Assembly (NCBI RefSeq): GCF_964204865.1
Contig: NC_135252.1
Coordinates: 8,887,383 to 8,951,382 of the forward strand
Length of the DNA: 64,000 bases
Origin: Styela clava
Taxonomy: Eukaryota > Chordata > Ascidiacea > Stolidobranchia > Styelidae
Direction: 5' to 3'
Positions 1-64,000 of this stretch are shown piece by piece (positions within the stretch are counted from its first letter, which is position 1; each line of letters opens with the position of its first letter). Under the pieces are notes generated by a model. The model saw only the letters and a list, made by a program, of their open reading frames with translations. It had not been told where the DNA came from and made no database searches. A program made the translations under genes and the position numbers.

Positions 1-802
1 TTAACGTCAGAGACAAATTTAAACCTTAAAGTTATAAGGCGTCGCATAAAAACAACGCAAAATAAAGTAGCAACAAAACTCAAGTATGTATTTTAAAGTA
101 ACAACATCAACAAAACTTGGGGTATAAACCGATTTAACGCTAAAATTTGAAATTGGCTTTGACTTTTAATTCTGAAGTCTGAAACAGCGCGGCGCAATCG
201 TGATGGATGCATTCTCCAGCAATATACATAACAATAGAAAGCTTCAAATTTTCATAATGATACCTATTTCAATTTAAAAAAACTTCTCTTTACAATCAAA
301 TTGAAACGCCCGTGCTCGATTACAAAACTCGTTGTGGGCCTGCTCCTATGCATAGCAAAATATATGGTGAAATGTTCATTAATTTAAGGGCGATCACTCA
401 TTCTCTATCCAACTGTGAAAATGAGACAGTGAACGCTTCGTACACGATGCCTCCAAAGCCAAATTAATTTTTGTTACCAATATTCGTATACTAATTAACA
501 CATTTTAGATAAGATCTAAGAGCTAAACTTATCGGAAGTATCAGTCTATTTCGTATCCAATACCGATATCAACAAAATGGTCGATTCGATACGTCTCTTA
601 TATCTAGTTGTGAGCGACCATGAATTGTCAATACAACGTTATCGCAGCCACATCCCTGTCACACGTTCGCCGTGGTGCCAACGCGGGGGAAATCTCCAAT
701 TTCATGTTAAATCTATTTAGTTTGAGTATTTTCCTAAGGATTTGTATCTGACATAAATCCTAACAGTTGCCCAGTTTTAGCTACAAATATTAGTATCTAG
801 AT
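1..802. other. upstream non-coding sequence, no gene seen
   Basis: AT-rich sequence upstream of the Hand gene. I see no ORF of note and no exon-like segment here. It may hold Hand regulatory DNA, but no specific site could be supported. Confidence 0.5.
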
Positions 803-1121
803 CAGACATGGGCAAAGTACGGCCCGCGGGCCAAATCCGGCTCGATGGGTAATTCAATCTGGCCCGCCCTATGCTGTCACAACAAAACTGGGACGATATT
901 TTTAAAGGTTTTAGCTAAAAATAGCGCAAGGAATTTGTTGAGATTGCGGTTAAATTTAGTTTTGTCACGAGGCTTATCGTTTAATACTTGATTTTGTAAC
1001 ACTGTATATATTGTTCATAAAATGTAACATTTTACGTCACACTTACATGGCCCGTTAGTCTAGACTCTAGATGGGCAAAAATTTTTGCTCCTAGTCCAAA
1101 AACCCTGCTCACCTACCTATG
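803..1121. mobile_element. non-autonomous hAT-like element, copy 1
   Basis: The element starts CAGACATGGGCAAAG, has the GGCCCGCGGGCC core common in animal hAT derivatives, and ends near CTGCTCACCTACCTATG. It is flanked by the same 8 bases, ATCTAGAT, at 795-802 and 1122-1129, as expected for a hAT target-site duplication. That 8-mer is itself palindromic, so the match is slightly less strong than it looks. No transposase is encoded. A second copy in the same orientation lies at about 2139-2447, inside Hand intron 1. Confidence 0.7.
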
Positions 1122-1386
1122 ATCTAGATTCTAGATATTGTTTTTGTGAAGAAGGATCTTGTAGAATGTAAACGTATCTTTGGCTGTTTGAGGTATGAAA
1201 GATATGAGATCCAGTCTAAAGCCGTTCTTTGTTAGTACAAGGTAATTACTGATAGAATAACTCATAACTGCCAAACTAAAAAGTTACACAACTTTGTATA
1301 CATTTATTTAAACAGTAATATAGAGGAATAATATTTTGTGATTAGCCACCAGGAAAACATTTAACGCAAATCTAGTCAACCCAAAT

Positions 1387-3612
1387 ATGGGCCTTTCTAC
1401 TAGAGTGAGAGAGGCTACTCCACAAAACACTTGTTTCACGTCAAGCCAATTAAACAATATTGAAGAAGCAGTCGCTGTATGTGATAGTTTGTTGGCTGAC
1501 GCAGAAACATCCAATGATGAAATTACATTCCCGTCGCCTGATACAAGACTAGTCAATGCAGAACAAAGTTCCTGTTTTCCAACGACTACCTTTCATCCTA
1601 ACGGTCTTTCGATTAGGATACCTTTTCCTGTCGAAGGTGACTTAGCTATGATCGAATGTGCTGGGAATCGTCACAATGAAAAGTTTCCGGCAATGGTTAG
1701 ATCAACTGGAAGCCGAAAAGAAAAGAAGCGCACAGAATGCATAAACAACGCTTTCTCAGAATTGAGAAAACGTATTCCAAACGTTCCTATGGATACGAAG
1801 TTGTCAAAAATAAAAACGCTGCGACTAGCAACGTCGTACATTGCTTACTTGACAGATATTCTTCAAAATGCTGATCCCAGCAATCCTAAAGATGGCAGGG
1901 ATTTTCGTGCGGATCTGAAAGCCCTGAGAACACGAGAAAGAAGACGGCATCTCTGCCAGGTATACCCATCCTATATATACCAATCTATTGAATAAACTAT
2001 ATAAAACTATCTTACGTATTGTCAAAACCCAAAACATGCGGAACTGTAACATGTAAACCCTTGCTTACTTCCTAACAAGGTAAGTTAAGTATCTTATCAC
2101 TCGTACCATAGGAAACAGCCTGAGTGTTGTATGGGACCTTGCATAGGCAAACTACGGCCCGCGGGCAAAATCAGGGCCGTTGGGTAATTTAATCTGTCCG
2201 CCTGATGCTACCACAACCAAACCAAATTTAGATGTTTTAGCTATATAGCTCAGGGATTTTTTTGATATAGTGCTTACATTTAGTTTTGGCACGAGGCATA
2301 TTTTTTCCACTTTTGCTTTTGTAACACTGTAAATAAGATTCTGTTCATAAAATGTAACTTTTTACGTCACACTTACATGACCCGCTTGTTTAGGTGGGCA
2401 CAAAATTTTGGCGCCTGGTCCAAATACCTTGCCCACCTCTGCTATGGACACTACCGAGAAATCTAGCTTGTCCTTTCAGCGCAATTAGCATAAGGTGATA
2501 ATCACTTGGTCACAAGCGTGTTTATTTTATTCCAGACTGATGTTAGCGGAAAACATGCCGTTGTCAACGGGCAGTTAAATTTAACAATGGATGAGGAAAC
2601 GCCAAATAATGCGGAGAAATTGAATTTGCAAGGTGGTAAAAAGAGAAAGGGTAGAACGGGATGGCCAGAAGCCGTGTGGGCAATGGAACTAGGAAATAAC
2701 GTTACGCAGAGTGTTGATAGTTTTACCTCCAACAGTGAAATAGACACCCACACTTCAACAGAAATTGTTCCTACCCGGAGTATTACACAAAATGTTCCAT
2801 TTTCACGCCTAGTTGAGGACACCGACTACAGTGAAGAAACATTTCAAAATATACCGCAAAGATTCTACGTATTTAACGGCGCTCAAAATTACGCCCCTGT
2901 TCAATCGTACACTTCAGATATCTCGAACGTAGGAACCGCTCAGACCATACATTCGATTGGCGTTGTTACTGGTAATGGATACGGTCAAAAAGATGATTAT
3001 GTGTCTCCGTTTTCATATCCGGCAATAACATTACCAGCTGCTTCATCGTTTTCAAGACGTTTGCCTCCAATACCACGGCTGCGGCACGAAGAAGAACGCG
3101 GGGTTGAAATTCAGAAAATATCAGAAGGGCTTACTAGTACTGATTTTGATGTCATCAGAAGCGAGTTTACAGATCTAGAAAAAGGGGACCATTGCTCTCA
3201 TTCGACTCCCAGATTCGCAGAACTGAAGACCGTTTCTGTTGCAAGTATAAAAATATCAACTTCAGCTATTAGTGGTGAGCTATGTTTATACATATGTGCT
3301 CCCCTAAATCTTCAGACTTGTTCCAATTAACCGAGTCATTTTCAGGTGTATTTACATCTAATCCAAGTTTTCAGTTCTCTATTCACTCGCATTAACGTTA
3401 GTGCAATCCAAAATCAGACTAATATTATTCAAATTTGTAACTTCAATTTCAGTCTAGTTTCGTGAAACATGCATGATATCAATTTTTATGTTGCTGTCAT
3501 AAAAATTCATAATATTTCAGGATACGGCACGTTCACCAGTACTGATTGTGCCGATTCCAACCTGCAATGCATGGAAGCAACACCAGTTTTTGGATGCCTA
3601 TCTTCTGAATGA
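1387..3612 (+). CDS. hand: Hand-family bHLH transcription factor
   Basis: Three exons, 1387-1959, 2536-3274 and 3521-3612 (stop TGA 3610-3612), give 467 residues; the intron phases are 0 and 1. An in-frame TGA at 1339-1341 precedes the first ATG, so this start is preferred. The bHLH domain is at about residues 105-160, with the basic stretch [14 protein letters not shown] and the second helix [18 protein letters not shown], essentially the HAND1/HAND2 pattern. Exon 2 carries the second HAND hallmark, [14 protein letters not shown], ending at residue 243. Hand proteins are nuclear E-box factors that dimerise with E proteins and act in heart and mesoderm development. Ascidians have two family members, Hand and Hand-r (NoTrlc), and I cannot tell which this is. 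About 224 residues follow the conserved C-terminal motif, whereas vertebrate HANDs end near it. Family assignment is near certain; the exact 3' exon is likely. Confidence 0.93.
2139..2447. mobile_element. non-autonomous hAT-like element, copy 2, in Hand intron 1
   Basis: About 310 bp, same orientation and same family as 803-1121. It shares the GGCCCGCGGGC core and an almost identical right half (TTTTACGTCACACTTACATG), and ends GCCCACCTCTG. The flanks TATGGGAC and TATGGACA form an imperfect possible target duplication. It lies in the 576-bp intron between Hand exons 1 and 2. Confidence 0.65.
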
Positions 3613-3659
3613 GTATACTCTGGAGAGTTTTATGTTTATTTATCTTGTTCGCTTACAGA

Positions 3660-3677
3660 AATAAACAGACAAATAAA
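3660..3677 (+). terminator. Hand polyadenylation signals
   Basis: Two AATAAA hexamers, at 3660-3665 and 3672-3677, lie about 50 bases after the Hand stop codon. This supports 3521-3612 as the terminal coding exon. Confidence 0.65.
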
Positions 3678-6174
3678 TCATAAGATTTGTACATTGTGAC
3701 ACTATTATATTACCTATTTTATTTTTCTGACAATCTTTTCTTGAAATCGGTTGTAAATGCTGTATATCAAAGATTGCCCAGCATAATGTTTTACACAATT
3801 TTGCATCCCGTGTGACTCTCAGTGTAAAGGTGTTCGTCTGCACCCTCGCCTCGAAATATAATTCTTTTTATGGTATAATGATGAACTACAATTAATATGT
3901 ACAAATTAGTGCATGATAATACAGATTGCAGGGTTGCTGTCTGTTCAATCAGTAGATAGATGTTCATGATAAAAATTTCTGTTCTCCGAAAGAGTTTTGG
4001 AATGAGACATCTAAAATGACGCCAAACTGTTGGCATTCGCTTTCAGTAAATTTGGCAATATTTTATAACATAAATTAAATAGTAATACATTTGGAATAGA
4101 AACACGAGCAGAACAATGATTGGTATTATTCATCTTATTTTACTGGTACAAAATCGGAATTCTATACCGAGAATTCATATTTTTGTATGGCCCCTGGTCC
4201 GAAAACTTTACCCCCCCCCCCCTGCTATAAAATCTTGCCGTTCAATGCGCAAATAACATTGCTTCTTATTTTGTAAAAGAACTTAGAGTTCATGAAAGTT
4301 TGTATCAAGAAATTTGTGAAACAAAATGGCGTTTTATATTGAGCTCGAAAATAAAATTTTATCGGCGATAACAGAAATAGACGCTAACAATTTGCGATTT
4401 CCTTTGTAGAACAGTTTTGTTAAGCTTTAAAAAAAATGGGCGAAATTCATAAGATTTGCTATATATATTATATATATATTGCATTGGTATCAGTTGAGAA
4501 CTTCAGATCTTCTCTGATCTTACCGTAACAAAACGATTTAATAAAGTTCAAAATAGCTCGACATGTAAATTGTGTGGAAATTACCGGCTATTTGTCAATA
4601 AGGGAGTGTATTATTTTTAGTGCTTATTATTTTGCCGATTGAAGCACGGTGGCATCGATTAGGATAAGTATTTGATGCTGATCCTCCCTATACTGGTTCC
4701 ACTGAAAGTTGCCGCTTCTGATCACAGGATGGAATGTTATTCTGACTTTTAAATTTATTGGCTAGTGGCGGTGGCTAAATATATAAAGTGCAGTTAAATT
4801 TTCAAAGAAGGATCGGAGGATAAATTGTGCTCTCTCTCGTAGATAATTTAAAATGAGTTAAGCGTGAAAATACATTAGAAAATGATATATCATTCCAGTT
4901 AGAACTAAACCGTCTGATCCTAATATTTATTTATTCTGCATGGACCATGTTTGATCGCAATACTATCAAATACTTTCAGAAAAAATTTTTGTACACCAGA
5001 GATTTTTTTTCTCCATATAATACACGTCTTGTATTTTATCACTTACACTGTTGTTTCAAGCATGCCCAACTTTTATATTGGTTTAATTAGCAAATCAATA
5101 TAAAAAAGATGTTTATAGTATTTGCAAGCGTTTAAGAAAATAGGACGCAATCATCGTACTGCGAACTAAATTAGACCTATGCAACTACATCACTTGAATG
5201 AAACGTGCATAAACTCAGGCTTATACCTTTTTTATTTGAGTTCGACTGAGTTATTTTTATTAAAAACAAACTTTAAATGTAAAACTATGAAATTAAAAAA
5301 ATCTGTTACAATTCGATCGATATAAATGAAAAGTGTACTTGGCGGTTCGAAGTCTTGGGATTAATGAATGGAGAAGATTTAGACCAAATTTGTGTAATTC
5401 CTAATGTCATTATGAAATATCCTCATTTCGGTAATGCCTTTAGCTTTGTATACCTCAAATAATTAATCTAAAACAGCTTATTCAGAACTGCAGTTCTTCT
5501 GTAGATAACAAGGAAAATTTGAAATTTATTCTCCATTTCAAAGCTATTCAACCCAACTCATTTGCTGAAAGAACGTCGTTGCATTATAATGTATATACTA
5601 TATAACAAAGCGTATGCGAAACTTCCATGAGAATATTATTCATACAGAATGTCTTCAAAATGGTGTTTGTGGTGTCACGAGAATAAGCGGGCTTTCGTAC
5701 TTTCCCAGGAACGTACATTTGTTTATTCATATCTCGGAGTTGATTACATTAGTTGTCCGTATATTTAACTGTCTTTGAAGTTATCCAGAGTCCCCAAATG
5801 ACGTCTGCGATAAGTGAGAAACCGATCTTTATACTACAGGACTGGAAGTTCTGACTTAATCTTCTATAAAAAAGAAATAATAAAATCAGTCATGATCTTA
5901 AAATAAGCTGGCTGTTCGCCCAAGCAGTCATGTTGTTTCCCAGAAGGGTGCGCGATCTGCCCTGGGAAATTGAGGACTAGGGAGTGTGTTACAATTTTGT
6001 TTCGCATATATCAAATTGAAGTCAAACTGAATACGTATCAATATGGGAGATGTTCCCATTCTGAGTATTCTGCCGATACCGCAGATTCAAACTACCGACA
6101 CCGAATCTAAAACTGTGAGATAGTAAAAGCCGCGTACACTGCCCTCGAGGGCGAAAATTCACATGACAACAGAC

Positions 6175-6556
6175 CAGTGGTTCTCAACCTTTTTTCTTTA
6201 ATGGCCCAGTTTTGTTGCACCGCAAATTCTGTGGCACATTAACTTTCTCATGCAAATGAAAAACTACAAAAAACAAAACATTCTTTTTCCAATATCTATG
6301 ACGTCGAAAACTATTTATAGTGTTGGTGTCAATTACCTTAATTTATCGGGTAATTTGTTACAACACTTAGATTCTAATAATTAAAATTATCATTTAGTAG
6401 CAAAAAACAGCATTATCATTCATTTCTAATACAATCAAGTTTAACTAATTTATCAATATCTAACTCTAGCAATTTTTAAAAGATCTGTGACCCGACTGAA
6501 AGAAAATGTTTCTGTGGTCAAGCAGTGGGTCATGGCTCACTAGTTTAGAACCAGTG
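6175..6556. mobile_element. degenerate hAT-like MITE
   Basis: The left end reads CAGTGGTTCTCAACC and the right end reads inward as CACTGGTTCTAAAC, the classic hAT terminal pattern. About 380 bp with no coding capacity. No convincing target duplication is left. Confidence 0.5.
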
Positions 6557-7822
6557 CAGTACACATTGGTATCGGCGACGCAGACTATTTAAAGATCTCG
6601 GACAACTTGATACATTTTTGATCAATGCAAATTTATTGTATTCGAGCAAGACAGGTGTCTACTTGAACCACTGCCACTACTTGAAACTGCACTCAGTGCT
6701 GCAATGTTTACATTCTACAAGTTTCAAAAACTGGTGATACTAGTGAAAAATTTAATACCAGTACACACTACTACTGCATCAGGAATGAAGACGAGCAATC
6801 CCCCGGCACATAGCATAGCGTGTTTTAGTATGATACAGATGTGTGAGATATTCCTCGCCGGCCATTCTTTCAAAAGATCAACGACAAAAATAGGTATTTT
6901 ATGTTTTATTTAATGAAGAAATCACTTGAGCGTTGAAGAAGAAAGGTGAAATAATAGCAACAATCAGGGCAATATAATGAAATCAAAAGGAAAAATAATT
7001 CGCCTCGATTTTTTTTCAATAATTTTTTTTGTGAATCGAAAATCAACTTTTCCACGATTTATTACGGACACCATGTAATGTCAAATATGGTCGAATATGA
7101 AACGCAGATATCTTTATTGTAGAAATTTTTTGTAGTTTTACTGTTGGCTACATAAATTTATCTCCAACAGACAATCAGTTCTCTATCATAGTGACTCACT
7201 TATATTAGGCCAGATTTGATGAAATATATTCGGCGATGGGTTTTTGTAAAAAAAAAATACACAAAAATGAAATAGATGGACAAGAATACTGCTTGAAGGT
7301 AATAATGAGAAAATAAAAGTTTAAGGCTTCACTGTAAATCAGTACAAATCACAAGAAATATTATAATATTAAGCGATATATATACACAAGGCAATTGGGC
7401 ACAAAAGCTTGAAGCTTATTCCTAGGTTTTCTACAAGGTTATTTACTCTCATATAGCTAATTTAGAATTGCAATGGAATAGCCATACTCGGACAATATCA
7501 ACCAATTCATAAACACCATCAAGATGTAATATATCAATGCAATGTATAACGGTAAAGCAAGGTTTAAATGTTGCCAAAAAGCAATTGATATTTGACAAGA
7601 CAATCAGATTCATCTTACTCTCAGTTTCCAATTTCAACTTGACCCATTTGACAATGGCGTTGGGTCCAAATAAATGTATTTTCAGGCCATGTTAATTTCA
7701 AGATTCAGTGGTTATAATAAAATCCAGTAAATTTTTTCATTCTATGATTCAAATTATTTCACTCACATATCACATACATTTTTCCTAAATCTACTAAGTG
7801 AAAATTCACTTTGTTCAAATCA

Positions 7823-7975
7823 GGGCTGTATTCATTATTCATCTCAACCAGACTGGAAAGATTGGAGCTACTGGCCACCATGTATGAAAAGGTTGGTGAC
7901 AAAAGCATCATCCAGGAGTTACTGAAGTCAAATTTGCTGAAAGAATGTTTCTCCAATTTACAATGGCATAAATAG
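7823..7975 (+). CDS. unrecognised coding-like fragment
   Basis: This frame contains ERLELLATMYEKVGDKSI followed by an amphipathic, leucine- and lysine-rich helix-like stretch, and closes with TAG at 7973-7975. Composition and codon use look like real protein rather than random AT-rich sequence. CAG acceptor-like sites lie at about 7821-7823 and in the CAACCAG just downstream, but no partner exon was found on either side. I do not recognise the family. It may be an exon of an undetected gene, a pseudogene fragment, or chance. No ATG start is claimed. Confidence 0.25.
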   Translation, partial: GLYSLFISTRLERLELLATMYEKVGDKSIIQELLKSNLLKECFSNLQWHK

Positions 7976-8957
7976 TCATTAAAAGACAATGATAACATGT
8001 ACTATATTTCAGGTAAATTAGTTGAAATAGATTAGAAAAATCTTCAAAGTAATTTTTCTGCAGCTTGTTTAATATAACAACCTAAATGAGTGTGATAAAA
8101 ACTTGTTCGGTACAAATAGTAGAATGGTAAATGTTCGACTCTAAAGAGGTAAAAGTACGGCGACTCAATAACATAAATTAAAAATGTAGTACGATTTAGA
8201 GATAATGTTTTTTCAGTGTAAGATTCTGATTAGTAGTATTTTAATAATTTACATCAAGTGAAAAATATTTAGTTGAAATAACTTGGACAGTCATTATTAA
8301 TATATATAAATAGTACATAGGATTTTTTTACTGCACCATACAGAGTATTATGTGAATGAAGATGAACAGATACATTGAAGTTTGACTAAGACATATTTCA
8401 TATGAAGAAAAATGAGTATTGATTTTTGGATCGTTGAGATTGCAGCAACAAATAAAGATGAAATTTTATAGCCAAATAGAATAACTACTAAAAAAAAAAT
8501 TACGTGTATAAAGATATTAGGTAGGACAATTACACATTCTTACATTACAACATAAATATTAAAACAGGGTATAATGCAATGAAGAGAAATTGATAAGGAT
8601 ACAAAAAATGATCAACAATTTTGCTCATTAATCAGCTTGAAGAGAAGAATTAGAAAAATTACTGCACTTGATGAACAAAAATACATAAAAACTATGCGAA
8701 GTACTGGTTGCAAATCACTTGAATCATAAAACAGAATAGCAATATTTAAACTAGTTTGTTTGTCATGGCTCTAGATTTAAGATACACATATTATTCAAAG
8801 GACAGAGATATTTGCCTTAGTTGTATATACAAATATTTAAATACTGAAAAACTAAGCATACACAAACTCAAGTTATAAATGGACGAAATGCAAAATAGAA
8901 TAAAAAGATATATTAGTCATGTTCAGGGTGGTATGCTGAACTGTAATACGTTTATAC

Positions 8958-9207
8958 CAGGCGCGTGCAGCAGGGGGACCGAGGGCCACAACCGACCCGC
9001 CAAGCCATTCAGTCTGGCCCTTGTCAACATTCAGATTTTTTCCCATCAAGCTTTAAATTCTAATCCAAAAGTTTTGCCCAGTACATTTATTACTGTGAGG
9101 CCAAGCGAAAGCCTTTCCATTGTGAGAATTTTTTAAATAGTTGTCATCATGAAGAAAATAATTTTTTTTTATGTGGACCACAGACAAAAAAATGTTGCAC
9201 ACCCCTG
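8958..9207. mobile_element. small hAT-like MITE
   Basis: The left end CAGGCGCGTGCAGCA and the right end TGTTGCACACCCCTG are imperfect inverted repeats. The internal sequence contains a GGGCC-type motif like other hAT derivatives here. The 8-bp flanks GTTTATAC and GTGTGGAC agree at only five positions, so the duplication is weak. Confidence 0.5.
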
Positions 9208-9468
9208 GTGTGGACAGTCAAATTATTATGTTCAAAGAAAATTATCCATCATACAATTTTCCTGAATGAATTGGAGGACATCATATACATTCTAAAGAAA
9301 TGGCTCAATCACACAGAGTGAACCACAACCATATATCTCAAACTTACTTTAGTGTAACTATCCATTTAAATGCACCAAATATAAGGTCCATTCGTATTTA
9401 TGTTACAGAGTACAGTAAACGAGAACAGTAGTAAAAATCGTCAAATTGATCACGATAAAAATTTGCAG

Positions 9469-12400
9469 TTAATGTTTCAGTGGATCGAAGGAATCGAGAG
9501 TAACATGTTCTTCTGACATCATCAGTCCTCTGCTAAACTGATTCTACAAATAAATTCAAAAATTTGAAAATAAAAATGATGTATGCAACTCAAAGAATTT
9601 ATGCTGAATTGCTAACAATCATAGTTATGGAGGCTGAGTTTGCATGTTTTTATTTGTATTGCACTTAAAGCCAGAATTATATTTTCGAACTTTTTGGTGT
9701 TGGAAGTCGAAATTTTAGATTCATAGGAGTTGCTAGTCACAGTTTCCGACTTTTAATGTAAGAATCAAAATTAATTTTTTTGACACAAACTAAAATAGCA
9801 TTGCAATTAACAAACGTTCTCAATAGATAAATGAAAAAAGCTTGCATACACAAAACACTTTTCTTTATCAAAATTTGGTATCATAACAATTCGGAGCTCA
9901 AGTCCTCCAAATTTTTCCTCAATTTGGTCAATCTGGAGTCGGGAGTTGTTATGGAATGACCACAGTTCTGTCAATACTATATTGTTACTAGGACTTGGTA
10001 TTTTGAACACTTGATGATTTCAGAATCGAATATTTTTTTAAATTTACTCTCAAATACTTTGAAGATGTATGTGAGTGTTTGTATTTTTTTTTATTGTAAT
10101 GGGTCCTCCAGACACATTAATTACAGAAAACATAGAATCTATCACTCAGACAATCCACTGAGTATTCACATATGATAAGAAACATACTCTATCAATAACT
10201 CACTAAGAAGAGTCCCTATGTAAGAATTGCATTCTAAAAATATGGCTCTGATAAAAAAAATTGAGAGCTTCACACAACTTTTGGCGGACAAAAAAAAATG
10301 GTGCAGATTCAAAATTTTTGTCTAAACTGATTTGAATAATTCAAAATGCCCAGCCCTGATTGATACTGATATTGTCTTGAGAGAGAAAGAGAAAATAGAC
10401 ATAGCTAGTGGAAGAGAAAGCTAGGATCATCCTTTTTTGTGCATTTAGTATGCAAGATTAACAAGCCTACTAGAGAAAGTAACATGCAAACATGATTTTA
10501 GTTTCAAAAATTTTTATGTAATCGTCAAAATTTTAAAGACTCAGTGATGTGAAAAGATAGTGATGTGCTGGAAAAATATTAGCTAAGATATTGGATGAAA
10601 AAATGAAAGAGAAGACAAGGAAGTCAACTCACATCAAACCCACTAAGTTGATTTCCCGAAGAAGATGTTTTGTAGCGTTTCTTTTTTCCAGAAGGAAAAT
10701 ATTTTTTACTCCATTTCAAAGCCGGGCTTTGATTCTTCCGAGTTTTCTTTCGAATCAAAGGATGAGAAACAATGTGATAATTACTCTTTTTACTTTTAGA
10801 ATATAGCTGTGCTGAGTCGGGTGAAGAAGTTCCCCACATGTTCTGATTAGTGAGAAAGATAGAGAAATAAAGAGGAGAGGAGAAAGCAAATGAATCGAGT
10901 GACTAGAAAAAGGATGAAGATCGAAAGTTTGTTTTTAAGATGGACCTTGCAAAGAGTAGGTAGTAACATGTAGGTATAATAATAAAAACTTTTTTGTCAA
11001 TTCCATGTACATGCTCATATAATATCATTTTAGAATTTTGAGTGAAGTAGTAATATTCTGAGTGAGTGATTATGTAATATTCTCCTCAGTATGTATTGTT
11101 ACTTTTCGGTCGTGATAAATTTTCAATTAAACTCTATTCAAGCAACATTGTAAATGTGATATTTGACATACAGTTGATTACTCAGTTGTGTGAAACTCTT
11201 TTTACACTAATGTTGTTTCTCTATATCAAATAAAAGGCGCTCCACAGGTGTGTCTACCAATATGGAGGTAACTAGTTTGCCTACTTTACATTAAGTTGTA
11301 TAAAGAGACTGAAACCTATGGGCAGAGGGTATATTCACTTGGCTAACACAGACAGTCGCCGAAGTCGTATTAGAACTAGAATAAGGAAAATCGGAATAAA
11401 ATCATAACCTAACCCTAACCTGGTACACACACTACGGGAATACCAAATAAAAAATAGATTAATTCAAACTATGCATTTATTTCATTGTATTATAAAATGA
11501 TTTCATTATACACAGATTTATATAATTTGGAATCGGCGGGCTGTAAGATTGTTTAGGTACAGCAAAAACGTCATGAGCACAAGACATCGAACTATAGAAG
11601 CAGTATCACCCAATTTATTTCTAGAAGTAGAAAAATGCTAGTTTGTTTGTTTAAAATTGTATACTGGATACTATCTTATTTTGGACATTTACAACAGCCT
11701 GCTGGTTTCAAAATACCACAGTCCAGTGTAAAAAAGTAGATTTCCTATTACCAATCTATATACAATGGTTTATTTTACAACTATACCCTTTTGAAAGTAC
11801 ATGATGAGATGTAAAACAATACACATGATGAACAAGCTAAATTTGTTTTTATCTGTCATACTTCTTTACAGTCAACCCCAACTGCCAGAAAAAAGCAAAT
11901 AAAAAAACTACAAGTTTTTACCTGTACATCCATTACTTCTCTGTTTATTTTAGGTTGAACTTGCAGAGGATCAAACATATCATTTGACCATGGATTTGCA
12001 TCTGGAACAAGAAAAGTTAATCATAGATGCAGAAGTGCTTGTGTTTCTTATTAGTAATAAATGAGAATAGAACTGTTGAAAACCAGGATAGAGAAGGATA
12101 TCATATGGCATATGACAAACCACAGCCTCTCGTCTGGTTACTATTATACATGTCGGGTACGAGATTAGTTAGCCAGTTATCTGTTTCAGATGCATGGTCA
12201 TGGACTTAATGGTGGAGGGAGACATAACTAACTATCGGTTACGTGAATCACCCTACAACGATGAGGAGTCAAGCAATACACTTGCATGTAATTATCCCAC
12301 ACAGGAATCGTACCTGCAAACCCATGTAGGTCAATCAGAAGTGCAGTGACAAATGTATACCTATCGCGTAGCACGATGTACCACACCGTCAAGACTGAAG

Positions 12401-15400
12401 AAGTTATAGACTTAACAAATTTTGAATCAAACTATGGGTTGTGAAAAATTTTTGACTCAAGACTTCATCTCCGAACACTGACAAAATCAGATTTTGAGGA
12501 AAAAAACTCATTGCATATGCAAGCCTTTTTTAATAGACCTTTAAGAAACTTAGCATACTTGGTGCTTTTTGAGTTTCTGTAGAAAATTTTGACTTTTCAG
12601 CCATGAAAGTTTGAAATTGCAACGTCCAACTCCAGGCAGTTTGAAAATACGAACTCTATTTATATATCCCAGGTAAACAGTATAGAAAAATAATTTACTC
12701 TGTGGCCTTGTAGGTTTCCTAGATGGAGGCTGAGGAAGTCGTGCAGTATTTGTCATCGGCACAAAAGGTTGCATGTTGAATATGTCCTAGAAAAACAATA
12801 GAAATGGAATATCATCACAGTGATTTTATCAGTGTGATGGAATAATACACATTATATGTTTGATATCCAAAATAAATATTAGAATATGTTTCAAATGACC
12901 CGGGTTCCATTTTTCTGGGGTCACCTTATAATTCATATAAAATTTCATAAAACACCACTTCAAAAATTTGATATTTCAGAGGCAAATTTTCATAATTCGA
13001 ATAATATATATATGATAAAATTGTAATTAATTAAAATCAATTTACATAGCAGTCCCTATTGCACAAATAACAAAACATGCCATAAGGCATAAACCAACAT
13101 AATTAAATTGGGATTGTATTGACTTTATTTAAAATTTGAAATCATAAGTTGTTTTAAATAAATTTTGAATTCAAATCTGCCTCACTCACAATCCCGACAT
13201 CATATTCTATAAATAGCTAATATTTTTGGCTTAATCAAATCAACATGATGGAAAGAGGAAATAGGTATTGCATATCATAGATGTTTATTAAGTTTTTTAT
13301 TGCCGCGAATGAGGCCAAAGAGCATATGTTATGCTGATTATTCATGGGTGCATTACCAATATTTTACTTTCAATACTTTTGATCGCAGAACACCATAGTA
13401 TATTGATACAAAAACTATATGGATGATATATGCAGTGCTATTAATAATAACGGCATCGGATTATGCAAAAACTATCACCATTTATAAATGGATTTCTATA
13501 TATGTATTTGAACAGATAGATTAAAAGTCCAATTTGATTATGGGAAATTTGCATACTAACTGTTTTATTATACATTAATTTCTAATTTCTAAAAGCTGTT
13601 TAAGTTTTTGCGACTTTTCAACCAATGGCATTTCGAAATGAAAGATTTATACTAATTTGAATATCAGAATTATTATAGTCTGACATTTCAATTGATATTG
13701 AAATAAATTATTAGTAGCCTCTATTTTTATTTTTATTTTGACACAATATATACTCATAAAAATCATTATACCTATGTTTGACCTAATAATAATTTTACAT
13801 CCTCACATCATATTCAAGAATTTTAGGATAAGCAGAAAGGCTGCCACAAGGAAATACAGCAGAGAGGGAAAAATAGTAAAGATATGACAGCTAATAAGGA
13901 AATAAGAACCTCTGACGTCAATCTTTGTCGACTATCCAAAGGCAACGACATCTGGTTGTGACTGTGCAGAATGTCTGTCTCTTGGGATGCTCTCATTCGC
14001 CTTCCTATAGGTAGAACTTCACCAGAGTGCATTGCATGAGTTTGAAATGAGGTTGGGCTGAAAGGGTTATGCACTGAGTTCTGCATATTTGCATGTGCAA
14101 TCGGCCAGCCTCCATTATATCCATGATAATGATGGTGATCTTGGTTAATTTTACTGAAATCTCGTCTCTGAATATGCAGAAGAGGGTTCGCAAAACTATC
14201 AAGTGATATTGTGTCCAAATCACCAAATTCTGTTGATGAACTAATAGTGCTCGGAATTCGAGCTCTGGGTTCATGTGAAACCAATCGTGACTGATTTGAA
14301 TGAGAGTTCATGATTGGTGGAAAATCATTAAAATTGGGTTGGTTACTCTTTTTATAAGCTGGAGGCATAACTAATCCCGGTGTTGTTAGTATCTTTTTAA
14401 CATCTTCGCCTTCTCTTGCTGCATCTTTAGCTGCAGCTTCTCTCACAGCCTCCATCAAACGATTTACATTGTCATAGGTACTGTCAACTTGCATTTCCTG
14501 GTGAGCATTTCCAGTCGTTGGCAATGATGTGTTATTCAAAATATTTTGGACATGATCCTTCCCAGAGAGAACCATATATCCTTCTTCTCCGCCTAGCTGG
14601 CGTAAGGTATCATCAAGATTATTATCAGACCAACCGGGCAATCTATTTCGCCAAGGAATTTTCTTTGGTGCCGGTTTCGGAATTGATGTATTGGCAATAG
14701 AAGGACTTTGAAAGGAGGTAGTAGGAACATGTCCTATTTGTAAATTCAATCTACTCTGAGCATGATCTTCTGATCTATGATGAAACGTTTTACTTCCAGA
14801 AATAGCATTCGATACATTAAAGCTACTTGTTGTACTGCTCATGGGCTGTAAAATATAGACATGCTCGGCTGATGACGAGTCTGTTGTCGTCGTGCTCAGG
14901 CTGGAAACGTCATCATTCGAGTTGACAGATTCAGAGTGTTTTAAAATGTTCTTTGATGGTGAAAACGATTGACGATTGGGTTTTGTGGTGTTTTGTATAG
15001 CAGTGCTGACAGATATAGTCGGCATCTTTTTTGGATGATGCAATTCAGATTTATTATTATTAACAGATTCTGGGAGATGCCTTAAAATACTGTTGTAATT
15101 ATGCTGAGATGGGTCATGATGAGTAGCAAGTTTTTCTCCAATTGTTTTTCCCGGTATAGACTGTTCTAAAAGACTCGATGATTTAGTTCTGCCATCCGTT
15201 TTTGTCATCATATTTTGCAATGTTGCAATAACATCATCCAGATTGGCATAAGTACTACTCCTTGGTGAACTACAAGAAGAAGTTGAAGACTCATCAAAAA
15301 ACCTATGGGCCTCCATTTCACCATCAAGAGCCTTTGTTCTTTTCAGCTTTCTTGAGAGTATTTTTGCAGGAATCAGAGACGACAATGTTTTCTTCATTCT

Positions 15401-18400
15401 GTCTTCAGATGCCTTTGTCTTCCTCATATTTCGTTGTAAACTGTTGCGAAATTTCCTTACAGAGTTACTTACAGATGAAGGAGTGGTACCATCAATGGTA
15501 TTTTCCCTGTGTTGTGCATTGGAGGTATCGGATGTCTTAGCTGTACTTCTTGCACCACGGTTTATACTAGTATACGTTGTTTCAGCATGATGGGTACCGG
15601 ACACAGCCGTTGAGCTGTTTCCATGTGCAATAAGATCAACCAAGATGTCATGGTTTTGTTCTTTTGGAAGAGAAGAAAAGAGAGAAGAAACAGAAGTGGT
15701 TTTTGTCTCAGGTTGAAAGATATTGTGCTGTAGGATAAGAGAAAAAAAAAATACTTAGAATGTAAAAGAAGAACAGATAGCAAGTTTGCAAGAGGCATTG
15801 AGAACTGATTAAGATCCAAATATAAACTCCTTCAATTTTCGCTATTACAGTAGATATAACAATGAAAACATTTCAATTTTAGTTTTATTGAATTCAAAAT
15901 ACATGCAATTTTTTCCACAATATTCAAAATCAGATAAAAAATAACATATTGAACTGTCGTGAGTGATTGGCTTTATTATTGTATTGTTATTTTTTCAGTA
16001 TCACTAATTCTCAATTATGCCAGTAAAAATACACAAGATTTCAGAACACCTGAACTGAATAATTAGGAATAACAGACAGATTTCGACAATATTCTGATAC
16101 AACTCTGAAATACTCAATATAGTCGAGCACACTTATTTATTTCCAAGATGTTTTTGGTACTAACAAGCAAAGAATCATCCTAAAGTAACAATTTGCTAAA
16201 GTTTGGGATAAGGCTATCCCTTTTCCCCAGGACAGTACAACCTGTGCAATGGGATATGCATAGTTAATAAGAAGACTGAACAACTCCAATGATCCTTATT
16301 CGGCAATCTGCAGTGCTAAAATAGATATAGAACACAGAAGAAAATACTAAGACCCCATGGCCTAGAAGAAATCATATTGTGAACATATGTATCGTTCCTA
16401 GTTTATACCCTGAGAGAATAATTACATTTCCTTCATGTTCTCTCTATCATATTATGTCAGTAAATATATAAAGTGCATTGTTAGTGCCAATCATTATCCC
16501 CATCTTGTAGTATCATTGTTTAAAAAACTGATTTTTACTTTATCTCGCTGCCTCATATGCATTGCTTTATCAATAGCACAAAAACATTTTCACTCTATTT
16601 TAAGCGATTTTCATATAAAAAGGTTTTAATAATATTACTACAGAAGCTGACTTAAATTGAAATCTTTATCACTAAAGATTTGAAGTAAAGACGGAAGCAG
16701 GAAGTATTTTCACCTTGGCAATTACCAATTACTAAAGTTTCAACTGATTCATTCGCAATTTCCCAGTCAGGTACGTCGATCGATAGTGTCATGCTGAACA
16801 TAAGGGTGTAAGATACATAACATGACCATGTATCTTTGACCAAACACGATGGCAAGGTTTATAAATTGACTTCACAAAATGGAATACTTCACTTACGATT
16901 GCTTCCTGTCGAGGACTGGTTATTGGTGTTGGAACGGGATGACTTCTGCGTGGTACGACAGGATTGGTTGTAGTTTGGGGTATTGACGGAGGAGAACGAG
17001 GCTTAGTTTCGATCTAGATTGAAAAATCGAAAATTAAACTCCAACAAACAAACTGTTTCCATGGCGCATACCAAGTACATATATCTACATTTAATAAATT
17101 GCTACTCTTAATGTTGCCCTTGAATGCAATATTTCAAGAAACTATTTTTGATTTAGAGAAAATGTTGAGGTAGAAATCGCATCCAAAACATTTCGAAGCA
17201 TTAGCTTTTATGCCGCTTTATTTACAGGATGTTCATAAAGTCCTATATCAATTACAATTGTATAATAATATAATATATTTTCAATATATCCTAACCGAGT
17301 TTGTTTTATTTTAGGTATATCTAAATTTATAAAAATATTCTGAAAATCCTATAATCTCCAATAAAGCAGTTATGACAATTACTCCCATAACCACAAGCGA
17401 CACATAACTAAATGATTTAAATTATAGATTCGAAGTTTCATAGAGTTATTACCAGAACAGGATCATTTCCATTTGCATTTGCTCGTTGCACTGCTTCTAA
17501 TTCTGCGATCCTTTTACGTAATTCATCATTTTCTGATTCAAGGTCTTGAATTCGTTTACTCATTTCTGTAATCTGTAATAAGTTCAAACAAAAAAATTAA
17601 TCGAAATATCAATTTCTATATATAGTATTATACTTTACAGAAAAATAGTAGTTATCATGAAAAACATTACTATAATCTATTATTATTTAATCTATCTTTT
17701 TATATATATTGCTCATTTTGAGATGACAAAAAGTATGATTTACTAAATTAAGTTGCTAGTCTACTGTCATGCTGTTGCAACCAAAAACAATACCAAATTG
17801 AACTTTAAAATGATCTATTTATTTTATGAGCATCTTCAGTTGCAAATTGGAATCTGCATTGTACAGCTTCAAACATACCAGTAGTTATATTTCTGCTAAT
17901 GCAACACTGGATTATAAAACTGATGGATGAAAAGCATTTGTAATAATTGACACATAAAAACAAAAGCGCTGGTCACCAAATATGGAAATGAATATAACTT
18001 GTATTGCATAATTAATTACCTTTTTTGTTCCTGGTGTAGATGGATTATCTTTTACAAATTTTTCATATGCCAGCTCAAAGGCTTGTCCAATGGTGAGGGT
18101 GATGTCATTGGCCTAAGAAATTTGAATCACACTCATTATAAGTATAACATTATTAGATGTCGTTCTTGACTTCAAAATTAGTGAAAATATTCCGAGACAA
18201 GCAAAATGCTGATCAAAAGCATTTAGTTGGTCCAACTACTGGAATGCATGGTACGCAGATAGAGAATTGGTTGTATTTTTTCCAATATTCAGTGATGTAG
18301 TGATCCAATCATGTAGGTGAACCATTTGATTGCTATTATTGGCGCTCCAGAAGTATGCGTACCAATATGGAGATAACTAATTTTGTTCGCCTACTTTACA

Positions 18401-21400
18401 TCAAGTTGTGTAAAGGGACGAAAGGGGGTATATTCACTTGGCTAACACAAACAGTCCCCGAACTCGTAATAAAACTAAAATAAGGAAAATCGGAATAAAA
18501 TTATGGCTTAACTCTAACAACCTGATACACATACTACAGCCCCGGGAGTACCATATTATTTGCTCATCTAAATTAGCAAATGAGGCAATTTTTGAAGTAC
18601 TAGATATGTTATTATAAACATATTTAGAAATAGAAATTTCATTTAAAACTATCCAATATTGGTTGCTGTTAATTTTGAGACGGACAAATGGGACCTATGA
18701 AACTACAAATCATTTTATTACCTGATGTAAGGAATCCAAACCGTAACAGTAATGCTTATTGTCATCAAGTTTTGCAATGAAAGCAAACAAACGTTTATCC
18801 TCTTTATCATCAGCACAAAATGAAACACGTTGTAAATTAATTCTATGAAGTATATCCTGCAAATAATTAAAGCTAACATTACTTTGATAATGTCATAAAA
18901 ATAAGTCAAAGATTAAAGAATATAGCTGAAACAGATTCAATGCTAGGTGGTATTGAAACAAGTGGAAGCATTCTAGAACATCACACAATTATCTATGTTG
19001 AAAGTTGATATACAGGGTGTGCATAAAATTCTGTTATAATCAAAATTTTGTCATTAGGTCAGTTATCAATATATGTTAATGTTAACCAGGTTGGTTTTAT
19101 TCTAACCAGTGTTTATTTGTCTTTTTACTTTAATTAACACAACATTATAAGCTTGCCATTACTTGCACGGAGCAAGTCAATGTTTTTTAACCTAATTCAA
19201 TACAAGACTTTATTTACACCCTTATATTATGAAGACTTAACTATACAATTAAAAATTAAACTAATTGAAGAAACTGAAATATTTTAGTTAATAATGATGA
19301 GACATCATCATAATTAGGTATATTCGTATCAATACAGGTTTTAATTAAATAACCATGGGCATTTCACTTTTATTTAACGAACTTTTTTGCTTTCAATGGA
19401 TAACTTGTATAATTGCCGATTCGATAACAAAAAGATTAAAAAGAGCCTATATGCTGATACCCATATATGTATACACCTTTGGAAGACGATTCTCTTATCT
19501 GTAGTGGAAAACATTTTTCTAAATCCTCTATGTGACTAATTTCAAATATTTCACAAATTATTCAAATGTGAATAAAAATTTCGATATTTAAAAATTTTCA
19601 TATTGAATTTTAACTAGTCTAAGTAATCCGGAGTGATTCAATATTTAGCTATTTAAATTTCCAGTACAGACCAATATAAAGATAAGAGGCTGCGATACGC
19701 TGTTAGGTTTACAACTTCCCTCTCCCATAATATAATATTGGGAAATGCAAAATATATCCTAACATGCTTCAAAATGACCTATCCCAGGATGTCTTAATAT
19801 CATCTAAATATTATTCTCAAGAACTATTTTTGTGCACAAGATATGTATTGTTTTGATCTTGTGCAACAAATTCTGGTTTGATGAAGTATATCTTCTGGTT
19901 ACCTGGTACCACTTATTTGAATGTGCATTTTCTTAATTCAAACTGGTAGCACAATGATTCAATTATTACATTAAATCATAGTCATTGCACAGCATAATTG
20001 TGTGATACCAGGCTGTTGAAAATGGCTAACACTATATACTCTCTTACAAAAAAAGATCGAAACACTTTTTGTTTTCTATATTCAAGCTGAAAACTACCCA
20101 TTCCTAAATATACTATATTTACAGAATTCAACTTCTGTAAACAAAAGTGAGTATGCAGAATTGCCGTCTCCGATTGCTCAAAAACCTTTTATCTAACAAA
20201 GATACAAAAACAAACGTAATTCTATACTTGCTCTTACTCTCTGGAACCAAATAATTCGCATTTGATACCCTTGAATTTGCTATGTAGGTCTCTTTTAGAA
20301 TACACATATATAATACAACCATTCCGAAAGGTATCAAATATCGGATAAACTGTTTTGATGTAGACCGATGTCGTCATCGTATCCAGGAAACGACCTCGTT
20401 AGCACATAATCGTCGCCTTGAAAATTCAGTACTTCATCATATTACCTTATACGCATCTGTTGTGTTATTGATCGTGAACTATGCAATAGTGGGTACAGGG
20501 AGTTCACGTAACCACATGTTTCTCAAGTATTATGGACATATATAAGGCGTTGCATTAAAACCAATGCAAGGAATTGAATTGAAATTGTACACATTTGGTA
20601 GGGATAAGAACACAGCGATAACTTTTTAATTAATGACTGCGCATATCTATCACATACACCGATCTGAGAAGCAGAATTAAACCGAGCATATTTAAAGATA
20701 TTTATGATTTTAGTTTACTATTTTTACGAAGTAGTCGCCATGTATGACGACCAAGAATGGCACCGGCTGGTGATGATGGTGGTCATTCGCCCAAGTATAC
20801 AAAAAAATATAATTTTCTGAAAATTAACTGTGCAAAAAGGTTGTCGTCAATTCCACACAAAAGTCCGCTTAATTATTAGCGTATCGTTATACATTCGAAT
20901 ACAGACGTTTACGAAAACATATTGTGGTAAAGAGGTAACTGTTATCGAGTATCGAGTATCGAGAACGATTCTTTCAAATTAGGGTTTCTGAGATGATCTC
21001 CCTGTTCTCCTTGAAAAATAAAACGTTTCCGCTAAAACGCTAAGCCCATAGAGATATAGTTCGAAAAATCGGAGTTCATTCAAAATTGAAAACTGACGAA
21101 AAATCTCAAAAATGATAAATTACCTCCCTCACTAAAAGTGGCAGTAATGTCTGTAATCAGTATTCTTGCCTAAATCGACAATCGACATTCGAAATTTCGC
21201 CTTCCCGTCAAAGACATTTTCTGTTATATTTGAAATCCTCGTTATTATTTTGTGAATCGCTTTGTCCAGCGACTAAAAATACATTTGTTTCAACCGTTCG
21301 TATGCCGGCGTGAGACGGAAAGAAAATAATTTCTGACGTTGAAGGGCATCTGAGTTACGAAAATAGACGCTTGGTGATCACATCAAATAAAACTGCATGC

Positions 21401-24400
21401 TTTGCCGAATAATCGTTGCACACAACTATGTTTTGAATAATCTGTTCTATGCTATAATACCAATGACGGTCGAATCTTTTATTGTGGTAGCTCCCGAGTG
21501 CTGAAATTTTTGATATCTTCTTCACAATGCATAAAAACAAATATTGCATTCTGTTTATAATTTATCGCGAGTGTACTTTTCAGTATGACCTCCCACGACT
21601 GTTAACTTGTTCTATTAACTGGGTCAAAAAAAACTATAATTCATAGTTTCTCAACATTTGATGTCAGCAATATGTAACACCACTTTCAAGACAGTGATAT
21701 GAGTCGGAGCTTTTATTGTTCACCACTTCACTCTACGCGCGATAAAAAAGCTGATCACATGACCAAAATGTACATGAAGATATGATACATAAAAGGCGAA
21801 CAACACACAACTAATACCGACAGGGAAAACATAAAAATCTACCCATTATCAACACGACTTTTATTGATTTACAGGTATCATTTTCTGAAACATTTAAAAC
21901 TTCTAATATCAAAAGTGAAATAAATCCCTGTATATACGATATGTTCTGCACACCACGATATGAACTATCGGGAAAATACAGGCACACGCCGATATGCTGT
22001 TACCTATCCCACTGGGAGTATCCACGATTCTTTTTCCTGGCCGGCATGCTTGCTAACAAACATGCTTTTGTTCGTATCACAAAAATATAATATTCATTTT
22101 AGAATAAGAGCATGTACTCTTTTCACGAATACATCGACAACAACTCCGTCAAATATCGTATTTATTTTGACAAAACACCTGAAAAGAGATGTCACTTTTG
22201 CGGCAAGATTGGTAGGGCATTATCGAAGCTGCATTCTTATTGGCATCTAGTGCAAAATAATTAATTTAGTTTGACCGCGACGGTAGTCATGACGTCATAT
22301 GGGGAAAGGACTTTAAAAGCTATTACTCGTATGCGAATGAGTAAAGGTTCAAGAACGCGGTGTAAACATCCCGATGGGAATTCTGTTGATCATAGAAGAG
22401 TTGTTTAACAGTTTAACAGTCCGTTTTTCGTCAATCTTCACTTATGGTGCTACTTCCTCGATCTTCCGTAATTCAATTGAAGTTGAAAATCCATTTACTA
22501 AAACCGCTTGAACTGTTTTTGGCAAGTTTCCGCCAACACTTTCCTTCCGATAATAGGAAAATGAATAAAACAAAATGGCTTCAAAAAATCGTCAAGTTCG
22601 GGGAACGGTGATTCACAACAATTGTGCTAGTGCTGTTTTGAATAAACGTATCTTTAATACATTATCTAATTAAATAATCATTATTTTTGTACTTTACGGC
22701 AAAACAATCTGGAAACCTCTATATTACATTATCTCCAGTCAGGATACATCGACAATTTATTGGCGCTCCCCACGCCCTGTTTCGTAAGAACGCGTGTGTA
22801 TGCGAAAACATTGCCCTACTAATATGATATATACATGAAAATGCCAAGTAATTTGATCTCGCGCAAGATTTAAAAGGCAAGACGTTATCAATGGCCGGTC
22901 ACATTCCGAATAAGTGAGAGACTCCACTCCGTATTCCCATTGGGAGTTCTAAGAGATCAAAGTATTCAATGTAATTAATCTGGAGATTGACAACCAGCGA
23001 TGAAAAAAAAATCGTATTTTAACATGGATTTCACAGTAATGATTAAATATGTAAAATTAGCCGTATGGTTGATGAGTTAGTTATCGTGCATCTCTATACT
23101 TCTTTTTTTCTCCCTGCCTTTGCATCGGTGCGCACAGACTGCTTTGTACCAGGAATCAAAACAGATTGGAAATATGTTTAACTAGGAATTTTATTATCAT
23201 GAGCAGTGGTTACCAAGCTGGAACTTAAATTGTAAAATATTAAAAGTTTAATGTTAAATGTTAAATAACGACATGGCCTTAATTGAAAATCTCTTAAATC
23301 CAGGTAGTTACCACTATATCCTATCATAGCATATTGAATCCCTTTCTTTTGTCTTTGAACTTTGTATACACTATACACGCCCATGGAAAAATGATAAAAC
23401 AGGATAAAGATGAAAAGAAGTGGTGTCTGATGAACAGGATAAGTAGAAGAAATCACAGTTACACAAAAACGTCACAATGCAAGAAGCCCCAACCACCCCA
23501 AAATATATAAATAGTCCAGCTAAAATATGACTGATAGGCGTGATAGCGATGTTTCGTGTGATTGTTAGTGTGTTGTGACTGATGCATTACCTCATTAAAA
23601 ATAAATATATATTGTATCATGTATGATTTGGTTGTTGACTGAATGACACAAAATAAATATAATCGGTATAAGCATATTCTATCCATAATGCCACTCAAAC
23701 ATAAGACACAAAGATGCATAATATGTTGTTATTTCAATAATCAAAATTACACTGATTGCACTCATTCTAATGAACAATCCTAACTCACAATATTAAAGAT
23801 AGAAGTCTATGCCTTATTAACAACTATTCTACATCACATAGATTTACCTCTGAGGCAAATAAAATTATATCCCAACTAGAGTTATTATTAAGAGGTATTC
23901 AATGAGTATCATAAGTTGAACCAGCTATTTAGAACCTCAAATATACACTTGAAGTTGAAGAAAACAAGTCAGAGGACTTTGAATTTATATATTGATTATG
24001 GGTGGCAACATTCCCTGCATGTAAAATAGGTTTTAAACATACCGTACTAATATTTCAGGATATCAAGTCGATAGGATACTCGATTCAATGTCAAACTATA
24101 ATCAGCTTGGTGATATTTTTTTAATAAATGTTTTTCTTTACCCATGGCAACTATTATAAAATTATGAATACGGTGTGGCAAGTATCTTTATTTATTTATT
24201 TTTATTATCCTTGTTTACTATGTACGATATTTTATCTGGAGTTTATCGTATTTTTCCTGCTTCATAATATCTCTGTGGTTGTGTGGGTACGTGTGTGAAT
24301 TAATCTAATAATTTTAGGTGAGTGAACACGTACCACTTCTTTTTGGCGAAACCTCCCATCTCATAATCTGTATCTAATGTTTTGTTCGCTCTCCTGATTT

Positions 24401-25815
24401 CATAATCAGTTTCTATTTATTTTTGCTTTGATTAATCATCGTATCGCGTGTTATGATGATTCTGGAGTCAAAATAAACTTGTACTTTTATTCCAAAACCA
24501 TATACATAAATGGTAAAAAAGCCATAACTGTTCATCAACTACTGAAAAGGCAATTTATCTTCTCAACATGATCAATAATTATAATGAGATACAAACCTGC
24601 AACCCCCAGAGAGATTACTTAATGATGACATGAAACTCAGTATATTCTGAAGTTCAGCAGATCAGAGTTATGTATTGGGTACAGATTAAAATTTCTGTAG
24701 TAGTATTTAATACCGTACTTACTTTGCTTTTAATATCTGAAATGGTCACAAAATTAATATTGATTCCAAGTTCAACTTTGGGTGGTTTCGTTCCCTCAGT
24801 TCGCTTGATCTGTCTTGTAAAGCTTAATTTTTTGAGAGCTGCTTTTACCATCGGCATTCCACGAGGTTCTGGCACTTCAGCCTTACCCATAAACTGCAAT
24901 AAAAATAAGCAGCGTATATGAATGGATAGCACTTTAATTGATTACTGTCACTACTTTCACATAAATTGTCAATTTATCACATATGCTTAGTAAAAAAATC
25001 TTCCAGTCTTCCAAGGCTTTGAATACTATAAAATGTACATATTTACAAGTATAAGACTGAACAATACCGGAGTAAGAAATTGTCGATTTGGGCAAAAATA
25101 AGTAAATAACAATCAAATATTAGTAACTCATTTTATATATTCATCAGTGATATACTAGATACTATACTGAAATCATACACCTATTTTCATCTAGAATAAA
25201 GAAAGAATACAACTCCAATAGTTGGCACATTGGACCTATGAAGCATAAACTCACTTTGACAGTGTATGTCACTCTTCCATTAATTAAACTTTCCGACGGA
25301 TGAATCCATTGTTTTGAACCATTACCCTGAAAAATCATTAGTCATGTAAATAAATAGATTAGAGCTCTCAGCATTCCTGTTACTGAAATCAGAAAATAGC
25401 ATGAGATAATTCTATGTCACTTTGGTATGCAATCTAACTTGCTTAACGGTATCTCAATCTCATACCGCAGTGGAACCAATTCAGTTCCTGACCCAAACCA
25501 TAACTAAAATCACTGTAGCACCGATTTTTCTTTCCAGCTATCAGTAATGTCACATCAACTTTACTTGCTGATTATGATAAAACTTATTACATGTCTGCAC
25601 GCTTGAGGTTATAGACATAGGCTACCCCTCGAAATAGTGTTACAAATTTGCACACTGGAAAAATGAGCATCATAGATCTGTAGTAAACAGTTTAAAAGGC
25701 GTCAGGGCCTACAGATACCGGTACAAGTTTAGGCAACGTATTCAATCAACTGATTGCAGCAAACAAAAAATGAAGAATTCCAAAATTAAAATCGTCTTCA
25801 ACTTACCAAAACCAT
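9469..25815 (-). CDS. gulp1: GULP/CED-6 engulfment adaptor (PTB domain)
   Basis: The core isoform, in transcription order, has exons 25815-25807, 25326-25255, 24893-24723, 18856-18722, 18112-18020, 17572-17453, 17013-16897, 12786-12699, 12001-11922 and 9543-9469 (stop 9471-9469). Together they are 960 nt, 319 residues; human GULP1 has 304. The PTB domain is at about residues 22-155 (KFMGKAEVPEPRG, SFCADDKEDKR, ITLTIGQAFELAYEKF). A short coiled coil follows at about 161-190, then a proline-rich stretch, the motif DIFNMQPF (about 240) and a conserved C terminus, VMDVQ|NQFSRGL, matching the GULP1 end. The protein is a cytoplasmic adaptor that binds NPxY tails of engulfment receptors (MEGF10/Draper, LRP1) in apoptotic-cell clearance. 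The 9-base first coding exon (ATGGTTTTG) is the least certain part. Two further phase-0 exons, 15727-13823 and 10842-10633, lie in the introns and are listed separately. Confidence 0.93.
10633..10842 (-). CDS. gulp1: GULP basic cassette exon (70 residues)
   Basis: This lies between the exons ending at 11922 and starting at 9543. It is bounded by an acceptor (CTAATCAG) and a strong donor (GTGAGT). It is exactly 210 nt, opens in all 70 codons, and is phase 0 at both ends, so it can be included or skipped without changing frame. It encodes NMWGTSSPDSAQ at its start, then a lysine/arginine-rich stretch with IRKKTRKN and SGKKKRYK, resembling a bipartite nuclear localisation signal. Human GULP1 has nothing similar that I know of. 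Skipping it restores an excellent match to the vertebrate C terminus, which suggests a regulated cassette. Confidence 0.7.
11236..11444. mobile_element. GGCGCTCC-ended MITE, copy 1
   Basis: About 209 bp with ends GGCGCTCC and GGGAATACC, flanked on both sides by AAATAAAA (an 8-bp duplication). It contains a CTAACCCTAACC stretch and shares long blocks with copies at 18341-18552 and 38182-38398. It lies in a GULP intron and is non-coding. Confidence 0.7.
13726..13737 (-). terminator. poly(A) signals after the large GULP exon
   Basis: On the minus strand two AATAAA hexamers abut at 13737-13732 and 13731-13726, about 86 bases after the stop codon of the 1.9-kb GULP exon. This supports the exon being used as an alternative 3'-terminal exon rather than only as an internal cassette. 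Confidence 0.5.
13823..15727 (-). CDS. gulp1: giant alternative exon of GULP (634 residues)
   Basis: A long pyrimidine tract and CTACAG acceptor precede 15727. The frame is phase 0 from the upstream coiled-coil/proline exon (ends 16897) and stays open for 634 codons to the stop at 13825-13823. It encodes a serine/threonine-rich, probably disordered region. Short motifs include TYANL and TYDNV (YxN, Grb2-SH2-like), VYILQ (YxxQ), HNPFSP (NPF, EH-domain-like) and a KIPWRNRLPGW segment. It ends with a hydrophobic run, SLLAVISLLFFPLCC. Used as a terminal exon it gives a protein of about 873 residues. If the weak donor GTTCTT after 13910 is used instead, it becomes a 1818-nt in-frame cassette without the tail. 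That this is an exon of this gene is inferred from phase and splice signals. Confidence 0.8.
   Translation of the reverse strand, partial: HNIFQPETKTTSVSSLFSSLPKEQNHDILVDLIAHGNSSTAVSGTHHAETTYTSINRGARSTAKTSDTSNAQHRENTIDGTTPSSVSNSVRKFRNSLQRNMRKTKASEDRMKKTLSSLIPAKILSRKLKRTKALDGEMEAHRFFDESSTSSCSSPRSSTYANLDDVIATLQNMMTKTDGRTKSSSLLEQSIPGKTIGEKLATHHDPSQHNYNSILRHLPESVNNNKSELHHPKKMPTISVSTAIQNTTKPNRQSFSPSKNILKHSESVNSNDDVSSLSTTTTDSSSAEHVYILQPMSSTTSSFNVSNAISGSKTFHHRSEDHAQSRLNLQIGHVPTTSFQSPSIANTSIPKPAPKKIPWRNRLPGWSDNNLDDTLRQLGGEEGYMVLSGKDHVQNILNNTSLPTTGNAHQEMQVDSTYDNVNRLMEAVREAAAKDAAREGEDVKKILTTPGLVMPPAYKKSNQPNFNDFPPIMNSHSNQSRLVSHEPRARIPSTISSSTEFGDLDTISLDSFANPLLHIQRRDFSKINQDHHHYHGYNGGWPIAHANMQNSVHNPFSPTSFQTHAMHSGEVLPIGRRMRASQETDILHSHNQMSLPLDSRQRLTSEVLISLLAVISLLFFPLCCISLWQPFCLS
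18341..18552. mobile_element. GGCGCTCC-ended MITE, copy 2
   Basis: About 212 bp, ends GGCGCTCC and GGGAGTACC, same family as 11236-11444. Flanks CTATTATT and ATATTATT agree at seven of eight bases. It lies in a GULP intron, between the exons at 18722 and 18112. Confidence 0.65.
18857..24722. other. 5.9-kb GULP intron
   Basis: This is the largest intron of the gene and splits the PTB domain. No exon with convincing coding content was found. A perfect palindromic CRE-like TGACGTCA lies near 22290, in a stretch that could serve as an internal promoter or enhancer, but nothing more supports that. The ORFs at 21960-22250 (+) and 23178-23719 (-) resemble no protein I recognise. Confidence 0.5.
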
Positions 25816-26108
25816 TGCTGAAAGTCCAGAAGTTGAAATAATGCTCGCTCTCAAATGCCGTAGGCGTAATCCACGATTTGTTCCTCAATCTCCCGAGTTT
25901 CCTTGTTAGATATAACAGATACACTGGATGTAACAAGTGTAATAGCTAGTACTAACTGCTTACGCACTGCAAAACCACCTGCAAATGCAAGCGTAACTGC
26001 GAATGCAATTAATTACTATCGCAGCGTTTGTTGACAGCTCTTCATCGCCACCCAGGGAGTCGCATTTACAAATTGAGCTGCATTGATTGATTGTCTATGG
26101 CTCTATAG

Positions 26109-27014
26109 CAGGCCTGCACAACATACGGCCCGCGGCCCGCGGGTCATTTGGAAACAAATCTTTGTTATTGTTACTTTTGTTACATTGTTATTTATGCAAG
26201 CGCGCCGCTACACCAATCATATTAGAAATCGTGAGATTTATGTTTTGCACTAGTTTCAATAAATATCGAACTTATTGTAAAATTGGTGTGCCCTTCGCGA
26301 CCCTAAAATTCGTCGCTCGACCTCTCGCCCTCCAGTTTGGGAAACCCTGATCTAGATATCTCGGTATTCAAACTGAATCACGCTCAAAACAATATTGGTA
26401 TACAATCTCCCACCCATTAGTGCATATTAGCAACCTATTAATAACCCCACTATTTTTTACTAGCAGTTTATGAAACTGAAGTTTCTTTTTCAAATTTAAA
26501 ACTTAAAAAACAATTTTTTTATTCATGAATGCTGCAGAAATTGTCGCAGATTTTGTAGAAAAATGTAATTTAACAGTCGAAAAAGTACAACAGAGAAAGA
26601 TCTATCGCTACTAAATGGATTGTTTGTCCAGCCTGCAATGAAAATATCTAAAAATGTTAGATATGACTGAATACCTATATGTGGGACGATTTTACAAAAC
26701 TGAACCTGAGTAAAATATTTTCCTGCAGTCAGTTTATACTGCAACACGCAATACCTCATTCTAATAAAAAAAAATATTGAAAATGAAGGGTCGCTTTCAA
26801 GGTAGATGAACACTAAAAATTCTAAAGAAAATAAGATTCTTCATATTTTTAAGCTTTCCAGTAATGGAAGTTTTTCATCAAATTTAACTGTTTCACAATA
26901 TTATTTTGATTTGAAGTTCATCTTGTGAAATATGTATGTGGCAAAGTTTGCGGCCCGCCGGGCCTTCAGATTTATGCTTGCGGCCCTCGTGGTAATTTGA
27001 GTTGTGCAGGCCTG
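26109..27014. mobile_element. 906-bp non-autonomous hAT element
   Basis: The terminal inverted repeats are perfect over 14 bp (CAGGCCTGCACAAC at the left, its complement at the right). Identical 8-bp flanks CTCTATAG lie at 26101-26108 and 27015-27022. GGCCCGCGG-type motifs lie just inside both ends. No hAT transposase or BED finger is visible, so it must have been mobilised in trans. It starts about 290 bp upstream of the proposed GULP start codon. Confidence 0.85.
26276..26349. repeat. inverted repeat partner of 27231-27297
   Basis: The segment from TGTAAAATTGGTG to GGGAAACCCTG pairs in inverted orientation with 27231-27297 (CAGGGCTTCCCTAAC to CACCAATTTTACA). The ends look like a hAT terminus (CAGGGxTTCCC). 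This copy lies inside the 906-bp element, so one insertion has landed in another or the element captured it. Confidence 0.5.
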
Positions 27015-27757
27015 CTCTATAGTCTATGGCTCTATGCTATGGTCTTATTCAGATGTTTCACAGAACATCGGCTCAGTTGCATGGTTAAACAACAAGTTTC
27101 CTAATGACGGTACAATTAAAATTTTTGAGGCCACTCATACACTTTTCCACTCAGATAGATTTTGAGCAGGGTCGTGGCCTGGAATTTTCAAGGAAGGGTC
27201 TGAAATTTCTAATTGTCAAGTTAGTTAAAACAGGGCTTCCCTAACTAGGGGCCGCGAAACAAATTTTAGGGGCTGCAAAGAGAACACCAATTTTACACAA
27301 TGTACCATATCTATTGTACTTTTTCAGACTCGTGATTTGAAATACAATTATTAAAATGGACCTTTCCCCGAGCATCGACTTCCTTGTTTACTTCGTGACA
27401 TTGGCCTATCAGTAAGATGCAAAACGTGACGTAACAACGCCCCCTTTAGGCATCCGCTCAGACACTTTTCTCACTCAGACAGATTTTCAAGCGTGGTTGT
27501 AAACATTACCTCGTTTTCGCGTTTTTGAACTCTATTCGTTAGTTTTCAGTTGTGTTTCGGAAACTTGAATAAAAATCAGATAATTCAATGATCACTCTGT
27601 CTTCCTAGGAGTTTTGATTCAATTGCAGTAATAAAAATTAGTGTAGAAATAGCTGTGATAGACTAGCGTGAAATTCTTTACCGGTACTTTTAAAAAACAA
27701 ATTGTTGTATGCGATGAATCATAATGTTGGTTTGAAACACATACCCCATTTTACAGG

Positions 27758-27850
27758 CGCCAACTCGCAAAAGCATTCTTAAAATAGCCCCGAAAATTTT
27801 GCAATGGTGAAGTATAGAGAGAATTTTCCGGGGGTCAAAGGTCGGGGAAA
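27758..27850 (+). repeat. 93-bp dispersed repeat, inverted copy at 55533
   Basis: This 93-bp block is matched on the opposite strand by 55533-55625 with six differences by eye (about 94% identity) and no gaps. No terminal repeats or target duplications could be defined. It may be an end fragment of an otherwise unrecognised transposon. Confidence 0.65.
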
Positions 27851-30800
27851 GGTGTGTAAAACAAAAATGAGTGTAAAACAAAAATTTCACGATTCCGAGT
27901 GAATACATCATCATAATACTGTGTTTCTCCAAAAATAAGACACTGTCTTCAATTTTCTTTCGAAAATAACACTATGGCATATTTTTGGGATAGAGAATAA
28001 CGAGATTTTTTATCATACAAAATATGAATGCCCTTTTCCATTTACCTATGAATAGCACGTTTTTATTTAAAATAACTGCTACAAATGAATAAATTATTAA
28101 ACATTTAAAACGTGGAAGAAGTGGAAGATTTCTTGCTATTGATTGGGACTCAGTGGTTCTCGAACTTCATTGTATTGCGACGCCCTAGCAAAATTGAAAC
28201 GACGCACTTCCACGGGATTAAGTAAAAAAAAGTTGCGCTTTCGACTAAGTCTTTTTTAAATCCTTTTTAAAATTCAGGCTTGGTCTCATCCTCGGGGAAA
28301 CACGGTAGAATCATTGCGCTTGCATAACAATGCATATTCTGATCGTAAGACCCGATTTGCGAGTGCTTGTATACGGTTTAATTAATTAAGTTAGACTAGC
28401 GGTTTCCGAAGGCGATTTGCTGAGTGCGCCTCGAAACATATAGGCCGCGAGCCGAGGACCTGAAAAACGCCTAGAAAGTGAGTTTCGTAGCGCACATCAG
28501 GTAACTACCTGAAAATGATTTTAAAATGTTCCTTAAAAATTTAGTAACAAATATTGCCTTGTTCCCACTTCCAAAAGTTGCACGTTTTACAGAAATATGC
28601 ATTTTTGATGTTTTATTGGCACAGCTAATTCTCAACTTTTATTAGGCCTACTCAATAACAAAAACAAGCACATATTTATTCAGATTAACGTTACTCTTTT
28701 GGCTACGCCCCTGTTTTTGAGGTATGACGATGTAAAATAATGACACGACTTAAATAACTCAATGATATTCAAGGTCGGGGAAACATCCATTGGACACGAC
28801 AAGAAAGTATTGATCGTTTTGTCTAATATTTTGTTGATTTCACTCATGGTTACAAAGTGTGTAACTACCATTACAGGAATTGCCACTCTAATTTCAATAA
28901 CACTTGCATACCAATAGTAGAGCTGAGAAATATAAATAGTAAATGATCTGGAATATAGTAAACAATTATGCAATGATGTCGCAAACTTGATGCTTGTTGT
29001 GCAATGCATTGCAATTCTGTCTCTCTCCTATGATATGCCTGCCAGATACGGAAATATCAGCTAGTTCAGGCTATCCCTATACGATTTTATATACTTGATC
29101 ATTCTGCTTTGTAACGCTATTAAAACATTCTGTGGGATAATTAAATGATCTTGTATTCTTACTCAATACAATGAAATATACTTCCTCACACAAACACTCT
29201 CGGTGATATGGCGCATCGCCAGAAAGTGTGAGCAATGCACTGAAATGCACTGACATTGATCTATATCCGTAATTTTTTATACAAATTTAATTTTCAGGTT
29301 AGTAACAGATCAAACAGGGTTTGATTTTGTGACACTTTATCGAATAAGTTGTTTATGGTGTTCAAACTTGAAAACTTTTTTAGGGTTTATCTTCGTAATT
29401 GGTATTTTTATGTGCTAATGATACTCAAGCCAGAATCCAAATCCCATGAATTGTATTCATCAGTAGCATGCGTGGGTACGAATGGAAAACAATACGCTCT
29501 GAAGTGTTGTTAGAAAAACCACTTAAAAGCGGGACTTATCTTTCAAGATTGACAATTATTCATGGTCCGTGACTTTGTGGGCTCATCGTATAAACAAAGC
29601 GAATAAAAACGGTTTTTGCATCCTAGCAATATTTCCTAAACCGATTTGGTTACTTCAGAATTCAGACTTCAACAACAGTGTTAAGCATGTGGTATGAATA
29701 TCATTTGCTATAAAGACGTGTGTCATATTTATCAACGTATTAGTTTATACAGAGAAACAAACCAATTTGAAAAGTTCTACTTCTTTCAATTGCCTCATCG
29801 TGATTGTGATATAGCTCACGATGCTTTTAGATTACTTCATATTGCATAATAACTGATTTCCAGTCGAAGAAAAGAATGGTTATTATGAGTATGAGTAGAA
29901 CTGAAAACAGAAATTTGACATATTATTCGAAAGAGATATAATAGATAAAATAAAGTTCGAGAAAATTCGATAAAATAAAGTTCGACAAGAGCTGATAACG
30001 AAGATTTTGATTTGAAGTTAGTCGCGTGTATGGGAAAAAAATATAGGATTAAATTATTCCTTATTTATAATTTATCTTTGGAAATTTGTTGCTGCAACCA
30101 ATACATGGATTATTTTTTAATTATAGAAAATTTTTAACAGTAGGATAGTAAATAAAATATTTCATACTGAAGGTTTGTGTGTCGTTTATTCAAAAATAAT
30201 CATCATAGCATTTTAGAAAATCTTTCCAAAAATGTATTGGTTAAACTCAGATTTAAAGATGTCTAATAATGTATTTAAACCTTCAAGTTGAAAAGCAGCA
30301 TCAAATTGAGGTCACGATTTGTAACTTGTTACTCTACAGAATTCTACGAGTCGAAAAGCGCTATATTAGTTGCATCATTTTAATTCTTGATATGAGTTAA
30401 AATATAAGTTAATGCATGCATCATTATTAGCAATAATATTAGTTGTAGAATGGCTATCCCAAACGTAGTTGGTGATTCCGTTAAAAATATCGTAGTGACA
30501 AATTAATATAATATCATGATGTCGCTATTTTGCAAATAAAATCACTTTTTAATAAATTCTCGACACCAATATGCTGAATACGCTCAAATCGTGTATTATG
30601 TTAAACATTGGGACTGGTATGTATCCAAGCTATGGCTTCAAATATGGCCAATGCGTTAGACAAAATATTTTTACTACACCAGACAACTTTTGTTGTGAAA
30701 AACAGACTAGACCACTGAAACCACAAATACGTCTCGATTTTTGTATGTACACTAAACAGGACTCGGTTGAGTTATTCCAGTTATTTAAACGAGTTAGGTT

Positions 30801-33013
30801 TTCATCTATGCGTCTAAAATTCCGCAGAAATATAAAATAGAACAATCTAAAATTTAAATTCTAGGTGAATATGTGGCATGACGATATATGAATATGAAGA
30901 TCTAATCAATTTACTTACAAAATCTTTAACAATTTGATCAGAAAATTTTATATCCGATAGGGATAAACCATTCCGTAAAAAGAAAAAGTAATCACAGCAA
31001 AAAGTTTTTGAACATCATAGACTTTTCAACAGTATGATGCTACCGAAACCGTTGCTAAGGACGTTGTTGAAACATTACCAATCATTATAATGAGACAGTT
31101 TGTTTCGAAACGAGATTTTGAAGAACGCTAGCTTGAAAATGCATGCATGGGTGATTGTAGTTATGTATTAATGAATGATTAGCAGGAATAAGGCGCACCC
31201 ACATTATATTGTATGAACTAAGGTGCAGATACAATGAGCAAGTTGAGTTTCAAATCTTTCAAATCTCTTCCAGATATAATAATAAGTTATATACTGGAAT
31301 AAATAAAGTTAACAATGTTGTATGGCGGGCTGCGTCAATCTGTGGTTTATGGCTATTTTGGCCCGCGGGAATTTTTGTGGAAATGATATTAGATTAATAA
31401 TGTTTTGATGGAGAAATGCCATTTGAGTCAGATCGTAAATCAGAGTTGTGACAAAAAACGCGAATTGTGTTTATTGTAAGCCGTTGCGTTCTGTGAAAAA
31501 TAACAAAAGTATCTAAACTCAATAATCTATACATAATAGGAATTGAACGCGGACTTGCCGTCGAGTGGTGACGTGGTTCAACGACAAAACGTTGTTGTGT
31601 CAAGTATGGCTTATATACAATAATTCAAAAAGAGTTCTTCTTACGGGTTTGTGATCATTCGCCGTATTTGTATGGTTAGAACAGAAACACTGACTGATTG
31701 AATCATACTGATATAGAAAACATCATTGTAAGTCGTACTCTTGTTTTTCACAACAAGTTTAAACAGATTGTAGATTTAAACATAGAGTATTGAGATTGCA
31801 GCGAATGCATAGAAATGTTGTAAGACAAGTAATAGATCTTTAATTCAAACAGCGGAAAACAGGATTCTTTTGCCTTGAGCATAACTCTATACACCGTGAA
31901 GAACAGTGTGTCATTCTACGTAACATTGTGATATAGTCAAAATTACCTTTTTTCCGCGCTAGGTAAACTTTATATCGTCTTGTTTAGCAATTGCTTTCAT
32001 TGGGTTACACACTGTACAGTATTACGAGTCTGGATCAATTGGTGAATATGCAGAAGGATTTTAAAGCAAATGTGAAAAATGTATCATATATCTCTTTTTA
32101 ATTAGTTAAAAGATTGACAGAAAAAATGGTTTAAAATAACCAAGGGATTTCGAAATGATAAAACACAATTAGGACCTCATGATTATACTTCTATAATAAA
32201 TGAATTTATTGTATAAGTTACATCTGCTTATTGCAAATCTGAACTGCACAGGATGCCAGATTTTGGATTGTGGCCAATATTACTAGGAATGATCATTTAA
32301 TTAAGCAAATACGGGCGACAAATCATATGAAGGCGAAACAGAATGTATGTCGCATAAATTCTCGATTTTATATTTTTATATCAGATGTTGTAAATATATA
32401 CCAGTATACATACGATAAGTGCGGTAAGTACACAAAATATAATTCAATGCTTTTCCAGTCAGATTTTTAGTAGAATTGAAGGTCGTTTGACGCCATTATG
32501 AGTGCATAACTATATAAGTCTTTAATTTTTGTTTAAATATCGCTTTGGGTCAAGATAAATGTTGTCTGACCGCTACTCCTTCGGCCATAATATAAACTTT
32601 TTATCTATATACTCCAGATCATATTTCAGTATAAAAAACTTACTTTGAAACCCGCGGGCTATATGATTGTAAATTTGATATAACCTGTTCAATCAATCGT
32701 TCAAGACTATAACAATATCTTTTATTCAGCCTAGTCTCCTTTATTTAAAATGCAAGCGTTTTGTGCAAGATTTTCTTTAGGTGAGAGAGTCAAGGTTTCC
32801 AAAATGCGGCATATTATTCGGGATGTAAAAGTCTGTTTATATTAGGTATATATTCTTCAAAAAGTAGCAGCCGTAAGCAAAAAATATTTACTAACATTGA
32901 TTTAAAATTATACAATCACGTAATTTATCCATAATGAATTAAAATATTATATTTTATGTTAAGGAATGTAATGGTTTCGTCATAATTAAACTTAGAAATA
33001 ATCCGTTTCAACA

Positions 33014-36000
33014 ATGGATCAAACCACTTCTTCATCGGTCATTTCCGAGACAACTCTTGCATCGCTTCCGCAGACGGCGAATCTGGAGCCTGGAGATATT
33101 GCTGTTATTGTTGTCTACTTCATTTTTATTATTGCCGTTGGAATTTGGGTGAGTTGAAAGAAATGATGCTTTATTAAAATAAATAATAATATTACACACA
33201 ATGCATGGTACTAATTGTTTTGAATTTTGAAACTGAAGAATATAAATTCTCTATAAAACAACGGGTACTTACGTTTGTCTACTTTCCTCTTGATTCACTG
33301 CATTTGAAAGTCGTGGTTATTACAATTGAATGCATACTTTGCATAACAATACCAGTTCACCCTTGTGCAGCAGAAAACCAATATCGTTTTAAATAAATGC
33401 AAAGTCTTTTATATATAAAAAAAAGTTCAATTCACTCTTATTTATCAGGCAATGTGCAGGACCAATCGTGGAAATGTCAATGGTTTCTTCCTTGCTGGGA
33501 GAAACATGAATTGGTTTCCTGTTGGAGCATCGTTGTTCAGCAGTAACATCGGTAGTGGTCATTTTGTCGGACTAGCTGGCACAGGAGCAGCGGCGGGAAT
33601 AGCCGTTGGTGCTTTCGAGTGGAACGTGAGATAGTAGAAGTTCTTTATACTTTCCTGTGTTCTGCAATATTTTTTTCTCTGGTTCTTCTCGGTCCGTGTC
33701 GGCCATTCTTTCATTATTCATCATTCTTTCTAACTTCTACATACTATTTCAGGCGATGATCACCTTAACTTTGCTGGGTTGGATATTTGCTCCGATCTAT
33801 ATTGCAGCAGGTGTGGTGACAATGCCGGAATATCTGAGAGAGAGGTTCGGGGGACAAAGAATTCGAATGTATCTTTCGGTTCTTTCGCTCTTGTTGTACA
33901 TTTTTACTAAAATATCGGTAAGTCTTCTTAGTACAGTTAACAAATCCCGAATAAGAAATTATTTTTCTTCATTGCTTGCTCGGGAATTAGAATTTCATGG
34001 TGAGAATTGTGAAATTAGAAGGATCAACAATGAAATATAACTGATTTTACGATCTCTTTCCAACAGTACGACACAGCATATAAATATTGAAATGTTTACG
34101 GTTCGCTGGCTAAATCCATTGGATGGAATTTTTGCGAGAATCATTCATGCGCTAAAAAAATGTTGCTTGGCAACTTTAACTGTTCGATGTTTATAAAACA
34201 AAAGTGTTAGGGTAAAGTGTTAGTGCTTAATAGCTTAATTAATTAACATGTCTACAATAAACTAAAATAACAAAAAAAGCGATCAGATCTCGTTTTGTGT
34301 TTTTCATCGGAAATTTAACTGATATAAAATAGTTTTTGTCTAGTATACATATTGACATCGAAGATGGACTCAATGTTTGTACCTTGTTGTTTTTAACATT
34401 CTGAAACCAAACACTTTACCCAATCAGGCGTAAATAACAAACTTATTGTTCAGACGGTAAACCTGGTTACGACTTCACATACGAGCCTATTCCGTTAACT
34501 CTAGAACCGTCAACACGTCATGAAAATGTATGAGCTCTGATAATCCATTGCGCCAGCGACATAAATTTGTATTTTCCAGTGACAACGTTTGCAATACTTT
34601 TATTGATCTCGTTTGTCCAAAGTTTCCAATTTTATTGAACAGAAATGCAACATATTGTCGAAAAATAATACTGAACACAGAATCGAAAGTGGGAGTGTTT
34701 TCTGATGATTGTTCCTGAAAAAACACATTCAAGCAATTAAAAACCAAATAAGAAATTGCTATATAAACTGGAATGCTATTGTTAAGGGTTGTAAATAAAG
34801 TGATCGAAGTAATTGGATAGACATCGAAATATGTGTACACGGCACGTCTGGCGAAACTGCGCATTTTAGAAAAATAAAATGAACTGTGTCGGCGATCGTC
34901 TCGAAAAGTTTATGTTTGTCAAAAGCTTCGATAAAAATTTTATTGCTGTTAATTTCATCACAGAAATATTCTCCCAAATCATTGAATGTATTGTGAGCCA
35001 TATATAAGAATCTTTCAAATCTAACATAGTGTAAAAATATAAAAACTGTCACATTACATATATATACTGTTGTTTACTAGAATTCTGTTTGCAGGCTGAT
35101 CTTTTTGCCGGAGCAGTCTTTATTCGAGAAGCTTTGCACTGGAATCTGTATTTTGCAATGGTACTTCTACTTGCAATAACGGCATTATATACAGTTACTG
35201 GTGGTTTGGCAGCTGTTATATACACTGATACAGCACAGACATTTATAATGCTGATTGGAGCATTCGTGATGATGATTATGGGTAATGATATTTATTGTCA
35301 ATTTATATTCAGATGTTTGTGAAATATTCAAACATTTTCGTATTTACATGAAACATTAAAAAGTTCCACCAAAGTAAGCGACTGTTCGAAAATGATAATT
35401 TTTGAAGAAGTTACTTTGAGAACATATTGGAAGAAAGAATTGGGAATTGCTAAAGGTTATTGGTCAGAATTTCCAAATTTTACTAAACCTATCGACAATT
35501 TTGCTAAATTGTCGTACATATTCGGCGGTGGCGATCACCTAGCTATTGCTGAATCAAAAAATCAATATATATACCGTAGATATATATACTGTATACATTA
35601 CCCTCTTGTTTATTTTCAAACTTATAACATAAAGCTATTATACGACTTTGTACGCATATAAAAAGTATCATAGTTTCACCCAGTTACAAAACAGTTCAAA
35701 AAAGTTGTAATCATTTTTTATAGCTTTTGCAAGAGTTGAAGGATATGATGCGTTAGTTACAAAATATATGAACGCTACTCCATCAATATTGATTGCGAAC
35801 ACCACGTGTGGGCACCCAAGATCTGACTCTTTCAGCGTGTTTCGGGACGCAGCAACTGGTGATTTACCTTGGCCTGGACTGACGTTTGGTCTCACAATTC
35901 TTGCCACCTGGTACTGGTGCACAGATCAGGTACCTGGTTTTCTGGAGCTAAATAATGATAACTATCTAACTGATTGATTGTGTAACACTTGTATACATGT

Positions 36001-39000
36001 ACCTAAATAAATGAATCAAAGTTATTTGTAGATGGTCTGACCGAATCTGTATCAAATCGATATTTGTCAGATCGTACAATAAAATTAATGATTGAATAAA
36101 TCACATCATTTTCTAACAATTTTAAAAAAATTACTGTAAACTCACATACTAGATTCTGATAGTTTGTGGGCAGGGTTTGCGTTATGTCGCGTCTACGATG
36201 TCAAATAAATCTTCACCACGAAGTGGACTATTAATTCTCAAATAGCGGGTTTGCTATTCCCATACACGACCTGTACTGGTAACCCGAAAAAACTATGATC
36301 TAGTAAAAGATTAAGCCGCCTATTCGTCCTTCCTCTGTATATATGTGAAAAATCTAAATGCTGTCAACGACATTGCTTTTCATAAATCCCTGAAAATTTC
36401 TGTTTATTACCTCAGGTTATCGTACAACGAACCCTTGCTGCGAAAAACTTGTCACATGCAAAGGGAGGTTGTGTAATGGCCGGATTGTTGAAAATATTAC
36501 CAATGTATATGATGGTTATGGTTGGAATGATTAGTCGAGTAGAATTTAAAGGTAACCTAAAAACGTTTTTATACACCAAGCTATGCACAAAGTTTCGGAA
36601 AATAGATACGTGAAAATGTCTTTAAATTGATAATCTCATATATATAATATACATTTATATATATTTATTGTTTGTCTGCAAAGTATGGGAAGTGAGACAA
36701 ATTAACACACAATTTATATATACAATATTACTATAAGATTTATGAAACTAACTTGGAAATAAAACCTCAAAATGCATTATCTTTGTTTACTATCCTCTGT
36801 TCAATCACTTTTCAGATGAAGTAGCTTGCGTTGATCCAGATGAATGTATGAAACATTGTGGAACGAAAGTTGGTTGCAGTAATGTAGCTTATCCGAAACT
36901 TGTCATCAAAATACTGCCTGTGGGTCTTCGAGGTAAAAATGAAGTTGTTTTCATTTGTTTTTATCCCAGTTTCGAATCAAAATCAAACTGAAAATGGGAG
37001 AATGCCTAGGTTAAATTTATTACTATATTTCCAGAAGAAAAGAATTTGATTTATTTAGTCGTTTGTATACGTTTGTTTATATATCACCTGCAACATTGAC
37101 TATGATATAAATTCTGAAAAAGCTGAACTTGCGTCACTTTTGTTTGTGAAAGTTTAACCTACGACTGCTGCTGCCATCTAATACTAAATTCATGCGGTAT
37201 TTCCTGAAAGCAAATTCGCAATAGAGCATGTAGATATTGTTCCACGTTTTTTTTATATTTCATAGGTCTCATGCTTGCGGTCATGATGGCTGCTCTCATG
37301 TCCTCACTGACGTCCGTCTTCAACAGTGCATCAACTCTCTTTACATGCGACATATGGACAAAAATCAGAAAGAAAGCTTCTCAAAGAGAACTAATGATTG
37401 TTGGAAGGTATTGCAACCCATTCTGTCAACGAAACTGTTTTTTTTTCATCAGTATTTCCTGTCGTGATTATTAGAGCACTTCATCGTATGTATCTTTTTG
37501 TGATAAAGTAACAAGAGAGCTCAAATATGGACACGAATGCTAAAATAAAGTAGCATCAAATCTTTTACTGTACCGGTATAGTCTCACCACGACCACTGAA
37601 ATTCAGTCCCAGAACCACGGCACGGTGCGCATTTTTTAGTTTTGTTGACGTCATCGCACTTGAAAAAACGAATCCCATATAGGCATAGAGCCTGCAGGAA
37701 GTTTTGAAATAAATAAAAGTAATAGCCTTCTAGCGAAAAATGCAGTCTGCAACCACTGACAATTTCACAGCAATTGGTTCAGTAGTTAATGAGAAAAGCG
37801 ATTTTTTCATAACGATAAGCAGAAAAATACTAACAACAACAAGAACAACATATAAAAAAAATGATCCATATGTACATTTCGTGTCCAATAATCTTATGCG
37901 TTATCTAATCTGCTTTAGGGTATTCATATTGGTCATGGTTGGAATCAGCATAGCTTGGGTACCGATTGTTCAAGTAGCGGCTGGAGGACAATTGTTCGAT
38001 TACATCCAATCTATAACCAGTTATTTGGGACCACCGATTGCTGTCATTTTTGTGTTGGCAATATTTTGGCCACGATTAAATGAACCGGTGAGTGGATATC
38101 TGTCATGTTATTGCTGTTGACATTAGACTACTGTATTTTCGAAGTATTGTATAGGCTTTCGCCAACTCTTTGAAGAGTTAAGGCGCTCCCGTAGTATGTG
38201 CACCAAGTTGGCGGACACCTGAACATAGTATGGGTACCAGGTTAGGGTTGGGACATAATTTTAGTCCAATTTTCTTTAGTTTAGTTCTATTACGAGTTCG
38301 GGGACTATAGCCAAGTGACTCCCGTAGTATTTGTACCTGAAATTATGGCCTAACCCTAACTTCGTCCGCCATCTTGGTCCACATACTACGGGAGTACCGT
38401 GAAAACATATTCCATAATTCATGTGTTTAAAAGACTTTCGTTATATGATCTATGTTGTTGAATTACAGGCGATGAATATACCACGATGTGGACTGTATAT
38501 TGACTGTATAAATTGCGTGTTCACAATGACTACTTTATTTTCCATCAGTATTAATTTCGCAATAAAGTTGTTACTATTTTATATCACTTATCAAACTTGG
38601 ATACTGAAATTTTACTGGCATCATGCAATTGTCCCAACGTGATTGCAATGTTTTGTTTCCCCCTGAACGTATCATAACAAACATGAACTTACTTTGAAGT
38701 TCACAATCTCTTTGTTTAGACTAGGTTATAATGTGTTTGTTCTCTATTTCTCTTCAGACACTACTTGATTTAATATTGAATTCATTTCATTTCAGGGTGC
38801 TTTTTGGGCTCTCATGATAGGTCTCGTAATTGGACTCATCAGAATGATTCTCGATTTTGCCTATGGAGCGCCATTGTGCGGAGAAGAAGAATTCAGGCCA
38901 TCAGTGATATATAAAGTAATGCTATAATTACTTTAAATTATTAATTGTAGTATATATATTGTCATTTTAGTACTATGCACGAAATGCAAAACAGCCTGAA

Positions 39001-40468
39001 TTCAGTATAAAAAATTATTCAACCAATATAACGTTCACGATACTGCTTTTTTCACAAGTCAGTCATCTTCATCCGATGACAAACATTTTCTCATACCTTA
39101 ATACAACAAAACAGCAATGCAAAAAAAAATATGGACACGAAATCCAAAACAAAGCAGTTCCAAAATTTACCCAGTACCGGTGCTCGGACCACCAGATAAC
39201 TGAGATGTGATCACAGAACCACGCAACAGTGCGCATTGTTAACTTGATGTCATCATCATTTCGTATACAATACCTATTATATTGAATTAATCGTTGTTTG
39301 GTGGACTTTCATTGCTTATTTCATTTCTGTGGTTTCATGTGTTGTTTGAATGTTCTTTCCAACTAGACACTGTAAATTACTGATGAATTTTCAGAGAGTT
39401 ATGCCTATGTATTAGTGATTCCGTATGTACCGACTGCAAGAATACTGTAGCAAGAATCAAAATGTAAATCAAAGATATTGAATGGCTCAAATATCTTGCA
39501 TTTCATATTCACAAATTTTATTCTGTTTCATCCGAGCAAACTCAGTTATCGAATCACTCAATATATATAATAAAAAAATAGCTGTCAATTCATCATTTCA
39601 GATTCACTATTTACATTTCGCTCTGATATTGGCCGGGTGTACTCTCATTATAGCAGTTATTGTGAGTCTTCTCACTCCTCCTATTCCCAAGGAACATGTG
39701 AGTATTATTGGTGCTTATACTACTTTACTCTATATATACTATTCCGAAATTAATCTTTAATTGTCAAATTACTTTCAGCTTTACAGACTCACATGGTACA
39801 CAAGACACAGTAAAACAAAGAGAATACCGATATATAAAAGTGAAGGAAAAGCTCTATCAAATGTAAATTTGTTTTTCTGTATTTTGAGTTTACAATCATG
39901 GGATACGGGAGCGAGGCTTTATTGTAGTTCGAAACTTTAGTATTGTAGTATATTATATTCATATATATAGCGTTATTTTATAATATTCTTTTTGACCCAA
40001 TATATGCATTAGATTGAAATGGGAGTTACAAATCCTGCTATGGAAAATGACGACGGCGAGACTGTTGGCGAACTACCGGGAGTAGGAAAGACGGAAACGT
40101 CCACCAGTCCACCACAAGGTATACATGCATACGCTTTTATCCTTTTCTATATCTCATTTACTCTACTACCTACTTTTATACATATTACTCATGTGTATTG
40201 TAAATATAATTTGGACTCTCTGACTATATAATTTTATATGTTTCACACTCCTAATTATATTATACATTGCTTGACAGACGAAGACAAATCTTGTGTAAGG
40301 AAGGGATTCGATATATTTTGTGGCCTCGACGACACCCAACCTAAAAATGAAATTCCAATCATGCAGATTACAGATATCACAGAAAAGAAATGGGCAGCTA
40401 TTGCAGTCAATGTGTCGTGTGTCATTATGTTAATTGTCATGATATTCCTTTTTGTATGGTATCGTTAA
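33014..40468 (+). CDS. slc5a: SGLT-type sodium/solute cotransporter (SLC5A)
   Basis: Fourteen exons: 33014-33148, 33449-33625, 33753-33917, 35095-35281, 35724-35929, 36416-36551, 36816-36932, 37266-37407, 37919-38087, 38796-38915, 39602-39697, 39779-39862, 40013-40118 and 40278-40468. They give 676 residues; human SGLT1 has 664. It is a plasma-membrane LeuT-fold symporter that couples sodium entry to sugar or related solute uptake. The family motifs are strong: [54 protein letters not shown] and CGL near the C terminus. SGLT1 sugar-site residues are kept: N78, H83, E102, Y285/W286, K316 and Q452 (SGLT1 N78, H83, E102, Y290/W291, K321, Q457). The position of SGLT1 T287 is alanine (A282). The glutamine at 452 argues for transport rather than the SGLT3-type glucose sensor. 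The start is the first ATG of an N-terminal exon ending in the first membrane helix. Which SLC5A subtype it is cannot be settled. Confidence 0.95.
34487..35052 (-). CDS. candidate nested gene or relic in SLC5A intron 3
   Basis: On the strand opposite the transporter, two overlapping frames look coding-like. The upstream one (35052 to about 34850) contains [14 protein letters not shown] and [18 protein letters not shown]. The downstream one, after a good acceptor (GTGTTTTTTCAG), runs from about 34720 to TAG at 34489-34487 and ends [16 protein letters not shown] phase-0 donor-like GTGCCG after SPD in the first frame could join them. The helical character recalls armadillo/HEAT-like repeats, but I do not recognise the protein. 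No first exon was found. It may be a real nested gene, a decayed insertion, or chance. Confidence 0.3.
37511..37852 (+). repeat. dispersed repeat family R, copy 1
   Basis: A roughly 310-340 bp block with a GTACCGGTA core, a CGGTGCGCATT segment, TGACGTCATC, a region with TTTGAAATAAATAAAAGTAAT, and an AACAACAACAAG tail. Partial or full copies lie at 39108-39262, 53617-53936 and, inverted, 55037-55353. The copies share no clear terminal inverted repeats. It lies in SLC5A intron 8. Confidence 0.6.
38182..38398. mobile_element. GGCGCTCC-ended MITE, copy 3
   Basis: About 217 bp with ends GGCGCTCCCGTAGTATGTG and CATACTACGGGAGTACC, the least decayed terminal inverted repeats of the family, plus an internal second CCCGTAGTATTTG. 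It lies in SLC5A intron 9. No target duplication is obvious. Confidence 0.65.
39108..39262 (+). repeat. dispersed repeat family R, partial copy 2
   Basis: This matches the first half of the family R repeat (ATATGGACACGAAATCC, ACCCAGTACCGGTGC, GTGATCACAGAACCACG, TGATGTCATCATC). The AACAACAAC end is missing. It lies in SLC5A intron 10. Confidence 0.55.
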
Positions 40469-43400
40469 GAGATTCGTTAATTCCATGTTTAATTCGGCAA
40501 ATGCACATCGACTTATTAAACATTCTCTGAATCATGACAATACCGTCATATATATATGTTTACCTTATTTGTTTGCGTGGGTTAAAGTAACAGTGAATTC
40601 AAAAATTACACCTTCTGCTATATAGTGAAAATAATAGTGTCTATAAATGGACACAAAAATTACATTTATCTGCGTCCGATTTCTCGCCACCAATAACTTT
40701 TTACTTTTGTAACAACTTACGGTGGCATTGTGGTGGTGTCTCTTTTATATCCTATAATGGAAAATCCCATTCCATTTTCAGCTATACTATATCTTACGAT
40801 CAAATAAGTCATTTGCACAATATATTACAAAATATGAGTAAGCTATCTCTACTCCGTGCGATGAATTTATTTTGATAATCGAATTAGAGATGCCAACATT
40901 TTCCAGTTATATAATATGTAACCAATAACGTTTGGTAATTTTACTAAACAATAAACAAATATTGCCTTTTTCTATCATGATGTTCTTCGTTTTTAGAACT
41001 GAATAAACCTTCTTTAAATATATGTACACTTATAATGGGTGTGAACCGTTATCATTCGAACAAGCATCAGCAATATAAGGTGAATTTATCGTTATCAAAT
41101 CAAAGCATTGGTAATAAATCACATCACTACGGTATTGTAATTATTGCATATTGCAATCATGTATATTGGGCGTCACACTAATTGAGGAACCGAGCAGTTG
41201 ATCGATCATTAACAAGGTGGGCGAGGGCGAGGATTTTGAGGCGTTACTTCGCAGAATGCCTTCAACGGCATTAAAGCTTTTTTTTAAACTTTGACAATCT
41301 ACCGACTTGCATGCTACCCCGATCATGAGCCATTGTAGTTGGGAAATCACAATATGAAAAATGAATCCGTAGATTGAATTGGATGTTTCTCCTCTCAATT
41401 CATCAAAGGTTATGCAGGGTCCTGATTTTAAAATATATATGTGACATTATAGCATATTTTATCCAGGAATTACTGAGGATTATGAAAATATAGCGAAATT
41501 CACTAAATTTCACGAAACTTTGCTAAGATTTCCTCAAAACTAAATAACGCGCTTTTATCAAGAAATAAGTAAATTCACCTCAGACCAAAGTTAAACGCGA
41601 CTACTTAAATGCCGACAGCTACTGAACTATAGTTACTTCATGTTATGAATCATGAATGTGGATAATACGCCAGTAAGAACCGGTTACCACAAGGAGACTC
41701 GAAGCAGTTAAAATCATTCAGATCAGAAAAAGACATCTGCGAGATGTCTAATGAATTTCACGGAACTAACGTACATGAAGAAGTACATTTCATTTTGATT
41801 TTATCCTGTGTATATCAATCAGGTATTCAAAACCATGTCCCCATTATTCCCAAAGTCCATTGAATTCTCTGACAACATATTAATTTTACTCGCACAGTTA
41901 TGACTACTGGCTTACTTACATAAACGCAATCATTTTTCACATTTAATTTACCCTTCTTCAGTAAGATCTATTATAATCAGGATTTGTATTATATCATAAC
42001 TATTCAAGTAGGTAGGTGAAGGGCATTCAAGTTTATTTGAAACGATATGATCATAAAACGTACTCATATATCAAGTAGATAGGCGTAAATCGTACCTGTG
42101 ATCAACCAACGAAAAATAGTATATTAGGCCTTTGCCATTTTGCATTGTAATGAATTGTGTTTTAGTCAGGTTGGATATCATTACAAAAAGAGACCATGAG
42201 CGACCATTGAGCATTATGTGATTGACTATTTTACATTCATACAATGATTAGAAAATAGAGGTTAATTTTTCTCTTTTACGTCTCCTTTGATTATCTTTAA
42301 ATCTATAGGGATTTGTATGTAATGATGGCTTTACAATATCATATTTAAATATAAATCGATGCACATATTGCTAAATCACTTGGATATTGAAGGAATCTAT
42401 AAATTCGTCTGCAATAGGTGATTTAATCCTATTTACGAGACTATTTTCCGCTTTACGATCGAATTGGACGCTCTAAATGGGCCACACAATGGATTCTTCT
42501 AATTTTCGCCAACAGAAGAAATGCTTCGTTCATTATGATCACTTCTACTAAATGTGGACTCTCTTCCTGATAACTTAGTTCATAATTTAGGATTTTTAAA
42601 GTAAACACTTGTGAGGCAGCATAGCATTTTGAATAAAGCATTAATTGCAGTTATTTGCAATTGAGCATTTAAGTGAAGTTTCAGATGTAACGTCATCGAC
42701 GTAATTCCGATTACTTCCCACGCTGATATACGTAATATATAATATGTTATAGAATGATAGAACAAAAAACTTAATTATGGTGGTTGTATGACGAGAATGC
42801 GTCAATAATGACTAAACTAATCAGGACAAAGGTGGAAATTTACTAGAAGTTCTACCAACATAGTTGATGATTTTTCTCGTGACAATCATTACTCTCAGTT
42901 TCTATAAGGTGTTATTTCTATATTATTAAGCAGACTACGCTGAAATAATTTTTTTTCTAAGCTAACAGTGACAACTAATTTGAAACCTTTTCTGTAAATG
43001 GAGCGAGCCTTGCTTAGAGCAAAAATGAAAATATTATTACAGTATGATTTGTTGAATATCGAATTGTTCCTATTTCGAACTTCTTTTTCACATAGTACAG
43101 TATATAGACCGCAACAATGCAGTAGATTATGTTGACATTACAGTCCCACTGATTACCTTTAGACTTTTAAACCCTCATTTCAGGTTCATGGTGATGTAAG
43201 TCATGACTGCACGCAACCGCAGCGGTTATGAATAGAAGACCGGTGCGTCAATAATCTATTCCGTTTGTCTTCATTGGGTCATTATGCTCTGAAAATTAAG
43301 TTTTCCATGGAATACTGGCAGACAAGCAGCTCTGTGCTAAAACCCACTCACACATTTCAAATAATCATTAACGTTGATCAAAATTGCAAATGTAGAAAAT

Positions 43401-43760
43401 GAAATAACAGGCAGTAGTAGCATTTCAAGCAGAAGCGACCCAGGACATGTAATTAACAAGACAGATTCAAGTTTAGGCACGAAAATGACAAATAAGAGAT
43501 GTTGTCCCATCCAAAATTTTTCACGCGACTTCTTTTGATATTTAGCCTTTTAGTTGTAATGGCTTAGTTTTCTTCGGAAAATAAAGCAATTTGAGACCAT
43601 ATATAGATCAGAAAATACCCATTTAGAACATGTGAGTTTTTCGTTCTCACCTTCAAATTTATTCAATCAAACTATCTTCAATGTATGACATAAACAAGAG
43701 ATCAATATAAACACATTTTGTTATAGATATAACTAAATTGTAAATTTTGCTAAGAACTAA
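40469..43760. other. intergenic region between SLC5A and gad
   Basis: A 3.3-kb gap between two co-oriented genes. An ATTAAA poly(A)-like hexamer at 40515-40520 lies about 47 bases after the transporter stop. The minus-strand ORF at 41141-41398 has somewhat protein-like composition but no recognisable motif or splice context. The rest is AT-rich with no gene seen. It probably carries the gad promoter. Confidence 0.5.
40515..40520 (+). terminator. SLC5A polyadenylation signal (ATTAAA)
   Basis: The common variant hexamer ATTAAA lies 47 bases downstream of the SLC5A stop codon. Confidence 0.45.
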
Positions 43761-46700
43761 ATGTCAAGGAATCGAGCTTTTTCCCAGGACTGTACTCCAG
43801 GTGAGTTTTCGTAAATATGTTTCATCGTTCATTAATATTTTTGAAAATACGCATGCACTATATTTGCACTAGACTTTTGGGTATTTCAGCAGTCATACAG
43901 AATAGAAAGATGTTGTCCCGAAAGTTTTCTGATGTTATTGGAGACAGACTAAATATTGAAAATATCATTGAACATTCTCCGATAACGGCAAAGGAAAAGA
44001 AAAAAGTGGAGTATGACTTCGGAAAACTATCCGTAGAAGGTAAGAAAGTAACAGCCTAAATTACTGACCAAAAATAGAAAATTAGTTTTGTTTTACCCAT
44101 TCCGAGCCTAGCGTTAAGATCAGTAGCGATCCGACAAAACCCCCTAAATTGATCGTCGCATAATTGAGTACATGACTATTTGATTCAGAGTGTTACTCAA
44201 TTTGATATAAGATTTTAAGTTATCTTTTTTGGGTTACATTCATTTTGGCTAGTCTTCATATTTTTTTGGTTGATTCAAACACGTGGATAGGAAATCTCGT
44301 GGCATTGTTTTACACGAAATTTTTCCAAGTTGAGGTAACAATGAGGGGGACATATAATGTCAGGTAAAAGTGATAGGAATGTGTATTTTCAGATAAAAAT
44401 TATCTGACGTTGGATGATATATCGTATGCGCCAATAGCAGTATACTATACAATAATTTATCCCTGCGATAAAACATTTAGTCTATGTTTCAGTAACAAAA
44501 TTTTGTTGGCTTTTAATTTGATAATATTTATCATAATTGTCTAAAAATGAAATTCTTAAATTTACAAAATAATTTTTCCATTTAAGACATTTATCCCAAA
44601 TCTAAAAGCGGAATCATCACAGAAGAGTTTATGAATGAACTGTTGAAAATATTGGTGCAATACGTCCATAAGACATTTGATAGAAAATCGAAAATACTTG
44701 ATTTCCATCATCCCCATCAGTTTCTGGACGGAATAGAAGGTAACCGCAAATTTTTCAGTTTATTTCAGTTAAACAGAATCTTTTACCTTTACATAATTGC
44801 AACGAGTATTTTTAATCAGATCCATTCTTAATAAAGAATTTGGTAGCCATTAAAAAAACGTAATAATTTTGCCGACTTGCTTGATGCAGTTTTATGTAAA
44901 TGCATTAGAAACATTGTCAAATTAAGTTGTTTCTGTATATTGTATAATTGTTTGCCTCCGATTGAATCTTCTTGTTGCTTTTAAGTAGGGTTTTGTTTTT
45001 TATCAATTCTAAAAAAACATCGTGCTTTAAAACAAGGGCTTGTTTTAAATCAAATTTTTTCTGTATTTTTTGTATTTTTTATTGAAATACCCCTTGCATT
45101 GCCGCGAAACTACGACAAAACGTTGCATTCGGGCAGATGTACACGCAGCCGGAATTATAATTTTGAAAATGTAAGTAAAAATTCCTATTTCGATTTTTAC
45201 TTCTATTGCATTTATTTATCGCGACGTTCGTATCTCCACAAAGGTCATAAGATTTTAACCGGAATGTTTATCCGAGATATCAAAGAGACGTTTTCAGTAA
45301 GAAAAATCATGAAAATTAGCTCACAAGCCTATATATACTACAAAATCAATTAGAGGAATGGCAGCCTTCGGCAAAACGAGTGGGTTGCGAATTGCGATAA
45401 TGAAGAATATGCTTACATCGACGGCGGATGATCCACGCTATAGCCTGGCCTATGTTAATCGTAAGAGTCCTCTGATGCAAAGACGCCACAACTAATCTGT
45501 TATGACGCCATGATATGGATTTCGAGTTCATATATAGACAGATTGACATTTTTCTCATAAAATGAAGGCATTATTACTGTTAATACTGTTCGGTTAATTT
45601 ATCTTAGCAAGCTTTGTTTTTAAAGTTGAAGTGATAGAGTTTTTCAAGATTATACAAATTTTAATTTTCGCAAGGTGGTTTCGTCGCAGGGCCGTTTACG
45701 TAATGCCGTTACGTTATCGTTTGCGTCTTACTGCGCAAACCACTGAGCTACAACCTGAGAAGGTGTGCATGAGCCTCTATCGTTATTTGTGGCGTTTTGA
45801 AGAATTTATAGCAAATAAGAAGCGCTTGCTTGGCAAGTTTTTACATCCATTTTTTTTCAACTTATTTAATACAAAAAAATTAAATAGTACAGCCATTTTA
45901 AACGAAACAGGCAAAAAAACTTGATTTAAAACAATTGTTTTGAAACAATTCTTTTTGAACAAATCCCTACTTTAAGTATAGCGGTATATTAGTAGTTTGT
46001 GATTCTGCCTCGTAATAATCAGTTATAATACCTTTGTGAACATATTCTGATGGATACCTTATTATATCAAATCAGGGTTCAGTCTAGATTTGGACGTTGG
46101 GCCGCAATCTCTTGAACAACTTCTTGTCGATTGCCGGGATACTTTGAAATACGGAGTAAAAACAGGTTAAATATGATTTTATATTCCTTAATGCAAACAT
46201 AGTACTTAAAGATAAGCATTTACCTGTTTTTACAAGTATATATATATAACAAATGATGGAAAATATTTTAATGTTTCGTTTTGCATTATAATAAACCACA
46301 ACAAAAATATTTCTTATATAATAATATTTTAAAGTTGGAGAACAAAAATGCACGAAATTAATTTTATCTGTAATAATATATAATTCCTGAAAATGTTCTA
46401 AATAAGAAAAAATCCACATTTTTTTGAGCTGATGATTTGTATGATTCACTTGTTTGATTTTTGAATTGATATAAATGCGGTTTGCCTGAACGATCTTACC
46501 AACTTTTCATAAAGTCAGAATTTTCTCAAAGTAAATATTGAGCGGTGACGGTATCGGGCGACGGCGCAAAATATATGTATATTTTCAAATGGCATCAATT
46601 GCTTGTTTAATTCGCTTTATTGAATTCAAACATACTACGTTTTTATTACTCAGGCCATCCACGCTTTTTCAATCAACTTAGTAGTGGATTGGATGTTATA

Positions 46701-49700
46701 TCTTTGGCAGCTGAGTGGGTAACTTCAACTGCAAACACAAACATGTAAGTAGCTGGATTGCTAGAAGAGAGATGCATGTTTCACTGGAAAAAATTACTCA
46801 ACTAAATACCGATTTTTGATTGGTGTGAAAATCCTCACACAACGCGTAATATTGTAATCATTAATATTTCACAGCGCCATTTGTGTGCGTGACAACTGCA
46901 ATCTCTTGGGTCGTATAGAATTCACCTTTTGTTTATTATTGATGTATTAATCGATTTAGGACGAACACATATGTTGCACAAACAAATTTTTGTTGAAGAC
47001 GTGTTAATAAAAAGGTGTTTTTACACATTTCATATATTTTAAACATTCCGTTGCTTTGTTTTTCAATAATTAAATAAAATCTAGCATTTTGATTTTTACT
47101 CGAATAAAAGTTATGGAATCAACTTTAACTTTATATGGAACGGAAAATGTTCAACCACGAGCTTTTATTTGTTTGTCATGGTCTTATATATGGTGGCTAG
47201 AATGAGATAATAAGTTTTGAAATATTATGCAAAGCCCTTCTCTTGCAACGGGTTGATGCATACACAAATTTGGGCGCATGTTCACTAAACGCCGTAAGTA
47301 CTTTTAGTTGGCGTGGTACAAACATTTTTGCCTATGTTATTCCTAACCCCCAGATGTCTACGTCTTAAAAAAATTACGTGACTACGTCGTCAAAATCACG
47401 TCATAGAGCTTGCCAAAGAAATGATACGATCGCCCGAAATGGCATCTCCGCTGACGATAACCAACTCGCTAACGCCAGCGATCTCTCTCATATAGGGATC
47501 GTTACGACGAGAAAACGAGAGAAATAGCTTGCCTGATTTCTGGTGATCGTCTGCGCGTTTTGGACGACAATCCGTATACTCGAACGGGCATTATTTCGTC
47601 ACTGTGACGTAATTTTCGGATGACGTAGTCGGGTGGGGGTTAGAAATGACATATGCGAAAATGGCTATGCCACGCTAAATAAGAGTACTTGACGGCGTTT
47701 AGTGAACTATCCCCCAAATTTGCTGCTCGTTGCTTGTATAATGAACTGCCTATAAGTATACGTTGAAAAAATCAGCAAGATGAAATGAGATTCCGTGGTA
47801 GTGTTAGGTAAGTAACTTTTGTATTTGTTTATAATATACTTCATAACATATGAACCATCTTAACTCTTAGGTTTACGTTTGAAATTGCTCCTGTGTTCGT
47901 CTGTATGGAAACAATTGTTCTGCGTAAGATGCGTCAAATAATTGGTTGGGAAGATGGTGAGGGAGATGGAATATTTTCTCCAGGTAAATTGAGTTATTTA
48001 GATAGTAGTAGGTGGTCTTTGCTCGTGCTAGTAAGTTCCGTTACTTCCTAACTCCTGAACGCCATCCAGATATCCACTCATTGTTAGACACCCAACCCAA
48101 TGATGAATTATTATTAGAGTTCATCAAATTAGATTTTACTTGGAAACATGAAGCATAACATTTGTTTGAAATATATTGACTATCCGTTAAAAGATTTTAT
48201 GTAAAACTTGCTTCTCTTTTTTAGGTGGATCTATTAACAACATGTATGCAGCAATGATAGCAAGAAATCTAAGTTGTCCTGATGTGAAGAAATTGGGAAT
48301 GAAACATTCACCAGACATTGTGATGTTTGTTTCTAAACACGTATGTCATTTAATATTAACAATGATATATATTATAATATATCAAACTTCCTCAGCACAA
48401 TATTCCTATCTCTTCATTGGTATTTCATAAATTTGTATTATTCTGTTTCAGGCACATTATTCCAACTCAAGACCAGCGATAACACTTGGAATTGGAACTG
48501 ACAATGTTATTTTGGTTGATGTCGATAACAGGTATACCAAGTTCAATATTGAATGGAAATTGTTCTGGTCCAAATCTCAACTATATAAAATATACAGGCC
48601 ACATCAAAGGTAGATTCATTGAAATTGCCTTGTATTTAAAGGCTCTGTAATAAAATACTTTGTGCTGCCTGACTTGCTCTATGGGGAATGAAAGTCTCTC
48701 TTATGAACTGATGAACAAATAATACAAGAGATTTAAGAAGCTCAGAGGTGGTAATGTCAACACCAAGAACAACAGCATTGATTAAACAAAAATTTTCCAA
48801 CAGCCCACTTACTGAGCGAAAATAAATTATCTTGAAATGCTTTAACAGCAAAGAAAAGTTGTATCACTACTAAATAAATTTTGTTGATCATTTACAGGCG
48901 AACTTCTAGTTTAATAAGTTGTAACAAATATGACAAAGATCATACACTGTTTCTTTACGTACCAGGGGACGTATGAAACCATGTGATTTAGAGAAGAAAA
49001 TCCAAACTGCATTGTTAAATGGAAAACAACCATTTTATGTCTGTGCGACTGCTGCAACAACAGTACTTGGCGCATTCGATCCAATAACACCCATTTCAGC
49101 TATTTGCAAAAAGTATGGATTGTGGCTCCACGTTGACGTATGTAAAAATTAGAATAATTTACAATATCGGAATTAACAAAAATATAAAGTTTTCATTCTG
49201 AAATTAAATAATTCACTGATGAAATTCAATTTCGTTAAAAACGAATATGCATATTCAAATTCCAAACTATAGGCCAGCTCTGGTTTTGCGATACTATCTT
49301 TCGAATAGGTTTTTCACCTTAGCCAGCATCGAAATATCAATTTACTATTGCGCTGTTCACTGTGGCAGTAAATTTTCTGCGGTCTATGTTAAAATGTTTT
49401 ATTACTATTTCTTATAAAGTTTTGAAAACCACTTTTGAGAATATACCTACATAAACTCAGGCTGCTTGGGGTGGAGGAGCATTGATGTCAAGAAAACATC
49501 GTTTTCTTCTACGAGGAATTGATCGAGCTGATTCTGTTACATGGAATCCACACAAAATGATGGGAATAACTTTGCAGTGTTCCGCACTTCTCATCAAACA
49601 CAAAGTAAGTTTGCCTCGTTATTTTTATGCAGTTGGTGAAAACATACTGCTGCTCAACCAGAATGCATTGTAGAACAGCATACAGCAGAACAGCAGAAAG

Positions 49701-52101
49701 TGAATCACATGTACTACTATTGAAGATTGGACAGTTTCAAAATGGAAAGCGATCTATCACTCATGTCGCCCTTGCTTCAACACTAACTCTAACAAAAGAA
49801 AAATCATTTATTTTAATGATTTTCAAGAATACAGGTAAAACAACTGATACAGGTGGACTGGTGGTGTACAGCACCGGTATGTGACAATATTTTCCACTTT
49901 GCACCTCGCACATATCATTGATAATAAGGTGTGTCTGCATTGTACAGATAGGTACATATGTCGCTTGCATTTCGTTATTAATGAAAAATGTAATAACACG
50001 AAAATACATAATATAATGCACTTTGGGTGCAGAAATTTAGAACCATAATGGTGGTCAAATGAGCAAAAGCGAACATACCAATGTATATAGGGTACTTTGA
50101 TATACTTAGTAACCGACAATGGTTGAACAATTTCAGAATCTACTTGAGGAATGTAACAAGATGGAGGCGAGCTATTTATTTCAGCAAGATAAACATTATG
50201 ACGTATCATACGATACAGGGGATAAAACAATACAATGTGGAAGACACGTAGATGTTTTTAAACTATGGTTATCATGGCGAGCTAAGGTGAGTAAAATTGT
50301 GCTATTGCCATTGGCTTTATAAAACATATCTCCGACAGGACAGTACCATACGATCCAAAGATGAATTCAAATATATCAACATCAACCAATTTGTTTTTGG
50401 TTTTTAAATATTATTTCAAAACAGATTTATTACATTTACAGGGAGATGAAGGTTTTGAAAAACATGTCGACAAATGCATAGAAATGTCAACGTAAGTTGA
50501 AAAGTTTTCATGGTAACGAGTCGTGTGTGGATATTATTGGACACGGAATGTACATTTTGATCGTTTTGTTATTATGTTGTTCTTCTTCATATTCTTGTTT
50601 ATGCTCATTACCTACCGTACCGGTAATGTGAAAGATTAGATACCCATTTTATTCATTAGCCTTCTTCAAGGAAATTTGTTTGTATAAAATACGACATTTG
50701 TTTGTATAAATATACATGAGGTTATCGTACATACAACACTACAACACTACGCTTTGTGAAATACATACATTTGGTTTGTTTAATTTCATAGAGCAAGTGT
50801 GAAATATTGATATTTGGAACAGTTCAAAAGGGTTATAGTTATACTTCGGTCTTCTCAAGCTGAGTGGTGTAACTCTAAGATAATGGTTACCAACTTTCAA
50901 GCAATTTATGTATTTTGTAATTCAAAACAATTTTGAAGATGTTTGTATTACTGCAAGCCATTGATTTTTAAGAAAAACATATACTACCAACGGTTCCATT
51001 ACATTTGAACCCACGTACATTTGAACCCACGACAATTGTACCTGCATGCCATTGCACCTATGGATTTTTTTTGGTTTTACGGATATTTGTACCCATACTA
51101 ACCTAACCCATGGGTTTTAGCACCCGCATATTGATTGAACCCGCGGATATACACATGGGTTCAAATGTACATGGGTTCAAATGTACGGTCACCACTACCA
51201 ACATATGCGGGGTTAGGAGACAAAATATAAGATAATTTCCATTGTTGAACTCTTTTCAACTCTCTCTAGCGAATAATAAAAATAATTTTTATATTTTACA
51301 GATATATGACAAATCGCATCAAGTCATTAGAAGGCTTCGAACTGGTAATGGATAAGGTAAATAAGTATTATATTCGCATCGCCCAGTTCATGGCGCATTT
51401 ATGCTCGTATCGTAGATTCGCGTGGGGTCATTTGTCTTGATTGTTACTCAGTTATTGTATTTTTCAGCCGCAATACACAAATGTATGCTTCTGGTATCTG
51501 CCACCGTGGATGCGAACAATGCAAAAAGATTCTACAAGAGACCAACTTTTGGGAAAAGTAAGTTTGCAATAATTTTTTTCAGAATGTTCCACTCATGATA
51601 CTTTTAGAACTCCTCTAAAATAAACTATTAATAAGTTGTGCAAGTTTAAATAATTTCGTTAGATTTATAAAAATATTCAATACCTTGATTTTTGTGTGTG
51701 TATATATATAGTCACAACTTAATCGACTCTGCTCTTTCTATTATATTTACCTTGTAAGCTGTTATCATTTTCCATGCCAGATAGAGCTTCATTTTACATT
51801 TGTTGACTTAAAGTAAGTCACTCAAATGAAAACAAACACTGCTCTCAATATTTGTATTGATGTATTCAATTTTGACGGCGAATCATTTTATCTTTGACTC
51901 TTTTATTTACTACAGATTGCACCAATTATAAAAGCTCGAATGATGGAGTGTGGCAGCACCATGATTGGATATCAACCTCTTGACGACAAAGTTAATTTTT
52001 TTCGATGTGTCATCAGCAACCATGCAGTGGAAAAATGTGACGTCGATTTCTTGTTGGACGAGATTCAACGACTTGGAGAGAATTTAAAATTAGTCCAGTA
52101 A
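43761..52101 (+). CDS. gad: glutamate decarboxylase (GABA synthesis)
   Basis: Fifteen exons: 43761-43800, 43890-44039, 44587-44739, 46076-46165, 46654-46744, 47871-47983, 48225-48340, 48452-48531, 48966-49137, 49461-49604, 50137-50286, 50442-50491, 51302-51356, 51468-51557 and 51916-52101. They give 559 residues; human GAD67 has 594 and GAD65 585. It is a PLP-dependent group II decarboxylase converting glutamate to GABA in the cytosol of GABAergic cells. GAD-specific sequence runs throughout: [41 protein letters not shown] with the PLP lysine at about K367 (GAD67 K405), and [19 protein letters not shown]. The catalytic-loop tyrosine is kept at about Y396 (GAD67 Y434), as is HVDAAWGGG around the PLP-contacting aspartate. 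The loop favours GAD over cysteine sulfinate decarboxylase. The N terminus is short and has no clear double-cysteine palmitoylation region like GAD65. Exon 1 is the least certain part. Confidence 0.96.
44986..45969. mobile_element. 984-bp TIR element in gad intron 3
   Basis: The left end TAGGGTTTTGTTTTTT and the right end AATCCCTA (inward TAGGGATTTGTTC) are inverted. About 45 bases further in, both ends share GTTTTAAATCAA followed by a T run. The flanks CTTTTAAG and CTTTAAG form a possible target duplication with one slipped base. Internal ORFs at 45099-45353, 45346-45558 and 45631-45924 match no transposase I recognise. The layout suggests a non-autonomous hAT-like element. Confidence 0.5.
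47264..47722. mobile_element. 459-bp long-TIR element in gad intron 5
   Basis: The ends are inverted over about 45 bases: CAAATTTGGG, a short mismatched stretch, then TTCACTAAACGCCGT and AAGTACT on the left, mirrored on the right. The interior is less AT-rich than the surrounding DNA, with several ACGTCGT and CGATC motifs. It encodes no transposase. No target duplication was evident, so the superfamily is unknown. Confidence 0.65.
50992..51193. mobile_element. palindromic MITE with 9-bp target duplication, copy 1
   Basis: A 202-bp element in gad intron 12. Its ends GGTTCCATTACATTTGAACC and GTACATTTGAACCCA are mirrored at the right (TGGGTTCAAATGTAC, GGTCACC). Identical 9-bp flanks ACTACCAAC lie at 50983-50991 and 51194-51202. 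The 9-bp duplication points to the Mutator superfamily. It contains CTAACCTAACCC, resembling a telomere repeat. Confidence 0.8.
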
Positions 52102-53413
52102 TTATTTCGTCCCGATGTCCAAGATCGATGAAAAATTATATTTTGTCACGAGTGACCGCGTTTGAGGTTGTACAGTACAGTCTATGCTTAGAAATACATA
52201 TCCAGTATTTTTTCTATACTTTGAATCTATAGGATAATTCTCTTCTCTTTCACATTTGTAACCGCTGTTATACCGACCCACATATATCAAATTTTGACTG
52301 AAGCTCACGCCTAAAATCTTCGTCCACCTTACATAGCTTCTATTGTAAATTTTTTTGTCAATTTTCGATGACTGAACCTATATATAATTCTATACTAAAT
52401 GCTGCCAGTGAATTACAAGCTGACAGGCCTGACTCACTGGTCGAGAAAAGTGTTTATGGGATGTGGTTGAAAGCTAATTTATTTTATCTCATCTTCCACT
52501 TGATAGTATGTTTAAATATTTTTTTTCAATTTCGTGGAATAATGTACAATGTGAACGATAATCACAAGAGCTGTCACTGTATTCATTCTTTATCCTCCAA
52601 GATCTTTCCATGCTCATGCATATGTATTCACTTCATCAGTAGTTGTGTACGTGTAAACACAGGATGATTTTATTGATCACTGTTCTCAAGCATTGTAATA
52701 TGTAACATGAGCTCTGAGCAATAGAAATGTTCACATGCATCAGCTACTTATCAAACGTGTACAAATATAGAAGAATTGCACCATTTTCCTTTTGAAAAAT
52801 TGTTTCAATTTTTGTTCACGACTTCGAAAAATAGCAACGACAGCATGATAAAAACATAACGATATGAACACAAATGATATACTGTATATGGCAGTGAAAC
52901 AGAAATTATTCGCTAATGTCAGCGAATGTCTGGAAGTTGTTTGCACAAACCCTTACGCTGTTTAACTTACATTTCATTTCTTTTCAACAATGATAGATAC
53001 ATTTTACGTGGGTAAAGTAGGGCTGACAATTGTAGAAAATTAAATGGTGTTATATTATGGTGTGTATTATGGTGTTTTTCGCGAATAGTTCAATTTGAGT
53101 CGCCCTTCACGCTCATCATTTGAACACTCACCGCTCTCAGTTCCCACGTCTATAAGAAGAGAGACTTTGGCAAACTTTGCTACATCTTAGCCCAGTGGTT
53201 CCAGTATTGTTTGTGTGGTATTCCTTCATATATATATACATAAGAATGGGGGATAAACTTCAGATGCACCAAAACACAAAATGAATATAATAGAAATTGA
53301 AACTCTGGGATACCTTCTCACAATTGTGGTATTGTCTAAAACAGAGTCTGGTTTCTGAAAAATATATTTCAGTTTTTTCACTTTAATTGTCTATCAATCT
53401 TTGCTGAAATTCA
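52102..53413. other. convergent intergenic gap, gad to crystallin
   Basis: A 1.3-kb gap between the 3' ends of gad (+) and the crystallin (-). No canonical AATAAA lies close after the gad stop. ORFs at 52102-52308, 52368-52667 and 52740-52946 have no recognisable content. Nothing else seen. Confidence 0.5.
53382..53387 (-). terminator. crystallin polyadenylation signal (ATTAAA)
   Basis: On the minus strand the variant hexamer ATTAAA lies about 27 bases after the crystallin stop codon. Confidence 0.5.
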
Positions 53414-56400
53414 TTAGTCTGCAGGTTTAATTGACGAAAGTTCGTCGTCTTTTCCTCCCCAACTTTGTGCATTTGGATAAGAACCGGGCTTCAGCAAATA
53501 GCTTTTTCCACAGAAATTTTCGTCATCGTAGACAATCCAACTGTAATACATACAAATGGATAATGAAAGTATCGGAAATATAACAAATACTTTTTTTCAA
53601 ATAAATGCTATGATTAAACAATGGAGCAATGCTCGAATATATGTAAACAAGGGCCAAAACGAATTAGTACCAAATCTTTTACAGTGCCAGTAGTCTGGCC
53701 ACCAAGTCATTGAGATGTGATCACGGAATACGGTACGGCGCGCAATTTCTGTTTAGATGACGTCATCACACAAACCTTTGAAGTGAAAAACATATTCCAT
53801 AGCATAGAGCACCCAGAACGTTTTGAAATGAATAAAAGTAATGATATACTAGCGACAACAACAATCTTCAATAAATTCAAATTTCAAAGAAATTGGTCCG
53901 GTAGTTGAAAAGAACTAGAAGAAGAAAGAGAATAATACCACGAATAATACTTTAACAACTTCCTCCGCTTTCCACACAACGCCCATTCGCCATCGAAGTC
54001 ATGGTGCACCAAAGGATGATATACATTTAAAATACAACTAATACGACTAAATACTTTATACGACGTTTGCCACAGACATATACTCATTTTAAGCCAATGA
54101 AGAATTGTGTCGTCAGCGTAAATGAGTGAACTGAAAATGGAACTATCTGAAACATAATTAACGAATGCCACGAACAAAACAAGTGTGAGAATTAAGGTCA
54201 CGGAAAAAATGAAGTATACCTGGGATGACTGGCAATCAAGAATTACGTTGATCAGAGGAAAATGTTTTTATGATGGCGAAAATTTGATTCAATATAACAT
54301 CAACAAACAATCAAATTTTGCACAGCTTCTATAGGCCCTAATACCGGTAGCACTTCTCCAACAGTTTGCTAAGGTGTATTTACACGAACAGTTGTTTAAA
54401 AGTTCAGATGATATCGAAGACAATTTCGAAGGACTTATTTTTTGAACTGAATCGGGTATCATTTTGACATCCCCAATATGGGTTTTATGGTTCCATTACA
54501 TTTGAACCCACGTACATTTGAACCCATGACAATTGCACCTGTATGCTATTGCACCTATGGAATTTTTTTTGTTTCACGGATAGTTAAACCCATACTAACC
54601 CTAACCCATGGGTTTTAGCACCCGCATATAGATTGAACCCGTGGATATACGCATGGGTTCAAATGTACATGGGTTCAAATGTACGGTCACCGGGTTTTAT
54701 GCTACCACCACTGTAGCGGTCTTCTGGCTACTTCGTCCAATGCTGTTGGACTAGCCTACCAGAATTTTGACATGTTATCCACTCCAGGTCGGTTGGGGTT
54801 GGTAATATTAAGAATGAATATTGTTCATTAGCACGATAAGTAATGCACTTACGTTCCAGATTCAACTTTTATTGACGAGATAATGTCATTAAATGAATGA
54901 TTTTCCAGTTTCGAAGTTGCTTCTGTCAGCACCAGGCTATTGCCACCAAAGTCTTCATCTTCGAACAATATTATCTAAAAAGTAAATAATAAAGGAATAT
55001 TGTTGGATAAGAAGTGGGAGTTTTGTTATTATGATATTTGTTGTTGTGAAAAAAAATCGTTTTTCTCTTTACCTCCAGGAATAATTGCTTAGAAATTGTC
55101 AGCGGTTAAAGCTTGTTGTTGTGGCTAGAAGGCTATCACTTTTTATTTATCTCAAAAATAGATGTGGGCTCTATGGGATTCGATTTTCATATCGAAGTTT
55201 TGTGTGATGACGTCATCCGAATCGCGCACCGTTTCGTGATTCTGTGATCACATGTCAGCGATCTGGTTGTCAGACTACCGGTACTGAAAAATATTTGATA
55301 CTACTCCGTTTTGACTTTTGTTTCCATATATTCGAACATTGCTCTCTTGTTTTAAAATATGTTTATAATATATAACATAAACATGATTTTTGCACTGGTT
55401 TGCTACAATTCATATCGGCTGCATACTCCTAGATACTCATCTGCAATCAGATCATACATTTTGGAATAGCGGAATGTTTACGGAATTTTTGAAAGCGGAG
55501 CCACAGCATTTGGTTGAGATTCAGAATGGACATTTCCCCGACCTTTGACCCCCGAAAAATTCTTCCTATACTTTACCACTGCAAAATTTTCGGGGCTATT
55601 TTAAGAGTGCTTTTGCGAGTTGGCGCGTGTGGTGTTTCAAACCATTGTACATTGTGAATAGTTAGTTAGTTGCGTATGCACTTGATTTCTTTTGTCGTGT
55701 TTACATTCAAAAAACGCAACACGTGATCGGAAGCTCCCAATCTTTTTGTAATGTAACAACTTCTGTATTGGAGATCTGTCAATTGATGTTATCTTTGAGA
55801 ATATGTATTTCAATGTGAGATTCAAAGTTAAAAATATAGAAGCATAAATGGTGTCTATCAAGGCTTCTTTGTCATAAACCACCTTATTATTTCTGCCTAA
55901 TTCCCAATTTCAATGATGATAAGATGATATCATAGGTTTATAACTTCATGCCTGAATTGGCCAGGAATATGAAATCAAAGAACTAGATAAAATTCCAGGG
56001 GCCAGGAAGCTGGTGGTTTGAATTGTCATTCCAATTATCTCATCATAACTGGTTTAGAAAACATCAACTTTGGTTGGTTGCCCAAGTGTGGATTTTATGC
56101 CGAATTACGCGAGTTGGTGTATGAAGTAACAAATACTGATGCCACGTGAGGGGTAGATAAAAGAGATGATGCATTGTACATTGGATTCCCTAATTGGTCT
56201 GGATGTTACTCAGCAGTCATTACATAAAAGAAGGTCACGTTATGTAACTATTCGTAATTGCGATAATATTATCTTCGGGGACTCTTAATATGCTTAGTTG
56301 CAACACTTTGATCCAACAACAACTGTCGTATTTCGACTATTTACGCTCGTTCAATTGGAAGTTTCCATCCTCATAACAAAAATATATATTATCTTAAGAA

Positions 56401-56709
56401 CATGGGGTAATATATGTTTTGTATGTCGCATATGATCCATCATAGTTTAGTTGTAAGATGTAGCGAAATTTACATCTCCTTATCAGATCCTCGAAAAATA
56501 TAAACAAGAATATATATATATATACTAATAATAATTTCCACAGTTAAATGCAAATGTGTCAGGTGTTATAAGGTTTTAAAGTCGGGCTATGCTAAAAAAT
56601 TTGACCTGAAGATCTAGATATAAGTATCTGTCTTTGCCGAGGAGCGTTTTAACCCTTAACTAAACTAAAATAAAAATAATTAAAAGAACCTCACCTTTGG
56701 TTGAGTCAT
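53414..56709 (-). CDS. single-domain beta/gamma-crystallin
   Basis: Three exons on the minus strand, 56709-56695, 54974-54853 and 53540-53414, give 87 residues. The 15-base first coding exon encodes MTQPK. Exon 2 encodes the first Greek key (IILFEDEDFGGNS to KVESG) and exon 3 the second (WIVYDDENFCGKSY to the stop). The intron therefore falls between the two Greek keys, as in vertebrate beta-crystallins. Both calcium signatures (N/D-N/D-x-x-S/T-S) are present: NDIISS at residues 34-39 and DDELSS at 77-82. The protein closely resembles the Ciona beta/gamma-crystallin, a calcium-binding protein of the otolith and palps regarded as close to the ancestor of vertebrate lens crystallins. Exons 2 and 3 are very secure. 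The tiny exon 1 rests on phase, a GTGAGG donor and the TATA box just upstream. Confidence 0.9.
53617..53936 (+). repeat. dispersed repeat family R, copy 3
   Basis: About 320 bp, colinear with 37511-37852, including CAGTGCCAGTAGTC, GTGATCACGGAATACGG, GATGACGTCATCAC, TTTGAAATGAATAAAAGTAA and CTAGCGACAACAACAA. It lies in crystallin intron 2, next to a reverse-transcriptase-like fragment. Confidence 0.6.
54088..54201 (-). mobile_element. possible LINE reverse-transcriptase fragment
   Basis: This minus-strand frame reads FVNYVSDSSIFSSLIYADDT followed by ILHWL. This has the spacing of the catalytic YADD block of non-LTR reverse transcriptases (typically xxINDLPxx...FADDT). Only about 38 residues look alike; the rest of a LINE is not visible. 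Chance similarity is possible. Confidence 0.35.
54489..54691. mobile_element. palindromic MITE with 9-bp target duplication, copy 2
   Basis: A 203-bp element in crystallin intron 2, nearly identical to 50992-51193. Identical 9-bp flanks GGGTTTTAT lie at 54480-54488 and 54692-54700. Two copies at unrelated sites, each with its own perfect 9-bp duplication, define the boundaries securely. It contains CTAACCCTAACCC. Confidence 0.85.
55037..55353 (-). repeat. dispersed repeat family R, inverted copy 4
   Basis: This is the best preserved member of the family and lies in crystallin intron 1. On the minus strand it reads from ACAAGAGAGCAATGTTCG through AGTACCGGTAGTCTG, GTGATCACAGAATCACG and GATGACGTCATCACAC to an ACAACAACAA end. 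Confidence 0.6.
55533..55625 (-). repeat. 93-bp dispersed repeat, inverted copy of 27758
   Basis: This is the reverse-complement partner of 27758-27850, gap-free over 93 bases with six differences. It lies in crystallin intron 1. Confidence 0.65.
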
Positions 56710-56738
56710 TTTTTTCGTAACTATTGAATTAGATATGT

Positions 56739-56745
56739 TTTTATA
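56739..56745 (-). promoter_or_regulatory. TATA box of the crystallin gene
   Basis: On the minus strand TATAAAA begins 36 bases upstream of the crystallin ATG. With the usual spacing, transcription would start about 5-11 bases before the ATG, giving a very short 5' leader. This fits a strong tissue-specific gene but is inferred from position only. Confidence 0.5.
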
Positions 56746-59700
56746 CGAAATTACTCCAAAATCTATAAAATTAGAGTGAATAATAGCTGTAACAACAAAA
56801 CAAGATGTTATAAGACAACTTTAAATAAAATGTTGGATAAACAAGAAGTTGTTTTATAATTTAACGCAAATGCCTTGATTAGAAATTAGAATTCGTTATA
56901 ATATCTATAACATCAATGAAGTGAGGAGAAAAAGTGGGAAGGTGAAAGTGTTGTCCAGGCATCATTATAAAAGAAAGGCCTTGTTCAAGCATTGGCGTAT
57001 ATATAAGTAAGTGGGAATCTAATATATGATCTGAATTGTTTGCAGTATTTCAAATAAATCTTCCCGACTAAGAAGTAGGCCGACTAAGAACTATCTCAAG
57101 CCACTTTGGGATCTAGAGTCAATAGACTAACATATTATATATTAATCATTGTAATAATTAATATCGCATTAAATATCATTTAAAATTACATCTTAAATAA
57201 TTAATTAAACACTATACTCGTGCATTTTTTAATTTCCTCCCATTTCAAGCGACGCACATATTTCTGTGAAATATTGCTCAAAATTGAAAATTCCCAGTAC
57301 ATTAAAATTTACATTGTACACATTACAGGATATGCTCTCCTAGCGATGGTGATAACATTTCCTTCGAATTATTTTTCAACCGCTTAAAACTTTACAGATA
57401 TGATAACACACTAAAAAAGCAGTTATATAAACTCAAAACCTATTTAGTTGACTCATTTCTGTACTGTAAAAACGGCATTGATTTAATTTAAGCAATAAAT
57501 CAACCAGAATTCGGAACACCTATATCTATCATGCTATCTCAACGGTCGAATCAAACACGAAAAGATTGCAATATTTTGGGGTTGCCTAGATAAGCGACTT
57601 ACTGGCAAAGATGTATTTATTTAGTTCTAACACACTATGTTGAAATCATAAAAATACAACAGATATTGAATGAAAATTTCGAGATAATAGTCAACTATTT
57701 TACAGAAATGAACAAACATCAATTGTTAAAGAAGTTTGATGCTGATAATAATACGTAGAAATTTCCTTCCTCCTTAAAAAAATTAGGGTCGGATATCTTT
57801 ACGCATAAGTCAATAAAAAAAGTACCACTTCTTGTTTTCATAACATATGACAACATTGACTGATCTGTAGAGTATTTTTTGCTATATGTTTTCTTTTCTA
57901 AACTATGAAAGAATCCTTCATTTTTTAATTTAACAGACAAATTATTTCTTCTATTTGAAAATAATTTTCAAACCTGATCCTTCGCCTAGATTTCACTCCA
58001 AATCAGTTGTTTGCTAATTTGTCCAGTTATCAGCATAACTGATGAACGGGTATTGTGGATAAGGCATTTCAGATTCTTGTATCCGTCTGTCGCAATCTCG
58101 AAAGGCAAATGACTCGTTCGACCTTTATTGTGGGAGCAATTGTTCCGGTTACTGAATCTGTTGAGTCTGCCTTTCAACTTTCAATTTGAATGATTTCAAA
58201 GTGCTACGCTACAGAACCGAGGCTTTTTATATTACGATCGAAAAATTCTCAATTCAAAGCGTAAAATTAGAATCAACCATCAAACGAATGTCAAATTGCC
58301 GTTGTGCTCACTAATTCGACGTAAATGCCTTAATATTACGTGACCATTGACCTCCTTGAGTAGGAACGTCGTTTAGAAATTTCATTTAAAGCCTCAAAAT
58401 GGTAAATATGCCTGTGATGGTCAGGTTTTGATTTTTTGTAAAGTTTTTTTTAAATATGTGAACGACTGCCTCGAAAATACGACGCAAAATTCCGTCAATC
58501 TATATATCTTTAAAAACCTAATTACAAACTGATTTTTCTTTATTAGGTGTTAATTCTTCCGCTGTCAACAGAAAACTATCGATTTTAAAACATTTACATC
58601 TGGCAACGCTAGCTGAAAAATATTGCAACGGTATATCGGTGCTCATTTTATAATCCGACATATGCATAACGTAACTGTAAAAGTACGTCGGTATGTAGAC
58701 TTTTGTAAACTTGTTCTGATGGAAATAATATATTTTTTGTTTTCAGTCAACGGGTCGAAATTACACCTGGAAAATTTGAAATTTCGCGCTGCTTAATTCG
58801 ATCTTATTTGGCAAAGTTTTTCAAAAGATCGATCAAATCGAGCGGTGTTACTCATCAAATTTACATTTCATTTCATTCCCCCTGTTGTTGTTTTTGTTGA
58901 ATTCATTAATATTTTACCCTCATTGACAAATTGTTCGCGAAAATCGACTACGGAACGCGTTTTAAACTTTTACACCCTTGTTTTTTTTTAAATGTTGATG
59001 TCAGGTAACATGTCCTTAATTAAGTAAAAAAAATTAAAAGAGATTTTCAATAACAAGTTCCATTTAAAATGATTAAGTTAGTACGGCGCGAGAAAGATGT
59101 TTTTCTCATTCAAAAAGTCAACAAACCGATGTACCTTACAAAAGTAAAATATTGATTAAGTTTTCTATTATATTTATAATTTCCATATATTTTCCTAATG
59201 CGACATAATGTATAGGCACGTGGTTATGCGTAAAATCATCCCCTTCCAGTTTAAATTCCAGATATCTCAATGCCAACTCAATGTAAAATTACTTGTATAT
59301 TGCATTAAATTAAACTAGTATTTTCCCAAATGGCATCGAAAATCAGCAACATCATTTTGTAGCGTGGGTGGGGATACATGCTCCTAAGTGATAATGTGCA
59401 TGCTTCAAAAGCAATTGGTATTGCATTGTCAAGTTTAGTTAGGTGATATTATATGCAAATTTATGGGTGCTAGTATCTAAGTGTTAAGCTATGATAGAGA
59501 TATCTAACACTATCGCTTTACCTGGATTTATTGAATATAAAAAATTCAAACGGTAATACCCATGCAGAAAGTTGTGCGTGTTAATGAGCTGCTAAACCAT
59601 TAATTATTCAGGGAGATTTGTTCCCGCGCCTATCTCAGGTCGATCAATGATGATACAAGCCACACAAAGGTAGAAGTATTGACGTCCAGATCATCAATGC

Positions 59701-61052
59701 CAAATGACAGTGTGGTATCGTTTTGAATCCTAAAGTTGTGTAGTAAGCGATGAGTTTTTGAAAAAAGCAAAATATAAGATGGATTTTTTTTCTTGCCTGC
59801 CATCCAAGACCATACATATGATCGGCCTAGTTCGGTTTTGTGTGTACGATAAAATAACAAACAATTTACTGTTGTTCTGTAACTCGCTATTTCGTATAAC
59901 ATACAGTGTCATTCTAAAATGACTAATAATGTTCTATTTGATTTATCATTTAAACATTGTTCCAGCTTGAGGGCTTCGAGCGAATGCTAATTACTCTCAC
60001 GATAATGAGAGACCACGACCTCTTGCAAATTTGAAAGGGCAAACATATGATAATCCGTATTAAAATTCGAGGACGTGTATTAGTCGTTTGCATTTGATGT
60101 TTACAATGCCAATTAAGAGACTGGGTACCTAACTATTTAAAGATAATTTTCTCTTTAATAGCAAAGTCATTCGCACTTAATTAGAAGTAAATTTGACTCA
60201 TCTCTCAGCTTGTACAATGACGGAGAATGGTTTATATTTAGACTTTGGAGCCCATGGCCAACCGAGTGCAATGGCTGACAATTTGTCCATGAGGGGGTAG
60301 CTCCAAGTTGATATCATTCAATTTGAACCGGCGAGGCGCTGTGTAATTTAGTGATTCAGATTTAGGGAAAATCACATCAGGCAATTATGTCCTCATTTTT
60401 GCTCCCACGTAAAAAGCCAATCATCCAGCGTACCCTTCCTGAATTTCACGACCTGACGCAAAACGGAAAATCCAGCATTTTCACCGCAACAGGTCGTGTC
60501 ATTATTTTCATTATTATAAACAGAAGCCCTTCATTAATCCGCTTTAGTTTCGGAGATAAAATTGATAGAATTCCACTACAGCATAGTTTGTTTCGACCGC
60601 CCCAAGAGACCTATCCGAAATACATCCCATAGTCGTTTTTTTACAACTCCATGGCGCCATCTTCCGTTCAGAAATTAGATGCCTACTGAAACCGAAGGTG
60701 CAAAAGTAAACAAACATATATGTATCAAACATAAAATCAGTACATTTATTCATTCAATATCAACCATAATAAGTAGCTTAATAAAATGTTGTAATTTAAT
60801 ATCATTATATTAATACCCATAGTACATAATCAAGACAGACTTGAAAGATTTAAGCTGAAGGAATTGACATCGTGAAGGGAATAAAACGATTCAAAAACTC
60901 GATAATAATGCTAGTAAAAAGCACAAAAAATAGCAAAATTCCACGATAAATCATGATATTGAAGGGGAAACTGTAACAATTGCGTGACTAAATGTAGAAT
61001 GATCTAAATGCGGCAAACGATTGATGAAGTGTTAAAATCTACTCAAAATAAT

Positions 61053-61245
61053 ACACTCAATAGGTACCCCAAGTTGAGTAAGATACACTCAATAGGGAAT
61101 CCCGAGTTGAGTAAGATACACTCAATGGGTACCCCAAGTTGAGTAAGATACACTCAATGGGTACCCAAAGGTGAGTTAGATACACTCAAATGATACCCCA
61201 AGTTGAGTAAGATACACTCAATAGGTACCGCAAGTCGAATAAGAT
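61053..61245. repeat. six-copy 32-bp tandem repeat
   Basis: The unit is about ACACTCAATGGGTACCCC followed by AAGTTGAGTAAGAT. It is repeated six times, with a few substitutions per copy and one 33-base unit. Each unit contains a dyad, ACTCAA and TTGAGT around a GGTACC centre, so single strands could form regularly spaced hairpins. Confidence 0.9.
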
Positions 61246-61380
61246 AGATTGAACATGTCAGGTTCGAGATTTTGCGTCAAAGTGGCCTTGGAGGAAAAAC
61301 AGCGAATGCTTCCAACAAATACAATTTGTAACATTTATTGATGAATTATTATATCCTTTTTTTGTAAATCTCTTTTGGAG

Positions 61381-61424
61381 GATAAAACTATATCTATAAT
61401 AAGATAAAACTATATCTATAATAA
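61381..61424. repeat. 22-bp perfect tandem duplication
   Basis: The unit beginning GATAAAACTATATC is present twice, head to tail, without differences. Confidence 0.85.
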
Positions 61425-62710
61425 GCACACGTCAGAAAAAGAGTTAAAGAACGAATGAAAAGAGTAAAATGTAGGAGAATCGTTAATGCATAATTATAAT
61501 GAAAACACAAATAAAAAAAAATACGTTGAAAAACATGAAATAAAGTGATTTCAAACTGAATAGCAAGAATGAGAAATAAAACGACGAGGTGCAAATTCGA
61601 TAGAAATTTTTAAACGTGGACTGACGATTATCATCTCTACGAGTACGGGATAATGGAAAACTCCAGGAAGAAGGAACAGATTTTTGATGAAAGGACATTA
61701 GTAGAGCTTGACTGTACATCGTTTTCTCTCGGTTAGCAAAAATATAGAAGTAGCATTTGAAGAATTTCTGTGTTGATAAATAAGCCCGATTGGCCGTCAT
61801 CTATGTTCACATATTGTCAATCTAGAGAAAGTCAAGTGCTATGTGGAGAATTGATATTCAAACCCCCCTGCCTTATTATAATATCTCACCAAGACAACCA
61901 AAAACTACGCCATTCATGACGTCATACAAAAATGCTTCTGTCGATTCAATGCGATTAGAACAATACTCATGGCATTGATTTATATCGGTTTTTAAGCCCA
62001 TCAAAACAATGTGACGTAATTTCATTGTAGTCGACGTTGTTATGGTGATAATAAACAAAGAAATAATTAAACGACAATACCGGAAAATAAAAATTTTGTT
62101 ATATTACTCGTTGGCGCGCCTCTTGGCGATAAATAAAGATATTTTGGGCGATAAATAATGGCAAATGTCGCGACCCACACACAACCGCCAAATACTGTGC
62201 AAACATAGATTTAGGCCCAAAAGAAAAATTGCTGATCAATAAACGCAAAAAGAAAAAGACTAAGAGAAGAAAAAATGGCGGAAAACTATTTGATAACACT
62301 ATTAAAAAGATGCTGGCCACGAGCATATTAGCGCGTTTAGCCGAGTCTACAACGTTTAACAGCCTTTTTCCACCGAACCATCATGTTCACTCTTTACGTA
62401 CATACGTTAGCTAGAAACATTGAAAGTTTTTAAAGTTAAGCAAGTTAGAATAGATAGGCCACCAGGGCATATTCTATATATTAAATGATCAAAAATGGTT
62501 CGATTTTACCATCAAATGCTTAGCGTTGAGTCATACGTTTACAGATCAAAATTGCTATATGCAAATAAATGAATAAATACAATACGAATGAATGAATCGT
62601 CGATGAAACATATGGATAGATCATTGAGATTTGGAGTACACAAGTAAGAATGTACTACAGGCTAGGCTGATGATTCAATAAGCAATCTAGGGTATTTGGC
62701 CCCTTTGCTT

Positions 62711-62753
62711 CGTCCGAAGTGGGAGCCGAAATCGTCCGAAGTGGGAGCAAAAT
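62711..62753. repeat. two-copy 21-22 bp tandem repeat
   Basis: CGTCCGAAGTGGGAGC is repeated twice with short linkers (CGAAAT, AAAAT). No function is suggested. Confidence 0.75.
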
Positions 62754-62817
62754 GATCCAAATCTCGTTTTCGCGATTACGTTAATTTCAAAACCTGGCAA
62801 TTAGCCCTATACTCTTG

Positions 62818-62823
62818 TTTATT
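62818..62823 (-). terminator. DGK polyadenylation signal
   Basis: On the minus strand AATAAA lies about 95 bases after the DGK stop codon. Confidence 0.55.
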
Positions 62824-62917
62824 TTTTCGGTGATGAAGCTCGTGTTTCCCTCTTCCTTTCGTGAAATAAATTATGAAGGTTCAAAATACGACAGTGAAGC
62901 CTTTTTCTGTGTTGGTT

Positions 62918-63938
62918 TTAAGTGTCTTCAACCGTGGCTTTATTTTTCCCGAAACATGTCCATATTGAAGATTGTTGTGGTGGTGTTGCCATTAACATTG
63001 GTACTTGGTTTTTGTGAGTTATTTCGATCTGAAAATAGAAAAACATGACGATAAGAAACTATCAAATATCAAAGATGTAAAATAAATTAAAGATAACAAT
63101 GTTTGCCTCAGAAAGCAAATCGGATCAAATATAGATAAATTATTGAAAATGATGAAATGAATAAAAGGATGAGACTACTGGTAAAATGTTAATTTGTCCT
63201 CACAGTCAAATATTGATTCGGAATATTGTTTTATAGAATGATGATAAAAACCTAATTTGGTTAAATATGAGTTAATGATCGGGCGCTTTTTAAATGTTTA
63301 ACAATAAGTCATTGAGTAAAAATAAAAGTATACCGAAAAATAGAAATAATTGTACTGAAAGCAGAAGCAACATAACCAACACGATGATCAAAAGTTAAGA
63401 CCTAAAATTTAAACAATTTATTGGAAATCAATCTCACCTTACAAGGAACCTGCATCCATGGTTCTCCGTCAACTTGCATTGGAAACAATTTTGTCGTCCT
63501 GTAATATTGAGATTATTTAATTTATTTCTAATTTTTGCACTAAAAACAATTTGACTAAAAAAATTACCCATAATACAAAACTATTTTATATTTTTGATTC
63601 CCATTGAGTTATCCACACAAATCGTGACTCGGGTTATCATGGTGGTCAACCACCAATCAACCAATTATATAGTATAACCGGAACGCTGATTTGATATGAT
63701 TGCATTTGGCCAACCTTGATCATGGCATGGAGCATCCGATATGAATGTTTTAACAAACATTCGAATGGGCATTTTTATGTCAATCAAAATAATTTGAATT
63801 ATAAATGACGATTATCTTACGTAATTTCAATAACGTGTCCTTGTGCTAAACGATTTCCTGCACGAAGTCCCGCCATTATTTGTCCAACTTCCATCGCTCC
63901 CACGACACCAACAACTTCTAACATTTTGTCTCCCATGC
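62918..63938 (-). CDS. dgk: diacylglycerol kinase, C-terminal exons (partial)
   Basis: Three exons on the minus strand, 63938-63821, 63498-63438 and 63028-62918 (stop 62920-62918), give the last 95 or so residues. The 5' part lies beyond the right edge of the window. The sequence is the end of the DGK accessory domain: [37 protein letters not shown] and [17 protein letters not shown]. The VDGEPWMQ and ITHKNQ-PML motifs best match type I kinases (DGK alpha, beta, gamma), which phosphorylate diacylglycerol to phosphatidic acid at membranes and are calcium-regulated through EF hands. Those EF hands and C1 domains are not in the window, so the type is inferred from the tail alone. Splice phases 2 and 0 agree at both junctions. 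Confidence 0.9.
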
Positions 63939-64000
63939 CTAAAAACATAGTAAACAAATTGTGAAGATGAACACGACGGTGAGAGGGGGTCCTGGAAAGA

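Follow-up and report, generated by a model that had tools for sequence, protein, structure and literature searches.

In a 64,000-nucleotide stretch of Styela clava DNA (the window, meaning the whole stretch that was analysed), a long open frame lies between two small exons of a GULP gene. Does this frame belong to the gene and, if so, what kind of protein would result? A first-pass annotation had drawn it as a 1.9-kb symmetric exon that would turn a 319-residue GULP into a product of about 873 residues. Our analysis suggests that this large extra exon, exon 8 in Table 1, probably gives rise to a longer version of GULP beside the ordinary one.

The host gene is GULP by its sequence matches, as had been annotated. 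The PTB family PF00640 was matched at E 1.4e-21 and the best solved match was 6ITU (GULP1), which covers residues 7-158 at E 5.3e-43, with ANKS1B the next cited at E 1.7e-15. Several coiled-coil profiles were also matched within residues 143-199, all under their curated cut-offs. Joining exons 1-8 gives a protein of 873 residues, and a complete GULP of 319 residues is obtained when exon 8 and the exon 11 candidate are both omitted; both lengths agree with the first reading. The exon 11 candidate is open in phase 0 but its codon score is near zero, and the filter that it passed was also met at two unrelated places in the window. A search of the window against Rfam gave 0 matches.

Table 1. Features of the GULP locus, with positions in the window and the basis of each assignment.
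Feature	Positions	Strand	Basis
Exon 1, putative start codon (MVL)	25807..25815	-	ATG, then TTG/GTAAGT, donor score 4.1; assigned by reading
Exon 2, PTB start	25255..25326	-	Phase 0, aligned to 6ITU
Exon 3, PTB	24723..24893	-	Aligned to 6ITU
Exon 4, PTB	18722..18856	-	Aligned to 6ITU
Exon 5, PTB end	18020..18112	-	Aligned to 6ITU
Exon 6, likely coiled coil/leucine zipper	17453..17572	-	Weak coiled-coil profile matches
Exon 7, proline-rich linker, last exon common to both forms	16897..17013	-	117 nt, phase 0
Exon 8, alternative last exon (preferred reading), 634 codons and TAA	13823..15727	-	Open frame, period 3, codon score, one assembly match
Possible 85-codon symmetric cassette within exon 8	15473..15727	-	Donor TCT/GTAAGT at 15472, phase 0, score 0.6
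Exon-8 residues 607-625 of 634, hydrophobic, candidate tail anchor	13853..13909	-	KD mean 2.84 over 19, summed insertion scale -2.6
Two AATAAA hexamers (13737, 13731)	13726..13737	-	Past the exon-8 stop
Exon 9, usual C-terminus, DIF motif	12699..12786	-	
Exon 10, usual C-terminus, DMF motif	11922..12001	-	
Exon 11 candidate, optional 70-codon symmetric exon, Lys/Arg-rich	10633..10842	-	Acceptor 13/17 pyrimidines, donor 4.0
Exon 12, last exon of short form, DSF motif and stop	9469..9543	-	

The C-terminus of the short form, which we take to resemble that of GULP1, carries three DxF motifs in its last 80 residues, and a single DxF was found in the 634 residues of exon 8. The long form lacks exons 9-12 and hence all three of these motifs. 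According to other work cited in PMC11228867, clathrin and AP2 are bound by CED-6 of the worm, Ced-6 of the fly and GULP of mammals. By analogy, the C-terminal DxF motifs of the present protein are candidate AP2 binders.

The open frame of exon 8 is real and appears coding. Read on the minus strand at the coordinates first annotated, its 1905 nt consist of 634 codons followed by TAA, whereas open runs in 60 third-order Markov sequences of 64 kb reached 198 codons at most (mean of the maxima, 147.5). The period-3 ratio of the frame is 15.2, as compared with a mean of 0.80 and a maximum of 1.49 among 44 overlapping stretches of the joined introns. All nine blocks of 70 codons in exon 8 were observed to exceed every one of the 10 open intron windows in codon score. 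Furthermore, when both strands of the whole window were scanned for acceptor-like sites (13 or more of 17 pyrimidines) with 100 or more open codons after them, only two emerged: the exon-8 acceptor itself and a site at 14167 (114 codons) which lies inside exon 8 in the same frame. These statistics leave us giving next to no weight to the idea that the frame arose by chance, or that it is a decayed gene or part of a transposon, in spite of its lack of a known domain or of a significant solved relative (best E 0.2). Exon 8 has one match at E up to 10 in the 376.6-Mb assembly, a count that is a lower bound, and a transposon origin was rejected on this count.

No Pfam family was matched by exon 8 at E up to 1. 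Pattern searches for relatives gave 23 matches in genome_contigs and 2 in viral_contigs with 0 confirmed, and these collections are uninformative here as they are without animals by design.

The boundaries of exon 8 are consistent with splicing from exon 7. Directly 5' of the exon lies TTTTTTCTCTTATCCTACAG, with pyrimidines at 15 of the 17 positions from -20 to -4, which is the highest count among the 11 acceptors of the gene model. Exon 7 ends in phase 0 at ATC/GTAAGT. The strong polypyrimidine tract and the phase-0 join described in the first-pass annotation were thus both recovered, and we infer from these signals that exon 8 is spliced to exon 7. The annotated symmetry of the exon has to be given up: a symmetric cassette stays open up to a phase-compatible donor, and 13823..15727 holds a stop codon. 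Since exon 8 carries its own stop, the reading that suits it best is that of an alternative last exon. Two AATAAA hexamers lie nearby, and they are weak evidence for polyadenylation because this hexamer occurs 2.2 times per kb on the minus strand. A donor, GAT/GTGAGG at 13806 (score 3.7), lies 17 nt past the last base of the stop, and joining it to exon 9 would make exon 8 a poison exon that sends the GULP mRNA to decay. We see only a slight chance of this, as a poison exon needs neither 634 open codons with coding statistics nor a membrane-like end.

A start codon for exon 8 was also sought. The frame reaches its first Met at codon 101, after five ATGs that are out of frame, and in windows of 30 codons the score is -0.02 for codons 1-30 and already in the coding range (0.15 to 0.45) over codons 21-110. 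The start is therefore probably supplied by an upstream exon. This bears on the reading of exon 8 as an independent gene lying within the GULP intron. Such a gene would encode a tail-anchored protein and be started from a promoter of its own, from a trans-spliced leader or from an upstream exon that escaped notice. It would agree with a frame that has its own stop, an AATAAA nearby and no Pfam match, but we judge it unlikely: exon 8 shares both strand and phase with exon 7, the late Met contrasts with coding-like codons ahead of it, in the adjoining intron between exons 7 and 8 no open stretch that begins with ATG has a phase-0 donor scoring above 0, and four long minus-strand intron frames farther upstream score as non-coding.

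Another reading divides exon 8 at an internal donor. If splicing used the donor at 15472 (or those at 15460 or 14446), the result would be a symmetric cassette of 85 (or 89 or 427) codons joined to exon 9, giving GULP an insert while keeping its usual C-terminus, with read-through to the stop as a second option. The shorter version ending at 15472 is a symmetric cassette in the sense given above. All three GTAAG/GTGAG sites of exon 8 are in phase 0, four phase-0 donors within it equal or exceed the weakest donor of the gene model in score, and the score at 15472 is comparable to those of the exon-6 (0.5) and exon-7 (1.0) donors, where the matrix used for donor scores, like the hydrophobicity scales used below, is approximate. 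Codons 21-80 also have a strong coding score. However, GTA-AGT, GTA-AGG and GTG-AGA in frame are ordinary Val-Ser and Val-Arg codon pairs, and the coding signal continues through most of the 549 codons past 15472, so the full exon must be used as well. We consider the composite exon quite unlikely, and return to exon 8 as an alternative last exon.

The long serine-rich tail that had been annotated is correct in its composition, with 93 Ser and 53 Thr among the 634 residues, but the hydrophobic C-terminus had been missed and it changes what this tail is likely to mean. Exon 8 was observed to have a single hydrophobic stretch near its C-terminus, as expected of a tail anchor, with nine residues remaining after it. 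In a scan of exon 8, the runner-up of 19 residues reached a KD of 0.56 as compared with 2.84. None of 3224 open 21-codon windows in the full introns of the gene was as hydrophobic (maximum 2.40), nor was any of 2956 when the last bases before acceptors were removed. Elsewhere in the 64-kb window, 11 of 35138 overlapping open windows were as hydrophobic, and these fall at three places (8533-8536 minus, 63376-63394 minus and 40394-40397 plus). The exon-8 end is a candidate membrane anchor, as judged from its residues. A proline lies inside the stretch. The codon score of codons 601-630 is negative (-0.15), which fits a membrane stretch and fits a polypyrimidine tract too. Such a tract is found near the exon-8 end and closes with CAG at 13841.

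Exon 8 has one NPF, and the motif scan found no clathrin box, DPF or NPxY in it. Five of its nine tyrosines are in a YxxPhi context (shuffle fraction 0.03) and at least two YxN are present (shuffle fraction 0.13). Tyrosine motifs are thus weakly enriched, and as several motifs were examined no conclusion rests on them.

We lean slightly towards the following account, in which exon 8 is an alternative last exon of GULP/CED-6. Splicing of exon 7 to exon 9 would give the ordinary soluble adaptor of 319 residues, and the 873-residue protein would come from a transcript in which exon 7 is joined to exon 8 and which is cleaved and polyadenylated near 13700. This protein would keep the PTB domain along with the likely coiled coil, lose exons 9-12 with their three DxF motifs (the region taken as the effector in GULP-type proteins), and gain about 600 probably disordered Ser/Thr-rich residues followed by a C-terminal membrane anchor. 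Held at the membrane, it might bind receptor tails through its PTB domain and pair with ordinary GULP while being unable to recruit the C-terminal partners, and would likely act as a natural brake on engulfment or as a diverter of it.

Passages of PMC6781437 describe mouse Gulp1 without its C-terminal region as a dominant negative in Eph/ephrin trogocytosis, and a membrane-held isoform lacking the effector region is for this reason our preferred reading of the long form. In the experiments described in the same passages, truncated Gulp1 had no effect on the endocytosis of ephrinB1 triggered by soluble ephrinB1-Fc, so that these results lend no support to a brake on endocytosis in general. The wider proposal is more tentative, and we put it at somewhat below even: that one GULP gene in this lineage yields both a soluble adaptor and a tail-anchored adaptor without the effector C-terminus, the latter with a phosphorylatable tail of 600 residues, as a natural switch or brake on engulfment.

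The usual picture of GULP/CED-6 is of a soluble adaptor connecting the tails of receptors with the endocytic machinery. If the long form is made as proposed, a PTB adaptor would be built into the membrane, the gene would illustrate how engulfment can be damped by the choice of last exon, and a membrane-fixed form without the effector end, encoded by the gene itself, would be the built-in counterpart of the dominant-negative truncation made in the laboratory. The present gene shares with GULP1/CED-6 a PTB domain matched to 6ITU, probably followed by a coiled coil, and a short form of 319 residues, whereas the candidate long form replaces the whole C-terminus with 634 residues that have a hydrophobic end; we know of no GULP isoform like it. 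In tail-anchored proteins the last 30 residues contain a single hydrophobic stretch, some 19-21 residues long, and exon 8 likewise has one such stretch near its C-terminus, although none with a PTB domain is known to us. The PTB domain is also shared with the adaptors Numb, Disabled, ARH and ANKS1B. Several PTB adaptors have long disordered tails with endocytic motifs, and to our knowledge these four have no membrane stretch; exon 8 differs from such adaptors in matching no known family. A further parallel is the experimental mouse Gulp1 delta-C, which, as described in PMC6781437, keeps the PTB and zip region and lacks the C-terminal region, much as the common part of the long form would. That protein is engineered and is cytoplasmic or nuclear when not at clusters, whereas the present long form would have in addition a linker exon, the large tail and the candidate anchor.

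Joining ten exons on the same strand gave a 319-aa protein in which a PTB domain was found by Pfam (PF00640, E 1.4e-21), and GULP1 (6ITU, E 5.3e-43) was the top of its 18 matches among solved proteins. ANKS1B (1.7e-15), the LDL receptor adaptor (4.5e-13), Numb and Disabled were observed far behind. On sequence similarity, the host gene is GULP/CED-6. When exons 1-8 are joined in frame instead, the product is 873 aa, so that both lengths predicted in the first-pass annotation, with the long exon skipped or included, were recovered.

The long exon (exon 8; minus strand, 15727-13823) consists of 634 open codons followed by TAA. Its acceptor, TTTTTTCTCTTATCCTACAG, has pyrimidines at 15 of the 17 positions from -20 to -4 and ranks top of the 11 acceptors in the gene model, in line with the strong tract and open frame described earlier. 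The longest open run in 60 simulated sequences of 64 kb each (third-order Markov, built from the remainder of the window) was 198 codons. The period-3 ratio of the exon is 15.2; 44 overlapping stretches of the joined GULP introns average 0.80 and reach 1.49 at most. Codon scores were trained on 893 codons from the window, taken from the remaining GULP exons, the symporter exons, and the bHLH frame together with the frame next to it. The exon 8 frame scored 0.199 per codon and the other two frames -0.103 and -0.324. All nine of its 70-codon blocks (0.042 to 0.415) scored higher than every open intron window (maximum -0.079), these windows being few (10) and overlapping. A search of the 376.6-Mb assembly with an E limit of 10 gave at least one match to exon 8. 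Exon 8 is very probably a coding exon.

The frame of exon 8 matches that of exon 7 in phase 0, as had been proposed. Within the intron between them (16896-15728), no open stretch beginning with ATG was found to have a phase-0 donor with a score above 0. The first in-frame methionine of exon 8 is codon 101, which is preceded by five out-of-frame ATGs. Codons 1-30 score about zero (-0.02) and the 30-codon windows across codons 21-110 score 0.15 to 0.45; because the latter score as coding, an upstream exon probably leads into the frame. Farther upstream, four long intron frames on the minus strand were non-coding by score, and exon 7 is the simplest candidate for the splice partner.

The exon had also been called symmetric, which it cannot be as drawn because the stop codon lies inside it. 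Two AATAAA hexamers occur 86 and 92 nt 3' of the stop, a weak sign of a last exon since this hexamer is common on the minus strand (2.2 per kb). With a crude donor matrix, no phase-0 donor scoring above 2 was found in exon 8, which does not settle the matter, as the exon 6, 7 and 9 donors themselves score 0.5, 1.0 and -2.0. Within exon 8, four phase-0 sites score at least -2.0, among them 14446 (1.2), 15472 (TCT/GTAAGT, 0.6) and 15460 (0.3), and these three are all of the GTAAG/GTGAG sites within the exon (minus strand). Donors in the range of the gene's own would allow the start of exon 8 to serve as a shorter, 85-codon symmetric cassette, and this is a live alternative; however, the coding signal persists over most of the remaining 549 codons, and the complete frame should therefore be translated in some transcript. 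Separately, a donor, GTGAGG (score 3.7), was noticed 3' of the stop at 13806 on the minus strand; together with a polypyrimidine tract ending in CAG at 13841, it flanks 34 nt over the stop, resembling a small out-of-phase exon, perhaps by chance.

The complete exon 8 frame would encode a long serine-rich tail, as anticipated, with 93 Ser, 53 Thr and 46 Asn among 634 residues. Disorder-promoting letters form 74 to 81% of seven successive 80-residue blocks and 57% of the last block (74 residues). No Pfam family was matched at E up to 1, and no solved protein with E below 0.2. Tyrosine motifs (YANL, YMVL, YDNV and others) are weakly enriched. Residues 607-625, VLISLLAVISLLFFPLCCI, are followed by nine residues; their Kyte-Doolittle values average 2.84 and their insertion scale sums to -2.6, and the runner-up 19-residue stretch elsewhere in the exon reaches 0.56 and +12. 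Introns were chosen as the control because T-rich intron DNA frequently translates to hydrophobic peptide. The full GULP introns, with their polypyrimidine tracts, gave 3224 overlapping open windows of 21 codons, none of which reached the 2.71 of the exon 8 end (maximum 2.40); of 35138 such windows elsewhere in the 64 kb, where coding parts were also counted, 11 did so, at three places. Codons 601-630 have a coding score of -0.15, which fits a membrane stretch but also a polypyrimidine tract; such a tract lies over these codons and is ended by the CAG at 13841. By its composition, the C-terminus of exon 8 is a likely candidate for a tail anchor.

Other features of the window are listed in the table. 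Inclusion of the 70-codon candidate would give a 389-aa GULP form. This candidate may be due to chance: it scores near zero for codon use, its frame is also preserved by an acceptor at 10902, and the filter that it passes is passed at two further places in the window. The bHLH protein presumably resembles Hand, and a second long open frame after it (2494-3330) matched no Pfam family with an E of 0.1 or below. The symporter frames are probably exons of one gene.

Other features of the window
Feature	Positions	Strand	Remarks
Optional exon candidate, 70 codons, symmetric	10633-10842	-	open in phase 0, good splice sites, Lys/Arg-rich peptide
bHLH protein	1342-1995	+	PF00010, E 1.9e-16
Two open frames, sodium:solute symporter	33630-38120	+	PF00474 matches
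96-nt repeat, two copies, 88% identical	11324-11419 and 18423-18518		in two GULP introns

No report of a long-form GULP/CED-6 was found among the matches listed for CED-6/GULP isoforms, PTB tail-anchored adaptors, Ciona/ascidian GULP and GULP1 splice variants, in available texts drawn mostly from outside subscription journals. With exon 8 as its last exon, the long form would lose the usual 80-residue C-terminus, which carries three DxF sites (DIF, DMF and DSF) compared with one in the 634 residues of exon 8. Such sites are bound by the AP2 appendage. Clathrin and AP2 are reported, in a paper citing other work, as binding partners of worm CED-6, fly Ced-6 and mammalian GULP (PMC11228867). In another study, mouse Gulp1 truncated of its C-terminal region binds EphB2, collects in 56% of transfected cells at clusters of EphB2/ephrinB1 and acts as a dominant negative in trogocytosis, with ephrinB1 endocytosis triggered by soluble ephrinB1-Fc unaffected (PMC6781437). 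The long form would have much the same common part as truncated mouse Gulp1, and in addition would probably be held in a membrane. We therefore propose that the long form might slow or divert engulfment, and not endocytosis at large.
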